Below are positions 1-57,484 of a DNA stretch of 57,484 nt, piece by piece. The notes beneath the pieces were generated by a model. It saw nothing but the letters and a program-made list of their open reading frames with translations. It did not search any database and was not told the DNA's origin. The position numbers and the translations under genes are program-made. Location of the stretch: assembly GCA_017446745.1 (NCBI GenBank), contig JAFSQF010000075.1, forward strand, positions 1-57,484, given 5' to 3'. Origin of the DNA: Bacteroidales bacterium (GTDB lineage Bacteria; Bacteroidota; Bacteroidia; Bacteroidales; P3). Positions within the stretch are counted from its first letter, which is position 1. Each line of letters begins with the position of its first letter.

Positions 1-1
1 C

Positions 2-91
2 AAGCTCACGTACCCCAACGGGGTGACGCTGACGTTGCCGCAGGGCGTCGGTGCGGCGCAGCTTGCAGAGTATGTAAGGATAAAAATCTGA
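2..91 (+). pseudogene. IS66 TnpA (OrfA) C-terminal fragment
   Basis: The window opens inside a reading frame ending at 91. Its last 29 residues (YPNGVTLTLPQGVGAAQLAEYV and a short tail) match the usual C-terminal end of the IS66-family accessory protein TnpA, where a PNG...L.LP.G segment is followed by a helix. The 5' part lies outside the window, so its state is unknown. The next frame begins 4 bp later and looks like TnpB, the normal IS66 order. Function is inferred from the motif and from this order. Confidence 0.6.
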
Positions 92-95
92 GGCC

Positions 96-269
96 ATGTC
101 AACGGTATGCCAGTTGCGTGCGGACATGCGCTATTACCTGTGCATGGAGCCGGTGGACATGAGGATGCAGTTCCAGGGGCTTCAGGGGATAATCAACAAG
201 GAGTTTGGCCAACTCCGCCTTTTGCGGAAGTGTAAAAATAATTGCAGAAAAATTTGTCCAATTCGTTGA
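96..269 (+). pseudogene. Truncated IS66 TnpB (Orf2)
   Basis: A 57-residue frame starting at ATG 96. The first 40 residues (CMEPVDMRMQFQGLQGII then NKEFGQ) match the N-terminal third of IS66 TnpB, normally about 115 residues. After roughly base 212 the similarity stops and the frame runs through low-GC sequence to a chance stop. The family's usual DPLSG...FVF.NR segment is missing. This is a remnant left by deletion or recombination, and it shows that the IS66 copy here is not autonomous. Confidence 0.6.
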
Positions 270-284
270 AATTATGTAATTTTG
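253..284 (+). promoter_or_regulatory. Bacteroidetes-type promoter for the coiled-coil gene
   Basis: TTTG at 253-256 and TAATTTTG at 277-284 are separated by 20 bp. This fits the Bacteroidetes -33/-7 consensus (TTTG, then TAnnTTTG). It lies 24 bp upstream of the ATG at 308. Confidence 0.55.
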
Positions 285-307
285 CATCGTAAAAAACAAA
301 GGGAAAC

Positions 308-1015
308 ATGACGAGACCAGACCGATACACGACAGGGAAAAAGACGCCTGAGGAGGAGGTCGCCGAACTGAGGGCGATGCTCGCCGAGAAGGATCGTCGC
401 CTTGCCGTGCAGAACCGTCAGCTCGAGCTGATGCGGGACCGGCTGCTGGTGGCGGGCCGCAAGATAGAGGCGCGAGACCGCCAGATAGAGGCAAGCAGGG
501 AGCAGATAGAGGGGATGACTGACTATTGCGCGAAAGTGGAGACGAGCCTTGAGCTGGAGCGTGTGGGCCGGTCCGAGATGGTGCGTGAGGAGGTGGAGCG
601 GATGCGTCCGGGGATAGAGGCGGCGGTGAGGGAAGGCATGCGACCGGAGATGGAGGCGCTTGACCGTCGCGAAGGCGGGCTGCGCGAGGAGATGGAGCAG
701 ATGCTGGAGCGCTTCGCGGCGCAGGAGAGTCAGGAGATGGATTTGGCGAAGGACCGGGCGCTCGACAGCGGAGAGGCGCACATACAGAGGGTCACGGAGA
801 CGGTGACGCGCATAGCCATAGCGGTGATGGACGGCGACGGAGCCGCGGCCCGCGAGTATATGGAGAAGGTCAAGGAGCAGGTGACGAAGGCCAGCGAGGC
901 GTTGAACGAGGAGCTGGGCAAGGCCCTGGACAAGGCCGAGAAGCGTGGCGACAGCAAGGCTCGGCAGTTGGCAGCGATGGTCAGTGCGCTGTATTCGCGC
1001 AAGAGTGAAGCTTGA
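308..1015 (+). CDS. GC-rich coiled-coil protein beside IS66 remnant
   Basis: A 235-residue protein made almost entirely of charged heptad-like sequence (Glu, Arg, Lys, Gln and Met rich), predicted as long coiled coils with no membrane segment or catalytic motif. I do not recognise a family. GC content is far above that of the AT-rich DNA after 1100, which suggests it arrived with the adjacent IS66 material. The ATG at 308 follows a good promoter at 253-284. Right after the stop, the next frame continues with LDETERETLVESVL, which also looks helical, so the stop may reflect a 1-nt frameshift in a longer gene ending near 1157. Confidence 0.5.
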   Translation: MTRPDRYTTGKKTPEEEVAELRAMLAEKDRRLAVQNRQLELMRDRLLVAGRKIEARDRQIEASREQIEGMTDYCAKVETSLELERVGRSEMVREEVERMRPGIEAAVREGMRPEMEALDRREGGLREEMEQMLERFAAQESQEMDLAKDRALDSGEAHIQRVTETVTRIAIAVMDGDGAAAREYMEKVKEQVTKASEALNEELGKALDKAEKRGDSKARQLAAMVSALYSRKSEA

Positions 1016-1217
1016 CGAGACGGAGCGCGAGACGCTTGTGGAGTCTGTGCTGACGTCGGTGAATCAAGAGCGAGAACCCCGACCTGACGATGAGGGCCTT
1101 GGCGCTGATACAGCACATCTTCTTATTTTCAACAATACATACAATAAAAAATATTGATATATCAACAATACATTTTATATTTTAGCCGTTATAATAGATA
1201 TTTCTATATTTTAAACA

Positions 1218-1535
1218 ATGAGCAGTATCGACAAAAGTTTATCGGGTCACGATATCATTCAGGAACTGGGAAAAAGGTTTGCTCAATACCGCAAGCGAAT
1301 GAAAATGACACAAAAACAGGTAGCCGAGCAATCGGGACTCAGCGTGTTCACCATCAGCGGGTTTGAAAACGGTTCGCAAACAGGGATTTCGCTGGCTGCG
1401 TACATCAGACTGTTACGAACTCTCGACATGGTGGAATTAATGGACCAAGCACTGCCGGAACTGCCAGAAAGCCCTCGCGAAGCATACTATAAATCATTGA
1501 AAAAAAACAGTGGAAACTACAAATACAATAATTAA
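1218..1535 (+). CDS. XRE-family HTH regulator, HipB-like
   Basis: A 105-residue protein with a Cro/C1-type helix-turn-helix at about residues 13-70 (GKRFAQYRKRMKMTQKQVAE, then SGLSVFTISGFENG). It overlaps the following hipA-like frame by 26 bp, the usual hipBA order in which HipB neutralises and co-represses the HipA kinase. Because the HipA partner is truncated, this is probably an orphan antitoxin-like repressor. Calling it HipB rests on the neighbour; the HTH itself is clear. Confidence 0.75.
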   Translation: MSSIDKSLSGHDIIQELGKRFAQYRKRMKMTQKQVAEQSGLSVFTISGFENGSQTGISLAAYIRLLRTLDMVELMDQALPELPESPREAYYKSLKKNSGNYKYNN

Positions 1536-1767
1536 GGTTGTTCTTTTCAACCATACTGTTGGATACCTTTCGTGGAACGAGAAACGCAAAAGGGCCACCT
1601 TTGAATACGAACAAAAGTTCCTTGACCTATGTATTGATATTGCCCCGCTGACAATGCCCATCAAATCCGTAAGAAGTCAAAACGGAATGCCTTGGGAAGG
1701 TATTGACGAACGATTGTACCAAGGTCTGCCAGCCGTCTTTGCCGATTCATTGCCCGACAAATGGTGA
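1510..1767 (+). pseudogene. Truncated HipA, N-terminal domain only
   Basis: 85 residues matching the N-terminal subdomain of HipA serine/threonine kinases (VLFNHTVGYLSWNEK near the start, then YQGLPAVFADSLPDKW). Full HipA is about 400-440 residues. Here a TGA follows DKW directly, where the family normally continues with GN and the kinase core. A few codons after the stop (IKIIRN) still resemble the usual GNKII continuation, then similarity ends before the next gene at 1791. No kinase motifs remain, so there is no toxin activity to expect. Confidence 0.75.
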
Positions 1768-1790
1768 ATAAAAATTATCCGTAACCACTT

Positions 1791-3071
1791 ATGTTATTCT
1801 CTGTAAAAACATTTGTTTCAGAACACGGCAAAGCCATGATGAATGCTATCATGGCTGTTTTTGCCCTCAAACAACTATATGATTTATTCCATTGTAGTAT
1901 ACAATATATTATTTATAATGACGTTTGGAACCTACATGAGTTCTATATTAATTACCAAGGTGGTTTCGTACGCCGCGGGCTTTGGGGCGAACTCCTTTTC
2001 CAATTATGCTCTTTCACTGGATGGAATCCACAGTTGATCGTTGGCGTTTTCTGTCTATTTTGTTTTTTGTTTGTAGTCATCGTTTTTGTCCACTTGTTCA
2101 AAAAAAACAATATATCATGGTGGATTTTACCTCTTTCGATATTTCTTGCTAATGATCATGTTGTCAGAAAAGATTTTTTCTTCATTGTCTCACTGTTATT
2201 GATTCTGTACATATATCGCGGTTCCTTATCCAATTGGATTAAATTACTCCTAATTAACATCATTTCTGTTTTTACTTTACTGTCTCATGAGGCTTTCTTT
2301 TTTGTTTGCATACCCATGCTCACCCTTCTGATTCTACGCGACAAAGAGAACATCCCTTGGCTGCACATGAGAATAATGGCTTGCATCCCCCCTTTTATTG
2401 CAATGGCATTCGCCTGCTTTTATCACGGCGACGTCACCATTGCTCAGTCCATTCAGTCTTCTTGGTGCAACATCATCCCCGGTTTCAGTCCGGAATTACC
2501 CTGCAACTCTCATGTCAATCCTCATGCTGGTAGTATTGGTGCTTTGGCCTGGACATCAGACTTTGCTTTCCAATATCATTTGTCATTAAATTTTTTCCAA
2601 TCTCCTTTGCACGTTCCCGGTTCTATAATTCGACCGGCCGCCATCATCCTAATCTTTTATTTTATTGTAAACTACATCCGTTTCTATTCCAAATTCAACA
2701 CTGCCTATAAGCTTAACGGCTTTGTATATATTTTTCTGTTTCAATTTCTCTCGCTGTTGCCGATGTTCACCGTGCTGAGTTGCGACACTCAACGTATATG
2801 TTTCTATTGGCTATGCTCCACATTTGCATTCTTTCTCCTTATTCCCGCCAGCAAACAGAAAGGCTTGTTCCCTTATTTTTATATATTCTCCGTCAGTAAA
2901 CTCTATAAGTCATCTTGCAGACTATTACCATCCGGCAAGTTTGCCACAACGGCTCTGATTTTTATAATGAGCGCCCCCTCCATTGGCAACGAGATCATTA
3001 ATGCATTGACCAAGACAGTTGTTGTACAGTACTATCGTATCATTATTGATGCGTTAAGCCTTATCTCATAA
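1791..3071 (+). CDS. Multi-pass membrane protein of the polysaccharide locus
   Basis: A 426-residue, very hydrophobic protein with about ten predicted membrane helices and no signal peptide. An early motif (YINYQGGFVRRGLWGELLF) after the first helix is typical of uncharacterised membrane proteins in O-antigen or capsule clusters. I see no polymerase or glycosyltransferase signature that would allow a firm assignment. It precedes the UbiA and HAD genes on the same strand and shares their low GC, so it may act on a lipid-linked sugar at the inner membrane. The start could also be the ATG pair near 1836-1839; 1791 is the longest choice. Confidence 0.6.
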   Translation: MLFSVKTFVSEHGKAMMNAIMAVFALKQLYDLFHCSIQYIIYNDVWNLHEFYINYQGGFVRRGLWGELLFQLCSFTGWNPQLIVGVFCLFCFLFVVIVFVHLFKKNNISWWILPLSIFLANDHVVRKDFFFIVSLLLILYIYRGSLSNWIKLLLINIISVFTLLSHEAFFFVCIPMLTLLILRDKENIPWLHMRIMACIPPFIAMAFACFYHGDVTIAQSIQSSWCNIIPGFSPELPCNSHVNPHAGSIGALAWTSDFAFQYHLSLNFFQSPLHVPGSIIRPAAIILIFYFIVNYIRFYSKFNTAYKLNGFVYIFLFQFLSLLPMFTVLSCDTQRICFYWLCSTFAFFLLIPASKQKGLFPYFYIFSVSKLYKSSCRLLPSGKFATTALIFIMSAPSIGNEIINALTKTVVVQYYRIIIDALSLIS

Positions 3072-3137
3072 CCATAAATATTCAATCTGATAATATGTTA
3101 CCCCCCTCCATTTATTGTCTCATCACCATCCATCTTA

Positions 3138-3995
3138 TTGCTCCGCCCTCAGCAATGGGTGAAGAATCTTTTCGTCTTTCTTCCACTTTTTTTTGGAGGC
3201 CATATTCTCGACTTGCATCTGTGGCTCGAAGCCTGCAAGGTGTTCCTCTGTTTCTGCTTTGTCTGTAGTGGCATCTACTGCCTTAATGACATCATTGACG
3301 TTGATGCGGACCGCCAACATCCTCATAAAAGAAACCGTCCAGTGGCTTCCGGACAGGTATCAGTCAAAAAGGCCATTCTGCTCATGACAGCATGTTTCGC
3401 AGTGGGTTTTATTCTTTTGTTTATAGGCTCTACCAATTGGATTTGTATCGCCGTCGTAACCTCATATGCGTTGATTCAGATAGCATACTGCACCTCCCTA
3501 AAAAATCACTCAATTGTCGACATAATATGTATTGCTCTCGGGTTTGTCGCCCGTGTAGTGGCCGGTGGGGTTTGCACCGGCATATGGGTTTCTCATTGGA
3601 TTGTAATGTTGACTTTTATGCTCACCCTGTTGCTCGCCGCTTCGAAACGTCGCTACGACATTATTCTTCACGATAGCAACGGTACACCTTCCAGAAAAAA
3701 TATCAATCAATACTCTGTCGAATATCTTAACATAATCATTGGCATCATCGCCAGTGTCACCATCGTCTGCTATGTTATGTACACGGTTTCAATCGATGTA
3801 ATGAATCGTACTGGTTCCAACTATGTTTACGTAACTGCTCTCTTTGTCATAGCAGGCATTTTCCGATACATACAAAAGACAGTGCTACAGGTGGATGAGG
3901 GCAGCGATCCGACACATGTTCTCCTTCATGACAGGTTCATACAAATCAACCTTTTATTGTGGATTATTTGTTTTGCTATCATTATTTATGTCTGA
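3138..3995 (+). CDS. UbiA-family prenyltransferase (decaprenyl-phosphate phosphoribosyltransferase-like)
   Basis: About 285 residues with roughly eight membrane helices. It begins LRPQQWVKNLFVFLPLFFGG, the hallmark start of 5-phosphoribosyl-1-diphosphate:decaprenyl-phosphate phosphoribosyltransferases. The Asp-rich site NDIIDVDADRQHPHKRNRPV matches the UbiA NDxxDxxxD motif. By family it transfers phosphoribose to polyprenyl phosphate, the first step towards lipid-linked arabinose. The start is uncertain: TTG 3138 is given, but homologues often have a few more residues and no in-frame ATG precedes it. The HAD phosphatase that follows overlaps it by 8 bp, which suggests translational coupling. 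Confidence 0.75.
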   Translation: MLRPQQWVKNLFVFLPLFFGGHILDLHLWLEACKVFLCFCFVCSGIYCLNDIIDVDADRQHPHKRNRPVASGQVSVKKAILLMTACFAVGFILLFIGSTNWICIAVVTSYALIQIAYCTSLKNHSIVDIICIALGFVARVVAGGVCTGIWVSHWIVMLTFMLTLLLAASKRRYDIILHDSNGTPSRKNINQYSVEYLNIIIGIIASVTIVCYVMYTVSIDVMNRTGSNYVYVTALFVIAGIFRYIQKTVLQVDEGSDPTHVLLHDRFIQINLLLWIICFAIIIYV

Positions 3996-4596
3996 ATTTA
4001 TGTCTGAACAGAAAACTCATATCGCGGTATTCGACTTTGATGGAACCTTGACAACAAAAGACACTTTCATCGAATTCGCCTACTTTGTACATGGCAGACT
4101 GTATACGTGGTTTACCATCTTGTTGTTTTCTCCATTGCTTTTATTGATGAAACTGCATCTGGCAAACAACTCAAAAGTTAAACAACTAATGTTCTCTTTC
4201 CTTTACAAAGGAATGGATTACCTACGATTCAAACAACTTGGCTCTGATTTCGCAAATATTATCGACTCTTTTGTCAGGAAAAGTACTTTTTACGAACTCA
4301 ACAATTTCAAACATAATGCTGTTCCAATCTATATTGTATCTGCAAGCATTGATGCTTGGGTTCGTCCTTGGTGTGTAAAGCACGGAATTGGCAATGTCAT
4401 TTGTACTGAAATAGCCATAGATAATGGTGTTGTGACGGGAAAGTTTCTAACGCCGAACTGTTTTGGTCCCGAAAAGGTCAAACGGCTATCAGCAGCAGTC
4501 GGCACATTGGAAGACCAATACGTTACAGTCTTTGGTGACAGTCGTGGCGACAAGGAATTAATGCGTATAGCCAACAAAGTGTTTTTAGTTCAATAA
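3988..4596 (+). CDS. HAD-IB family phosphatase (DPPR phosphatase candidate)
   Basis: About 202 residues. HAD motif I is FDFDGTLT near residue 15, motif II is the VSASIDAW segment, and motif IV is FGDSRGDKELM. A hydrophobic stretch between motif I and the core (TILLFSPLLLLMKLH) is common in HAD-IB proteins encoded beside UbiA-type phosphoribosyltransferases. Two start codons lie 12 bp apart (3988 and 4000) in a repeated ATGTCTGAA. The first is chosen because it overlaps the upstream stop. Likely role: removal of the 5-phosphate from polyprenyl-phosphoryl phosphoribose. The downstream epimerase genes (DprE1/DprE2 types) are not in the window. Confidence 0.7.
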   Translation: MSEFMSEQKTHIAVFDFDGTLTTKDTFIEFAYFVHGRLYTWFTILLFSPLLLLMKLHLANNSKVKQLMFSFLYKGMDYLRFKQLGSDFANIIDSFVRKSTFYELNNFKHNAVPIYIVSASIDAWVRPWCVKHGIGNVICTEIAIDNGVVTGKFLTPNCFGPEKVKRLSAAVGTLEDQYVTVFGDSRGDKELMRIANKVFLVQ

Positions 4597-4634
4597 ACAT
4601 CGGATTATCCGACTGAGTTCATTTTTCATTGACT

Positions 4635-4745
4635 ATGACTTCAAACAACAGAATCGATAATCTAGGCGTTCTACGTGTCATGGCCATGCTTTTGGTTGTT
4701 ATTGGCCAGCACTTGGCTTTTTTGCTTTCATCATTACAATATTAG
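4635..4745 (+). pseudogene. Acyltransferase-3 family N-terminal remnant
   Basis: A 36-residue frame whose first part (NNRIDNLGVLRVMAMLLVVIG) matches the start of the first membrane helix of acyltransferase-3 / OafA-type O-acetyltransferases, which normally run 330-380 residues. After GQHL the frame stops at a TAG and the rest of the gene is absent. The first Rpn gene starts 36 bp later. I read this as the stump of an O-antigen or capsule acetyltransferase lost by deletion. Confidence 0.6.
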
Positions 4746-4780
4746 TCAAATAGAATCGTTATACTCAAAACAATCATTTT

Positions 4781-5695
4781 ATGAGCGACTATATCAGATT
4801 CGACTGGGCGATGAAACGCCTGCTGCGCGACAAAGCCAACTATGTGATTCTCGAAGGCCTTCTGACCGCCTTGCTGAATCGCAAAATACACATAAAGTCC
4901 ATTCTTGAAAGTGAGGGAAACCAGGAATACAAGGAAGACAAATTCAACCGTGTGGACTTGTTGGCCGAGGACGACGCCGGCGAGCTGATGATCTTCGAGA
5001 TACAGAACGAACGCGAACTCTCCTATTTCCATCGCATGACCTACGGCGTATGCAAGGCCGTGACAGAATACATCAACATCGGTCAGGACTACGACAAGAT
5101 TCGCAAGGTGTACTCCATCAATATTGTCTATTTTGACCTGGGTCAGGGGAACGACTATGTATACCATGGCCGCACTGAGTTCCGTGGATTGCACAACCAT
5201 GATGACATATTGCGTCTGTCGGAAGGCCAACGGAAAGCATTCAAATGCGACACCCCAGCCGATATTATGCCGGAATACTACCTGCTGCGTGTTGACGAGT
5301 TCGACAAGGTGGCCGCAACGCCTCTCGACGAATGGATATCTTTCTTGAAGACCGGCGACATACCTGCCAATGCCACTGCCCCAGGACTTGCCGAGGCCAG
5401 GGAACGTATGCGGGTGGCCACCCTGTCCGATAGCGAACGACGTCAGTACTATCGCGATATGGACGCCATTATGTACCAACGCAGTGTGCTGAAAACAGGT
5501 CACTACGAGGGCAAAATGGAAGGATTGGCGGAAGGCCGCGCGGAAGGACTGGCGGAAGGATTAGTTAAAGGCCGCACGGAAGGCCGCACGGAAGAAAAGC
5601 TGAATAACGCCCGCAACCTTATTGCCAATGGCGTCCCGCTCGATGTCATAGCCAAAAGTCTCAACATTTCAATCGACGAATTAAAGAAATTGTAA
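4781..5695 (+). CDS. Rpn-family PD-(D/E)XK nuclease/putative transposase, copy 1
   Basis: A 304-residue protein of the recombination-promoting nuclease family. The N-terminal start (IRFDWAMKRLLRDKANYVIL) and the nuclease core (FNRVDLLAEDD, then ELMIFEIQNERE at about residues 58-88, giving the D...ExQ site) are typical. The C-terminal part carries a run of GxxEG units (about residues 244-270) encoded by 12-bp-like repeats, followed by a small helical domain (NARNLIANGVPLDVIAKSL). Family members in E. coli (RpnA) cut DNA and raise recombination. It lies 36 bp after an acyltransferase stump and has a close paralogue at 6233. Confidence 0.85.
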   Translation: MSDYIRFDWAMKRLLRDKANYVILEGLLTALLNRKIHIKSILESEGNQEYKEDKFNRVDLLAEDDAGELMIFEIQNERELSYFHRMTYGVCKAVTEYINIGQDYDKIRKVYSINIVYFDLGQGNDYVYHGRTEFRGLHNHDDILRLSEGQRKAFKCDTPADIMPEYYLLRVDEFDKVAATPLDEWISFLKTGDIPANATAPGLAEARERMRVATLSDSERRQYYRDMDAIMYQRSVLKTGHYEGKMEGLAEGRAEGLAEGLVKGRTEGRTEEKLNNARNLIANGVPLDVIAKSLNISIDELKKL

Positions 5696-5710
5696 TTTCA
5701 CACATGAATT

Positions 5711-6097
5711 ATGCTCTTCAATTCTGTTGAATTTCTGCTTTTCCTGCCAGCAGTCCTTGCCATTTATTGGCTGCTGAACGGAAAGCTGAAATGGCAGAAC
5801 GCCTTCGTGGTGGTGGCCTCCTATTTCTTCTACGGCTGGTGGGACTGGCGTTTTCTGATTCTCATTGCATTCACAACGCTATGCAGCTACGCCTCGGGAC
5901 GCTGGATTGGCTTGGTTTATGAGGCCACGAATAGCATGATGCTCGTCGTCGAATAGCTGAACCGCTCGCGTGAGCATGGCTTCACCATCGATGCCGTCAA
6001 AACCCGCTGGCTCCGTTGGCTCATCTACTATGCCATCTGCATGGGTATCATCCTCTTCTCGCAGCAGAGCGAGACGTTCATCTACTTCCAGTTCTGA
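5711..6097 (+). pseudogene. MBOAT O-acyltransferase remnant with internal deletion
   Basis: The frame from ATG 5711 begins MLFNSVEFLLFLPAVLAIYW and continues to YFFYGWWDWRFL, the standard start of AlgI/DltB-like MBOAT acyltransferases. It hits a TAG at 5954-5956. The same frame then reads LNRSREHGFTIDAVKTRWLR to an end in ETFIYFQF and a stop at 6097, which is the usual MBOAT C-terminus. About 120 codons remain of an expected 460-480, so most of the middle, including the catalytic His region, is gone. It sits between the two Rpn genes. Confidence 0.75.
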
Positions 6098-6232
6098 CCA
6101 TAAAACCCGTTTCCTTACGTTCTGCCGTGTTTTTTTTCGGTTTATTCCATTCATCGTCGGCAATCATTTTTACATCTTCATCGCACAATAATGCACGTTC
6201 CTTAGCGTTATCAATGTACAATATCTTAACTC

Positions 6233-7090
6233 ATGAAAGACGAACTCGTTAGATTTGACTGGGCCATCAAACGCATACTGCGCGACAAGGCTAACTTCGT
6301 AGTACTCGAAGGATTGCTTACTGTCCTTCTTGGACGCAAAATCCATATAAAAAACATTCTCGAAAGCGAAGGAAATCAACAAACCGCCAACGACAAATTC
6401 AACCGTGTCGACCTCCTTGCCGAAGACGACAGTGGCGAGCTGATGCTGTTCGAAGTGCAGAACGACCGCGAATTGGACTATTTCCATCGCATGGCCTATG
6501 GCGTCTCCAAAGCCATCACCGAATATATAAGCCTCGGAGAGAGGTATGACAAAATACGTAAGGTATACTCTATCAATATTGTATACTTCGACCTTGGACA
6601 AGGCAACGACTATGTCTACGTCGGCAGGACAGATTTCCATGGCCTCCACAACCATGATGACATCCTTAAACTTTCGGCGGGTCAGCGCAAGGCTTTTCAC
6701 TGCGACAATCCCTCCGACATCTTCCCCGAGTATTACCTGCTGCGTGTGGACGAATTCGACAAAGTTGCCACCACACATCTTGACGAATGGATGAGTTTCC
6801 TGAAGACAGGTGAGATTCCACAAACCGCAACGGCACCCGGACTTGCCGAAGCTCGCGAACGCTTGCGGATCTCTCAACTGCCGGAAGAAGAACGCAGGCA
6901 ATATCTTCACGATCTGGAAAATCTCAGATATCAACGCAGTGTCATCGAAACAGGCCGCGCTGAGGGCCGCGCCGAGGGCCGCGCCGAAGAGAAAATTAGC
7001 AACGCCAAAAAACTTATAGCCAATGGCGTTCCTCTCGACATCATTTCCAAAAGTCTCGATTTAACGCTCGATGAATTGAAGAACTTATGA
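6233..7090 (+). CDS. Rpn-family PD-(D/E)XK nuclease/putative transposase, copy 2
   Basis: A 285-residue paralogue of the protein at 4781, closely similar through the whole nuclease domain (VDLLAEDDSGELMLFEVQN retains the D...ExQ site). Its C-terminal GRAEG repeat tract is shorter (about 3 units against 6), which accounts for most of the length difference and suggests slippage or recombination in the repeat. The same final domain follows (NAKKLIANGVPLDIISKSL). It sits 135 bp after the MBOAT remnant and 19 bp before a glycosyltransferase, so it may be read with the polysaccharide genes. Confidence 0.85.
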   Translation: MKDELVRFDWAIKRILRDKANFVVLEGLLTVLLGRKIHIKNILESEGNQQTANDKFNRVDLLAEDDSGELMLFEVQNDRELDYFHRMAYGVSKAITEYISLGERYDKIRKVYSINIVYFDLGQGNDYVYVGRTDFHGLHNHDDILKLSAGQRKAFHCDNPSDIFPEYYLLRVDEFDKVATTHLDEWMSFLKTGEIPQTATAPGLAEARERLRISQLPEEERRQYLHDLENLRYQRSVIETGRAEGRAEGRAEEKISNAKKLIANGVPLDIISKSLDLTLDELKNL

Positions 7091-7109
7091 TTCAGCACTC
7101 TCTGGGCGG

Positions 7110-7913
7110 ATGAAATTATCTATTATAACTATTAATTTCAATAATTTGGAGGGATTGCGGCGCACAGCCGAAAGTATCTGCGCTCAATCTTTCACGGATT
7201 ATGAGTGGATTGTCATTGATGGAGGCAGCACAGACGGCTCCGTCCATCTTATCGAGACTTACGCCGACCGCATAGCCTATTGGTGCTCCGAATCGGACAA
7301 TGGCATTTACAATGCTATCAATAAAGGCATTGCACACGCTCATGGCGATTATCTGCAGTTCCTCAACAGTGGCGATTTCTTTTTCGACTGTGCAACTCTC
7401 AAACAGTTGTTTAGTTCCGACTTCCGCGACGCCGATATTATCTACGGCGATGCTGTCCTCCTCTATCCCGACGGCAGACGCATCGACAAGCACTACCCCG
7501 ACACCATCAGCCTCAACTATTTCATCCACGATGTCATCAACCATCAGGCATCGTTCTTCCGCCGCCAAGTCTTCGATGGCCATCCTTACAACGAACACTT
7601 TTTGATAGCCGCCGACTGGGCCTATTGTATCGAGGCTGTATGCCGTGGCTTGCGCTTCAAACATATACCGCAAACTATTGTTTATTACGATAATGGAGGC
7701 ATCAGCGCACAATGGACCGAGCGTCAGATCCGTGAACGTGAAGATATTCTCAACACCTATATCCCTCCTCACCTGAAACCCGATATGGCGGCGATCGACG
7801 ACCTCCGTAGCCTGAGGCTCCGCCGCTCAACGTCGAAGCTCCTGAATCTCTGCCTATGTATGTGCCGTAGATGGGATAACCTTATGAAACGAATAGAAGA
7901 AAGGAAAAAATGA
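7110..7913 (+). CDS. Family 2 glycosyltransferase
   Basis: A 267-residue cytosolic GT-A enzyme. The N-terminus (MKLSIITINFNNLEGLRRTA) and DGGSTDGS are the nucleotide-binding signatures. CSESDNGIYNAINKG and FLNSGDFFF provide the DxD-like region, and a later HQASFFRR segment is typical of WcaA-like enzymes. It transfers a sugar from a nucleotide donor during O-antigen or capsule assembly; donor and acceptor cannot be read from sequence. Its stop lies 24 bp before the exporter permease gene, so the two are probably co-transcribed. Confidence 0.85.
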   Translation: MKLSIITINFNNLEGLRRTAESICAQSFTDYEWIVIDGGSTDGSVHLIETYADRIAYWCSESDNGIYNAINKGIAHAHGDYLQFLNSGDFFFDCATLKQLFSSDFRDADIIYGDAVLLYPDGRRIDKHYPDTISLNYFIHDVINHQASFFRRQVFDGHPYNEHFLIAADWAYCIEAVCRGLRFKHIPQTIVYYDNGGISAQWTERQIREREDILNTYIPPHLKPDMAAIDDLRSLRLRRSTSKLLNLCLCMCRRWDNLMKRIEERKK

Positions 7914-7937
7914 TTAACACAATAAATCTCATCAACT

Positions 7938-8807
7938 TTGCAAGACAATAAACAAAACCAAGAACAAGAGCAGTGGACTGCCATCCTCGAGCCGCGCAAG
8001 AAATTCATGCAGTTAAACCTCAAGGAGATGTGGGACTACCGCGACCTCTACTCCATCTATGTGCGACGCAACATCGTCACGGTCTATAAACAGACCGTCC
8101 TCGGGCTGGCATGGTTTTTCATCAGCCCCATCTTCACCACCGTCATGTATATGTTCGTCTTCGGCGGGCTGGCAGGCATCTCCACTGGCGGCGTACCTCA
8201 GGCTGTCTTCTATCTCAGCGGCATCCTTATGTGGAACTATTTCACTGCCTGCTTCAATCAGAACTCCAACGTGTTGGCTGCCAATGCCGGCATCTTCGGC
8301 AAAGTCTATTTCCCGCGCCTCATCATCCCGCTGGCGGGCATGACCTCCTCGCTTGTCACCTTCGCAATCCAGCTGCTCCTCCTTATCGTGATATATGTCT
8401 ATTACCTCATCACCGGCGCTCCGCTTTGCCCTCAGTGGCAGCTACTGCTCCTGCCTCTCTATCTGGTGCTTATTGCTCTCACTGCCATGTCGTGGGGCAT
8501 GATAGTGAGCTCAATGACAGTTAAATACCGCGACCTTAACATGCTTGTCGGCTTCGGAATCAGCCTGCTGATGTATGCCACGCCTATCATCTATCCCATG
8601 AGTATCGCCGCCGACAAAAGTTATGGCTGGCTACTGAGACTAAACCCTCTGAGCGGCGTCTTCGAATCGTGGCGCTTCTCTGTCACGGGCATCGGTGCCA
8701 TGGACTGGACAGGTCTGCTCTATTGCTTCGGATGCCTTGTCGTCACGATGTTCATCGGTCTGCTGATGTTCTCCAAAGCTGAGCGGAATTTTATCGATAC
8801 TGTTTGA
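7938..8807 (+). CDS. ABC-2 type polysaccharide export permease (Wzm/TagG-like)
   Basis: A 289-residue inner-membrane protein with six membrane helices. The N-terminal WTAILEPRKKFMQLNLKEMW and YRDLYSIYVRRNIVTVYKQT regions are diagnostic of Wzm-type permeases, as are the NPLSG...SWR segment and the end. It would export a lipid-linked O-polysaccharide together with a Wzt ATPase, but no ATPase gene is adjacent or anywhere in the window. The start is taken as TTG 7938, since no in-frame ATG precedes the conserved N-terminal Trp. Confidence 0.8.
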   Translation: MQDNKQNQEQEQWTAILEPRKKFMQLNLKEMWDYRDLYSIYVRRNIVTVYKQTVLGLAWFFISPIFTTVMYMFVFGGLAGISTGGVPQAVFYLSGILMWNYFTACFNQNSNVLAANAGIFGKVYFPRLIIPLAGMTSSLVTFAIQLLLLIVIYVYYLITGAPLCPQWQLLLLPLYLVLIALTAMSWGMIVSSMTVKYRDLNMLVGFGISLLMYATPIIYPMSIAADKSYGWLLRLNPLSGVFESWRFSVTGIGAMDWTGLLYCFGCLVVTMFIGLLMFSKAERNFIDTV

Positions 8808-8925
8808 TTTCATATCTAATCATTCATTAGATAAGTAAATCTAAGCAATATAAGTTTAATTCTTTATTAACGCTTACTTAAAGTAATAATTGAATATTTG
8901 AACAATTAAACACATCCTCTCTTAG

Positions 8926-10035
8926 ATGTCTAAGCAACGATCAAATAATAAAATTGAGAAAATGGCCTGGGGCGGAAAGATTGAAACGTCCGTCAAGACA
9001 GGTGCTAAGCATGAACGACTTGTAGCCGTGGATATGATGGTGGGCTTGGCCATGATCTGTGTCGTTCTGGGGCATTTCACTGTCGGCTTCGAACCCGATT
9101 GGTATTCTCTCGGGCTGCACAATTGGATCTACACCTTCCACATGCAACTTTTCATTTTTCTCTCGGCATTTCTTATCCGCTATTCCTATAGGCGGGTTAA
9201 ATCACCTCTTGAATACACTGCATATATATGGCGGAAATTCAAGAAATTCTTTGTGTGGTTTATCGTCATTGGTTTCGTCGTGGCTCTGCTTGCCGTGCCG
9301 CTGAAAGGTGCCGAGCTAAGCTGGTTATATCTTGGCACCACCCTTCGCAACCTCCTCCTGCTTCCGCGCTACAGCGAGGCTTCTTTCCTTTGGTACGTCT
9401 ACATCCTTTTCGGCTACTATTTGATGTCGCCCCTTTTCTTCCGCCTGCCCCAGTGGATGCGTGTAGTGTGCTGCATTGCCGCCATGTTTCTCCCGATGCT
9501 CCAGGCCGGCCACCTTTTCGCGGCCTACGATTTCTGTCAGTACACTTTTTTCTATTGTCTTGGTGTGCTTTGCGCCGAATGGATTGCCGAAATCCGCGGT
9601 GCCAAGGCCTGGCTTTGGGCTATGGCTTCCACTCCGTTCCTTGCTTTCAGCATCTGGCTTTTCACCGACGGGATAAGCATTGGCTTCCAGTTCCCTCAGC
9701 TGGGCTGGTGGCTGCTGGTCACCGGAGTGGCTGCACTGCCTTTTTTCTACCTCGTCGCTATGGCCTTGCAAAAAATCACACCCATCAACATCCTTCTCAC
9801 CCTCATCTCGAAAGACTGTTATTGGATTTATCTGCTTCAGATGTTTGTCATTTGGGGTTGCGTGGCTTTAACGAAGAAAATGCAATTGGTTGATGCTGTG
9901 CCATTCTGGCTTTTCCTGACGCTGACCACTCTGCTTGCTTTGGCCATCCCCGTGGCTCTTGCCGAAGGCTACAAGAAAATAAAAAAGCAGGGCATTCTCG
10001 CCGAACGCCCCGCCAAAAATACATCTTTGAAATAA
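8926..10035 (+). CDS. Acyltransferase-3 family membrane protein
   Basis: A 369-residue protein with about ten membrane helices. After a polar N-terminus of about 25 residues comes RLVAVDMMVGLAMICVVLGH, where the H ends the first helix as in acyltransferase-3 enzymes, then a helical HMQLFIFLSAFL segment. Fucose-4-O-acetylase-like and OafA-like members acetylate surface sugars. It is intact, unlike the two acyltransferase remnants upstream, and ends the polysaccharide cluster. Confidence 0.75.
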   Translation: MSKQRSNNKIEKMAWGGKIETSVKTGAKHERLVAVDMMVGLAMICVVLGHFTVGFEPDWYSLGLHNWIYTFHMQLFIFLSAFLIRYSYRRVKSPLEYTAYIWRKFKKFFVWFIVIGFVVALLAVPLKGAELSWLYLGTTLRNLLLLPRYSEASFLWYVYILFGYYLMSPLFFRLPQWMRVVCCIAAMFLPMLQAGHLFAAYDFCQYTFFYCLGVLCAEWIAEIRGAKAWLWAMASTPFLAFSIWLFTDGISIGFQFPQLGWWLLVTGVAALPFFYLVAMALQKITPINILLTLISKDCYWIYLLQMFVIWGCVALTKKMQLVDAVPFWLFLTLTTLLALAIPVALAEGYKKIKKQGILAERPAKNTSLK

Positions 10036-10118
10036 GTAAGCACGCTTTTGTTTACGCCGTTCACGAAAAAAAGTTTCATGATAACATAATTTTTTCTTGA
10101 AAAAAATGTTTCTATGGC

Positions 10119-11099
10119 ATGAAAATAATATCATTCCTTTGCACCATACTGGTTTTTGCGCTCCTCTCTGCCGCCTGCAACCGCGGTTCTCACAACAACA
10201 TTCCACGTGAAGAAGCACTTCAGATCATCGATTCTAAAATTAAGAAAGACAGCGATAATGCTTCTCTTTATTATCAACGCGGCAAACTCCTCGTCGAGCT
10301 TGGAATAGAGAAAAATCTGTCGCAATACTACAAGGATGCCCTCAGCGATTTCCGCAAGGCTGTTGAACTCGACGATTCGCGTGTAGAGTATCACACCGCT
10401 TTGGCCGACGCTCAGTTCCGCCTCGGCAATGTGGGCGAGAGCTATTCCGCTCTCCAAAAAGCCCTGAAAATCGACGAAGACAATTTCGAGGCCAACTTGA
10501 AGATGGGCGAGATTGCCTTCTACAGCAAGGACTATCAGCGCGCCCTCGAAAGTCTCGGCAAAGTGACTGCTCATGACAAGACCAACCAAACTGCCCTTTT
10601 CATGAAAGGGTTCATCTACAAGGAAATGGGCGACACCACCAATGCCGTCCTCTTGTTCCGCCAACTCATCGACCTCTATCCCGACTACGAAGCCCCCTAC
10701 GAAGAACTTGGAATGCTCTATGCCCAGCGCGGCAACAAACTGGGCCTCGAATACCTAACCACAGCTCTTAACCTGCAGCCCAACAACGTCAACGTCCTCT
10801 ATGGCCTTGCCATGCTATATCAAGGCATGGAAGAGGCCGATATGGCCACTGACTATTACGTCAAAATCCTTGAAATCGACCCTCAGAATAAATATGCTTG
10901 GTTCAACCGCGGTTGGATTGAAATGGTCCTTTATGAGGACTATACCAACGCCGCCGACTTTTTCGCCCGCGCTATCGAATGCGACCAGGGCTATGCCGAA
11001 GCTCACCACAACCTCGGTCTTGCCCTCCAGCTGCAGGGCAACGAGCAGGAAGCCCAGAAATCTTTCAACCGCGCCCGCGCCTTAGGCTATGAAGACTGA
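10119..11099 (+). CDS. TPR-repeat lipoprotein
   Basis: A 326-residue protein with a lipoprotein signal peptide (MKIISFLCTILVFALLSAAC, lipobox LSAAC, Cys20) and at least seven tetratricopeptide repeats filling residues 35-320 (typical units include ALYYQRGKLLVELG and AEAHHNLGLALQLQG). It should be a periplasmic or inner-leaflet outer-membrane scaffold for protein contacts; the partner is unknown. It stands alone between the acyltransferase gene and an 8-bp repeat tract. Confidence 0.85.
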   Translation: MKIISFLCTILVFALLSAACNRGSHNNIPREEALQIIDSKIKKDSDNASLYYQRGKLLVELGIEKNLSQYYKDALSDFRKAVELDDSRVEYHTALADAQFRLGNVGESYSALQKALKIDEDNFEANLKMGEIAFYSKDYQRALESLGKVTAHDKTNQTALFMKGFIYKEMGDTTNAVLLFRQLIDLYPDYEAPYEELGMLYAQRGNKLGLEYLTTALNLQPNNVNVLYGLAMLYQGMEEADMATDYYVKILEIDPQNKYAWFNRGWIEMVLYEDYTNAADFFARAIECDQGYAEAHHNLGLALQLQGNEQEAQKSFNRARALGYED

Positions 11100-11107
11100 A
11101 AGAATCG

Positions 11108-11216
11108 TAACATCGAATTATCGAAATATCGAAACATCGAAATATCGAAATATCGAAATATCGAAATATCGAAATATCGAAAGAAATATCGAAAGAAATA
11201 TCGAAACATCGAAATT
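11108..11216. repeat. Degenerate 8-bp tandem repeat (ATCGAAAY)
   Basis: The gap between the TPR gene and the M20 peptidase gene is filled with about a dozen copies of ATCGAAAT/ATCGAAAC in direct tandem array, two with an AGAA insertion. The same unit in the same plus-strand orientation forms a second array at 17997-18110. The reading frames through it have no coding character. Confidence 0.85.
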
Positions 11217-11246
11217 AAACAACGCAAACCCATTAATCCCATTATA

Positions 11247-12620
11247 ATGAAAGACATCAAACAATACATCGAGGCCAACAAGGATCGTTTCCTCGAAGAA
11301 CTTTTCTCTCTTATTCGCATCCCCTCCATCTCAGCCGAGACAGAGCATAAAGACGACATGGTGCGCTGTGCCAACCGCTGGCGCGAGCTGCTGCTTGAAG
11401 CCGGCTGCGACCACGCCGAGGTCATGCCCTCGGCCGGCAACCCTGTTGTCTACGGCGAGAAGAACGTCGACCCTGCTAAACCCACAGTGCTGGTCTACGG
11501 CCACTACGATGTCATGCCCGTGGCCCCCCTCGAACTGTGGCACACCAAGCCTTTCGAACCCGTCGTCAAGGACGGGAAAATATGGGCGCGCGGCGCCGAC
11601 GACGACAAGGGCCAGAGCTTTATGCAGGCCAAAGCTTTTGAATTCATGGTACGCACAGGGCAGCTCCCCTGCAACGTCAAGTTCATGCTCGAGGGCGAAG
11701 AGGAAATCGGCAGCGGCAGCCTCTACGGCTTCTGCGAAGAACACAAAGAGATGCTCAAGGCCGATGTTATCCTCGTCAGCGACACCAGCATGATCGCTCA
11801 GGACGTGCCCTCCATCACCAGCGGCCTCCGCGGCCTATGCTATTGGGAGGTGGAGGTCACCGGCGCCAACCACGACCTCCACTCCGGCATCTATGGCGGC
11901 GCCGTGGCCAACCCCATCAATATCCTCTGCAAAATGATTGCCGACCTCCACGACCAAGACAACCACATCACCATACCCGGCTTCTACGACGACGTGCTGG
12001 TTATCAGCGACGAAGAACGCGCCCTCATGGCACAGGCTCCTTTCAACCTCGAGGATTACAAACGCGAGCTCGACATCAAGGAGGTCCATGGCGAGAAAGG
12101 CTTCACCACCAAGGAACGCACCGGCATTCGCCCCTGCCTCGACGTCTGCGGCATCTGGGGCGGCCACACCGGCGAGGGCTCCAAGACCGTCCTCCCCTCC
12201 AAGGCCTACGCCAAAATCTCCACGCGCCTCGTGGCCAATCAGGACTATGAAAAAATCAGCCAGATGTTCAAGGAATACTTCGAGGCCGCCGCTCCCGACT
12301 GCGTCACCGTCAAAGTCACCCCATGCCATGGCGGCGCCGCCTACGTCAGCCCCTTGGAGATGAATGCCTACAAGGCTGCCGAGAAGGCTCTGCAGACCAC
12401 CTTCGGCAAACGCCCCATCCCCACACGCAGCGGCGGAAGCATACCCATCGTGGCCGGCTTCGAACGCATCCTCGGCATCAAGAGCATCCTCATGGGCTTC
12501 GGCCTCGGCAGCGACGACATCCACGCCCCCAACGAGAACTACCCGCTCTTCAACTTCTTCAAGGGCATCGAAACCATCCCCTATTTCTACGAGTATTTCA
12601 CCGAACTGAGTGAGCAATGA
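11247..12620 (+). CDS. M20-family dipeptidase/metallopeptidase
   Basis: A 457-residue zinc peptidase of the M20A/ArgE-DapE group. Metal-site motifs in order are YGHYDVMP, GADDDKGQ, EGEEEIGSG and the Asp of VSDTSM, with a dimerisation domain in the middle and GFGLGSDDIHAPNE near the C-terminus supplying the last ligand. Length and motif order fit Bacteroidales dipeptidases of the CNDP/PepV-like type. Cytosolic, no signal peptide. It is preceded by a repeat tract and likely has its own promoter. Confidence 0.9.
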   Translation: MKDIKQYIEANKDRFLEELFSLIRIPSISAETEHKDDMVRCANRWRELLLEAGCDHAEVMPSAGNPVVYGEKNVDPAKPTVLVYGHYDVMPVAPLELWHTKPFEPVVKDGKIWARGADDDKGQSFMQAKAFEFMVRTGQLPCNVKFMLEGEEEIGSGSLYGFCEEHKEMLKADVILVSDTSMIAQDVPSITSGLRGLCYWEVEVTGANHDLHSGIYGGAVANPINILCKMIADLHDQDNHITIPGFYDDVLVISDEERALMAQAPFNLEDYKRELDIKEVHGEKGFTTKERTGIRPCLDVCGIWGGHTGEGSKTVLPSKAYAKISTRLVANQDYEKISQMFKEYFEAAAPDCVTVKVTPCHGGAAYVSPLEMNAYKAAEKALQTTFGKRPIPTRSGGSIPIVAGFERILGIKSILMGFGLGSDDIHAPNENYPLFNFFKGIETIPYFYEYFTELSEQ

Positions 12621-12677
12621 TGTGTGTCTCCATTTCGACAACACAATATCGCCATATTGCTATAACGCCGTCAGACT

Positions 12678-14666
12678 GTGCGTAATCCACTCGTTCCTAT
12701 AGCTATTTTGTTTGCCCTCGTCATTCTGGTTGGCGAGGGCTTTTTTGGTTTTTTCTCGCGCTGGCTCGACCCGTCGCGTTCTCCGCAGCACTATTCCCAC
12801 CGCCTCGAAGCTCCCCTTCTTCTGACGCAGGAGAACGGCGACCTCGTTATGCAGCCCCGACAGCAGTGGATGCGCATGCGCCTCGTCACCATGCCCGAAA
12901 GGCGCACCAACACCGTATGCTGCGAGGCCGAAGTGCTCGAAATCGCCGACTCGGCTCTCCGATGCTATCCCGCCAAAGGCCGCTTGCTGCTCTATCTGAA
13001 GCCTTCTGCCTTGCAATCCATGCCCAATAAAGGCGATATAATCCTTGCGCTGGCCTCTCCTCAACGGCCCGACTCCGCCATCAACCCACATCAGTTTGAT
13101 TACAGGCTATACCTGCGCCGCAAAGGAATACTACACACTGCCTACCTGCCTGCCAACAGTTGGCGAACAATTGGCCATAGCAACAGCCCTACCGATATAC
13201 TGCACTCTGTACGTCAGCAACTTATAAACGTCATCCAGTCCAGCTCGCTCTCGCCTTCGCAACAGGGCATCGCCGAAGCACTCTTCCTGGGGTGGGACAA
13301 CGACCTCGACCCCAACACCGAGAGCAATTTCCGCATGGCTGGCATCACCCACCTGCTCTGCGTCAGCGGTCTGCATGTAGGCATCGTCACCCTATTGGCC
13401 GGTTGGCTTCTCTTCTTCCTCAGCAACCGTCGGCGCGACCGCTTCATTCGAGGCCTCTTCCAGCTTATTGTCACATGGCTTTTCGTCGTCATCACTGGCA
13501 TGGCCCCGTCCACGATGCGCGCCGGACTTATGTTCAGCCTTATGGTTGTCGGTCGGATGTTCTTTTCGCGTCCCCCAACGGTCAATGCCATCGCTGCGTC
13601 AGCGGTCATCTTGCTCTCCGCCAATCCTTTGCTGCTGTTCAACGTGGGCTTCCAACTCAGCTATAGCGCCGTCCTCGCCATCGTGCTCTTTGTGCGCCCT
13701 CTTGAAGAGAAAATACCGTTGCCCTCATTCGAAGGCAAATTGTTCAAACCGCTTAGATGGTTGCTACAAAAAGCTCGCTCCATGTTCTGCGTCAGCCTTG
13801 TGGCACAATGCGCCACAGCTCCATTCATCCTCTTCTATTTCCATCAGTTCCCCCTCTATTTCCTCGTTGCCAACATGATTGTGGTGCCTTTTGCCGCTTT
13901 CTTGCTCGGCACAGTCATGTTCATGGTAGCCCTCTCGTGGTGGCCTTGGGCTTTCAAGGGAGTGGCATACCTGCTTTCGGCTTTGCTTTCCGCCACCGAA
14001 TGGGTCACCGCCACGGTGGCTTCCTGGCCTCATGCTCTAATCACGGGCATCTGGTTCGACCAATGGATGCTCGCTCTCGCCATTGTCGTGGTATGCCTGC
14101 TCGGACTGTTGCTCCTCAGGGGCTGGCGCCCCGCGCTGCCTGCGGCACTGACCGTAGCCATCGTGCTCCTGGCCTATTCCCGTTACGATTATTCAAAGAA
14201 AAGCTCACAGCTTTGCTTCGATGTCTACGACCTTGGGCGAAGTAGCACAGCCATCGAATTCTTCGCCGGACACGAAAGCTATCTGCTCTGCGACAGTGTA
14301 ACGGCATCCAATATTCATAGCATTGATTTTCAAACCAACAACAATCGACTATGGCATCGTGTTGATAGCACCACCATCCTGAGTTTAGACACCACATTCG
14401 AGAATCCCTATCTCCTTGTCGACCGTCGGTTCGTTGCTTTTGCAGGAAAAAGCATGCGTATAGTCGACCGAAGCAATTATCGGCTCCGTTCAGGCTTCAA
14501 GCCTCGGGTGGACTATCTGCTGCTTCGCGAAAGTCCTTATATCACCGTCGACGAGCTGCGCCGCCAATACCAGTTCGACAGCCTTATCATAGCTTCGCAG
14601 AACTCGTGGCGTCGTGCCAACGCCTGGAAGCGCGCCATAGAATTAAAAGAGCCTCGCACGCTATAG
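12678..14666 (+). CDS. comEC: ComEC/Rec2-family DNA uptake channel protein
   Basis: A 662-residue inner-membrane protein. It has two N-terminal helices, an OB-fold-like DUF4131 region (about residues 30-170), then the Competence domain with about eight helices, carrying GITHLLCVSGLHVGI and APSTMRAGLMFSLM. The C-terminal soluble part (LCFDVYDLGRSSTAIEFF onwards) is too short and divergent to be the metallo-beta-lactamase-like nuclease domain of Gram-positive ComEC. It would carry single-stranded DNA across the inner membrane in transformation. Start is GTG 12678. It overlaps the convergent DciA-like gene by 6 bp. Confidence 0.85.
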   Translation: MRNPLVPIAILFALVILVGEGFFGFFSRWLDPSRSPQHYSHRLEAPLLLTQENGDLVMQPRQQWMRMRLVTMPERRTNTVCCEAEVLEIADSALRCYPAKGRLLLYLKPSALQSMPNKGDIILALASPQRPDSAINPHQFDYRLYLRRKGILHTAYLPANSWRTIGHSNSPTDILHSVRQQLINVIQSSSLSPSQQGIAEALFLGWDNDLDPNTESNFRMAGITHLLCVSGLHVGIVTLLAGWLLFFLSNRRRDRFIRGLFQLIVTWLFVVITGMAPSTMRAGLMFSLMVVGRMFFSRPPTVNAIAASAVILLSANPLLLFNVGFQLSYSAVLAIVLFVRPLEEKIPLPSFEGKLFKPLRWLLQKARSMFCVSLVAQCATAPFILFYFHQFPLYFLVANMIVVPFAAFLLGTVMFMVALSWWPWAFKGVAYLLSALLSATEWVTATVASWPHALITGIWFDQWMLALAIVVVCLLGLLLLRGWRPALPAALTVAIVLLAYSRYDYSKKSSQLCFDVYDLGRSSTAIEFFAGHESYLLCDSVTASNIHSIDFQTNNNRLWHRVDSTTILSLDTTFENPYLLVDRRFVAFAGKSMRIVDRSNYRLRSGFKPRVDYLLLRESPYITVDELRRQYQFDSLIIASQNSWRRANAWKRAIELKEPRTL

Positions 14667-14951
14667 CAGCAGGAGTTTCCAAACGATGTTCTTGCCGAGG
14701 CGTTTATTGATGGCCGCGATGAGGTCGCCGACCTTATAGCTGACCTCATTTTTTAGTGCCGGCGAGGCAAATGTAACCTTAAGGGTATGGTTTGCCACAT
14801 CGTAATCCACAGCACGTGTCAACTTCACGAGGAATTCGCCCACCGTGTCGCGATAAGCCTGCACAACGCGCTCCTTCGTGATGCTCTCGTCGAAATTGTA
14901 TTCCCTCAACGCTGCGTCTATCAAGTCTTTGATGGTGTACTCGTGTCTCAT
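14661..14951 (-). CDS. DUF721 (DciA-like) protein
   Basis: A 96-residue protein of the DUF721 family, with the core SPALKNEVSYKVGDLIAAIN and a KNIVWKLLLL end. Related DciA proteins load or assist the replicative helicase. In Bacteroidetes this small gene commonly follows recF, as here, with a 4-bp overlap (14948-14951). Its role in replication initiation is an inference from the family. Confidence 0.75.
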   Translation of the reverse strand: MRHEYTIKDLIDAALREYNFDESITKERVVQAYRDTVGEFLVKLTRAVDYDVANHTLKVTFASPALKNEVSYKVGDLIAAINKRLGKNIVWKLLLL

Positions 14952-16096
14952 TTCAATTCGCCGTTTTCCACTTTAAAGATTCTGTGTGGCATATCTGGAG
15001 CCTGATGGAAGATGGCTTCCACACGTCCTGGCTGGGTGTCGGTGATGAACACCTGTCCGAAACGGTCGCTGCCCACCAGAAGCACCAGCTGGCTGACGCG
15101 CAGCATGTCCAACTTGTCGAAAATATCATCGAGAAGCAGTATAGGCTTGCTGCCGAGATGCTGGCGTATATATTCAAACTGAGCCAGTTTCAAGGCCAGA
15201 AGGAATGTTTTCTGCTGCCCTTGCGAGCCGAAGCGTTTCACGGCAAAGTCGCCTATGCCAAGCTCAAGGTCGTCCTTGTGGGGCCCTATGGTTGTGTACT
15301 GCATCTGAGCGTCGCGCCGATGTGCCTCTTTCAGCAGCTCGGCAAAGCCGGGTGCGCCCTCCGACTGCCTACCGGGGTCGGCAGCGAACAGGCTATTGTA
15401 GGCTATCGTTGGACGTTCGCTGACATCGGCACGGGGGTGAATCAGCGCATAGTATTCCTCGAAAAGGGGACGGAACTCGTCAAGAAACTGTCGGCGTGCG
15501 GCAACTATGGGTTCGCCGTAGCGCACCAGCTGCTCGTCCCAAAGAGCTATGGTGTCATCTTCGAAGTAGCGGTTCTCGTAGAATTGTTTCAACAGTCTAT
15601 TCCGTTGTTCCAGAGCTTTCTGATAGCTCAGCAGGGATTGCAGATAGCCTTTGTCAACCTGCGAGATGATTCCGTCGACGAATTTGCGGCGCACCTCGCT
15701 GCCTCCCATTATCAGGCTTTGGTCGCTCGGAGTGACTATCACCAACGGGATTCGTCCTATATGTTCGGCAAAGGTGGCACAGCTTTTCTTGTTGAATTTC
15801 ATCTTCTTCGACTGTCCGCGCTGAAGTGTGCAGCTCACAGCCACCTCTTCTTTTGTCGTCTCCTCTTCAAGCCGGTAGTTGCCGTGAATGGCAAAGAAAT
15901 CGGCTCCCGACCGGATGTTTTGGCTGTCGATGGGGTTGAAATAGCTTTTGCAGAACGACAGGTAGTAGAGGGCATCAAGCAGGTTGGTCTTCCCCACCCC
16001 GTTGTTGCCCACCATACAGTTGACGTTGTTGGAAAAAGTCACATCCAACGTCTCATAGTTCTTGAAATTAGCCAGTTGTAGTCGCTCTATATACAA
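14948..16096 (-). CDS. recF: DNA replication and repair protein RecF
   Basis: A 382-residue SMC-like ATPase. The N-terminus MYIERLQLANFKNYETLDVT is typical. Walker A is GNNGVGKTN (about residues 31-39), the signature is the RRKFVDGIISQV segment, FGSQGQQKTFLLALKLAQ follows, and Walker B is LLLDDIFDKLD. RecF loads RecA with RecO/RecR at gapped DNA. The downstream DUF721 gene overlaps by 4 bp. Confidence 0.95.
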   Translation of the reverse strand: MYIERLQLANFKNYETLDVTFSNNVNCMVGNNGVGKTNLLDALYYLSFCKSYFNPIDSQNIRSGADFFAIHGNYRLEEETTKEEVAVSCTLQRGQSKKMKFNKKSCATFAEHIGRIPLVIVTPSDQSLIMGGSEVRRKFVDGIISQVDKGYLQSLLSYQKALEQRNRLLKQFYENRYFEDDTIALWDEQLVRYGEPIVAARRQFLDEFRPLFEEYYALIHPRADVSERPTIAYNSLFAADPGRQSEGAPGFAELLKEAHRRDAQMQYTTIGPHKDDLELGIGDFAVKRFGSQGQQKTFLLALKLAQFEYIRQHLGSKPILLLDDIFDKLDMLRVSQLVLLVGSDRFGQVFITDTQPGRVEAIFHQAPDMPHRIFKVENGELK

Positions 16097-16110
16097 TTTC
16101 TTAGTTTTTT

Positions 16111-17007
16111 TTATTTCGTCAAGTTCTTGTCTCCGTTTTCAATTTCCATCTTTATCTGTTCCATCAGCCAGCGGGGTGTCGAGGTGGCTCCGGTGATGCC
16201 TATCTGGTTGGCGCCGCCAAGCCAATGCCGGTCCAGTTCCTCCATCGAGCTTATCATGTGGCTGTTGGGCTGCACACGGCAGCAGCATTCAAACAGGTAA
16301 TGTCCATTCGATGAATTTTCGCCAGATACAAAAATCAGCAGGTCGACATCCTTGGCGAAGCGTTCCAGTTGCGCCACGCGGTTTGCCACGCGGCTACAGA
16401 TGGTGTTGTAGGCCGTAAAGAACTCGGTGGAAGGCTCCTTCCCGGTGGCGTCGAAGATGGCCTTTTTGATGTTGTCAATCAATCGCGAATACTCCTCACG
16501 GCTTTTGGTGGTCTGCGAATAGAGACGTATGGGGCGGTGGAAATCTATGCCTCTGATGTCGTTGGCCGACGACACAATGATTGCCGTGTTATCGGTCTGT
16601 CCGTCAAGTCCCACCACTTCGGCATGTCCCTCTTTTCCGAATATCACCACCTGTCCTCCCACAGTCCGCATGGTCTCATAGCCCTCGCGGATTTTTTTTT
16701 GCAGTGCCAGCACTATGGGGCATGTGGCATCCACCAGGGTTATGCCTTTCTCGCGTGCCAAGTCGTATGTGGAGGGAGGTTCGCCGTGGGCGCGAATCAG
16801 CACCGTGGCACCCCGCAGCGCGGCCATCTCGTTGTGGTCAATCACGTGAAGTCCAAGCAGTGCAAGGCGTTGCACCTCCTCATTGTTGTGCACTATGTCG
16901 CCCAGGCAGTAAAGTCCACGGCTTTGCTGCAGCTGCTGCTCGGCGGCAGCGATGGCTTTCACCACGCCAAAGCAGAATCCGGCATTATCATCTATTACGA
17001 CAGACAT
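16111..17007 (-). CDS. ispH: 4-hydroxy-3-methylbut-2-enyl diphosphate reductase
   Basis: A 298-residue [4Fe-4S] enzyme making IPP and DMAPP in the last step of the MEP isoprenoid pathway. The three cluster cysteines are visible: Cys12 (GFCFGVV), Cys96 (DATCPIV) and Cys204 (YNTICSRV). The RAHGEPPS and SSNGHYLFECC segments supply substrate-binding residues, and the TGATSTPRWLMEQI end is standard. Its start overlaps the end of the M23 peptidase gene by 13 bp, so the two are probably one transcript. Confidence 0.95.
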   Translation of the reverse strand: MSVVIDDNAGFCFGVVKAIAAAEQQLQQSRGLYCLGDIVHNNEEVQRLALLGLHVIDHNEMAALRGATVLIRAHGEPPSTYDLAREKGITLVDATCPIVLALQKKIREGYETMRTVGGQVVIFGKEGHAEVVGLDGQTDNTAIIVSSANDIRGIDFHRPIRLYSQTTKSREEYSRLIDNIKKAIFDATGKEPSTEFFTAYNTICSRVANRVAQLERFAKDVDLLIFVSGENSSNGHYLFECCCRVQPNSHMISSMEELDRHWLGGANQIGITGATSTPRWLMEQIKMEIENGDKNLTK

Positions 17008-17972
17008 TGGTTCTCCTGGTTGGCGGCCTCAATCACCTGCTCATACTCTTGGGGCGTGAGGTCGTTGTAGAAATAATAGACTGGGTTGACTTTCTTGCCG
17101 TTGAGCCACACCTCGTAGTGGCAGTGAGGCCCCGAGGCCAGACCAGTATTGCCCACGTGACCTATCAGTTCGCCACGCTTCACCTGTTGTCCGGCACGCA
17201 CCTTCACGTCGTTCATGTGGCCGTAGAGGGTCTTGTAGCCATAGCCATGGTTCACCAGCACGGCGATGCCGTAGCCGCTGAGCTCGGCGCCGCCACGTCC
17301 GGCCACCTCCACCTTGCCGTCGCCCGTGGCGTAGACCGGTGTGCCCTTCTGGGCCGAGAGGTCAACTCCGGTGTGCGTCCGACGGTAATGCAGTATTGGA
17401 TGATAGCGCGTCCCGAATCCGGAGATCAGTTTGCACTGGTTTTTCTTCAGGGGCATGATGGCGGGGATATGCTCCTGACGCTCTTTCTTGGTGCTGGCCA
17501 TTTTGTAGACCTCATCGAACGATTTCGACTGCACGTAGAGGCGTTTGGTGAAGTCGTCTATACGCTTGGTGGTCTGGATGATAAGGTCGGAATGGTCGTA
17601 GCCTTCCAGCTCCGAATAGTCCTGTGCTTCCATACCCGCCATGCGGCGCTCGCTCTCTATAGGCTCGGCTTCGAGAAGAGTGCGGTAGATGCTGTTGTCG
17701 CGATTCTCAAGGTCGGCAAGCACAGCCTCGTTGCGTTTCACGGTGCTCCGCAGGTTGTTCATCTGCCGCTCCATCATCGCAATCTCACGTTTCAGCTTCC
17801 GCTCTTGAGGCGAATCGAACACGTGCAGGCCGACGACCAGCAGCACCACGCCAAGCACCAGCCCGAAAGCCAGCGAGAAGGATATCTTCTTCAGCTTGTC
17901 GGAGAAACTGGTCATCACCTTCTCATACGAGAGGGTGTGAGGATTAAACTTGTATGTGTGGTGCTTTTTCAA
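16995..17972 (-). CDS. M23 family peptidoglycan endopeptidase
   Basis: A 325-residue membrane-anchored protein: short cytosolic N-terminus, one membrane helix (about residues 33-52, LAFGLVLGVVLLVVGLHVF), a coiled coil (55-150) and a C-terminal LytM/M23 domain. Zinc-site motifs are HTGVDLSA and GPHCHYEVWLNG (HxH), with GYKTLYGHM and GLASGPHCHY. A C-terminal YYFYNDLTPQEYEQVIE tail matches Bacteroidales M23 proteins. It cuts peptide cross-links in the periplasm during growth or division. It lies upstream of ispH with a 13-bp overlap. Confidence 0.9.
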   Translation of the reverse strand: MKKHHTYKFNPHTLSYEKVMTSFSDKLKKISFSLAFGLVLGVVLLVVGLHVFDSPQERKLKREIAMMERQMNNLRSTVKRNEAVLADLENRDNSIYRTLLEAEPIESERRMAGMEAQDYSELEGYDHSDLIIQTTKRIDDFTKRLYVQSKSFDEVYKMASTKKERQEHIPAIMPLKKNQCKLISGFGTRYHPILHYRRTHTGVDLSAQKGTPVYATGDGKVEVAGRGGAELSGYGIAVLVNHGYGYKTLYGHMNDVKVRAGQQVKRGELIGHVGNTGLASGPHCHYEVWLNGKKVNPVYYFYNDLTPQEYEQVIEAANQENQCLS

Positions 17973-17996
17973 CTATTTTTTTCTTTTTTTCTCGAA

Positions 17997-18110
17997 GCAT
18001 CGAAATATCGAAGCATCGAAACATCGAGATATCGAAACATCGAAGCATCGAAACTTCGAAACATCGAAACATCGAAACTTCGAAACATCGTAGCATCGAA
18101 ACTCCGAAGC
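17997..18110. repeat. Second array of the 8-bp ATCGAAAY repeat
   Basis: About 14 tandem copies of ATCGAAAC/ATCGAAGC/TTCGAAAC lie in the gap between the 353-residue gene's stop and the M23 gene's start. The unit and strand orientation match the array at 11108-11216, although the flanking genes here are on the minus strand. This places repeat sequence in the leader of the M23-ispH transcript. Confidence 0.85.
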
Positions 18111-18111
18111 A

Positions 18112-19173
18112 TCAATGCTTTGAATATTTCATCTTCCAGTTGCCAATGGCGCGGGCAAAATCCTCGGCGGGGCCTGTGTGGTTCACGAAGAAGCGCAGGT
18201 CGAGCTGCGGGAAGTAGAGCTCGCCGACCACCTGTGCACGGGTGGTACCATAAAGGGTGCTCAGCGCATCGGTTTGCTTGTGGCTGTGCTTTTTGTGCTT
18301 GTGCGAGTGTGATTCAAACTGCGGACGTACCGCCAAAGTGGAGATATCAACCACCTTGTATTGTATGTCGACCTCGTTCCAAGGAAGCACGTCGAAATCA
18401 ACCGTTGAGCGGGCTGCCACCAAACCGGTGGGGAGGACGTAGTAGCGCATGCCGTTGTGGTCGCGCATCACGGGGGTGTCGCCCGGCACCTGGATATAGT
18501 CGAAGATGCCCATGTCGAAAAACACCTGCTGGTAGGCCGGTGTGTTGTCGTCGGTGTAGACCGACCATACGCGACGTGATTCGACAAGAAGATGGAAAGT
18601 CTCTATAACCTTGGCCCAGTCTGCCTGTTGCTCTTCCGTCAGTGTTTTGCGGAAGTCAATCTGAGTGGAGCGCACGTCGCGTTCCAGGCCGGCGATGCTC
18701 GACTTGTAGTGCGACAGGACGCTGACCAAAGCCTTTTTGGGATGTCCGCCCATCTTGTCCTTTATGGCGCGCACAATGCGCTGCAGCAGCTCCTCCTCCT
18801 TGGCAAGTCCCAGCACGTTCTGATAGCTGGAGAGGATGTGGCGCTCTTCGTCGTTCTTCACCTTAGCGAAAGCCTCTTCTATGAGGGCGCTCTCGCGGTC
18901 GAAGTTGGGCTCCTTGCGGAAAAGCAAGGTGAAGAGGTTCTGTTTCTGCTTCTCGCGGATGGCGTTGACGAAACGGCGATAGCTGTGGCTCTCGGTGCTG
19001 CGCACAAAGAATCCCGTGCCGGAGATGGGGTCGCACACAAAGTTGTAGTTGTGCGACATTTGGTCGTAGCGCCCGCGGACACCAAAGATAGAATAGTAGA
19101 AATGACGCGACACGGGTACCCTCAGGTCCTCGGCCACCGTCATCCGCTTTGCGAAAATGTTCTTGAGTTTCAT
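18112..19173 (-). CDS. Conserved protein of unknown function with His-rich insert
   Basis: A 353-residue soluble protein without signal peptide or membrane helix. I recognise no domain. Visible features are a helical middle (residues 85-190), an aromatic-rich second half (VWSVYTDDNTPAYQQVFFDM) and a His/Lys cluster near residue 300 (SHSHKHKKHSHK) that could bind metal. The start is ATG 19173 (MKLKNIFAKRMTVAEDL). It is followed closely by the 8-bp repeat tract and faces the same way as the M23-ispH pair. Confidence 0.65.
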   Translation of the reverse strand: MKLKNIFAKRMTVAEDLRVPVSRHFYYSIFGVRGRYDQMSHNYNFVCDPISGTGFFVRSTESHSYRRFVNAIREKQKQNLFTLLFRKEPNFDRESALIEEAFAKVKNDEERHILSSYQNVLGLAKEEELLQRIVRAIKDKMGGHPKKALVSVLSHYKSSIAGLERDVRSTQIDFRKTLTEEQQADWAKVIETFHLLVESRRVWSVYTDDNTPAYQQVFFDMGIFDYIQVPGDTPVMRDHNGMRYYVLPTGLVAARSTVDFDVLPWNEVDIQYKVVDISTLAVRPQFESHSHKHKKHSHKQTDALSTLYGTTRAQVVGELYFPQLDLRFFVNHTGPAEDFARAIGNWKMKYSKH

Positions 19174-19209
19174 TGTTAAGGTTCTGGCTTCAAGTTACAA
19201 TAATCAGAA

Positions 19210-20601
19210 TCAACCGTGTATTGCTTCGCCGTAGGCTGCCTCGATGGCCTCCATCACGGCTTCCGACATGGTGGGGTGGGGATGGATGGAACCAGCCACC
19301 TGCTTGGCGGTGAGGCCGTTCTGGCGTGCCACCACGATGCCGGCGATCATCTCGGTGACGTTGTCGCCGCACATGTGTGCTCCCAAGATCTCGTCGGTCT
19401 GCTTGTCGATAACCATTTTTATGAAGCCGTCGTTGTTGCCCGCTGCCGTGGCCTTGCCGCTGGCTTTGAAGAAGAACTTGCCCACGCGCACCTCATGGCC
19501 GGCCTCAATGGCCTTTCTCTCGCTCAGGCCTACGCTGGCCACCTCGGGGGTGGTGTAGGTGCAGCCGGGTATGTTGTTGTAGTTCACCGTGGCCGGTGAG
19601 CCGCCGCAGATCTTCTCCACGCAGCAGATGGCTTCGGCAGAGGCCACATGAGCCAGGGCGGGGCCGTGCACCACGTCGCCTATGGCGTAGTAGCCCGGCA
19701 CGTTGGTCTGGTAATAGTCGTCCACCTCAATCTTGGTGCGTTCCACCTTGATGCCGGTCTCCTCCAGCCCTATGTTCTCCAGGTTGGTGATGACGCCAAC
19801 AGCCGACAGCACCACGTCGCAGTCCACCAGCACCTCGGCGCCTTTCTTGTCCTTGATATGCACGTGGCATACATCGCCATCTACGTCGACTTTCTCCACC
19901 GAGGCGCTCATCATCACCTTCATGCCCATTTTCTTGAAGCTGCGTGCCACGTTGGCCGACGTGTCTTCGTCCTCGTTGGGCAGAATGGTGGGCATGAACT
20001 CCACAAGGGTCACCTGCACGCCGATGCTCTGATAGAAGAAGGCAAACTCGCTTCCTATGGCTCCGCTTCCCACCACCACCATCGACTGGGGTTTCGTAGG
20101 CAGCGTCATGGCCTCGCGGTAGCCAATGATGTGCTTGCCGTCCTGAGGCAGGTTGGGGAGGTTGCGGCTGCGTGCCCCGGTGGCGATGATAATATGCGGG
20201 GCCTCGTATTCTGCCACGTTGCCCTCGGCATCGGTCACCTGCACCTTATGGCCGGGCATCACTTTGGCGGAGCCCATAATAACGTCTACGCCATTCTTTT
20301 TCAGGAGGAACTGCACACCTTTGCTCATTGTCTCGGCCACGCCGCGCGAACGCTGCACCATGGCCCCGAGGTCGGCCTCGCAGCCCTGTGCCGCCACACC
20401 GTAGTTGACGGCATGGTTCACGTAGTTGTACACCTGGGCACTCTTCAGCAGCGCCTTGGTGGGTATGCATCCCCAGTTCAGGCAGATGCCTCCTAGGTTC
20501 TCGCGCTCTATAACAGCTGTCTTCATGCCCATCTGGGCTGCCTTCACAGCCGCCACATATCCTCCGGGGCCGCTGCCTATGACAATGATATCGTAGTTCA
20601 T
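19210..20601 (-). CDS. lpdA: Dihydrolipoyl dehydrogenase (E3)
   Basis: A 463-residue FAD flavoprotein that reoxidises dihydrolipoamide in 2-oxoacid dehydrogenase or glycine-cleavage complexes. The FAD motif is GSGPGGYVAAVKAAQMG, the redox disulfide is Cys40/Cys45 in GGICLNWGCIPTK, the NAD-binding motif is VVVGSGAIGSEFAFF, the second FAD motif is GYYAIGDV, and the catalytic His-Glu end is HPHPTMSEAVMEA. Full length. No E1/E2 genes are adjacent. Confidence 0.95.
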   Translation of the reverse strand: MNYDIIVIGSGPGGYVAAVKAAQMGMKTAVIERENLGGICLNWGCIPTKALLKSAQVYNYVNHAVNYGVAAQGCEADLGAMVQRSRGVAETMSKGVQFLLKKNGVDVIMGSAKVMPGHKVQVTDAEGNVAEYEAPHIIIATGARSRNLPNLPQDGKHIIGYREAMTLPTKPQSMVVVGSGAIGSEFAFFYQSIGVQVTLVEFMPTILPNEDEDTSANVARSFKKMGMKVMMSASVEKVDVDGDVCHVHIKDKKGAEVLVDCDVVLSAVGVITNLENIGLEETGIKVERTKIEVDDYYQTNVPGYYAIGDVVHGPALAHVASAEAICCVEKICGGSPATVNYNNIPGCTYTTPEVASVGLSERKAIEAGHEVRVGKFFFKASGKATAAGNNDGFIKMVIDKQTDEILGAHMCGDNVTEMIAGIVVARQNGLTAKQVAGSIHPHPTMSEAVMEAIEAAYGEAIHG

Positions 20602-20751
20602 GATTATTTTGTTTTTTTATAATTATTTCAACTTTTTATGCACCACACTTCTATGGCAACAACAGTCCTGTCAATCAAAATCTTATATCAACAATAGATT
20701 GTTATAGCCCACAACAATGCAATTTGCAAAAATATTGAAAAAAAATCTTGT

Positions 20752-20769
20752 GGCAAAATTTATTTTGCC
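20752..20769. promoter_or_regulatory. Inverted repeat overlapping a -33 region
   Basis: GGCAAAA-TTTA-TTTTGCC is a perfect 7-bp dyad that overlaps the TTTG element of the promoter at 20764-20794. It could be an operator, although AT-rich dyads of this size also arise by chance. Confidence 0.3.
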
Positions 20770-20794
20770 GTTCTATGCTTTTTCACTACTTTTG
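20764..20794 (+). promoter_or_regulatory. Bacteroidetes-type promoter for the outer-membrane protein gene
   Basis: TTTG at 20764-20767 and TACTTTTG at 20787-20794 are 19 bp apart, an exact fit to the Bacteroidetes -33/-7 consensus. It lies 27 bp before the ATG at 20821. Confidence 0.65.
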
Positions 20795-20820
20795 CATCCT
20801 GTTTTCAACGTTGCCCCGTC

Positions 20821-22125
20821 ATGTCCAACCGACACATTATATATATCTTAGCCCTACTTTTCCTTGCTCCTGCCGCTTGTTTTGCTCAATATTTGCGCAT
20901 CAACCACCTCGACAGCCGCACCGACTTCAGCTTCGACCTCAACCACCTCTACAACTACAACAACTATGAGCGCAACCGCTGGGGTGGCGGCCTGTTTCTG
21001 CAAACCCCGCTACGCTACGACAAACGCTATGGCTATGACTTCCAAAACAGTCTGCGCACCACGGCATACCTTGGTTGGGGCACCGGCGACAAGGCCTGGA
21101 AGTATGGTGGCGACCTGTCACTCCTCTTTCCTCACTACGATTTCCGCAGGATAACCCTTGGCTATCGCCACGACGTTGAACAAATAGGAGGCCACAGCTT
21201 CTACAGCTACAATATTTTCAACACCATCGAGAACAGCAGCTATTTCTCGTCGCGCTACAGCGCCGTCGACCGCCTATGGCTCGCTGCCGAGCTCGACTTC
21301 CGCGGCCCCGGAGTTGTCGTCGCCACGTTGCGCCATTCATCCGAGAGCCTCCTCTTCAATGCCAAAGGACTTCTTTTCCCAAAAATCGATGCCGCCGACA
21401 GCCGCCCTAAGAGTGATTACGACGAGGCCATAGTGCAGCTCCTATGGGGCGAACACTGGACCATCGACCTGCAGGCTGGCACTGCGCTCCACCATTTCGA
21501 CAACAGCCGAGAGCCCTTCGCACGCCTCGTGGCACAGTATTCCAACACGTTGAAGCTTAATAACAACTGGGGCAACCTCCGCCTCTATGCCCAGTGCGGT
21601 ACAACGCTGGGGCACGACACTCCCATCAGCCGTCGCTTCAGCCTGGGTGGCACCGGTGGCAGCTACTACTATTTCAGCAACACCCTCCTCACCCTACGCC
21701 CCAATGCCGCCATGGCCGACAGCTATGCACACCTCACCGCCGTCTACACCGTCGGGCGCCCCCTGTGGAGCAACGCCCTCTCCCACCCCACCCCATTCCT
21801 GCAGCTCAACGTCCTTTGGGGTGCGCTGCGCTCCTATAATGGCTTGTCCGAAACCGGCCTCTACATCCTCCACAACGGCAATGCCATCAACACCGAGCTC
21901 CAAGACCCCGACCCTACCGCCGAGACCCTCATGCTCTTCGCACCCTACTATGGCATCTTCGAACCCGCCTTGGGAATCGACCAACTGGTGCGCTGGGGCA
22001 TAATAGACTTCGGCGTCTCGGTGGCGTGGCAAATGACACCAAAAAAATCTCTTCTCCACTCAGACAATTTTTTCGACAAATTCGCCGTTATGTGTGTCGC
22101 CAAGCTTGTTTTCGACAACAAATAA
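20821..22125 (+). CDS. Outer-membrane beta-barrel protein, DUF5686-like
   Basis: A 434-residue protein with a cleavable signal peptide (IIYILALLFLAPAACFAQ, cut after about residue 22). The mature part alternates aromatic and polar residues throughout and ends in a short FAVMCVAKLVFDNK strand, as expected of an outer-membrane barrel. The GYRHDVEQIGG motif near residue 118 resembles the barrel half of DUF5686 proteins, but the N-terminal carboxypeptidase-regulatory-like domain of that family is absent. The function is unknown. Confidence 0.6.
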   Translation: MSNRHIIYILALLFLAPAACFAQYLRINHLDSRTDFSFDLNHLYNYNNYERNRWGGGLFLQTPLRYDKRYGYDFQNSLRTTAYLGWGTGDKAWKYGGDLSLLFPHYDFRRITLGYRHDVEQIGGHSFYSYNIFNTIENSSYFSSRYSAVDRLWLAAELDFRGPGVVVATLRHSSESLLFNAKGLLFPKIDAADSRPKSDYDEAIVQLLWGEHWTIDLQAGTALHHFDNSREPFARLVAQYSNTLKLNNNWGNLRLYAQCGTTLGHDTPISRRFSLGGTGGSYYYFSNTLLTLRPNAAMADSYAHLTAVYTVGRPLWSNALSHPTPFLQLNVLWGALRSYNGLSETGLYILHNGNAINTELQDPDPTAETLMLFAPYYGIFEPALGIDQLVRWGIIDFGVSVAWQMTPKKSLLHSDNFFDKFAVMCVAKLVFDNK

Positions 22126-22212
22126 GCGTGTGGTGGTGTTGCAATGTTGATTCAACAATTCAAACGATTACAACGATTAACAGATTAAACGATTAAACAT
22201 ATCCAAGTATTC

Positions 22213-23718
22213 ATGAAAAGATCACATATCACAGTATCCCTCATTCTAATGGCTGTTCTGATGTGCGCGATGACGAATCTGAATGCGCAAAACGGTTATA
22301 AATTCACCTTCAAAGGGGCTACGCTTTCCGACGGACGCTATTATGTGGCCCAACATTTCCGCGACAAATTCATTCTGGTAGATTCCGCTGCGGCACAGAA
22401 TGGCAGCGTGGTTTTCAACGGGAAAAAGAAACTCGACACCGGGGTCTACACCCTTCTCGACAGCAAGCAGAAGCAGATGTTCGATTTCATGGTCGACGAC
22501 AGCCGCACTTTCTCCATCGCCTTCGACGAGAAGTATACCAACGCGGGCATGAAGGTGCAAGGCTCGCAGGCCAACACCCTCATGTATGCCTACATGGCCA
22601 AGCTTGACTGGGCCAACAGCCAGTCGAAAGCCATCAACGAGCGCATGAAAGACCCCGCCACGCAGCAGGCCGCACAAGCCGACATGGAGAAGCTGCGCGA
22701 CGAGATGAAAACCTTCCAGGACAGCTATATGGCCGCCAATGCCCGCTACCGCTTCACGCAGTTGGTGCGGATCTCGCAGCCCGTCGAGGTGCCTCAGGCC
22801 ATTCCCGCGGGCAGTGCGGACACCAGCCTCCGCGACTGGCAAGCGCGCTACTACCGCACCCACTATTGGGACAACGTCGACTTCGCCGACCACACGCTGA
22901 TCTACACCCCTCAGCTCTTCGACAAGATGAACTACTACTTCTTCGGCCTGCTCTACTATCAAGACTGCGACACCATCACACGCTATGCCCACAATGTGCT
23001 CGACCGCGTGGTAGCCGACAGCACCATGCTGCGCTATTTCCTCGACTTCATCACGCCCCACTACGAGCGCAGCACCAAGAACATCGGCTGGGACCAGGTC
23101 TTCGTCAACCTCGTCAACGACTATTACCTTGCGGGAAAATGCCCCTGGGCCACCAAGGCCGACCTCTACAGCAAGAAGCAGACTGTCGATTTCCTCAGCC
23201 AGTCGCTTATCGGAGCCATGGGGCAGGAGCTGCTCATGGCCGACACCAACCAGTCTACCGACCCCAAGGATTGGATTTCTTCACACGCTTTCCCGCAGAA
23301 ATACGTCATGCTCTGGTTCTGGGACCCCGACTGCAACCACTGCAAGAAGCAGTCGGCCGAGCTGATGGCCCTCTACGACTCGCTATGCAACGCCGGCAAC
23401 AAGATTTTCGAGGTGTATGCCGTGGGCTACGAGAGCGACGTGGAGAAATGGAAAAGCCACCTGCGCAAGTACAAATACCCCTTTGTCAACGTGGGAGGCC
23501 CCAACGTCAACATCGACTATCAGGAGGCCTACAACGTCCACGGCGCGCCGACCATGATTCTCCTCAATGCCGACCGCCAGATAATAATGAACAAGACGCT
23601 GCCCACGAATCAGGTGCTGCCGTTCCTGGAGCGCTACGAGAAGGAGCACCCCGAGCAGGCCAACCGCGCCCCATCGAAATGGCAGATTGAAGGTATCCGC
23701 CGCGCGAAGATAAAATGA
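22213..23718 (+). CDS. Thioredoxin-fold protein (DUF4369/DUF5106 type)
   Basis: A 501-residue exported protein. It has a signal peptide (residues 1-26, ending MTNLNAQ), an N-terminal beta-rich DUF4369-like domain (30-130), a helical DUF5106-like middle (140-330) and a C-terminal TlpA-like thioredoxin fold with the redox motif Cys374-Asn-His-Cys377 in WFWDPDCNHCKKQ and a cis-Pro segment (GAPTMILLN). Such proteins handle periplasmic disulfides in Bacteroidetes. An L,D-transpeptidase gene follows about 110 bp later. Confidence 0.85.
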   Translation: MKRSHITVSLILMAVLMCAMTNLNAQNGYKFTFKGATLSDGRYYVAQHFRDKFILVDSAAAQNGSVVFNGKKKLDTGVYTLLDSKQKQMFDFMVDDSRTFSIAFDEKYTNAGMKVQGSQANTLMYAYMAKLDWANSQSKAINERMKDPATQQAAQADMEKLRDEMKTFQDSYMAANARYRFTQLVRISQPVEVPQAIPAGSADTSLRDWQARYYRTHYWDNVDFADHTLIYTPQLFDKMNYYFFGLLYYQDCDTITRYAHNVLDRVVADSTMLRYFLDFITPHYERSTKNIGWDQVFVNLVNDYYLAGKCPWATKADLYSKKQTVDFLSQSLIGAMGQELLMADTNQSTDPKDWISSHAFPQKYVMLWFWDPDCNHCKKQSAELMALYDSLCNAGNKIFEVYAVGYESDVEKWKSHLRKYKYPFVNVGGPNVNIDYQEAYNVHGAPTMILLNADRQIIMNKTLPTNQVLPFLERYEKEHPEQANRAPSKWQIEGIRRAKIK

Positions 23719-23724
23719 GGGGGG

Positions 23725-23770
23725 TGAATGGGTTTAATGGGGAGAATAATGGGTTTAATGGGGAGAATAA
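23725..23770. repeat. 21-bp intergenic direct repeat (ATGGGTTTAATGGGG type)
   Basis: Two adjacent copies of ATGGGTTTAATGGGGAGAAT fill the gap before the L,D-transpeptidase gene. Related GGGTTAAATGGG-like tracts sit in other gaps (28204-28245 and 29910-29945), so this is a recurring simple intergenic sequence of the genome. Confidence 0.7.
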
Positions 23771-23830
23771 ATAGACATAAACATAAAAACAATAATCAAT
23801 AAAATAGAAAAAAACAACGCTGCAACTGAT

Positions 23831-24448
23831 ATGAAAATGATGATGATGCTTGCCCTTGCCCTCAGTGTGGCGCTGACGACGGCCAAAGGGCTGCCGTCGC
23901 AAACCACGACGCCGGCCACCTGGTACAGCGGCGTAGGGTTGCATTTCTCCACCCCTCCTCAGCCGGTAGCCGACCGCACGGAATACACCTATGTATGCAA
24001 CGCCGACAACCTTTTCATATCCATCTCCAAGCCCCGGCGCACGCTCTACGTCTTTGAACGCCGCTGTACGGGGACAACCCTCATCGCCGCCTACCCTGTA
24101 TGTCTGGGAGCCAACAACGGCAACAAGGCGCGGGAAGGCGATATGCGCACTCCGGAAAGTGCAGTGTGCATGCCTTTCACCATCTGCAGCATAGAGGATG
24201 CCTCGGGCTGGACCCACAATTTCGGCGACGGTCGCGGCAGCATCCCGGCCTATGGCAGCTGGTTTCTCCGCCTGAGGGGCAATTTTCCGGGCTCCGGCAT
24301 CGGCATCCACGGCAGCACGGGAAACCGCTACAGCATTCCGGGACGTGGCAGCGAAGGGTGCATCCGCCTCCGCGACGAGGACATCATCCACCTCCGCAAA
24401 AACTACGTCTTTGTGGGAATGAAAGTGTATATCGATAGCGACGTATGA
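23831..24448 (+). CDS. L,D-transpeptidase (YkuD family)
   Basis: A 205-residue exported protein with a signal peptide (MKMMMMLALALSVALTTAKG). The catalytic motif is HGSTGNRYSIPGRGSEGCIR, containing the conserved His and nucleophile Cys177. The preceding half (ISISKPRRTLYVFER) matches the start of the YkuD fold. Family members form 3-3 peptidoglycan cross-links or attach lipoproteins. The start has six Met codons nearby; 23831 gives the best signal peptide. Confidence 0.85.
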   Translation: MKMMMMLALALSVALTTAKGLPSQTTTPATWYSGVGLHFSTPPQPVADRTEYTYVCNADNLFISISKPRRTLYVFERRCTGTTLIAAYPVCLGANNGNKAREGDMRTPESAVCMPFTICSIEDASGWTHNFGDGRGSIPAYGSWFLRLRGNFPGSGIGIHGSTGNRYSIPGRGSEGCIRLRDEDIIHLRKNYVFVGMKVYIDSDV

Positions 24449-24570
24449 ATCGTTGTTCTAATTGAAACAACCTACAATATAATCATTGCATAATACCAAA
24501 AAAAATCTAATTTTCTTCATATTATTAATCCAAAAATTCAAACACCAAACCTTTAAAAACACAAAATATC

Positions 24571-25332
24571 ATGAGAAAAAATATTGTTGCAGGAAACTGG
24601 AAAATGAATAAGCGCTTCGACGAAGCCGACGAACTGGTGAGCGGAATCATGGACCTCCTGGAGAAGCAGGAGCTGCCGCAGAACACCCTGATGATTCTCT
24701 GCCCTCCGTTCCCCTATCTGGAGATGTGCACGGACTATAGCAACGACAGCTATTTCGCCATTGGTGCACAGAACGTGAACGACAACGACCGTGGAGCCTA
24801 CACCGGCGAGGTGAGTGCCGAGATGCTCAACTCGATGGAGGTGGAATACTGCATAGTAGGCCATAGCGAACGCCGCGCCTACTACGGCGAGACCGACGCC
24901 ATCGTGGCGCGCAAGGTGGACCAGCTGATCAAGAACGATATCCGCCCGATAGTGTGCTGCGGCGAGGTTCTTGAGGAGCGTGAGGGCAACAAGCAGTTCG
25001 AGGTTGTGCGCCGCCAGATCACCGACGGCCTCTTCCACCTCAGTGCCGAGCAGTTCGCCAACATCGTCATAGCCTACGAGCCGGTATGGGCCATAGGGAC
25101 TGGCAAGACTGCCACCCCGGCACAGGCGCAGGAGATGCATGCCTTTATCCGCGGGCTTATTGCCGACAAGTACGGCAAGGAGGTAGCCGAGGCAACGAGC
25201 ATCCTCTACGGTGGCAGCTGCAAGCCGACGAATGCCAAGGAGCTTTTCGCCAACCCCGACGTTGACGGCGGCCTCATCGGTGGAGCCTCGCTCCAGGCCG
25301 AAGACTTTGTCAATATCGCAATGGCGTTCTGA
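24571..25332 (+). CDS. tpiA: Triosephosphate isomerase
   Basis: A 253-residue glycolytic enzyme interconverting DHAP and glyceraldehyde-3-phosphate. All signatures are present: AGNWKMNK (catalytic Lys), [10 protein letters not shown] (catalytic His), [14 protein letters not shown] (catalytic Glu and loop 6) and [13 protein letters not shown] (phosphate binding). Length is normal. It starts a plus-strand series with the FtsX-like permease and the histidine kinase, but a gap of about 95 bp follows. Confidence 0.97.
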
Positions 25333-25428
25333 GGGTTGATGACAAGAGAAGAGTAATTTTCGATTTTTTGATATTTCGATTTTTCGATTGAACAAATTAA
25401 ATAATTTAATAATTAAAGAACTCTATTA

Positions 25429-26649
25429 TTGTCGTTCGAGCGTCTCATAGCAAGCCGATTTCTGCAGCGCGACAAGAGCAACTTCTCGCGACCGTTGGTC
25501 AACATTGCCACCTATACCATAGCCCTCGGTGTAGTGGTGATGATATTGGCAGTCTGCATCTTGCGAGGTTTCCAAGGGGAAATCAGCAGCAAGGTGGTGG
25601 GGTTTGGCTCGCACATCAACGTGCGCAGCTATGGATGGGTGAACGACTACGACGAGATTCCTGTGGAGATGAGCCACGGCGAGGTGGAGGCCTTGCGGCA
25701 GCTGCCCGGCGTGGCTCACGTACAGGCCTATGCCTACAAAGGAGGCATGCTCAAGACCGACGACCAAATTCAGGGGATTATCTTCAAGGGTGTTGACGCC
25801 GATTTCGACAGCACGTTCTTTGAGGGCAACCTGGTACGCGGCCGGCTCTTCCATCTGGAGGACAGCAGCACATGCAACGAGGTCATCATCTCGTCGCGGC
25901 TGTCGGCGCGCCTGGGACTGGACACTGGCAGCCGCGCGCGCACCTATTTCTGGATGGGCACCACCTACCGTGCCCGCGCCTTCAGAGTGGTGGGCATCTA
26001 CAAAACCGACCTGAGCGAGTTCGACGACCACTACATCTTGGGGGACTTGCGCCAGGTGCAACGCCTGAACCAGTGGGACAGCGGTGAGGTGGCGGGCTAC
26101 GAGCTGTTGGTGACCGATTTCGACCGGTTGGAGCAGACTTTGGGAGCTGTGAAAGCCAACACACGTCCCGACCTCATGGTGACGTCGATTCGCGAAGAGC
26201 AACCCGCCATGTTCGCATGGCTGGACTTGCTCAATTCCAACATAATCCTCATTCTTTCAATCATGGCGGTGGTGTGCGCCGCCTCGGTGGTGTCGGCCCT
26301 GCTGATAATGATTTTCGAGAAGACCTCCATGATAGGCCTTCTGAAGTGCCTTGGGGCCACCAACCGCTCGGTGCGACGAATCTTTATGCTGAAGGCCGCA
26401 GCCATAGTTGGCAAGGGAATTCTGCTGGGCGACGCTATTGCGCTGCTCCTCGGGCTGGTGCAGAGCCATTTCCATATCATTCGGCTGGACACGGAGAGCT
26501 ATTCGATGGAATTTGTGCCTGTGGAACTCAACCTTGTGTATTTCGCCATCATCAGTGTGGCCACGCTGCTGTTGTGCCTTGCGGCGCTGCTGCTGCCGTC
26601 GTCGTACATAGCTCGTATCCAACCTGCAAAAACCTTACGATTCGAATGA
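25429..26649 (+). CDS. FtsX/LolC-like ABC transporter permease
   Basis: A 406-residue inner-membrane protein with one N-terminal helix (about 22-45), a large periplasmic domain (50-265) and three C-terminal helices (about 275-400) ending in ARIQPAKTLRFE, a standard FtsX-family end. This is the LolC/LolE/MacB architecture for lipoprotein release or export. The start is TTG 25429 (SFERLIASRFLQRDKSNFSR). The upstream region is AT-rich without an in-frame ATG. The ATPase partner is not adjacent. The kinase gene that follows overlaps it as ATGA. Confidence 0.8.
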   Translation: MSFERLIASRFLQRDKSNFSRPLVNIATYTIALGVVVMILAVCILRGFQGEISSKVVGFGSHINVRSYGWVNDYDEIPVEMSHGEVEALRQLPGVAHVQAYAYKGGMLKTDDQIQGIIFKGVDADFDSTFFEGNLVRGRLFHLEDSSTCNEVIISSRLSARLGLDTGSRARTYFWMGTTYRARAFRVVGIYKTDLSEFDDHYILGDLRQVQRLNQWDSGEVAGYELLVTDFDRLEQTLGAVKANTRPDLMVTSIREEQPAMFAWLDLLNSNIILILSIMAVVCAASVVSALLIMIFEKTSMIGLLKCLGATNRSVRRIFMLKAAAIVGKGILLGDAIALLLGLVQSHFHIIRLDTESYSMEFVPVELNLVYFAIISVATLLLCLAALLLPSSYIARIQPAKTLRFE

Positions 26650-28196
26650 AAAGCAAAGCAACGATGACACCAAGCAAATTCAAGCGGAACGCCAGAAGCC
26701 GATGGGTGATGCTGACGGTGGCCGTGGTTATGGCTCTGGCGGCGCTGTGGCTGATCAACAGCTTCTCGCAGCAGATACGCACATCGGAGCAGGAGAAGGT
26801 GCGGATCTGGGCCAATGCTATCGGACAAAAGGCTGAGTTGGTGAAGTCGACCGAGACGTTTTTCAACGAGGTGGGCATCGACGAGCGGCGGAAGGTGAAG
26901 CTATATATCGATGTGCTGCAGTCGTTCAACAAGAGCGACCTTGGTACCGACGCTGAGTTTTATCTGTCGTATGTGTCGTACATAGTGGACAGTAGCCGTA
27001 CGCCATTCATGATTATCGACCGCGATTCGATTATCACGAGTTGCGGAAACATCTTCGCTACGCCGCGAGAGGACTGGGCTCTGATAGGGACGAAGATAAG
27101 CCCGGAGCTGTTGCGACAGTTCAGCACCAACCCGCCGTTCCACTACAACATCTGGGGCATCCCACTGACGCTGCTTTACAAGGAATCGCAGATTTACAGC
27201 GACATGCGCCAGGTGCTCGACAACCTGAACAGCTCCTTTCTCTCGGAGGTGGCCAACAACAGTGTTTTTGTACCTGTCATCATAGTGGACAGCTCGCGCC
27301 ACCTCGTGCTGGGCTCTGGCAATATCGACACGGCGGAGTTTGCCACTCAGCAAAAGCTGGAGGCCAAGCTTTTGGCCATGGCAGACGAGAACGACCCCAT
27401 CCTGCTGCGCTTGGCTGGCGACCGGCTGGCCTACGTTTACTACGAGGACACGCCGCTGCTGCGGATGCTGCGCACGCTGCCATTCGTGTATATCCTCCTG
27501 GCGATGGTGCTGCTGGTGATTTCGTACAACCTGTTCCGCACGGCACGGAGCGATGAGGAGAACCGAGTGTGGGTGGGTATGGCCAAAGAGACAGCCCATC
27601 AGCTTGGGACGCCCATATCGTCGCTCTCGGGATGGGCTGACTATCTGGAGGGGAAGACGCTTGGAGAGCCATATATCAGCGAGATACGTAAGGATATCGA
27701 CCGGCTGGACACTATAGCGCGCCGTTTTTCGAAGATCGGGAGCGTGCCGGAGTTGAAGGAGGAGGACATCTGCGAGGTGGTGCGCCACACAATCAGCTAT
27801 ATGGAGAAACGCAGCCCACGCAAAGTGCATTTCGTCACGACGCTGCCGGAGAATGCTGTGATGGCACCTATCAACCGCTATCTCTTTGAATGGGTGATCG
27901 AGAACATCTGCAAGAACGCCATCGACGCTATGGAAGGGCGCGGCACGTTCACCACCATCCTCACCACGGAGGGCGAGAATATCCACATTGACCTCAGCGA
28001 CACGGGCAAAGGAATCCCTGCATCGCAACAGAAGCTGATTTTCGAGTCGGGCTTTTCTACCAAACAACGCGGCTGGGGACTTGGGCTGTCGTTGGCGCGG
28101 CGCATAGTGCAAGAATACCACAAGGGGAAAATATACCTGAAGTACTCTATTCCCGGGCAGGGGTCGGTTTTTCGCATAACGCTGAAGATGAAATAA
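26646..28196 (+). CDS. Sensor histidine kinase
   Basis: A 516-residue membrane kinase with two membrane helices (about residues 20-42 and 277-297) flanking a periplasmic sensor region. The H box is AKETAHQLGTPISSLSGW with His318, followed by the N box ENICKNAIDAM, G1 DLSDTGKGIP and G2 GWGLGLSLARRIV. The start at 26646 overlaps the preceding stop (ATGA) and is followed by MKSKATMTPSKFKRN; longer upstream extensions run through the permease gene in another frame and were discarded. No response regulator is adjacent. Confidence 0.85.
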   Translation: MKSKATMTPSKFKRNARSRWVMLTVAVVMALAALWLINSFSQQIRTSEQEKVRIWANAIGQKAELVKSTETFFNEVGIDERRKVKLYIDVLQSFNKSDLGTDAEFYLSYVSYIVDSSRTPFMIIDRDSIITSCGNIFATPREDWALIGTKISPELLRQFSTNPPFHYNIWGIPLTLLYKESQIYSDMRQVLDNLNSSFLSEVANNSVFVPVIIVDSSRHLVLGSGNIDTAEFATQQKLEAKLLAMADENDPILLRLAGDRLAYVYYEDTPLLRMLRTLPFVYILLAMVLLVISYNLFRTARSDEENRVWVGMAKETAHQLGTPISSLSGWADYLEGKTLGEPYISEIRKDIDRLDTIARRFSKIGSVPELKEEDICEVVRHTISYMEKRSPRKVHFVTTLPENAVMAPINRYLFEWVIENICKNAIDAMEGRGTFTTILTTEGENIHIDLSDTGKGIPASQQKLIFESGFSTKQRGWGLGLSLARRIVQEYHKGKIYLKYSIPGQGSVFRITLKMK

Positions 28197-28279
28197 AAAA
28201 AAATGAGGTTGAATGGGTTAAATAGGTTAAATGGGTTGAATGGGGCTTTTTTTGAAACTTTAAAAAAAATAATAATAAA

Positions 28280-29737
28280 ATGAATATATCTCTTGAAAAA
28301 ATAAATTATTCCGAGCTCAATACATCGCTCATCTTCCTTTATGGCAACGATGTGGCAGCACGTGCCCTGCCATTCAAACGCGACGAGATTGCCTACATCG
28401 AAAGCCGACGCAAGGAGGAAAAGGAAAACCTGGTGGTGCTGAACCGCCTGCCGCATAAAATCTATGTGCAGAGTTTCGACAGCGAGCTGCCCTCCAACGA
28501 GGCGCAGGAGAAGCTGCGGCGTGCTGCTGCGGCCATCCAGCAAGGGCTGACGAAGGAGAAGGAGGACAGGGTGGCCATATCTGGCGAGGGCATCATTCCA
28601 GAGGAGATGGTGGCATTCCTTGAGGGGCTTCACATGGCCAACTATCGTTTCGACCGCTATAAGAAGAAGAAAGAGACGGTGTTGACCGAAGTGGTGGTGG
28701 AGCGGAGTTTTCTGGAGGCTGAGGTCTTGGAGGAGAACCTGCGGCTGTGGCGACGCATCGACGTGCTGCGCGACTGGGTGAACGAGCCGGTAATCAACCT
28801 CAACGCGCCGCGTTTTGCCGAAATGCTTGAAGAGGAGAGCGTGAAGATAAAGGGTGTGACGTGCACGGTGCTGGGTCAACGGCAGATAGAGACGCTAAAG
28901 ATGGGCGGGCTGCTGGCGGTGAACCGGGGCAGCGAAGACGAGGCGCGTTTTGTGGTGCTGGAATACAAGCCGGACAACCGCGTCAACACTAAAGCCATAG
29001 CCTTGGTTGGCAAGGGGGTGATGTACGACACCGGGGGACTCAATATCAAGCCGAACGACTATATGGTGGAGATGAAGTCTGACATGGCCGGGGCTGCAAC
29101 CATGGCTTCGGCGCTCTTCGCCGCTGCCGAGAACCGCCTGCCGGTATGGCTGAAGGCCTACCTGCCGCTCACCGACAACCGGCCGGGGAAGAACGCCTAT
29201 GCCGCCGACGACATACTGCACATGTACGACGGCACGACGGTGGAGATCACGAACACGGATGCCGAAGGGCGCCTCATTCTTGCCGATGCCATAGCCTATG
29301 CCGACGGGGAGGATCCGGAGCTTATCATCGATGCCGCCACACTGACCGGAGCCGCAGTGCGTGCTCTTGGCACGTGGGTGATCGCTGCCATGCAGGAGGA
29401 TGCCGAGAAACCTTTCAGCCTGCTGAACATCGTAGGCAACCAGGTTTATGAACGCCTGGCCCCGCTGCCTTTCTATAAGGAATACGACGAACTGCTGAAG
29501 TCGGAGGTGGCTGACCTAATCAACTGCAACCTGCACGCCAACGCCGGCACCATCACGGCCGGGCGCTTCCTGAAGCACTTCACGAGCCACCCCTACATTC
29601 ACCTGGACATTGCCGGCGTGGCATTCTACGGGAAACGTGAGCATTTCTATGGCGTCGGGGCTTCGGGCTTCGGGCTGCGCCTGCTGTACGCTTTCTTCCA
29701 GACCTACGACACTATAGGTAGGCATGGTGAGGCTTGA
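28280..29737 (+). CDS. Leucyl aminopeptidase family protein (M17)
   Basis: A 485-residue cytosolic dizinc aminopeptidase. The catalytic half carries GKGVMYDTGGLNIKP (metal Lys/Asp), the family signature NTDAEGRLILADAIAYA and DAATLTGAAV. The N-terminal half (1-170) is the macro-like domain that mediates hexamer contacts. It releases N-terminal residues from peptides. It follows the kinase gene after an 83-bp AT-rich gap with simple repeats. Confidence 0.92.
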   Translation: MNISLEKINYSELNTSLIFLYGNDVAARALPFKRDEIAYIESRRKEEKENLVVLNRLPHKIYVQSFDSELPSNEAQEKLRRAAAAIQQGLTKEKEDRVAISGEGIIPEEMVAFLEGLHMANYRFDRYKKKKETVLTEVVVERSFLEAEVLEENLRLWRRIDVLRDWVNEPVINLNAPRFAEMLEEESVKIKGVTCTVLGQRQIETLKMGGLLAVNRGSEDEARFVVLEYKPDNRVNTKAIALVGKGVMYDTGGLNIKPNDYMVEMKSDMAGAATMASALFAAAENRLPVWLKAYLPLTDNRPGKNAYAADDILHMYDGTTVEITNTDAEGRLILADAIAYADGEDPELIIDAATLTGAAVRALGTWVIAAMQEDAEKPFSLLNIVGNQVYERLAPLPFYKEYDELLKSEVADLINCNLHANAGTITAGRFLKHFTSHPYIHLDIAGVAFYGKREHFYGVGASGFGLRLLYAFFQTYDTIGRHGEA

Positions 29738-29753
29738 AAGGAAGGATTTTTTT

Positions 29754-29900
29754 ATGATTATCCGCATTTTCCACAACGAAGCCTCGGAGACGCAGTCCCC
29801 GCGTCTCGACCCCTGAAAGGGTGATGAGCACCGCTGAATAAAATCAAATACAGCGAATAAGAGACGCGATCTCAAATTTGGGCCTTTTGCGGATAATCAT
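29754..29900. mobile_element. 147-bp MITE/REP-like element with 13-bp terminal inverted repeats
   Basis: The gap after the aminopeptidase gene holds a segment bounded by ATGATTATCCGCA (29754-29766) and its exact reverse complement (29888-29900). Inside is a further dyad, GAGACGC-N7-GCGTCTC (29787-29807), and a third GAGACGC (29870s). The interior is GC-richer than the flanks and has no reading frame of note. It looks like a small non-autonomous element; no transposase for it is in the window. Confidence 0.55.
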
Positions 29901-30000
29901 TTATTTTTTGATGGGGTGAATGGGATTGAAAGGTTTAATGGGATAGGATAGAATAGTATTTCACCTTATTTTTTAACGACACTAAATACAATAAGATATA

Positions 30001-31041
30001 ATGAAAACAGAATCGCACAAGATAAAACTTGCCATCACGCATGGCGACATCAATGGCATCGGATACGAGGTAATCCTGAAGACCTTCTCCGACGCGCGCA
30101 TGCTGGAGCATTGCACTCCGATACTATATGGTTCGACGAAGGTGGCCTCATACCACAAGAAGTTGCTGACGCAGCAGCACCAGGAGCTGAACTTCAACGC
30201 CATCAGCGAGGCGGAACAGGCCGTGGAGCGCAAATTCAATGTAATCAACCTTACGCCTGACGAGATAAAGATAGAGCTTGGCAAATCAACGGAACTGGCG
30301 GGGAAGCTTAGCCGAATGGCGTTGGAGCGAGCCTGCAGCGACCTCCAGGAGGGGAAAGTGGACGTGCTGGTTACGGCACCTATCAACAAGAAAAACATCC
30401 AGTCGGACGATTTCGACTTTCCCGGCCACACGGAGTACCTGTCGAGCAAGTTCCACGGGAAGTCTCTCATGATGATGTGCTGCGACCGCATCCGGATAGG
30501 AATCGTCACCAACCATCTGGCGTTGAAAGACGTGCCCTCTGCCATCACCAAAGAGCTTCTGCTCGAGAAGATTAATCTTATGCACAATTCGCTGAAACGC
30601 GACTTCGGCATCCCTATGCCAAAGATTGCGGTGCTTGCGATAGACCCTCATGCTGGCGACAATGGGGTCATCGGAACGCAGGACCAGGAGGTGGTGAAGC
30701 CGGCCATCGACGAGGCCTACGCCGGTGGAACACTGGTGTACGGCCCCTACCCTTCGGACGGCTTCTTCGGCAACAGCGAGTTCAACAAGTTCGACGGGGT
30801 GCTGGCACTGTACCACGACCAGGGGCTGATTCCTTTCAAACTAATGTCGTTCACCGACGGGGTGAACTATACGGCGGGGCTTGACATAATTCGCACGTCG
30901 CCGGCTCATGGCACAGCCTACGACATAGCAGGAAGGAACAAGGCCAGCGAGCAGTCGTTCCGGCACGCGGTCAATCTGGCTTGCGACATACTGCGGCACC
31001 GCCATGAATATGACCTTCTTACGGCCAACCCGCTGAAATAA
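30001..31041 (+). CDS. pdxA: 4-hydroxythreonine-4-phosphate dehydrogenase
   Basis: A 346-residue enzyme of pyridoxal-5'-phosphate synthesis (DXP-dependent route). Signatures are AITHGDINGIGYEVIL near the N-terminus, VTAPINKKNIQ, PGHTEYL (metal His), IDPHAGDNG, ALYHDQGLIPFK (metal His) and IRTSPAHGTAYDIAG. Length is normal. It is followed by a REP-like palindrome cluster rather than a gene. Confidence 0.95.
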   Translation: MKTESHKIKLAITHGDINGIGYEVILKTFSDARMLEHCTPILYGSTKVASYHKKLLTQQHQELNFNAISEAEQAVERKFNVINLTPDEIKIELGKSTELAGKLSRMALERACSDLQEGKVDVLVTAPINKKNIQSDDFDFPGHTEYLSSKFHGKSLMMMCCDRIRIGIVTNHLALKDVPSAITKELLLEKINLMHNSLKRDFGIPMPKIAVLAIDPHAGDNGVIGTQDQEVVKPAIDEAYAGGTLVYGPYPSDGFFGNSEFNKFDGVLALYHDQGLIPFKLMSFTDGVNYTAGLDIIRTSPAHGTAYDIAGRNKASEQSFRHAVNLACDILRHRHEYDLLTANPLK

Positions 31042-31360
31042 GCATAGTGAACGGGCTTTTTTTGATGGGGTTAATGTATTGAGTAACAGTAAAAAATAAG
31101 GTGTAACGATATTCTGTCAGAGTGAGCCCCGTAGGGGCGGCATATATTAGCCGTGGGCGAAAGCCCACGGTATAAACCAGGCAGTTACATTGAGCCCCGT
31201 AGGGGTGAAGAAAGCTCCAGTGGAGCTTTCGATAGCGAAGCGGAGAAAAAAATATTACGAAAACACATTTAATCGTCATCCCAATATGTAAACTATTTTT
31301 GCACGTTTACTTTTCATAAATGACAAACAAATTTGACCGGAAACAGATATTTTGAAGAAT
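31042..31360. repeat. Intergenic REP-like palindrome cluster upstream of polA
   Basis: This 319-bp gap has no gene. It holds four hairpins: GCCCC-GTA-GGGGC (31126-31138), CCGTGGGC-GAAA-GCCCACGG with a GNRA loop (31151-31170), GCCCC-GTA-GGGG (31194-31205) and AAAGCTCC-AGT-GGAGCTTT (31211-31229). The GCCCCGTAGGGGC core is a recurring intergenic palindrome in Bacteroidales. It may act as a terminator for pdxA or as an RNA-stability element. Confidence 0.75.
31294..31301 (+). promoter_or_regulatory. Candidate -7 promoter element of polA
   Basis: TATTTTTG matches TAnnTTTG and lies 60 bp before the polA ATG. No clean TTTG is found at the right distance upstream (only a TTTAA run about 23 bp away), so support is moderate. 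Confidence 0.4.
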
Positions 31361-34123
31361 ATGAAAAAACTGATGCTTCTTGACGGTATGGCAATGGTGT
31401 ACAGGGCATACTACGCACTGAACCATAACCCCCGGATGAACAGCCGAGGGTTGAACACCTCGGCGGTGCTGGGCTTCACGACAACGCTTTACGACCTTCT
31501 GCGGCAGCAACAGCCGAGCCACTGCGCTGTGGCCTTCGACCTTTCGGAGCCTACCTTCCGTCACGAGCGCTATGAGGCCTACAAGGCTAACCGAGACAAA
31601 ATGCCCGAGGACATACAACAGGCACTGCCATACATACATCAGGTCATCGATGGGTTCGGGATTCCGATAGTGACCTGTGCGGGCTACGAGGCCGACGATG
31701 TTATCGGGACGCTTGCCACTCAGGCCGAGGGCAACGGCTTCGACGAGGTGTTGATGGTTACGCCCGACAAGGACTTTGCTCAGTTAGTGACCGATCATAT
31801 CCACCTGTACCGCTTTGGGCGTATGGGCAAGCCGGACACGATTTATACGCCGGAGGAAGTGCGCGAGGCATTTGGCGTGGAGAGACCGGAGCAGGTGGCC
31901 GACATCCTCGGGCTGTGGGGCGACGCGATCGACAACATTCCCGGCATTCCCGGGGTCGGTGAGAAGAAAGCGAAGCAGCTGGTGGGACAGTTTGGCACAG
32001 TGGAGAATATGGTGGAGCATGCGGAGGAGATAAAGAACGAGAAGCTGCGTGGGCTTGTGAAAGAATATGGAGAGCAGGCACTGCTGTCGAAAGAGCTTGC
32101 CACGATTTGCCGTGAGGTGCCGGTGGCATTCGACGAGGCGACGCTAAGGCTGGGCAAGGCTGACTATGAGGCGTTGGGAGGGTTATTCAGCGAGCTGGAG
32201 TTCCGCGCATTTGCCAAACGGGTGTACACCGACCTGACGGTGAGCGACCCTGAGCTGGCCATGAAGCTGAACCTGCGCGTCAAAGGGGGAAAAGAGGGCA
32301 AGAACGATGATTCGGGGGCGAAAGGCCCGAGCGCAAAGACGAAGGCGAGAGCTGTGGACCCAGGCCAGGTGTCGCTATTCGACGCTCCTGCCGAAGAGGC
32401 CACGCGCCCCACGCCACACAACACCGCCAGCCTGAGGACAGAGCATCAGACGGCATCTATAGATGCCATCACGGCACTGCAAGGCAAAGACATAGCCATT
32501 TATATCGACATGGACGCCAAGAGCCGGGATGTGCGTGGCCTTGCTTTCGCCACCAGTGCAGAGGAGGCTTTCTACCTGCCCTTCGACGAGGGCGACTACT
32601 TCTCGTTTTTTCAGGCCGCCATGGAGGACCCCACCACGCTGAAGATATGCCACGACCTGAAGCAGATGAAGCATACTTTTCTGAATCACGGAGTGAATAT
32701 CAGCGGGAGGTGCTTCGACGTGCAGCTGGCGCACTATCTACTGGACCCTGAGGCACGCCATTACCTCGACTTCATAGCCTCGAGCGTGCTGGGGATGCAG
32801 CTCGACGAGGACGACGAGCACTATGCCTACTTTGCGGCGCAGAGCCTGATGAAACTCTACGAGCCATTGCGTCAGCAATTGATAGACAACGATATGTTGG
32901 CGTTGTTCAACGACGTGGAGATGCCGCTGGTGGACGTGCTGGTGGACATGGAGCGAGAGGGGGTGCGTATAGATGTGGAGGCGTTGCGTCAATATTCCGC
33001 AGAGCTCAGGGTGGAACGCGACGCCATCGAGGAGGAGATATACCGGATGGCAGGGAGCCGTTTTAACATCAGTTCGCCGAAGCAACTCGGCGAGGTGCTT
33101 TACGAACAGCTGAAGATCAGCGAGAAGCCGCCGTTGACAGCTACGAAGCAATATAGCACTGCCGAGGAGGTGCTGATGAAACTGCGCGATAGGCATCCGA
33201 TAGTGGGTCAGATTTTGGAATATCGGTCGCTGAGCAAGTTGATTTCAACCTATTTAGACAATTTCCCCAAGCTAATCAACCCCACCACGGGGCGCCTCCA
33301 CACCATCTACAACCAGGCCGTCACGGCCACGGGACGCCTCAGTTCGTCGAATCCTAACCTGCAGAACATACCGATCCGCACCGAACGGGGGCGCGAGATT
33401 CGCAAGGCCTTCGTGGCGCGGGATGAGGAGCATAGCATCCTTGCCGCCGACTATTCGCAGATTGAGTTGCGCATAATTGCCTCGCTGTCGCACGACGAGC
33501 ACATGACGAGGGCTTTCGTCGAGGGACATGACATCCATGCCGCCACGGCAGCGAAGATCTACCACGTAGACATCGCAGAAGTGAGCAAGGAGCAGCGCCG
33601 TAACGCCAAGTCGGTGAACTTCGGCATAGTGTATGGCATCAGTGCCTTTGGCCTCTCCGAGCAACTCGGCATCAGCCGCAAGGAAGCCACGGCGCTGATA
33701 GATGAATATTTCGAGCAGTACCCGGCCATCAAGCAGTATATAGAGAGCAACATAGCATTCGCGCGTGAGCATGGCTACGCACAAACCCTCCTGGGGCGTC
33801 GTCGCTACCTCTACGACATCAACAGCCGCAACGCCGGTCAGCGCCAGTTTGCGGAGCGCAATGCGGTGAACATGCCCATCCAGGGGACTTCGGCCGACAT
33901 GATAAAGATAGCCATGATACGCATTTGGCGAGAGTTTCAACGGTTAGGGCTGAAGAGCAAGATGATCTTGCAGGTGCACGACGAGCTGGTGTTCGACACC
34001 CTGAACAGCGAACTCGAGACGGTGAAAGAGATAGTACGACACGAGATGCTAAACGCACTTCCCCTCACGATACCCATCGAGGTGGGCATAGACGTGGGGC
34101 AGAACTGGCTCGAAGCACACTAA
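31361..34123 (+). CDS. polA: DNA polymerase I
   Basis: About 920 residues: N-terminal 5'-nuclease (1-290; YKANRDKMPEDIQ, YEADDVIGTLA, NIPGIPGVGEKKA), a 3'-exonuclease-like domain (about 365-530), then the polymerase with motif A DYSQIELRI, motif B KSVNFGIVYG and motif C QVHDELVFD. The exonuclease motifs are eroded: the DxE of motif I reads YIDMDAKS, and the Asp of motifs II and III are not visible, so proofreading is probably lost. The start is ATG 31361 (MKKLMLLDGMAMVYRAYYAL), three codons after an in-frame TTG. It fills Okazaki gaps and acts in repair. Confidence 0.95.
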   Translation: MKKLMLLDGMAMVYRAYYALNHNPRMNSRGLNTSAVLGFTTTLYDLLRQQQPSHCAVAFDLSEPTFRHERYEAYKANRDKMPEDIQQALPYIHQVIDGFGIPIVTCAGYEADDVIGTLATQAEGNGFDEVLMVTPDKDFAQLVTDHIHLYRFGRMGKPDTIYTPEEVREAFGVERPEQVADILGLWGDAIDNIPGIPGVGEKKAKQLVGQFGTVENMVEHAEEIKNEKLRGLVKEYGEQALLSKELATICREVPVAFDEATLRLGKADYEALGGLFSELEFRAFAKRVYTDLTVSDPELAMKLNLRVKGGKEGKNDDSGAKGPSAKTKARAVDPGQVSLFDAPAEEATRPTPHNTASLRTEHQTASIDAITALQGKDIAIYIDMDAKSRDVRGLAFATSAEEAFYLPFDEGDYFSFFQAAMEDPTTLKICHDLKQMKHTFLNHGVNISGRCFDVQLAHYLLDPEARHYLDFIASSVLGMQLDEDDEHYAYFAAQSLMKLYEPLRQQLIDNDMLALFNDVEMPLVDVLVDMEREGVRIDVEALRQYSAELRVERDAIEEEIYRMAGSRFNISSPKQLGEVLYEQLKISEKPPLTATKQYSTAEEVLMKLRDRHPIVGQILEYRSLSKLISTYLDNFPKLINPTTGRLHTIYNQAVTATGRLSSSNPNLQNIPIRTERGREIRKAFVARDEEHSILAADYSQIELRIIASLSHDEHMTRAFVEGHDIHAATAAKIYHVDIAEVSKEQRRNAKSVNFGIVYGISAFGLSEQLGISRKEATALIDEYFEQYPAIKQYIESNIAFAREHGYAQTLLGRRRYLYDINSRNAGQRQFAERNAVNMPIQGTSADMIKIAMIRIWREFQRLGLKSKMILQVHDELVFDTLNSELETVKEIVRHEMLNALPLTIPIEVGIDVGQNWLEAH

Positions 34124-34429
34124 CCGAGCCCCGTAGAAAAGTACTGGACTGCATGACCCCCTCCAATACGCATTATCCCCAACAGTAGGCAGGTGTGGTT
34201 TATGGCTTTCCAGCCCGAGGAATGTAGGAGGTAGGAGCTTTCCAGCCCGAGGGATATGTAGACCGATAAATTCCTATACCACCGTGTTTTATTTCGGTCA
34301 AGAGCGACATGCACACCTCACTGCCGAAAAAAAAATAAAAAAAAATTAAATCATATAAAATAAAATAACAAACCATACGTTAAAGAGCAGTCCATTTCTG
34401 GCAACAGAAAGCACATTTGGACAAATAGA
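34124..34429. other. Gap between polA and tRNA-Arg with REP-like fragments
   Basis: No gene is visible. 34210-34250 contains GTAGGAGGTAGGAGC and two TTTCCAGCCCGAGG copies, related to the palindrome at 57393-57479. From 34325 the sequence is A-rich. The tRNA promoter presumably lies in the last 60 bp; I cannot place it with confidence. Confidence 0.6.
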
Positions 34430-34503
34430 GGCCCCGTAGTTCAGCTGAATAGAACGTCGGATTCCGGTTCCGAAAGTCGTGGGTTTGAATCCCGCCGGGG
34501 TCA
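34430..34503 (+). tRNA. tRNA-Arg (anticodon CCG)
   Basis: 74 nt fold into a cloverleaf: acceptor GGCCCCG/CGGGGTC, D arm around TTCAGCTGAATAGAA, anticodon stem TCGGA/TCCGA with loop TTCCGGT giving anticodon CCG, and T arm GTGGG-TTTGAAT-CCCGC. CCA is not encoded (the sequence continues A, C, A, A). The 3' 22 nt form part of the integration core, so the element restores an intact tRNA gene on integration. Confidence 0.92.
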
Positions 34504-34504
34504 C
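34482..34504 (+). repeat. attL core (23-bp direct repeat, copy 1)
   Basis: The last 22 nt of tRNA-Arg plus one base, from GGTTTGAATCCC to GGGGTCAC, are repeated exactly at 56985-57007. Both flanking bases mismatch (G/C on the left, A/C on the right), so the core is 23 bp. The position at the tRNA 3' end next to a tyrosine recombinase gene is the classic attL arrangement. Confidence 0.93.
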
Positions 34505-34522
34505 AAAGTTAAATTACAACGA

Positions 34523-34543
34523 TTTACAGCGATACGCTGTAAA
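34523..34543. promoter_or_regulatory. Dyad next to attL (possible recombinase arm site)
   Basis: TTTACAGCG-ATA-CGCTGTAAA is a perfect 9-bp inverted repeat 19 bp inside attL and upstream of the integrase start. It could bind the integrase or a directionality factor, or form a hairpin in the integrase leader. Confidence 0.45.
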
Positions 34544-34614
34544 AATCGAAACAAAACAGAAACAATGGATTTTTTTTCTCGGTGAAGTCATTAGCCTCCT
34601 CACCAAGAAAAAAA

Positions 34615-35778
34615 ATGTCTTCAAGCAAACTCTCATTAGTACAAAAATTTCTGCCTGCTGTAATAAAGGATTTACCTTCCATCGGCATGGTGGTGGAGTA
34701 TTATGTGCAAGACCCCCGGACGGAGAAGATGGTGCGGAAGCACATCAAGCTCACCCGCCTGATGAAACGCTATCCTCAAAAGCGGCAGCGCATACTTGCC
34801 GCCCAGCAGATAGCCGACAGCCTCAATGCAAAGCTGCGTGGTGGGTGGAGTCCGCTGCATGAGACAGAGGACGTCCGGCTGTACACCAGTCTTTCCGACT
34901 TGCAGGCGAGGTTCCTTTCCGCGAAAAAGTCCGAGGGATGCCGTCCTACCACCTTGACACAATACAAGTCGGTTACAGACTTGTGGCTTCGTTGGTGTGA
35001 GGATAACGGCATGGCAGACCGTTACAGTGGCACCTATCTACGCTCTCATGCTGTGCGCTACGTAGATGCCGTGTTGGAGCAGGGCCACCGCCACCGCTCC
35101 TACAACAACACGTTAAAGGTCATGAAGGCCTTCTTCCAGTGGGCTGTGGAGCATTGCTATGCGAAAGAGAATCCTTTCGTCGGCATGAAACTCTTGAAGA
35201 AAGAGCCGAAGATAAGAATCCTTGTGCCTCCAGAGGCCCGGCAGAAGATAGCGGCGCATTACGCACAGTTGCGTCCTGCCATGAACATTGTCTGCCAGCT
35301 TGTCTATTCGTCTGCCATCCGTCCGGCAGAGATAGCCAAGATACAGTTGAAGCACATCCACCTTGACCGTCACTATATAGTAATACCTGGTGAGAATGCC
35401 AAAAACCACAAGGAGAGGTATGCCACGCTGACCCCCTCTCTTGTTGGGCTGCTATCGCCTGTTTTAGCAAAATACAAAAATCTTGATTTCTATCTATTTG
35501 GCAAAAATGAAAATTTGGATCCTGGTGCAGTTCCCGTCAACAAACAATACTTCCAGAAAAGCTGGGATAGGATGAGGAAAGCGACAGGTTTGCCCAAGGA
35601 GATGCAGTTGTACTCGCTTCGCGACACGGGTCTCACCGACCTGCTGCACGCCGGGGTGGACCAGCTGACGGTGCAGCACCACGCCGACCATAGCAGCCTT
35701 GCTATACAGAACATCTACACCGACCATTTCGACAGCGGCCTGAACAAAAAGATCTATGAGAACGCTCCGGAGTTCTGA
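34615..35778 (+). CDS. Tyrosine recombinase (element integrase)
   Basis: 387 residues: N-terminal region, SAM-like core-binding domain (about residues 85-190) and catalytic domain. Catalytic residues are Arg236 (SSAIRPAEI), Arg336 (LYSLRDTG, with Tyr in place of the usual His), the His of HHADHSS in place of GHSS, and the nucleophile Tyr368 (IQNIYTDHF). It lies 111 bp inside attL and points into the element, as for phage integrases. ATG 34615 is preferred; an in-frame GTG at 34582 would add 11 residues. It should catalyse integration at tRNA-Arg and excision with a helper I did not find. Confidence 0.9.
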   Translation: MSSSKLSLVQKFLPAVIKDLPSIGMVVEYYVQDPRTEKMVRKHIKLTRLMKRYPQKRQRILAAQQIADSLNAKLRGGWSPLHETEDVRLYTSLSDLQARFLSAKKSEGCRPTTLTQYKSVTDLWLRWCEDNGMADRYSGTYLRSHAVRYVDAVLEQGHRHRSYNNTLKVMKAFFQWAVEHCYAKENPFVGMKLLKKEPKIRILVPPEARQKIAAHYAQLRPAMNIVCQLVYSSAIRPAEIAKIQLKHIHLDRHYIVIPGENAKNHKERYATLTPSLVGLLSPVLAKYKNLDFYLFGKNENLDPGAVPVNKQYFQKSWDRMRKATGLPKEMQLYSLRDTGLTDLLHAGVDQLTVQHHADHSSLAIQNIYTDHFDSGLNKKIYENAPEF

Positions 35779-35877
35779 CACAAAACCGTGTAATATTTGT
35801 AATAATCGTAACAATGCACATTTGCAGGCAAATGACTGGCAAATGAGGTTAAACGGGGTGTGTAATATTTTGTAATA

Positions 35878-38559
35878 TTATGTATCGTAATGTGCGCGGG
35901 CGCACTCGATGGTTGTCAATACGTTGTCGTTGGGTCCGAATTCGTAGGAGATTGTCAGCGGCATATACTTGCGGTTGTTGACCATAATCCAGCGTGTCTC
36001 AATCCCGGCGCCTGCATCCTGCGGCATCTGCGTCTGGTAGATGGCGAGGAACACTTGCGCTGGCAGTTTTGCCGTGAAACGGTAACGCTCTTGTGTGGCC
36101 TTGAATTCGTAGAGTTTTCGCAGCCAATTCTCACCGACGGCATTTTTGCCCACGGCTGCAAGGTCCAGGTATGATTCGTTGATTGTTCCGTTGGCGGACA
36201 TAGATGTAGGGTTGGCATCTTCTATGAAGTAGCCTTTGTTTTCGGCACGGATCAGGAACCTCTGTCCTTTGTACTGTTGCAGTATCATATCAAACTCGCC
36301 GGTGAAATCATCATCAGTCAGCTTTGAATTGCCGCCTTCGGCGATATCGCAGACATACTCAGCCGTTCCTTCGGTGTCGACAACCCTCATGTTTGGTACG
36401 GCGATTTCCATCGACACCTCTTCTATTTCGTCGGATTCATTGCCGATGGTCAGCACTTTGTCGTTGCCTGCCAATGTCTCCCAGTTGAAGTGTCCTGTCT
36501 TGTCGTTCTTGGTGGCAACATTGTAGGCGTTTTCGTTGGCCACGAACACAACCATACGTTTCTTTCTTCGTGCTGCATCGAGGTCGGAACGCTTGACGAC
36601 ATCCTCTATTCGGTAATCGTCGGCCACGCTTTTTTTGCCCAGTACGGTCTCAACAGATATCTCGTACCGCTTGGGTTCGTAGGTCATCCGTTCAGATCCG
36701 GTCACATAGTCGGATATATCGACAGCTTTGGCGGCGAACAGGTTGTTGGCGAACGAAAGCTGCACCGTCTTGTGAAATGGGTTCACATACATAGAGAGAC
36801 CAAAGAATTTGCATAGCCTCTTCAGGAACTCGCCGTTGGTGACGTTGGGCACGTGCTGCCGCCAACGCAATGCCGTGTCAAAGACATTTAGCATTGTGTT
36901 GGTGTTCGACAGTCTTTTTTTTGCAACCGTTTCGATGTGTTCCAGCCTTTCGAAGCATCCGTAATGTTCAATCCAACCTTTCTTTACTATACCAACCGTG
37001 GGTGATACATCAGGAATCCAGATGTCTATCAGATGGTCGGGGTCTTCGTCCCAATATCCCTGCTCGTTTGTGTATATTTTAAACTTGGCTAACTCCACTA
37101 CATAATTCTGTCCACCGCTTTGAGCCCTCAGACGGGTGGCTGTATAGTTGCCAAGGATATCGACAGCCTGTTCCGGATCGGGATAGGTAGCGGAAGTGTT
37201 GCCAGTGCTTGGTGTCAACTGGATGGCGTACAGCCTGCTGTCGGCGTCCAATGTATCTGCCGTTTCCCATCTTGCTGCGGATCCGTTGTAATATTGCACG
37301 GTGTTGTTTTGCTTGAAAATAAACCGGTTGAAATACGCCGTCTGTACCCCCATCGGATGCCTGTTTTTTGCATAGATATAATCTTTGATTGTTGCATCTT
37401 TATTGATAACCGATCTGTAGTTCGGATAGTCGCCGTTACTGACAGCGTCAGGAGTACGAATAAGAAGCATAAACACTTCATCGTACTTGCTCCACGGCTG
37501 GTATGGTGTTGGCGTATAAGTCTGTCCTGTTATCAATCCATCCACGTCGGCGTTGAGCCGGAAATTAACCGTAGGCGCAACAGATGTACACTTGAATCCC
37601 TCAAACGACACCTCGTTAATTCCGACGTCCAGCGAGTTGTCTGTGCCTACGCCGTCAACGCCTGTTGCGTTGGTGAGGTAGAGATATTCGTCGAGCCCGA
37701 ATTGCGACAGGTCGCCGTCCATCGCGTTCATTGATTGGAGGTAGAGTTTCTTTATGTGTGGGTTGCTGAGGAAGTCGCCAGTGATGCGGTAGCCGGCATT
37801 GGCCAACACTTTCCTTACGAGCCAGTCGAGGCGGATCGCCGGGGCGAAAGTGAAGCCGTTGAGCTTATCGGTATTATTGCCGAGGGTGTTGAATAGTTTG
37901 ATGCCAAACTCCGACGTGTCGGGCAGGTTGCCGACAGTAGGCACACCAATAGCCGACTGCGATGTGTCGTAGTAGATAAACAGGCGGTTGATGTAGCCGC
38001 ACCAGAATTTTTCGTCATGATCCTCGCGGAGTGTGGCTCTTTTGTTCTGGTGGTATCCGTAATCTTCATTGTTGCCGTAGAACTTCTGGCAGGTGAAGAG
38101 GAAAAACTTGAACACACTTTCCGCGTCGATGCTGCTTTGCAGAAAGTTCACCCAATTGGCGCGGTGGGTTTCAAGGCTGTCCGTCGGTTGCGAGATAACC
38201 ACATCGTCGCCGTAGTCGTTGTCTTTCAGTTTTCGGTTGGCGTACTCCTCGCCAAGTCCGTCGAGCACCACACCACAGGATATCTTCTTTTCGTCCACGA
38301 CACTTTGAACAAACAGATATCCGTTTGAGATAACAATGCCATTAAATATGATAGTGCAGTGATACCGCTTGTAGTTTGAGATATAGACAAAATGGGCGTT
38401 GTTCAGCGCAATGGCGTTGGGTGCTGCCGGGACGTCGAACGTCCAGATGATATTGCTGGTCAGATTATCGATATCGAAGCTGTTGTTGTGTTGCTCCAGT
38501 ACCAGCGTGGTGTCCTTGGGTATATACAGGGGGGTGTTTCCAACCTTGATTATTATCAT
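35878..38559 (-). CDS. Large phage structural protein, probably tail/baseplate
   Basis: An 893-residue protein with no signal peptide, rich in beta-strand-like and aromatic sequence. The N-terminus (MIIIKVGNTPLYIPKDTTLV) and long middle have no catalytic motif that I recognise. It is the last gene of the minus-strand run, starts 4 bp inside the amidase-like gene, and converges on the integrase. Size and place suggest a tail-tip, baseplate or host-contact protein. This is inference from context, not homology. Confidence 0.5.
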   Translation of the reverse strand: MIIIKVGNTPLYIPKDTTLVLEQHNNSFDIDNLTSNIIWTFDVPAAPNAIALNNAHFVYISNYKRYHCTIIFNGIVISNGYLFVQSVVDEKKISCGVVLDGLGEEYANRKLKDNDYGDDVVISQPTDSLETHRANWVNFLQSSIDAESVFKFFLFTCQKFYGNNEDYGYHQNKRATLREDHDEKFWCGYINRLFIYYDTSQSAIGVPTVGNLPDTSEFGIKLFNTLGNNTDKLNGFTFAPAIRLDWLVRKVLANAGYRITGDFLSNPHIKKLYLQSMNAMDGDLSQFGLDEYLYLTNATGVDGVGTDNSLDVGINEVSFEGFKCTSVAPTVNFRLNADVDGLITGQTYTPTPYQPWSKYDEVFMLLIRTPDAVSNGDYPNYRSVINKDATIKDYIYAKNRHPMGVQTAYFNRFIFKQNNTVQYYNGSAARWETADTLDADSRLYAIQLTPSTGNTSATYPDPEQAVDILGNYTATRLRAQSGGQNYVVELAKFKIYTNEQGYWDEDPDHLIDIWIPDVSPTVGIVKKGWIEHYGCFERLEHIETVAKKRLSNTNTMLNVFDTALRWRQHVPNVTNGEFLKRLCKFFGLSMYVNPFHKTVQLSFANNLFAAKAVDISDYVTGSERMTYEPKRYEISVETVLGKKSVADDYRIEDVVKRSDLDAARRKKRMVVFVANENAYNVATKNDKTGHFNWETLAGNDKVLTIGNESDEIEEVSMEIAVPNMRVVDTEGTAEYVCDIAEGGNSKLTDDDFTGEFDMILQQYKGQRFLIRAENKGYFIEDANPTSMSANGTINESYLDLAAVGKNAVGENWLRKLYEFKATQERYRFTAKLPAQVFLAIYQTQMPQDAGAGIETRWIMVNNRKYMPLTISYEFGPNDNVLTTIECARAHYDT

Positions 38560-39092
38560 CGTGCGAGGCTTTTGATTAGGTTCAGTAGTTCGATCTGTGG
38601 ATGAATGTCGGAGCGGTGCCTGTCGTAGCTGCTGGCGAAGTATATGCCCGTTCCTCCGGCGATAGCCCTGGGGCAGACATTGCCCAGTTGGTTGTCATAG
38701 GGGAATGCGATGCGGAACTGCGACAGCAGGGATACCAGTAGTCGGCGGAGCGACTGCATCTGACGGTCGTCAATCATCTCGTAGAACTGGCAGCCGTGAT
38801 AGAGCTTGCTGGTGCAATACTCATAGGGAGCGCGGACAGGCTCTGCTCTCCGGATTCGGATGAAGCGTCCCGACGTAGTGTCGGGTGCCGCCGGGTACCA
38901 GAGGCCACCGTCTGTCACCACAGGCCCGGCGTTGGCGATGGCCACCACATTGCCCTCGCCACCTGCGCCATATATGGTGCCGTCGCGGTCGACGACAAAG
39001 CCGGGATGATCAATGCCGGCTTGCTCCGATTTTTTGTAGTCTTCCACCGATGGTTGCCACCCCGTAGCCACCAGTTTAATTTGTGCGGGCAT
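38556..39092 (-). CDS. N-acetylmuramoyl-L-alanine amidase-like endolysin candidate
   Basis: A 178-residue protein. HPGFVVDRDGTIYGAG near residue 30 resembles the first strand and zinc-His region of amidase-2 (T7 lysozyme-like) enzymes, and DRHRSDIHPQIELL near the end resembles the segment carrying the last zinc ligand. A DRQMQSLRRLLVSLLSQF helix between them fits the fold. If correct, it cuts the peptide from MurNAc during lysis or entry. The middle ligand is uncertain. It overlaps both neighbours by a few bp, so it is co-translated with structural genes. Confidence 0.45.
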   Translation of the reverse strand: MPAQIKLVATGWQPSVEDYKKSEQAGIDHPGFVVDRDGTIYGAGGEGNVVAIANAGPVVTDGGLWYPAAPDTTSGRFIRIRRAEPVRAPYEYCTSKLYHGCQFYEMIDDRQMQSLRRLLVSLLSQFRIAFPYDNQLGNVCPRAIAGGTGIYFASSYDRHRSDIHPQIELLNLIKSLAR

Positions 39093-39834
39093 TGCGTCTC
39101 CTTTCTCTTTCCTCGCGCACCATACGGTCGAGCTGGAATAGCACCGACGGCACGGAGAGTTTCAAATATTTGTCCTCTTCATAGAAGTTGTCACCCATTA
39201 CATTCCTGATGAGCGTCTGCAGGTCGTCCCCGCCGCTTTTGTCGTCCCTGCCGCCCGAGAACAGTCGTCGGTATCGGCGCGTCAGCTGCTGGCGCATCAG
39301 CTTGTAGTTGAGAGTCACGGCTGCCAGCACCGCCGCGTCGAGCTGCTGGAATTGCGACAGGCGTACGTCGCTGTCCCACTGCGAGAACTCGCGCCGCGGC
39401 TCGCTCGTGTGGTCCCAGTTGTCTTTCTGCGGACGGTAGAGCACCGCCGCCACGATGTCCCACCGACCGGCGTTGGCGTTGCTGTCGGCAATCATCCACT
39501 CCTGCCAGGTGACGTCGCTGAAGTCGTCACTGAACCCAAGACAAACAGTGCCGTCGGGGAGTGTCACCGTGTCCATCTTGCCGACGGTGTATCCGCCCAG
39601 GTCGCACATCCAATCGAACCAGCTGCACACCAGCAACCAGTCGGCAATGTTGAGGCTTACCGCCACAACGTCGTCGATGCCGAGCAGCTTGATGGCCAGC
39701 AGTGGGTCAACGCGATCTTTCTCTCCTATGCCTCCGGCAAAGTCGATAAACTGCTGCTGTGTCAGTTCTCCCCAATTCTCCGGCACGTCGTATGGGTACC
39801 GTTTGCCGGCCACCTCGAATTCAACTTTCTTCAT
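39076..39834 (-). CDS. Element protein of unknown function (252 aa)
   Basis: A soluble 252-residue protein beginning MKKVEFEVAGKRYPYDVPEN and ending in an Arg-rich tail (REERERRRNART). The middle is Trp/Asp rich. I recognise no family. It overlaps the upstream gene (39821-39834) and the amidase-like gene downstream, so it belongs to the structural operon. A tail-assembly or connector role is possible but unsupported by motif. Confidence 0.5.
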   Translation of the reverse strand: MKKVEFEVAGKRYPYDVPENWGELTQQQFIDFAGGIGEKDRVDPLLAIKLLGIDDVVAVSLNIADWLLVCSWFDWMCDLGGYTVGKMDTVTLPDGTVCLGFSDDFSDVTWQEWMIADSNANAGRWDIVAAVLYRPQKDNWDHTSEPRREFSQWDSDVRLSQFQQLDAAVLAAVTLNYKLMRQQLTRRYRRLFSGGRDDKSGGDDLQTLIRNVMGDNFYEEDKYLKLSVPSVLFQLDRMVREERERRRNARTN

Positions 39835-40312
39835 CCCAAGCCTCCTTGTTGTAGGTACACACTCCGGGTTCTACAAGCGTCAGGTTAACGCGGTAGCCAA
39901 CATATCGCTGTGCATCGTTGGCCAGATACTGCCCTTCGATACCCTCGATGTCGACCGAATGGAATGGTTTGTCGGTGTCGGTCAGCATACGGCCAAGAAG
40001 CTCCTCTGCGATCATCTCGCAGCCGCTCATCTTCTCTTCCATCTCGGAAAAGTCGCCCACGTTCTCATAGCTGTCGGCGACGATAAACGACGTGGTGCGC
40101 CGTTTGGCGAGGTTCTGGCGTGTGCCAGTATACTCCACTTCGGAGCTTTCCGTGATAAGGCAGGGAAATTCCACCCGGCTGCGCAGCCCCTCGAAAAACT
40201 CCTGCAGCTCGCCACGGAAGAAATGTGGCTTGTCCGCCGTGTGGTGGATCCTGCGGTGCTGTGTGGCTAGCATCCGCATATAGACAGTATAGTCGATGAG
40301 AAAATTCTTCAT
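39821..40312 (-). CDS. Element protein of unknown function (163 aa), connector-like context
   Basis: A 163-residue protein with no signal peptide. Alternating strands in the middle (LRSRVEFPCLITESSEVEY, then RRTTSFIVADS) and a C-terminal strand (VGYRVNLTLVEPGVCTYN) suggest a compact alpha/beta fold such as a head-tail connector or neck protein. It overlaps both neighbours by 4-14 bp. The assignment is from size and position only. Confidence 0.45.
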   Translation of the reverse strand: MKNFLIDYTVYMRMLATQHRRIHHTADKPHFFRGELQEFFEGLRSRVEFPCLITESSEVEYTGTRQNLAKRRTTSFIVADSYENVGDFSEMEEKMSGCEMIAEELLGRMLTDTDKPFHSVDIEGIEGQYLANDAQRYVGYRVNLTLVEPGVCTYNKEAWDEES

Positions 40313-41322
40313 AACACCAGGAATGTTTTGTAGCCGTGGTTATCGATGAGGTCGGCGGCGTGTTCGGTGTCGGCCTCGCTGCCTATCTCCAGTATTTCGG
40401 GGTAGGTATCGGGGTGTGCCTTGCAGTAGGTGACGGCCTGGCCGATGTAGCGTTCTGCCGCCGTGCGGTGCTGCTGGGCGAAGGCGTTCACCTGTCCCTG
40501 CTTGGGTGCCTGCTGCACCTTGCCGGTGGTGTTGCCACTGGCATTGCTCTCGCCGCTGACCATCATCCCGTGCGGCGTGGGTTCCAGGTTCATGAACGGC
40601 GCCGCCTCGGCCATAGCCCAGTGTGCCACAAACGAGCGGATGCTTTGTAGAATGGGTGAGAAGCGCTTGTTCGTGCGGTCGGCAATGATGGCTGCGTAGA
40701 GGCCCTCGCCGATGCGGAACACAAGTTCCATCTTCTCGGCTTGGTCTATATGCTCGCGAAGGCGCGCGAAGACGGTGAAGTCGTGGCCGATGTTGACGTA
40801 TCGCTCAAACACCTCGAGCGACTCGATCACGCTATCCTTGCGTTCGGCGTAGTAGGGCGACTGCTGGAAATTGGCCAGCGTGTCGATGTGCTCGGTGCAG
40901 TACTCCAGCACCTTGTTGACATACTCGTAGCCCTGTCGGCGCAGCGTCTCGCGCAGCGCGTCGGTCTGGTAGCGGTAGGCGCGCTTCTCGGTCTGCATAT
41001 CGGCGATACCGTTGTCGGTCATCATCACGGCCAACTCGGCGAAGCTGTCCCAGCAGGCCAGCCGCACCACCGCCATCTGAAGCAGCCGGATGAGGTTGTT
41101 ATGCACCTCGCTTTCGCCTGAGGTGCCGTGTTCCTCGTAATATTCGGCTGCCTCATTGAATAGCGGTTCGCCTATGACGGGAGCGATGCGCAGCAGCTCC
41201 GCCGCCATGATGGCGGGGGCCATAGTGGCATATCGGGTCTGTACACCCAGGGGCAGACAGCGTTTAAATTCGCCACCGTTGCCCTCTGCGGTCTCCTGCT
41301 TAAAGAATCTTGGTTCGGTCAT
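40309..41322 (-). CDS. Element protein, helical, possibly DUF6712-like
   Basis: A 337-residue, mostly helical protein. The first two-thirds are dense amphipathic helices (MAVVRLACWDSFAELAVMM and YEYVNKVLEYCTEHIDTLA). A low-complexity Gly/Ser/Asn linker follows (SGESNASGNTTGKV) and then a short alpha/beta end. I suspect the DUF6712 group seen in Bacteroidetes phages, next to a portal-like gene, but cannot confirm it without a search. Its start overlaps the portal-like stop by 4 bp. Confidence 0.4.
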   Translation of the reverse strand: MTEPRFFKQETAEGNGGEFKRCLPLGVQTRYATMAPAIMAAELLRIAPVIGEPLFNEAAEYYEEHGTSGESEVHNNLIRLLQMAVVRLACWDSFAELAVMMTDNGIADMQTEKRAYRYQTDALRETLRRQGYEYVNKVLEYCTEHIDTLANFQQSPYYAERKDSVIESLEVFERYVNIGHDFTVFARLREHIDQAEKMELVFRIGEGLYAAIIADRTNKRFSPILQSIRSFVAHWAMAEAAPFMNLEPTPHGMMVSGESNASGNTTGKVQQAPKQGQVNAFAQQHRTAAERYIGQAVTYCKAHPDTYPEILEIGSEADTEHAADLIDNHGYKTFLVL

Positions 41323-42638
41323 GTTGTTATCTCCTCTTTGGCTTGCCCTGTATTGAGTGTGGTAAGGATGGTTTCCTTGTATTTAAGGATGATGTCCTCG
41401 CTGTGGCCGTTGTATTGAAGCATCAGCCGGATGGGGAACAGAACCTGCTGCTTCTCGATATAGGTGGTGATGACGCTCACCAGCCAGCTCTCGCGGATGT
41501 CGCTGCCGCTGCCGGCATTTCCGGCATAGGCTCCGCCGGGCATACCGGCACCGAGGACACTGGGGTTGATCATCAGGGAGAATAGGATTTCGCTGTTGGC
41601 TGCCGCCGAGGTACTGAGGCGTTCCTTGGCGTCGATTTCGTTCTCCAGGCGCTCGAATTTCCAGCCTTCGCCTTTGCCGTTCATCCCCGTCTCGTAGGTG
41701 CTGATGAACGCCTTGCTGACGTTATCGTCGCCGCAAAGGTCGTCGTTCATTTTCTTCATCCACTCCTGGATCTTTGCCTTGCGGTCTTGCTTGCTCTTGG
41801 CGTCGCCCTTGGGGAATTTCTCGTTCCAGAACGACTTCGGTACCTGTATGTGCCACATCAGCGACATTGCGTTGGCGTAGCTCTTCGAGAGGAATTTGGG
41901 TATCTTGTTGGCGATGTCGATCCATCCGCTCCTCCAGGCGGCGTCCCAGTCGGGGATGCCGTAGTAGTCATTGTTGCTATAATAGTTCTTGATGCGCGGG
42001 AAAGCGACGGGCTGCCCCTTCAGTTTGCCGATGACGCGCAGGCGTGCCAGGTCGGTGAAGGGGTCGTATTCGTCGAGCATCGGGAACACAGTGCATTCCT
42101 TCTCGGTTGGCAGGCATTCGTCGAAGTTGGCGAAGAAGAGCAGGTACTTCTTATCCTTACTGACGCGGCAATGGCGCGCATTGAGGACGATGGTGTTGAC
42201 AATCTTCGAGCCGTCCTCGTTGAAGTAGAACACCGGGAAGCAGTTGCCGAACTTGAAGATGTCGCGGAATGCGGTGCTGGCGTAGTTGATGAATTGTGGC
42301 GAACGGAAGTAGCGCTGCACCTCCGGCTCCTGACAGCCCACGAGAATTGGGTTGCCGCCGTCGTCGTAGCCTTTGATGTCCATAGGCACCACGCCCTGGC
42401 CAAAACTGGTGCGGGCGCGGAACCCGATGCCAGTGCTGAGCACGCCCGTCGAGCCGATGGTGCGCACCGCCTCGTCGGGGTATCGGTTGCCCGGACCCCA
42501 CGACACATATTCCCTGCCGCCAATCATAAAGGTTTCCCTCGGTTTTTCGGCAGCGGGTTCCGTGTTCTTCGTGAAGCCCACGACGCCACGTCCGCGAAAC
42601 ATCAGGGGGGTGCCGTTGTTGTCATACAGTATTTCCAT
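41319..42638 (-). CDS. Portal-like phage protein
   Basis: A 439-residue protein. Segments reminiscent of portal proteins are LSTGIGFRARTSFGQGVVP near residue 90 and the C-terminal SLMINPSVLGAG followed by GSGSDIRESWLVSVITTYIE, where portals have a conserved helix after an NP...G turn. The KRNIV-type clip signature is not obvious, so the match is partial. A portal would form the dodecameric head-tail vertex. It overlaps the small membrane gene upstream by 17 bp. Its place downstream of the DGR rather than next to a terminase is unusual. Confidence 0.4.
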   Translation of the reverse strand: MEILYDNNGTPLMFRGRGVVGFTKNTEPAAEKPRETFMIGGREYVSWGPGNRYPDEAVRTIGSTGVLSTGIGFRARTSFGQGVVPMDIKGYDDGGNPILVGCQEPEVQRYFRSPQFINYASTAFRDIFKFGNCFPVFYFNEDGSKIVNTIVLNARHCRVSKDKKYLLFFANFDECLPTEKECTVFPMLDEYDPFTDLARLRVIGKLKGQPVAFPRIKNYYSNNDYYGIPDWDAAWRSGWIDIANKIPKFLSKSYANAMSLMWHIQVPKSFWNEKFPKGDAKSKQDRKAKIQEWMKKMNDDLCGDDNVSKAFISTYETGMNGKGEGWKFERLENEIDAKERLSTSAAANSEILFSLMINPSVLGAGMPGGAYAGNAGSGSDIRESWLVSVITTYIEKQQVLFPIRLMLQYNGHSEDIILKYKETILTTLNTGQAKEEITT

Positions 42639-42852
42639 CGTCGTTTTTCTTTAGGTAGCGTTTCAGCTTGAAGTCGAAATAGCTGTCCAATCCCAGCAGG
42701 CTGCCTGCCAGCACGAACAGCTCGCCTACGGCACCGAGTACCGAGCCGCTGATTTCGCCCTTCGGGTCGATGAACATGGCGACGAAGAGCATAGCCACGC
42801 CAAGGATGGCCAGTATGGAGCCGAGCCAAAATTTCTTATCGTCGCGTGTCAT
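42622..42852 (-). CDS. Two-helix membrane protein, holin candidate
   Basis: 76 residues with two membrane helices (about 9-28, WLGSILAILGVAMLFVAMF, and 37-56, VLGAVGELFVLAGSLLG) joined by a short charged turn, and a basic C-terminus (FKLKRYLKKND). Size and topology fit class II holins. The amidase-like gene is in the same operon, which makes a lysis role plausible. No sequence family is recognised. Confidence 0.45.
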   Translation of the reverse strand: MTRDDKKFWLGSILAILGVAMLFVAMFIDPKGEISGSVLGAVGELFVLAGSLLGLDSYFDFKLKRYLKKNDDGNTV

Positions 42853-42855
42853 AGG

Positions 42856-43182
42856 CTATTCCTCCTCGCTGGCTTCGGGGTTGTCGGTTTCGGCGCTTTC
42901 GGTGTTCTCGCCCTCGGCGGTCGCGGCGGGTTCCTCCATTGTTGCCTCGCTGGTCGGCTCTTCCTCTAACGAGATCTCAAACTCCAACTCCTTCACGCGC
43001 TGCTCCACAGCCTGGTACTCCTCGTTGGCGGCCACGTATGCGGCATAGTCTTCGGGGTACTGGGTTTGGAATTTCTTGCCCAGTTTAGCGCATTTGGCGG
43101 CGTGAGCGTCGCTGCTGGCCATAATAGAAAGCAGCTCCACCATTCGGGCCTGCTTCTGTTTCAATTCTTCCTGTTTGTTCAT
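42856..43182 (-). CDS. Small coiled-coil protein with acidic tail
   Basis: 108 residues: helices in the first 70 (ELKQKQARMVELLSIMASSD and EYQAVEQRVKELEFEISLEE) and a Glu/Thr/Ala-rich acidic tail. It is the first gene after the reverse transcriptase and has its own candidate promoter. It could be a scaffold or assembly factor. No family is recognised. Confidence 0.5.
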   Translation of the reverse strand: MNKQEELKQKQARMVELLSIMASSDAHAAKCAKLGKKFQTQYPEDYAAYVAANEEYQAVEQRVKELEFEISLEEEPTSEATMEEPAATAEGENTESAETDNPEASEEE

Positions 43183-43208
43183 AGTATTATGTTTTAATTA
43201 TTATACTG

Positions 43209-43238
43209 CAAAAATACATCACAGCCGACATTCCGCAA
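43209..43238 (-). promoter_or_regulatory. Candidate promoter for the second half of the operon
   Basis: On the minus strand, TATTTTTG (complement of 43209-43216) matches TAnnTTTG, with a TTG 19 bp upstream. It lies between the reverse transcriptase stop and the 108-residue gene, so the genes from 43182 downwards may be transcribed apart from the DGR. Confidence 0.45.
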
Positions 43239-44685
43239 GGGACACCCTCTTTCGCTTCCTGTTGCGGCGCTTGTAATAATCCAATGTCGACGCTTCCGGC
43301 TTCACGTTTACCTTCAGCCAGTTCACTGTGTCAATCGTCAACACCTTTCCCCACGCCGATGCCGCGATGCTTTTTAAGATCATCCGGCGAAGGCGGAACG
43401 TGTTGCACCATTTCATCAGCCCCATATACGAATTGATAACTTGCACAAAGTGGTCTTTTTCGCGGAGCATATAGGCGATATTGGGGCGTGGCGGTGCCTC
43501 GCCGTACAGACAACCACTTCCTTCGGCTTTGCGGATGGCACAATCCACCTTCCGTTGCAGGTTGTGCACAATGCGGTCGCTTGGTAGAATGCGGTCGAAG
43601 CGAACCTTGTAGCCCAGCATACAGATACCTTTGGAGTAGTGCTGAAGATACCGCTTGTTAGGGTGCAGCGTCAGGTGCAGCTCGTTCCGCAGAAACCACT
43701 CGAAACGACCGATATCCTCCAAGAACCGCTCTTTGTCGCGAAAGACAAAAGCGGTGTCATCGGTGTAATGCACAAAGCGGTATCCGAGCGAAGAGAGGTA
43801 GTTAAGGTAGTAGGTGGTGAGGAAGTTGGCCAGCATTTGAGAGGTTACATTGCCGATGGGAATGCCGATGCCGTTAGTCTTGCCACGCAACGATTTCGAC
43901 TTGGGGAAACCGAGCCACATTCTTTCATTCGACTTGATGACGCAGTGGCTCTGCGGTAGCGACTGGTAGATAATGCGGGTGAGATACAGCAGTAGGTTCT
44001 TATGTGGCCCGCCGTACACCTCTTCGATGAAACGCGACATCAGGCGAACTGCCAATTCTGTGTCTATCGACATAAAGAAGCTCTGCAAGTCCAGTGAAGC
44101 GACATAGCAATCCTTAGTGTAGCCCTCACTGACCTCGAAGACGTACTCATAGAACTGCTGCACCGCACGAAGGCCACCCTTGCCGACACGACAGCTATAG
44201 CTGTCCGGGTGCAGGTGGTAGTGCTCCAACCACCAATTCAACTCGTTGAAATACCACGTCTGCACGAGACGATCGCCGAAGTCGGCGGCCAGCACCTCGC
44301 GCAGTCGCGGTACAGTAATCATAAAGCAGATACCCACGCGCATCACATATTCCATATTACCCACCTCGTGGACCAACTCCACAAGCTGCACCACGAGGTG
44401 GTACTGGAAAATCAAGCAGGAAGGCTTCATTGCCTTCCTGCGACGACACTGGCGGTTGACCTCATACCACTCTTCAAGTGGTATCTCGTAGAACTCCAAG
44501 GCTGCGTTGTCATACACATCAGATTCGAGGAGCGGGCGCACCTGATAACTGTTGTACTTGTTGTTGTTGTTCAAAGCACCGCTGGTCGGGTTGTATAACC
44601 AGGCGTTGTTGCCATTGTACTCACCGACGGCCCATTGCTTGCCTATGTGGAGGATTCTCACCTCGTTCTGACTAATCATATACAC
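43219..44685 (-). CDS. DGR reverse transcriptase
   Basis: A frame of 488 residues. RT motifs: VASLDLQSFFMSID with catalytic Asp199 (motif A), IPIGNVTSQMLANF with the DGR-type SQ at 282-283 where most RTs have QG, and HYTDDTAFVF (YxDD, 307-310). The protein ends in a very basic tail (YYKRRNRKRKR). Residues 17-54 are encoded by the TR itself and read like the target's variable domain, so the working start is probably downstream of TR, e.g. GTG 44517, just before NAALEFYEIPLEEW, which resembles the usual DGR-RT N-terminus. With Avd it should copy TR RNA into adenine-mutagenised cDNA. Confidence 0.93.
   Translation of the reverse strand: MYMISQNEVRILHIGKQWAVGEYNGNNAWLYNPTSGALNNNNKYNSYQVRPLLESDVYDNAALEFYEIPLEEWYEVNRQCRRRKAMKPSCLIFQYHLVVQLVELVHEVGNMEYVMRVGICFMITVPRLREVLAADFGDRLVQTWYFNELNWWLEHYHLHPDSYSCRVGKGGLRAVQQFYEYVFEVSEGYTKDCYVASLDLQSFFMSIDTELAVRLMSRFIEEVYGGPHKNLLLYLTRIIYQSLPQSHCVIKSNERMWLGFPKSKSLRGKTNGIGIPIGNVTSQMLANFLTTYYLNYLSSLGYRFVHYTDDTAFVFRDKERFLEDIGRFEWFLRNELHLTLHPNKRYLQHYSKGICMLGYKVRFDRILPSDRIVHNLQRKVDCAIRKAEGSGCLYGEAPPRPNIAYMLREKDHFVQVINSYMGLMKWCNTFRLRRMILKSIAASAWGKVLTIDTVNWLKVNVKPEASTLDYYKRRNRKRKRVSLAECRL
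43490..43507. repeat. 18-bp repeat inside RT gene (copy of DGR leader hairpin)
   Basis: GGCGGTGCCTCGCCGTAC at 43490-43507 is identical to 44706-44723, which forms part of the hairpin upstream of TR. Here it is coding (RT residues near 395-400, in the GEAPP segment) and can form a hairpin with one mismatch. Confidence 0.6.
44526..44637 (-). repeat. DGR template repeat (TR)
   Basis: 112 bp matching the VR at 45244-45355 at 100 positions. All 12 mismatches fall on coding-strand adenines of TR (T on the plus strand: 44553, 44555, 44562, 44567, 44570, 44571, 44583, 44591, 44596, 44606, 44615, 44616). TR has 32 such adenines and 80 other positions with no change. In VR the changes are 8 A-to-T, 2 A-to-G and 2 A-to-C. 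TR is rich in AAC/AAT codons (GALNNNNKYN), the usual DGR template design. It lies within the RT reading frame. Confidence 0.97.
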
Positions 44686-44700
44686 GGATGGTTTCTTTAT

Positions 44701-44719
44701 GGCGAGGCGGTGCCTCGCC
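44701..44719. promoter_or_regulatory. Hairpin upstream of TR
   Basis: GGCGAGGC-GGT-GCCTCGCC is a perfect 8-bp stem with a 3-nt loop between the avd stop and the TR. It would be part of the TR-containing RNA and could position Avd/RT or stop avd transcripts. Its 3' part recurs within the RT gene (43490-43507). Confidence 0.55.
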
Positions 44720-44751
44720 GTACGGAAAAAAATGACCAGTTAGGCATCCTT

Positions 44752-45177
44752 CTAATATGTGGGTTCTGACGCATCGGCTTGCCTTTGCGTGTCTGCCTCT
44801 TCCGCGCGTTTGTCAAAAGAGTTTAGCAGCCTACTGAAGTTTACATAGATATCGGCCAGCTGGATGTCGATTTTTGCCTTCGCCTCGTTGCTGATGCCCT
44901 GCAGGTCGTTCAGCTCGTTCATCAGCGCCTCGGCGTTATGTACCTCACTCATCGCCTCTTCCATATAGTAGAGTTTCTGCACCGCGAAACGCGGCGACAG
45001 ATCCATCGCCTTGATGGTGTACTTGCGCGCCTGGCCGAGGCCATTGACCAACTGCTGCACCAGCGTCGGGCGAAATTTCTTCGGCATCGACTTGTCAATA
45101 TACAGGCACACCGACTCCTCCAGCCGGCACACCAGCTTCACGACAGTTACATCCAGCACGGATTTCTTCTTATCCAT
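44752..45177 (-). CDS. avd: DGR accessory variability determinant (Avd)
   Basis: A 141-residue, almost all-helical protein, the size and composition of the Avd four-helix bundle. It has a basic central helix (YIDKSMPKKFRPTLVQQLVN), GQARKYTIKAMDLSPRFAVQ, and a third/fourth helix pair with NEAKAKIDIQLADIYVNFSR. It lies between the VR-bearing gene and the TR, exactly where avd sits in the BPP-1-type cassette. Avd pentamers bind the RT and TR RNA and are needed for mutagenic cDNA synthesis. The assignment rests on fold-like pattern plus position. Confidence 0.88.
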   Translation of the reverse strand: MDKKKSVLDVTVVKLVCRLEESVCLYIDKSMPKKFRPTLVQQLVNGLGQARKYTIKAMDLSPRFAVQKLYYMEEAMSEVHNAEALMNELNDLQGISNEAKAKIDIQLADIYVNFSRLLNSFDKRAEEADTQRQADASEPTY

Positions 45178-45191
45178 ATAGTAGAGGTTAT

Positions 45192-45215
45192 GGGGTGCGC
45201 CTCAAAGCGCACCCC
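45192..45215. promoter_or_regulatory. Post-VR GC-rich hairpin of the DGR
   Basis: GGGGTGCGC-CTCAAA-GCGCACCCC is a perfect 9-bp stem with a 6-nt loop, 28 bp downstream of the VR end and 11 bp past the target stop. In the BPP-1 DGR a GC-rich cruciform just after VR promotes target recognition in retrohoming; this one matches in place and type. It could also act as a terminator, but no U-run follows. Confidence 0.7.
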
Positions 45216-45226
45216 GGATTAAAGGA

Positions 45227-46645
45227 TTAAACTCTTTTAGAAGCGAGGAGCGGGCGCACCTGATAACTGTAGCACTTGTAGTTGCTGAACAAAGCACCGC
45301 AGGTCGGGGTGTAAAACCAGGCGATGTTGCCAAGGTACTCACCGACGGCCCATTGAGCGCGATACTGGATAGTCTGACCGCCGGGAGCCGTGGCGATGGC
45401 GGCGTTGAGGGTGGTGACGTGTTCGGGGGTCAGTTCCTCGACCAGTTCGGTGCAACTGTTCATATACCAGTTGCCCGGCTCAAAGCCTGTTGTCTCGCCG
45501 TCGACGGTGATACCGAAGGCTGCGCAGATTGCGGCACCAGGATAGACGTGCTTGGTGTTGCCCTCCGCGTCGGTGAAGTAGCAGTTGGCAAGGGCGTAGG
45601 TGTACGCCATGCCCTGTTCCCTACAGGTGGCATTGATGCCCTTGCAGATATTCTTCTTTATGCGGCGTGAAAGCAGGTACTGGTCGTAGTCGCCGCCGTA
45701 TTTGTCGTAGAGAGCCTTGTGCGTGGCATCCTCGTCGGTGGCCAGAGCATCCCAGACGCTTTTCTTCATCGGAACCACTTCGCTCTCTGCGGCGAAAGCT
45801 GCCGCACCGCTTGCGGAGTGATAGGACTTGAACGTAGCCGGACGGACATTCGTGCGGTACGAAGAGTTGTTGCCGCTCTCGCAGTAGCAGACGATGCTGG
45901 CGGCCATATACTCCAACGCCGGGAAGATAGTCTTCACCGCCTGGCCTTGGAATCCGGCGTGGCTACCTTTCGGGGTGCCGTTGATGCCGATACGGGCCGA
46001 CAGGGAGCAGTCGAGCACCGTGGCGTTGCTTACGCCGCTGAAGGTAATCGTACCGTTGTTGTAGGTCGACAGCGAGAAACGGATGGCGTTGTCGCCAATG
46101 GCTTTCACCGACAAGCCGCTGCCGGTGGTCAGCTGGCTGACAACTGAGGCGATGGTGGCACCCGCAACCCAGGAGCAGCTGCCGCTGATGGCCGCCGAGT
46201 AAGGTGTGCAGGTGTAGCTGAAGCCGCCGCTCTGCGTGAGATCGCACGTCACCTTGTATTCGTTGTTGGCCGCCCACAGCTCACTGCCGTCTGCCGAGCC
46301 GCCGTGGTACGCGTTCGACTTGTCGCCGATGCACTTTTTGTAGACAAAGATGTCGCGGTCGGCGTAACTCAGCAGGTAGAAAGCCTCGCTTCGCACATAA
46401 CGTGCCGAGTCGAAGGTGGCTGCATTGTAGGTGCCGTGCTTCAGAATCACCTCGCGATGTTCGGCGAGGTCATACAGTTTTTCGTCGCCCATCTCCAGCG
46501 AAGCGGAGCGATAGGGCACGATGACGTTCTTGCCGTCATATTCCACACCGTTGCCCGCCACCGACACGCTCGAGCGGTCGGTGGGACGGGTGGTGTCATC
46601 CTTGTACGCCTGATGGTCGGCGTATTGTCTGAGGTATTTGCTCAT
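45227..46645 (-). CDS. DGR target: tail adhesin with C-type-lectin-like variable domain
   Basis: A 472-residue protein. The N-terminal two-thirds are beta-rich and Ser/Thr/Gly-rich, as in phage fibres. The C-terminal part is a C-lec fold (NAAIATAPGGQTIQYRAQW), ending WAVGEYLGNIAWFYTPTCGA...YSYQVRPLLAS, whose variable positions fall at residues 431-468. Ten codons there differ from TR (Asn to Leu, Ile, Thr, Phe, Ser, Tyr, Tyr; also Leu to Phe, Ser to Cys, Tyr to Cys). It follows two other tail-fibre-like genes and is the likely receptor-binding protein diversified by the cassette. Confidence 0.92.
   Translation of the reverse strand: MSKYLRQYADHQAYKDDTTRPTDRSSVSVAGNGVEYDGKNVIVPYRSASLEMGDEKLYDLAEHREVILKHGTYNAATFDSARYVRSEAFYLLSYADRDIFVYKKCIGDKSNAYHGGSADGSELWAANNEYKVTCDLTQSGGFSYTCTPYSAAISGSCSWVAGATIASVVSQLTTGSGLSVKAIGDNAIRFSLSTYNNGTITFSGVSNATVLDCSLSARIGINGTPKGSHAGFQGQAVKTIFPALEYMAASIVCYCESGNNSSYRTNVRPATFKSYHSASGAAAFAAESEVVPMKKSVWDALATDEDATHKALYDKYGGDYDQYLLSRRIKKNICKGINATCREQGMAYTYALANCYFTDAEGNTKHVYPGAAICAAFGITVDGETTGFEPGNWYMNSCTELVEELTPEHVTTLNAAIATAPGGQTIQYRAQWAVGEYLGNIAWFYTPTCGALFSNYKCYSYQVRPLLASKRV
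45244..45355 (-). repeat. DGR variable repeat (VR)
   Basis: 112 bp at the 3' end of the target gene, ending 14 bp before the stop codon region. It differs from TR only at TR adenines (12 of 32). The invariant GC-rich 3' part on the coding strand (GGTGCGCCCGCTCCTCG) is the expected initiation-of-mutagenic-homing region. No second VR was seen elsewhere in the window. Confidence 0.97.
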
Positions 46646-46656
46646 ATTGTTGATTT

Positions 46657-48186
46657 TTAAGCATTACTAATCTGTTTCCAGTCCGTTGCCGCCGCCGTGC
46701 CGAAAGCCTTGTATGCGACCTTGTTGGTGGTGTCTATCCACTCCTGGCCGACGAAAGCCGGAGCGATGTCGGGAGAGGTGCTGCGCTTCAGGATGAAAGC
46801 GTTCTCTTTGTCGCCCTTGTCCATCAGGTTACCGGTGAGGCAGCGCACCACATTCAGTTCCTCGACAGTCAGTCTGCCCAGGCCGTCGCTCAGACGCTTC
46901 TCGAGGCCTCCGATGCGCTTGGCCAACGCCACGATAGCGGCGGCGGTAACGATGCCCTCCTGCTCGATGGTGTTGGGCAGGTTCTTCACCACGTCGGCCC
47001 AACGGCTGGCATATTCGGTCACGAAGTCTACCGCCGTAGCTCCGCCCTCGAAACGCATCGTGCCGAAGTCATCGACGGTCAGCAGGCCCGTGAGGTTGTG
47101 CGTGCCGGTGACCGGCGTGGCCAGCTCGTACTTCATCGACGCACCAGTCAATGCGGTTTTCAGATCTGCCACGGTGCTGATGGTGCTACTGTCGACCATC
47201 AGGTTCGTGCCGCTCAGGTAGAAGCCGCTGACGCTGCCGCCGCTGACGCTGAACAGGCCGCCCTGCTTCATCGCGCTCACGGCTGCCGCAAAGCGGTAGG
47301 TGGTTGTCTGACTGTCGCTTTCGCCGGAGGTGATCTCCTCGACGCTCCAGGAGAGGTTTTTCAGCGCCTCGACCACTCCAACGCGACGGTACCACAGGCG
47401 GTCGGCGGCTTTGTCGGCACAGACAATCTCATCGTAGACGTAGCTGCCGCCGTTGGACACACGCCGCATCGTGCCGCCCATCGCCGTGATGGTACTGGCC
47501 AGGCTCAACACATCCTCGCTGTAGGCGGCGTGGTCGGTGTCGCGGTAGTTGCTCCAGCAGATGTGGGCGCAGATGTCCGTCACGTCGACACCCGACGCAA
47601 AGGTAGCCACCACGTCGCCGTTGCTGGCGGGCAGGTAGTACACCACCCCGTTCTCGGTGTGCGTCGGCACGTTGGCGCCGTTCTGCTTCACGCTGGTGGG
47701 CACCACTATCTGCTTCTGGCTGTTCGTGAAGAGGTAGCCGTTGTTCTCTGTGCTGGCGCCGTAGGAGCCCCAGGCTGACTTCACAGCTTTGAAGGTGGCC
47801 TTCTGGCTGCTGATGCCGGAGAGGGGCAGCTGGTTGAAGCCCACGCTGACGATCCGTGCGCCGCTGGCGGCAATGCCCGCCTCGGTGCCGCGGATGCTCA
47901 CCACGCGGGCCTGACGCTCGCTGTTGATGTCCTGGTTGCCGCCGGTGGTCTCGATGGTGCGCGTCTGCTGGTATTCCACGTCGATGTTCGAGCCGATGTT
48001 CAGGTTGTCGGCCAGCTTGGGGATGATTTCGCCCTCGCTCAGGGCGCGGATAAACTCCGACAATGGGTAATTGACCGTCTCGCCGGTGTCGTAGCGCACA
48101 CCGAAGACGATGACCTTTTCTGTTGCCCCTTCGAAGCTGGGCATCTGCGGAAGGTCACTGCCGCGTTTGATTTGAATCTCACTCAT
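46657..48186 (-). CDS. Phage fibre/structural protein (509 aa)
   Basis: A 509-residue protein whose start (SEIQIKRGSDLPQMPSFEGA) resembles the short head-binding segment of fibre proteins. The body is Ser/Thr/Val rich with repeated strands, and the end contains TSPDIAPAFVGQEWIDTTNK, a pattern common in phage fibre and neck-appendage proteins. It is followed by the DGR target 12 bp downstream. Likely part of the same fibre assembly that presents the variable domain. Confidence 0.55.
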   Translation of the reverse strand: MSEIQIKRGSDLPQMPSFEGATEKVIVFGVRYDTGETVNYPLSEFIRALSEGEIIPKLADNLNIGSNIDVEYQQTRTIETTGGNQDINSERQARVVSIRGTEAGIAASGARIVSVGFNQLPLSGISSQKATFKAVKSAWGSYGASTENNGYLFTNSQKQIVVPTSVKQNGANVPTHTENGVVYYLPASNGDVVATFASGVDVTDICAHICWSNYRDTDHAAYSEDVLSLASTITAMGGTMRRVSNGGSYVYDEIVCADKAADRLWYRRVGVVEALKNLSWSVEEITSGESDSQTTTYRFAAAVSAMKQGGLFSVSGGSVSGFYLSGTNLMVDSSTISTVADLKTALTGASMKYELATPVTGTHNLTGLLTVDDFGTMRFEGGATAVDFVTEYASRWADVVKNLPNTIEQEGIVTAAAIVALAKRIGGLEKRLSDGLGRLTVEELNVVRCLTGNLMDKGDKENAFILKRSTSPDIAPAFVGQEWIDTTNKVAYKAFGTAAATDWKQISNA

Positions 48187-48197
48187 ATATATAAGTA

Positions 48198-48872
48198 TTA
48201 AAGTTTTATCGGTTCAATCTCTATCAGGTAGCCATCCTCGGTGCTGATGGCATAGCCGTCTTCGGTGCCCAGCACGTAGGCCGTGCGGAACCGCTCGACG
48301 CCGTACACCTCGTTGTCCGGCTCCCATCCCGCAAAGAACACCCTCGGTGCCTGGCAGCTGTACTCGAAATGCAGCTCTCCACCGTTGGCATCAGTTATGG
48401 CCTTGCCGCTCGTGGCACGGCTGCTGTCGGCCATACGCGCACCGCGGCGCGTGTCACCCAAAAGGTGCCACTCGCCATTGCTCAAACCCACCACCATCAA
48501 GTACTCGCGGTTCATCGCCACCGACATATAGCCCAGCAGCTGTTTCTTGAAGCCGGGGTGGAATATTTCAAGCTCGGCTTTGAGCGAGCGGCTGCCTTTC
48601 TGGCCCTGCGGGGTGTACACAAGTTCGCCCAGTTCGTCGGCACAGAAGATTTCGGCGAATTCCTTGCCGCTCTTTACGGTGACGGCCTTCTGCGTCATCG
48701 CCGCGCTGCCTATCACGACCGCCTCGCCGTAGTTCTGCGGCAGCGCCGCTGCCTGCGCGTTCACGCTCTCCACATCCTTGCGCGGTATGAACAGCAGCCG
48801 CTGCACCCCAGGCATATTGTTCACGCACACCCCCGGCGCGCCTATATTGCTTATTGCACTAATACATCTCAT
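48198..48872 (-). CDS. Element structural protein of unknown function (224 aa)
   Basis: A 224-residue protein. The N-terminal region (IGAPGVCVNNMPGVQRLLFI) and the repeated end (TEDGYAISTEDGYLIEIEP, with two TEDGY units) are visible. The rest is mixed alpha/beta with no known motif. It lies between two fibre-type genes in the same operon, so a fibre or tail-tip role is inferred from place only. Confidence 0.45.
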   Translation of the reverse strand: MRCISAISNIGAPGVCVNNMPGVQRLLFIPRKDVESVNAQAAALPQNYGEAVVIGSAAMTQKAVTVKSGKEFAEIFCADELGELVYTPQGQKGSRSLKAELEIFHPGFKKQLLGYMSVAMNREYLMVVGLSNGEWHLLGDTRRGARMADSSRATSGKAITDANGGELHFEYSCQAPRVFFAGWEPDNEVYGVERFRTAYVLGTEDGYAISTEDGYLIEIEPIKL

Positions 48873-48883
48873 ATCTTTATTAT

Positions 48884-49780
48884 TTAGTAATCCACATCAA
48901 GCTCCACAATATCCTTAACATTCTCATACACCTCACCCGACACCCCTTTGAGGGCCTCGAGGATAGTGTTCGTTTTCACACGGCTCTCCTTCAAGTCCGA
49001 CGTGATGCTGACTTTCTTGCCTGCCTCGCCAACCTGAGCCTCCAGCGCGCCGACGCGCGACACCATGCCCTGCGTGCCGCCGCCCCCGTTGACCGTGGCC
49101 TCCAGTGTGTCTATGCGCCCCACAGCACCGCTCACCGACTGCGCCGACTGTGCTGCCTCCTGCGCCTTCTGCGTCGCTATGCCGCACTGCGAGCTGCACG
49201 TCGTTGCCGAATTGGCCGCCGCCGTGGCCGAGTTGCCCGCCTGCGTCACCTTGGCGTTCATCTCCGTGATGAGCGCGTTCCACTGCACCGTCGTTGGCAC
49301 CTCCCCGGCACTGGCCTTCGAACCAATGGCGGTGTTGAGGGCTGTAATGGTGCTGTTATAGTCTGTCGTCGCCACCTTCTCCGCCAACCCCTGCGTAAGC
49401 TCCTGCTTCGTGGCCAGCCCGCTGATATCCGGCAAGTCTACCGTCTTGGCGTAGGATTGCAGCGCCGCCTCGAGGTCTGCTGTCGTCGGTCGCCGCGCCA
49501 GTGAATCCTCAACATTTCCAAGCGTCTCTTCGAAACCGTCTAACTTGCTCGTCGTCTCGCTGTCAAGCGATATCTCCAGCTGCGCCTGCGTCAGGTTCCC
49601 CACAAGCTCAACCCCGTTGATCTGCGGACGGTTGACAATTGAGTTGTAGTCTATCTTCCCGTCAACCAGCGCACCCCCCATTGCCTCGTTCAGCCCATTC
49701 ACCACATCAATCAGCTGGTTGATGATGCCGAATGCCTGCATCCAGGTCATTCCTTCTGTTATGTTGGGTATAGTTGTCAT
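48884..49780 (-). CDS. Coiled-coil fibre-like protein (298 aa)
   Basis: A 298-residue protein dominated by helical heptad repeats, with fibre-like segments such as GGALVDGKIDYNSIVNRPQI and a Ala/Ser-rich stretch (QAGNSATAAANSATTCSSQC). The pattern of short linkers between helices fits trimeric tail-fibre shafts. It overlaps the preceding gene by 4 bp (49777-49780). No enzymatic motif. Confidence 0.55.
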   Translation of the reverse strand: MTTIPNITEGMTWMQAFGIINQLIDVVNGLNEAMGGALVDGKIDYNSIVNRPQINGVELVGNLTQAQLEISLDSETTSKLDGFEETLGNVEDSLARRPTTADLEAALQSYAKTVDLPDISGLATKQELTQGLAEKVATTDYNSTITALNTAIGSKASAGEVPTTVQWNALITEMNAKVTQAGNSATAAANSATTCSSQCGIATQKAQEAAQSAQSVSGAVGRIDTLEATVNGGGGTQGMVSRVGALEAQVGEAGKKVSITSDLKESRVKTNTILEALKGVSGEVYENVKDIVELDVDY

Positions 49781-51390
49781 TGTAGAATATTATTGCCGTT
49801 GGGTATGGTAGCCTCCGAGAAGGCCACTATGTTATTGTTGAAATCAACGACGGTGGCCGTGGCGGCGCGTGCCATCGTGCCGTTGGTATTGTTCTCGGTC
49901 TGGTTCTCGACGAAGCGGTAGGAGAACTCCAGCTTCACAAGGTCGTCGGCCTGGTCGAGCACCTTGAATGAGCCTGCCTCGATGGTGATGCGCTGCCAAA
50001 CGCTGCCGCATTTGGCGTAGTGGTATTCCTGCCCGATGCATTGTGCCAGACGCTTGGCCTCGGGGCGTGTCATCTGGAACGTTGTAGCCGTGAACATCTC
50101 ACCTTTGTCCGTGTTGTCGAGGTAGCGGCGACGGTCTACGAGGAGTTCCTCTGATTCTAACGAAAGCTCCCTACTGACCTGCGGCACCACGAAGCTGCGC
50201 AGTGTGCCGTACTTGCTTTGCATGAGCAATTCTGTCGGTTCGAATGCGTCGGGCTGCATGATAAATGTGCGGCTCCATGAGCTGCCGGCCATCGACAGCT
50301 GGACGGTGTAGTACCGCGCTGCCGAGCACCCCAATGCCAGCGGTCCGACAGGGATGCGGTATATCTCGCCGTTTTTGACGGTATGCGTACTTGACGCCGC
50401 GACGCCGCCATCCTGTGATATGACGACGGTGACGGTCTTCGTGTTGGTCAAAGCAACCGTCGGGTCGAACCACATACCGTAGATATATTCCGCCTGACTG
50501 CGGCAGACGCGTATCATCGAGCCGTTGTCCTCTCCGAGAACACGGAAGAGGCTGTTGGCCTCCGACAGCTGCGTCTCGCCACCTTTCCAGTCGGGCAGGT
50601 TGAGCCGGGCGAAGCGTTCCGCCACCTCGCCACAGAGGGCGTATTTATACGTTTCCGTTGCCCAGTTCTGCACCAAAGGAGATTCCTCGCCCCACATCTC
50701 GCCATAGCCGACACGGTATTCCAGCAGCATATTGGTCAGCGGCACCCACGCATTCAAAGCCGCCACGGTAGACGGCAGGTCCGGCTGCGGAATAAAACCC
50801 GGCAGGAGGTCAAGCGGTATCTCCACGTCGCCTGCACTGTCGGGCTGGAACACCATCCCCTTCACTGTGTGTGTCTCGACGTGGTTGTTGTTGTTCACAA
50901 CCACATCCAATTCTACAGCCACGGCATAGTTCGGCTTCTCCTGCCGGTCCGCTCCGCCGCCGTTCAGCGTCCAGCTCAGCATCGTACTCTCGTGCCCCGT
51001 CCGGTTGCCGGCAGCGTCGGTGCAGTAGATCGACACCTGATGCGCGCCCACCTCCGTTGCCACAGCACTCAAATAGGTCGCGCTGTTTGTGCCCGTCAGG
51101 GTGAAAAGCCTTGTGAAGTACCAGCACCCCCGTATCTTGTCCAGCAGCTCCGCGTCGCTGGCCACATCGTAGGCATTGCCCGTAGCGCTCCCCACCACCG
51201 TAAAGACATACTCGCTCCCGTCGATGGCAAGCACTATATGGTTGCCCGCCGCCGGTATGCTCCCCCGACGGCGGCAGACGATATAATGCTTCGCACCCAC
51301 CGAGTCTAAGCACTCGCAATGCAACTTGTAGCTGTTTCGGTTTCTGGCCCAACTGAGTGCAAACGGCGACGATGTTATGCTGACTGACAT
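49777..51390 (-). CDS. Tail protein following the tape measure (537 aa)
   Basis: A 537-residue, beta-rich protein with several strand-turn segments (VGAHQVSIYCTDAAGNRTG looks Ig-like) and no catalytic motif. In siphophages the genes after the tape measure encode distal-tail and tip proteins, and this one sits directly there. A TAnnTTTG element 24 bp upstream suggests its own promoter. Exact role unknown. Confidence 0.5.
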   Translation of the reverse strand: MSVSITSSPFALSWARNRNSYKLHCECLDSVGAKHYIVCRRRGSIPAAGNHIVLAIDGSEYVFTVVGSATGNAYDVASDAELLDKIRGCWYFTRLFTLTGTNSATYLSAVATEVGAHQVSIYCTDAAGNRTGHESTMLSWTLNGGGADRQEKPNYAVAVELDVVVNNNNHVETHTVKGMVFQPDSAGDVEIPLDLLPGFIPQPDLPSTVAALNAWVPLTNMLLEYRVGYGEMWGEESPLVQNWATETYKYALCGEVAERFARLNLPDWKGGETQLSEANSLFRVLGEDNGSMIRVCRSQAEYIYGMWFDPTVALTNTKTVTVVISQDGGVAASSTHTVKNGEIYRIPVGPLALGCSAARYYTVQLSMAGSSWSRTFIMQPDAFEPTELLMQSKYGTLRSFVVPQVSRELSLESEELLVDRRRYLDNTDKGEMFTATTFQMTRPEAKRLAQCIGQEYHYAKCGSVWQRITIEAGSFKVLDQADDLVKLEFSYRFVENQTENNTNGTMARAATATVVDFNNNIVAFSEATIPNGNNILQ

Positions 51391-51413
51391 TTCTTTCCTT
51401 TCGAATTTTTATG

Positions 51414-51421
51414 CAAAGATA
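51414..51421 (-). promoter_or_regulatory. Candidate -7 element before the 537-residue tail gene
   Basis: TATCTTTG on the minus strand matches TAnnTTTG, 24 bp before the ATG at 51390. I do not see a matching TTTG at the right spacing, so this is a weak call. Confidence 0.35.
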
Positions 51422-51451
51422 GCACCCCCAAAGCATGGTTGCAGGGACAGC

Positions 51452-54400
51452 CTACAGCCGCGCTCTGCTGCGCAGGAACTGCTCGTTATTCTCAAAGTCC
51501 GTCATCGTCTGGCGGCTGATCACCGCCCGACGGTTGTTCGGGTCCTTGAAGTACGCGGCCAGCTCGCGCCACAACTGCACCACCTCCTCATTCTGCGGCA
51601 TCGTCACCGACACATTGGGGTTGATCGCCGGCAATGCCTCCGACAGCCGACCCTCCGACAGCGACCGTCTGCGCCCCAGCTCCCGGGCCGCGCGCGTCGC
51701 CACCGGCATATTCAGCTGCGCCATCGGCACGTCGGCCAGCGCACGACGGTTGCCCCGCTGGTAGGCTTCCAGTTGCTCGATGACGGGAGCCGCCACTGGA
51801 TCTGTCAGCAGAGAGTTCGACGCCACCCATTCCGGCCCCGCCTCGCCAGCCTGATACACCGTCCGCCTCGGCACATAGCCACCCCGCGCGTAAGGCTCCG
51901 GCTCGTTCTTGATGGCCAGCAGCTGCGCAGCAAACTCGGCGGCCATCAAGGTACTCATTGCCACCTTGTAGGCCGTCGAGCCCTCGCCTGCCCAGATCTT
52001 CATCGTGGCTACTGCGGCGGCAATGGTCGCTTCCGATGCGCCCAGCAGTTTCTCCCGACGCCACGCTTCAAGCGCCGCCTCATCGGCTTTGTCTTTGTAG
52101 TTGTCTTCAAGTTCTTTCTTCCGGCTCTCGTAGTCTTCCTGCGATATAAGGTTCTGCTCCAGCTGCTCATCCAGCGTCTCTATCTCGGCATCCCTCTCCT
52201 CCTCCAACTGCTGCAAGCGGCTGTCGGCGATATTCTTCAGCAGGGTGTTGATATTGGAGAATACCGACAGCGCCTTGTTGCCGAATTCATCCACCGCGTC
52301 AGCCCAGTTCTGGAGGGTGCTGCGGAAGGCCTTGCTCTTGGCTAACTCCTCGGCTTTCTCCTTCACGGTCTGCTCGCCCTTGGCCACCTCATCCAGCTCC
52401 GCCTTTTGTTCCCGCAGGGCTTCGGCGTTCTTGCGGTGCCGTTCGGCTTCATCCACATTTCCGCTCTTCCGGGCTGCCTGCTCCATCAACTCCTCGGCGG
52501 CGATAGCGTCGTCAAGTTTCTTTGTGTATTCCTCGACTTGCTTGGCAACCTCCGCCATGGCCTTCTCCCGGGCTTTCGTGAAGCTAAAATTGCCTTTATC
52601 CTCATCCTGGTCAATAGCCTTTTCGAACGGATTCTTGACGCTCGTGTCTATCGACGCAAAGACAGAAGCGGCGACAACATTGCGAAGCTCACGATAGGCG
52701 GCTATCCTCTCATTGACGTCGTGCAGCTGCCGACGCGACGCTTCGTCGGTCATCGGAAAGAGCGCCGCCTGGTCGGCATAGAGCTTTATCAGCTCGTCGT
52801 CAATACCGCTGATCTTCTGTCGCAATTCCTCGACGGCTTTTGCCGCCTTGTCAACCTGCTCGCCGTTCCCTTGTTTGGCGGTGGACTTGCGCAGCTTGTC
52901 TATCTCCGCCTGGGTCTTGGCGAGGTATTCGTCTATCCTGGCCGCCTTCCACCGCTCCGCCTGCACCACAAGCCGCTCCAGGTTTTCTGCCGCTTCCGGG
53001 TGGACCGTCTTGTCTACATTCTCCAATTCCTGCCTCATCTTCATTATCGAAGCATCCACCTCGGCGTTGATTTTCTCCACCCCCGTCAGCGTCCGCGCCG
53101 TAATCTTCGCCATCACCTGCTCGTAGTTCTGCGAGAAGCTGTTCCACGCCTTCTCCTCGCGCTCGCGCTTCTCACGGGCTTTTCGCTGTGCCGGAGTTTC
53201 GCCGCCGCTGTAATTACCACCATCGTCACCTGGGGTTTCATCCTCTTTGGATGATTTTCTTAGTTTTGCAATTTGGTCGCGCAAAGCTTTCAGCCTGGCA
53301 GCATCCTTTTCGGCCCCTTCGCTAAAACCGCGTTCCATAGCCTCTAACACCTTGGCAAGCTCCGCCTCCAACTCCTTAAGGCTCTTCTTTTGCACCCCGA
53401 AGGGGTCGGGGTCGGTAGCCTTCAGCGAAGTCTGCAGCTCTTTCAATGCCTGTGTTGTCAGATTTGCCTCACCGCGCATCTTGAAAAGCTCGTTCGTCAT
53501 CACGCTGTAGGCTGTTGAGCTAATAGACAGCCCGCTGCCAAGCAATAAATCGCGAAGCCTTACAGTTAAATCAACAAACTCAGTCTCACCATCAGCGGCC
53601 TCTTTAAGGATGGTGTTGATTTCTTGCTTTATGTGGAGTTTTTCAGCTTCGCTGAGGTCGGAAAACACTCGGTTTACCTTTTTACCGAACCATTCCATTC
53701 TGTCCTGTAATTTCTCGCCAAGCTCGCCCTGCAATTCACTTGCCTTTTCCGCATACATACGTTGATACACGCTGGCCGCCGCAGCCTCTCCCAACGCCTT
53801 GTACATGCCTGTAAGGTCTTCAATGTGCCCTTTTTCATCAACGTAAAGGCTGACTATTTCGGGATGCATCGCCCTTAGTTCGCCGAGGGCATTCAAATAC
53901 TCCTCACTACCCTCCGCAGCCCCCTCCATTCTTTCGCGCAGCACTTTCAGCCGCCCTTGCTCTTCGAACACCTGACGGTTGGCCTCCTTTGTGGCTTTCT
54001 CAAGGTCGCTCTCGGCTGTGGCCAGCTTGTATATCACTGTGGCCAGCGTTGTCGCCAGCCCTATGATGAGACCCCACGGTGTGGCTTTCATCGCCGCATT
54101 CTTAGCCCGTATGGTGGCCGTGTGGGCTTTGTCGGCGGCGTCGGCATGCTGCGTGGCGTTCGCCGAGTAGGCCTTGATATTGGCCTCCGCCTGCTCGCGG
54201 CGCGCAAGCCCCTCCACTGTGGCAGCATACGCCTTGTCGGTGAGGATGAGCTTCTCTTTGTTGATCATCTCCAGATATTCAGCTTGGCGATTTCGGTGGT
54301 ATGCTTCAAGTTTCTTCTGTTCCAGCATTATCTGCCGCTGCTCCAAGGCCTGCCGCGTCCGCTTGACGGGAAGCATAACCAACTCGGCGGCTTTTTCCGC

Positions 54401-55804
54401 CACCGTGGCGGTGGCGGTCTTCAGCTTCAACGCCAGCCAGGCTCCACCCATTGCAACCAGCGGACTGAGCACCGCCGGATACTCCCGCAGGAACCCGATG
54501 AGGCCCGAGGCGGCACTCATCAGCCCACTGCCGGCATTGGTCACGCTGATCATGGCAGGGTAGAGGGCATTGCCGAGGGTTTCGGCGGTGTCGTGGAAGG
54601 TGTCTTTGGCTTTGTCCAGCCGTGCCTGCATCGTGTTGTTCTTCACCGCAAACTCCTCCTCGATGCTCGCCCCGCTGCTCATCTGGCTGTTGGCTATCGC
54701 CTGCGCCTCGTTCACCTTGTCCAGGCTGCCCTTCAAGGTGGTGAGCATCGTGGTCACCCCACTGCCAGCCATCTGCAGGTCTTTGAACAGCGGCGCCAGC
54801 CGCGTCATACCGCCCTCCTCGTTCAGCCCCGCAAGCACAGCCTTGATGGCAGCATCCATATCGGTCTCCATCAGCTGACGGAACTCCGCCACTCCTTGCC
54901 GCGCTATCGCCGCAAACTCGCCCGGCTTCTGCATCATCTTTGACATAAAGTTCTGGAACGCCGTTGCCGATTTCTCCACGCTCACGCCACTCTGATCCAG
55001 CGCCGACGCATAGCCCAGCACCTGCTGAGCCGACAGCCCCGCCTGGCTCGCCATACCGCCCAGCCGGGCCAGGAAGTCCACCATGTGGGGCTCCGCCGCG
55101 CTGCTGGCAGCTCCCAGCGAATTGATGGCCGAGCCGATGCGCAGCATCTTCTCCCCAAGGTCGCCGGCACCGGCCAACTCCGCCGTGCTCCGTGTGTACA
55201 CCTCCGCCATCTTGCCGATGACGGTGGTGGCATCCTCGCCAAGGTCCTCACCCAAGGCCACCTTGATCTTATCGGCAGCCTCCGAGAAAGCGGCCACTCT
55301 TTCCACTCCCTGTATGCCCAGCTTGCCGGCCTCCGCCGCCAGACGGTTCAGCTCCTCGCGCGCCGTCCGCGTATCCATCCCCTTGAAGGCCTCGTTCAGC
55401 CGCAGCACCTCGCCGCGTGTCAGCCCCGTGGTCTTCATCACGTCGGCATACACGTCGTCCATCCGCGCCGCCTCATCGCTGAATCCCTTCAGCCAGTTGA
55501 ACAAGTCGCTACCCTTCTGCCACAGCGTCTTCATCCCGACAAGTATATTCGACCACTCAGCCGCTTTCTTCCGGGCTTCCCCATAAGCGTCAGCAACCCC
55601 CTCGACGGCGTTCTTTTGCTGCGCCAACACATCCTTTATCTCTTTCAGCTTTCGGGATGTTTCAATATACTCCTCGCTGCCGATAACCAGGTTCCTCTGT
55701 TGGGCTCGCAATTTGGCAGCCTCGGCTTCAAGGGATTTAATAGTGTTCTCTACCTCTTTGCCGTCGATATAGATGGTTACTTTACGTGATAATACCTTTG
55801 CCAT
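51452..55804 (-). CDS. Tail tape-measure protein
   Basis: A 1450-residue protein of the TP901-like phage tail tape-measure type. Residues about 100-380 hold the conserved core (TGLTRGEVLRLNEAFKGM, KLGIQGVERVAAFSEAADKI and LARLGGMASQAGLSAQQVLG). A hydrophobic segment lies near 570-595 (WGLIIGLATTLATVIYKLA). The rest is long Glu/Lys/Ala coiled coil (for example EKREREEKAWNSF). Its length sets tail length. Many frames on the opposite strand are shadows of this gene. It makes a long flexible, non-contractile tail the most likely architecture; no sheath gene is seen. Confidence 0.88.
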   Translation of the reverse strand: MAKVLSRKVTIYIDGKEVENTIKSLEAEAAKLRAQQRNLVIGSEEYIETSRKLKEIKDVLAQQKNAVEGVADAYGEARKKAAEWSNILVGMKTLWQKGSDLFNWLKGFSDEAARMDDVYADVMKTTGLTRGEVLRLNEAFKGMDTRTAREELNRLAAEAGKLGIQGVERVAAFSEAADKIKVALGEDLGEDATTVIGKMAEVYTRSTAELAGAGDLGEKMLRIGSAINSLGAASSAAEPHMVDFLARLGGMASQAGLSAQQVLGYASALDQSGVSVEKSATAFQNFMSKMMQKPGEFAAIARQGVAEFRQLMETDMDAAIKAVLAGLNEEGGMTRLAPLFKDLQMAGSGVTTMLTTLKGSLDKVNEAQAIANSQMSSGASIEEEFAVKNNTMQARLDKAKDTFHDTAETLGNALYPAMISVTNAGSGLMSAASGLIGFLREYPAVLSPLVAMGGAWLALKLKTATATVAEKAAELVMLPVKRTRQALEQRQIMLEQKKLEAYHRNRQAEYLEMINKEKLILTDKAYAATVEGLARREQAEANIKAYSANATQHADAADKAHTATIRAKNAAMKATPWGLIIGLATTLATVIYKLATAESDLEKATKEANRQVFEEQGRLKVLRERMEGAAEGSEEYLNALGELRAMHPEIVSLYVDEKGHIEDLTGMYKALGEAAAASVYQRMYAEKASELQGELGEKLQDRMEWFGKKVNRVFSDLSEAEKLHIKQEINTILKEAADGETEFVDLTVRLRDLLLGSGLSISSTAYSVMTNELFKMRGEANLTTQALKELQTSLKATDPDPFGVQKKSLKELEAELAKVLEAMERGFSEGAEKDAARLKALRDQIAKLRKSSKEDETPGDDGGNYSGGETPAQRKAREKREREEKAWNSFSQNYEQVMAKITARTLTGVEKINAEVDASIMKMRQELENVDKTVHPEAAENLERLVVQAERWKAARIDEYLAKTQAEIDKLRKSTAKQGNGEQVDKAAKAVEELRQKISGIDDELIKLYADQAALFPMTDEASRRQLHDVNERIAAYRELRNVVAASVFASIDTSVKNPFEKAIDQDEDKGNFSFTKAREKAMAEVAKQVEEYTKKLDDAIAAEELMEQAARKSGNVDEAERHRKNAEALREQKAELDEVAKGEQTVKEKAEELAKSKAFRSTLQNWADAVDEFGNKALSVFSNINTLLKNIADSRLQQLEEERDAEIETLDEQLEQNLISQEDYESRKKELEDNYKDKADEAALEAWRREKLLGASEATIAAAVATMKIWAGEGSTAYKVAMSTLMAAEFAAQLLAIKNEPEPYARGGYVPRRTVYQAGEAGPEWVASNSLLTDPVAAPVIEQLEAYQRGNRRALADVPMAQLNMPVATRAARELGRRRSLSEGRLSEALPAINPNVSVTMPQNEEVVQLWRELAAYFKDPNNRRAVISRQTMTDFENNEQFLRSRARL

Positions 55805-55823
55805 AAATCCTTAAAATTTACGG

Positions 55824-55831
55824 CAAAGGTA
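55824..55831 (-). promoter_or_regulatory. Candidate -7 element before the tape-measure gene
   Basis: TACCTTTG on the minus strand matches TAnnTTTG, 20 bp before the tape-measure ATG. No clear -33 TTTG accompanies it. Confidence 0.35.
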
Positions 55832-55862
55832 CTCTATTGCAGCTTCACGAAAGGGGACAGCG

Positions 55863-56132
55863 TCACGTCCTGATGCCGCTTTCCCTGAATGCGCCGGAGG
55901 CTACCGTGCTGCGATACTCGCAACACGTGCCGTAAAAGTCGGCACCATCCACTATGGCATCCTCAAAGTCGGCATATTCCAGGTCTGCGCCGTTAAAGTC
56001 CGTGCCGGTCAAATCCATTCCACGAAAATCGGCGTTCCGAAAATCCTGGAACGACAGGTCGGCCCCCGCCAGGGTGTCCAGGTCGGGAAACTCACGGAGA
56101 AGGTCGCCGTATATGTCGTAGATTTTTACCAT
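55863..56132 (-). CDS. Short pentapeptide-repeat protein
   Basis: 89 residues. The middle has about eight A(D/N)(L/F)xx repeats (LAGADLSFQDFRNADFRGMD and so on), the right-handed quadrilateral beta-helix pattern. The N-terminus (MVKIYDIYGDLLREF) is a short strand-helix unit. Pentapeptide proteins next to tape-measure genes recur in Bacteroidetes phage elements, but the role is unknown. It is 58 bp upstream of the tape-measure start. Confidence 0.7.
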   Translation of the reverse strand: MVKIYDIYGDLLREFPDLDTLAGADLSFQDFRNADFRGMDLTGTDFNGADLEYADFEDAIVDGADFYGTCCEYRSTVASGAFRESGIRT

Positions 56133-56160
56133 TGTTGTTGCTCCTTTCTATATATTAGTA

Positions 56161-56364
56161 TCACCCTCCCATCTTTTCTTGCACTTTGTCGGCAAACTGC
56201 CGCCGCACTACGCTCATCAGGTAGGTGGTGGCGCGGACCTGCCGCTGCATCTCCGGGGAGTTGAAGTCGTCGGGGTGTGCCATATAGCCCTGTATAAGGA
56301 GGGTGTTGAAGCCGTCGATGTAGAATGTCACCCTATTTCTTGTTTCTGCCGTCATATTAATCAT
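56161..56364 (-). CDS. Small element protein under an attenuated leader
   Basis: About 67 residues from ATG 56364 (MINMTAETRNRVTFYIDGFN); ATG 56355 is an alternative. A longer GTG start at 56382 lies inside the terminator hairpin and was rejected. The protein is amphipathic with a charged end (RRQFADKVQEKMGG). It may be a small tail-assembly chaperone-type protein from its place before the tape measure, but no family is recognised. Expression would depend on read-through of the upstream terminator. Confidence 0.5.
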   Translation of the reverse strand: MINMTAETRNRVTFYIDGFNTLLIQGYMAHPDDFNSPEMQRQVRATTYLMSVVRRQFADKVQEKMGG

Positions 56365-56370
56365 TATTAT

Positions 56371-56415
56371 AAAAAAAGCCACTCGAAAGTGGCCATGTCT
56401 CTACAAGAAAGTAGA
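56371..56415 (-). terminator. Leader with two hairpins and an intrinsic terminator
   Basis: Read on the minus strand, CTCTAC-TTTCTT-GTAGAG (56398-56415) is followed by GCCACT-TTCG-AGTGGC (56378-56393) and seven U (56371-56377). The second is a good intrinsic terminator placed between the promoter at 56435-56465 and the gene starting at 56364. It could be an attenuator or the end of a short RNA of about 60 nt. Confidence 0.65.
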
Positions 56416-56429
56416 GCGTTGCTTTTTCA
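56403..56429 (-). CDS. Possible leader peptide (9 residues)
   Basis: Right after the promoter, the minus strand reads ATG-AAA-AAG-CAA-CGC-TCT-ACT-TTC-TTG-TAG: peptide MKKQRSTFL. Its end overlaps the first hairpin, so ribosome position could change folding before the terminator. Short frames occur by chance; only the placement speaks for it. Confidence 0.3.
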
Positions 56430-56434
56430 TGCTG

Positions 56435-56465
56435 CAAAAGTAGCAACAATTTCCGATATGGCAAA
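56435..56465 (-). promoter_or_regulatory. Strong Bacteroidetes-type promoter of the structural operon leader
   Basis: On the minus strand TTTG (complement of 56462-56465) and TACTTTTG (56435-56442) are 19 bp apart, an exact consensus match. It points at the leader, terminator and small gene described above. Confidence 0.7.
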
Positions 56466-56577
56466 ATATTTTCTGAAAACAATTTGCAAATTACTGAAAA
56501 ACAATATAGAATATTTTGCTCACCTTACAGATAAGGCGAGTAAAACAGCGACACGATGACGATATATAGAACCATTT

Positions 56578-56979
56578 TCAGTTGACAGTCCAAGATGTCG
56601 TTTTTCCACCGATAGCGCGGAAGGTGCGGAGCACTTTGCCCGACTGGTACTCGGCCACGATGTCGGCCAGTCGTTCATCCTGCTTGCCGAGTGCGCCGCT
56701 TATCCATTCGGACATGGACCTGCGCATATGGCCGCTGGCGGGATAACCCCTCGACACACCATATTCCTTGAAGATGCCGTGTACGGGGAACTGGAAAGCC
56801 ACACCCGCCACCTCGCCGCCGTCGCTCTTCAACTGAAACTGCACGTGGTTGCGCAGCTTCCCCTCGGTCTTGCCGGCTTTCTTGCCGCTTTTGTAGGTAC
56901 GGTTGCGCCGTTTGCCCTTGGTGAAGAGAGCAGCCTGAGCCTTCGAGAGCTGCTGCGTCTCGCGCGCCCACGCCTCCAT
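56578..56979 (-). CDS. HK97 gp10-like / virion morphogenesis protein
   Basis: A 133-residue protein. VAFQFPVHGIFKEYGVSRGY then PASGHMRRSMSEWI matches the conserved end of gp10-type head-tail joining proteins (Y..E.G...G..P...H.RRS). The N-terminus is a helix (MEAWARETQQLSKAQAALFT) and a basic stretch (TKGKRRNRTYKSGKKAG). Its ATG is only 5 bp inside attR, so its promoter in the integrated state lies in or beyond the att core; in the excised circle it would face the integrase promoter region. The downstream gap to 56365 holds the leader described above. Confidence 0.6.
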   Translation of the reverse strand: MEAWARETQQLSKAQAALFTKGKRRNRTYKSGKKAGKTEGKLRNHVQFQLKSDGGEVAGVAFQFPVHGIFKEYGVSRGYPASGHMRRSMSEWISGALGKQDERLADIVAEYQSGKVLRTFRAIGGKTTSWTVN

Positions 56980-56984
56980 TTCGC

Positions 56985-57007
56985 GGTTTGAATCCCGCCG
57001 GGGTCAC
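56985..57007 (+). repeat. attR core (23-bp direct repeat, copy 2)
   Basis: Exact second copy of 34482-34504, that is, of the tRNA-Arg 3' end. No tRNA body is attached on its left, as expected of attR. The chromosome resumes at 57008. Confidence 0.93.
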
Positions 57008-57019
57008 CGAAATGAAGCA

Positions 57020-57050
57020 AAGCTCCTGCATTCACAAGGAGCTTTTTTTT
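57020..57050 (+). terminator. Intrinsic terminator, originally of tRNA-Arg
   Basis: AAGCTCCT (57020-57027) pairs with AGGAGCTT (57037-57044) over a 9-nt loop, followed by T to 57050. It lies 13 bp past attR and would have ended tRNA-Arg transcription before the element inserted. Confidence 0.8.
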
Positions 57051-57076
57051 CGTATGTTACTCTACGCACTTAGTTC

Positions 57077-57188
57077 TTCGCATGGATTTCTTCACAAGGA
57101 GCTCTTCACAAGAATTTCTTCGCAAGGAGCTCTTCACAAGGATTTCTTCACAAGGACTTCTTCGCAAGGAGCTCTTCGCAAGGAGTTC
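57077..57188. repeat. 14-bp tandem repeat (TTCACAAGGAGCTC type), 8 units
   Basis: Eight direct copies of TTC(A/G)CAAGGAGCTC-like units run from 57077 to 57188. The same 14-mer with one difference is found at 57031-57044 as the loop and 3' arm of the tRNA terminator, so the array probably grew from it. Spacers are absent, which excludes CRISPR. Confidence 0.85.
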
Positions 57189-57231
57189 TTCGCATTCTGC
57201 GAAGTTAACCCAAGTTCACCCCTTGTTTAAT

Positions 57232-57396
57232 CTAACTATCCTGTCTTGAGCGATTTGGCGCTTCGGGGTTCCATGTTTGGGTACTACAGATTTTCATTTT
57301 TCGGAATGGGTAGTGGCGATAGCCAAGTTTGTCGTAGATGTCTGCCGCGGCTTTGGTGGGCAGGCTGCAGATGCGTGTTTCGACCACCTCTGTAGG
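57232..57396 (-). pseudogene. Possible C-terminal gene remnant
   Basis: On the minus strand one frame reads TRICSLPTKAAADIYDKLGY then RHYPFRKMKI before a stop at 57232. This has protein-like composition and recalls the end of some GNAT acetyltransferases (YDKLGY), but no start precedes it and upstream lies a REP palindrome. Treated as a possible remnant only. Confidence 0.25.
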
Positions 57397-57479
57397 AGGT
57401 CGGGCTTCCCAGCCCGACCAACGCTACAACAATCCCCCTTTGTCGTCACAATGGCGAAGCTGGGAAGCTTCGCCTCCTA
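57393..57479. repeat. REP-like double palindrome
   Basis: An 87-bp segment bounded by TAGGAGG and CCTCCTA contains GTCGGGCT-TCCC-AGCCCGAC (57399-57418) and GGCGAAGCT-GGGA-AGCTTCGCC (57453-57474). Related pieces occur at 34210-34250. Intergenic elements of this type are common in Bacteroidales. Confidence 0.7.
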
Positions 57480-57484
57480 ACCCA

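Follow-up and report, generated by a model that had tools for sequence, protein, structure and literature searches.

A prophage diversity-generating retroelement with its template repeat in the reverse transcriptase reading frame

The mechanism of diversity-generating retroelements (DGRs) is known largely from Bordetella phage BPP-1, in which the template RNA includes a dedicated non-coding spacer. We analyzed a stretch of 57,484 nucleotides from a Bacteroidales bacterium (contig JAFSQF010000075.1, hereafter "the window") in which a BPP-1-type non-coding spacer of ~140 nt between template repeat (TR) and reverse transcriptase (RT) was not found. Instead, the RT open reading frame runs through the TR, in the same frame as the variable repeat (VR) and the target gene, and the N-terminus would be encoded by a leader plus the TR. 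The first-pass annotation of this DNA had missed this frame. Where, then, does translation of such an RT begin, and which RNA is copied?

A complete DGR and its adenine-specific repeat pair

By its sequence, the locus at 43219-46645 (minus strand, as are all features below) is a complete DGR with the order target-VR, Avd, TR, RT. It lies in an integrated tailed phage (prophage) and is itself a further member of an already known kind. The first-pass annotation had called it complete, and this is borne out by the adenine-only TR/VR differences together with a phrog_1423 RT and a phrog_3206 Avd; its gene limits also hold, namely 45227-46645 for the target (472 aa), 44752-45177 for Avd (141 aa, placed as in BPP-1, after the target and before the TR) and 43219-44685 (from GTG) or 43219-44679 (from ATG, 486 aa) for the RT. 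The RT matches RVT_1 (4.4e-11) and the PHROG reverse transcriptase family phrog_1423 (1e-50), its YTDD and SQ motifs are intact as annotated, and its alignment contains PIGNxTSQ, which we take to be the DGR-type motif. The curated cut-off for group II intron, retron or DRT membership was not reached: the NCBIfam models gave 55.7/300, 19.5/235, 21.7/390 and 17.3/450 bits, far under their cut-offs. Avd, a common but not universal DGR component, matches "Avd protein of DGR" (phrog_3206, E 5e-4) and has no match in Pfam.

A search with RT-only patterns, keeping the best 80 of at least 505 relatives, returned two loci already in our set (L003 and L050) and 78 new ones, which with BPP-1 make the 79 loci classified here. 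An A-biased repeat pair is present at any distance in 74 of these 79; a separate filter limited to 3 kb around the RT likewise gives 74, with no pair in 5. No near DNA relatives of 40000-50000 turned up among phage records, a comparison of 43219-48186 with 61 genomes (its own and relatives) gave its own copy and otherwise short matches in its own genome and two others, and an exact 20-nt leader pattern found, in viral contigs, only three contigs already in the set.

The TR (44526-44637) and VR (45244-45355) show, as first reported, 12 differences over 112 positions; each falls on one of the 32 TR adenines and none on the 80 other positions. A comparison of translations gives the same ten changed target codons. 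The substitutions are 8 A-to-T, 2 A-to-C and 2 A-to-G, and a chance origin of the adenine bias is ruled out (hypergeometric 5.1e-8). The identity in fact extends to 117 bp (44521-44637 / 45239-45355), stopping 9 nt short of the target stop codon, with two more A differences. These two (AA in TR, CT in VR) are identical in the relatives L005 and L004 and hence fixed, marking the 3' boundary and making the 112-bp limit a sensible one. Searched against the 2.79-Mb assembly, the TR found only itself and the VR, with no further copy.

Over the first 112 positions, the differences fall at A in 12/12 cases in the window, 16/16 in L005 and 10/11 in L004. At the non-A sites where the TRs of the window and L004 differ, the VR matches its own TR in 10/10 cases; this shows, at the level of sequence comparison, that homing took place after the two lineages diverged. 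The earlier claim of several rounds of homing finds better support in this lineage comparison than in the three substitution types on which it was based. Adenine specificity and lineage-specific homing together show a target diversified by adenine-mutagenic copying from TR to VR.

The target product is probably tail-associated and C-lectin-like. The VR lies at the 3' end of its gene; the C-lectin-like fold is supported indirectly by a profile match (98.1%) of the C-terminus to eight related DGR targets that are themselves weakly Lcl_C-like, with Lcl_C (Pfam) at E ≤0.03 in 5 of the 7 scanned and its gathering score reached by none. An inverted repeat 3' of the VR (45192-45215, 9-bp stem, 6-nt TTTGAG loop) is shared by L005 and L004, and a perfect stem of ≥7 bp occurs within 90 nt in 21 of 30 chosen loci, versus 0.5 expected from base shuffles. 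BPP-1 resembles the window in its gene order, in its A-specific differences and in having a GC-rich inverted repeat 3' of the VR (PMC3240598), although its hairpin loop has 4 nt (GRNA) rather than 6.

The template repeat in the reverse transcriptase frame

In BPP-1, the annotated TR is separated from brt by 144 nt, occupied by spacer RNA (PMC12875486), and lies outside the RT frame, unlike in the window. Overlap of the TR with the RT 5' end was recognized as a class already in 2012 (Schillinger et al., PMC3521204); the section on that overlap, which treats the spatial arrangement as mechanistically irrelevant and the two RNAs as most likely separate, does not mention the frame. Although this overlap class has been described, we found no account of a conserved TR-RT frame.

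The TR is in the RT frame in 54 of 55 rows of one RT clade (53 measured, plus L058, whose VR is truncated at the edge of its contig, with the frame set by eye). The in-frame rows have 12 TR-RT spacings and 20 leader lengths, spacing being obtained for 52 of the 54 by pattern matches, as were the helix landmarks. The window's own set is in frame in 20 of 21 rows, versus 4 of 23 in a clade with a separate TR (including L141, whose VR frame is unreliable). One third would be expected by chance, and the contrast between fused and separate-TR clades gives a Fisher value of 2.5e-13, uncorrected for relatedness. A scan with TR-peptide patterns favors in-frame TRs; the 55-row clade is in frame in 15/15 of the rows from RT-only queries, six of these contigs having also been found with TR patterns and the query alignment having been built mostly from fused loci. 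The RT tree is a quick one with SH-aLRT support only. Excluded from it were 12 named loci that were truncated, distant or duplicate, along with any locus lacking a TR pair, any row shorter than 250 residues and any row that matched another exactly over residues 50-250.

Among the 79 RT-only loci (from the best 80 of at least 505 relatives), 31 have the TR in the RT open reading frame and in frame, 25 of them with an upstream ATG. Five of the others have no TR pair, and the remaining TRs lie upstream or downstream, are partial, sit in another frame or are of unknown placement; BPP-1 itself was scored mechanically as inside but in a different frame, because the stop-to-stop frame was used and not the annotated start.

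Among known phages, Bacteroides uniformis phages F2 and F4 share the window's RT family (32-34% identity), Avd and a short TR-RT gap (PMC8143477), and the F2 target scores near the Lcl_C cut-off; unlike in the window, their TR occupies a small annotated ORF of its own before the RT, in a frame different from that of the RT. Such a small TR ORF is not general in the separate-TR clade, where an upstream ATG in the TR frame is present in only 10 of 22. In Bacteroides phage BS-TP1, the TR is inside the annotated RT coding sequence and in its frame, as in the window, and the deposited annotation starts the RT upstream of the TR; its RT is only 29% identical and belongs to a different fused clade.

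The conserved frame suggests that translation would begin upstream of the TR, in which case the RT would carry a TR-encoded N-terminal peptide. In 41 of 54 rows, the stretch from the TR start up to the first RT helix contains no ATG, and only 2 of 54 lack any ATG, GTG or TTG there; six rows of the window's set lack all three upstream of the TR. The phrog_1423 match starts at residue 74 of the 488-aa RT ORF, ~19 residues (57 nt) past the TR. We used this PHROG start because the sequences behind the RT profile for the frame counts had been trimmed at the end of the TR, which leaves the profile's own start silent on where the RT begins.

Predicted RNA structure around the template repeat

The 401 nt around the TR fold strongly (z -4.1), and within the initial 180 nt of the RT coding region, windows of 120 nt give z of -3.2/-7.9 in the window, -1.8/-6.0 in L005 and -6.2/-4.1 in L004. 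The strong fold of the window sits in coding sequence where BPP-1 has its non-coding spacer, and the low-z windows contain two hairpins (44416-44441 and 44361-44401, together 44361-44441). In the window and two relatives, a predicted helix P1 joins the avd 3' end (44751-44760) to the TR end and the first RT codons past it (44514-44523). A helix P2 pairs 44741-44746 with 44640-44645; as it is invariant in four sequences, it provides no covariation evidence. The RT ATG falls within the 3' strand of a predicted hairpin P3 (44671-44740; 44732-44740 with 44671-44679), whose loop holds a palindromic insert in the window that is absent from L005, L003 and L004.

P1 in L004 keeps three two-sided changes, with one GU and one broken pair; all three are in this single sequence, and a version of P1 shifted by +2 columns already shows two. 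When a slightly different stretch is folded, the window's best structure is without P1 and L005, L003 and L004 retain it. In other groups too the avd 3' end is predicted to pair with the RT start. Two-sided kept changes make up 62 of 538 changed pairs, versus 200 of 3589 for six control positions, with an optimistic P value as the counts run both ways and share members; when every kept change is counted, the value barely exceeds the controls (0.34 vs 0.27-0.33).

An ungapped avd-RT helix was not a general feature. It reached P ≤0.05 in 8 of 15 loci from the window's set (controls 1, 0, 0 and 2 of 15), the window itself not among them (33 of 100 shuffles were as good), in 7 of 45 of the large clade (controls 2, 3, 0, 3) and in 3 of 20 of the separate clade (controls 3, 1, 0, 2); the avd-RT duplex test in the window was weak (z -1.9). 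Nor was a strong fold after the TR found in all fused DGRs: across 31 fused or open loci, the two after-TR windows have mean z of -0.62 and -1.03 (below -1.5 in 7/31 and 9/31), and a control window deeper in the RT is equally good (-0.71; 10/31). Elsewhere in the RT, windows of z ~ -3 occur in L006 and L007. Synonymous variation is low in the leader, and over RT codons 1-40 synonymous change is reduced in 10 of 15 groups (P <0.05 in 5) and not lower in 5. A scan of 42600-47000 with Rfam, allowing E values up to 1, gave one chance-level match under the gathering score.

A proposed dual role of the RT mRNA as message and template

Could this be an ordinary DGR, with the RT starting at the GTG just past the TR, the TR untranslated as in BPP-1, and the open frame a by-product of a stop-free TR? 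A TR must in any case be free of stops in the VR frame, the GTG codon (D-V-Y) does come after it, the PHROG match begins only downstream, and TRs are unfused both in BPP-1 and in the 23-row clade. Chance would, however, keep the frame in a third of rows and not in nearly all of them through so many spacings; the frequent lack of an ATG after the TR start and the 144-nt TR-brt gap of BPP-1 weigh against this reading as well, and we consider it unlikely. Less likely still is an inactive remnant, broken by a 12-residue RT insert and the P3-loop insert. The RT insert, like the other, is absent from L005, L003 and L004, but it preserves the frame at an alignment position gapped in other rows too, the other insert is confined to a hairpin loop, and the YTDD and SQ motifs are intact.

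The frame might also be kept for a protein function of the TR peptide in the RT, such as binding Avd or the target, and an in-frame TR peptide does occur in two large sets. Yet TR codons are already under homing constraint, and the distance from first ATG to TR landmark varies from 29 to 97 codons. The leader peptide has little codon-position signature: variability at the three positions is 0.18/0.17/0.24, versus 0.23/0.15/0.51 in the RT, and conservation of the leader as protein is largely rejected, since third positions vary only slightly more than the other two. We regard this as the most doubtful of the three alternatives.

We think it probable that this is a tailed-phage DGR in which the TR is part of the RT gene and the RT mRNA is the copied template. 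The gene would open with a short leader, continue into a TR in the target frame and end with the RT domain. Folding and covariation suggest that the RT mRNA itself is copied and that the non-coding spacer RNA of BPP-1 is replaced here by the 3' end of avd together with the initial ~180 nt of the RT coding sequence; that the mRNA doubles as template is the most likely reading, and many fused loci have no strong fold. With the start codon in a helix, we infer that RT-Avd bound to the template RNA could block RT translation. More tentatively, the template RNA may be made from two coding sequences, the ends of avd and RT pairing around a translated TR and trapping the start codon, so that one mRNA would switch between enzyme and template, with cis preference and self-limitation.

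If whole lineages embed the template RNA in the RT coding sequence and keep its frame, translation and template use would compete on one molecule. This would suggest a simple control of mutation rate and predict cis action. It would also be relevant to gene calling and to the engineering of DGRs, where the RT 5' end would not be freely recodable.

The retroelement and its prophage

The first-pass annotation had placed a target gene with a 3′-end variable repeat (VR), Avd, the template repeat (TR) and the reverse transcriptase (RT) in that order on the minus strand, and our analysis bears this out at 43219-46645. It also held that TR (44526-44637) and VR (45244-45355) mismatch at 12 of 112 positions, all of them TR adenines, which was confirmed (P 5.1e-8); a TR query matched nothing else in the assembly. 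As a tape-measure gene (51452-55804), a tyrosine-type integrase (34582-35778) and a tRNA-Arg (34430-34504) are present, the host element is a tailed prophage, with the tRNA and adjoining integrase likely marking its attachment site.

The RT matches RVT_1 in Pfam (4.4e-11) and phrog_1423 in PHROG (1e-50), and Avd matches phrog_3206 (5e-4). Group II, retron and DRT-type models match the RT with scores under their curated cut-offs. The closest solved structure, 8ub7 (7e-7), is titled merely ‘Reverse transcriptase’; we take it to be the RT of the diversity-generating retroelement (DGR) of Bordetella phage BPP-1. A Pfam search of the target gene product found nothing, and its C-terminus aligns by profile with eight related-DGR targets at 98.1% probability. 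Five of the seven scanned among those eight match Lcl_C (two at about 1e-8, three at 0.003-0.025), none of the seven reaching the gathering score. The assembly carries a second RT domain elsewhere (C60:73917-74528).

Homing across three lineages

We compared the window with two relatives, L005 (RT identity 92-93%) and L004 (79%). Its VR differs from theirs at 21 and 18 TR-adenine sites, respectively, and at 1 and 10 non-adenine sites, exactly the number at which the TRs themselves differ. At every such site each VR carries the base of its own TR (1/1 for L005, 10/10 for L004, and 9/9 between L005 and L004). Because non-adenine VR bases track each lineage’s own TR, the sequences show that homing occurred after the three lineages had split; the repeats record past adenine-specific copying from TR to VR.

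Two adenine positions outside the 112-bp core, AA in TR and CT in VR, are identical in all three loci, the pattern that an IMH/IMH* boundary would give. All three loci also have a stem-loop, its stem 9 bp long, 23-24 nt past the end of the longer TR/VR identity. This stem-loop resembles the element that BPP-1 requires for homing (PMC3240598) but differs in its 6-nt loop.

The template repeat in the RT reading frame

The window’s RT open reading frame (ORF) starts upstream of TR and runs across it in the VR frame, as in the first relatives found. Since TR-seeded searches are biased, we ran a second scan with RT-only patterns, keeping the best 80 of 505 relatives, and also examined phage records and same-family genomes with a TR-less RT query. 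Two main architectures emerged, with TR either fused in frame with the RT or directly upstream of it. A quick-method RT tree of 131 rows contains a 55-row clade (support 97; 52 fused with an upstream ATG, 2 open without ATG, 1 separate), the window’s 21-row set (support 96; 14 fused with an upstream ATG, 6 open without an upstream start, 1 separate) and a 23-row clade (support 100) with a separate TR in 22.

TR shares the RT frame in 54 of 55 rows of the large clade versus 4 of 23 in the separate-TR clade (Fisher test 2.5e-13, a guide only because the rows share ancestry). In the remaining row of the large clade, L037, TR lies 81 nt upstream of the point where the RT frame opens. Among the clade’s in-frame rows, TR-RT spacing takes 12 different values and leader length takes 20. 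No ATG lies between the TR start and the first RT helix in 41 of the 54; ATG, GTG and TTG are all absent in only 2. Sequence comparison thus establishes that TR lies in the RT frame and that this frame is conserved. Beside one TR/VR pair (L035 / L174), the RT ORF is short and its profile match starts only mid-profile, at hmm position 285; this RT is probably frameshifted or broken.

A TR overlapping the RT 5′ end corresponds to Schillinger group 3 (PMC3521204), and Roux et al. describe TR as intergenic ‘in most cases’ (PMC8144416). In the DGR literature searched, we found no account of a conserved TR-RT frame or of template RNA inside coding sequence, which is not proof of absence.

Leader constraint, RNA folding and a proposed coding template

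The leader upstream of TR shows little synonymous variation (in the G047 group, 0.09 versus 0.52), and its codon-position profile is flat (0.18/0.17/0.24, compared with 0.23/0.15/0.51 in the RT). Given the few synonymous changes and flat profile, constraint on the leader acts mainly at the nucleotide level. The element AATGGGCG is conserved 5′ of TR in L041-L044, L046, L049, L053, L059, L070, L079 and other loci with divergent RTs; it is possibly an RNA signal, by analogy with the avd-mRNA signal ending reverse transcription in BPP-1.

The first ~180 nt of the RT coding sequence fold far more strongly than shuffles (lowest z -7.9 in the window, -6.0 in L005, -6.2 in L004); later RT windows mostly score about -1 to +2, with minima of -3.5 and -2.2 (L005) and -2.5 (window). 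Predicted helix P1 pairs the avd 3′ end with the first RT codons past TR, and the start region falls within predicted helices P2 and P3, the RT ATG (44679) in P3. L004 retains P1 through three two-sided changes, with one GU and one break, a count matched by 6 of 500 shuffles. In the window, the best fold of 401 nt around TR contains P1; that of a slightly different stretch lacks it. In the L047 group, the first RT codons are again tied to the leader and avd, by two different helices, one of 10 pairs (invariant) and one of 11 (one two-sided change, one break).

A gapped avd 3′-RT 5′ duplex outscored every one of 25 shuffles in 7 of 15 loci of the window’s set (0 at a control place), 12 of 45 of the large clade (control 2) and 1 of 20 of the separate-TR clade (control 1). 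Two-sided kept changes were twice as frequent as at control places; kept changes in total were barely more frequent. Counting against an RNA role, the window’s own duplex was weak in two tests, and many fused loci lack a strong fold after TR; a control window scores as well.

Two copies of a palindromic repeat have been inserted into the window’s DGR on the minus strand, at 44706-44723 in the P3 loop upstream of the RT start and at 43490-43507 in frame within the RT, adding ~12 residues with GCLYGEAPP. L005, L003 and L004 lack both inserts; the assembly holds the repeat in five places at <=2 mismatches, both DGR copies included. A copy of the repeat encodes the same GCLYGEAPP peptide in a host ORF (L015:1069-2334, on C98), in which Pfam found nothing and which carries PDHLHG, a motif of REP-associated transposases. 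The shared peptide and this motif suggest a REP-like element spreading inside coding sequences.

The BPP-1 spacer RNA folds, recruits bRT-Avd and supplies the priming adenine (PMC12875486); that spacer is non-coding, whereas the window’s proposed counterpart is coding RNA. Translation would proceed through TR, the RT mRNA would serve as template with coding RNA in place of a BPP-1-type spacer, and folding of the template may repress translation.
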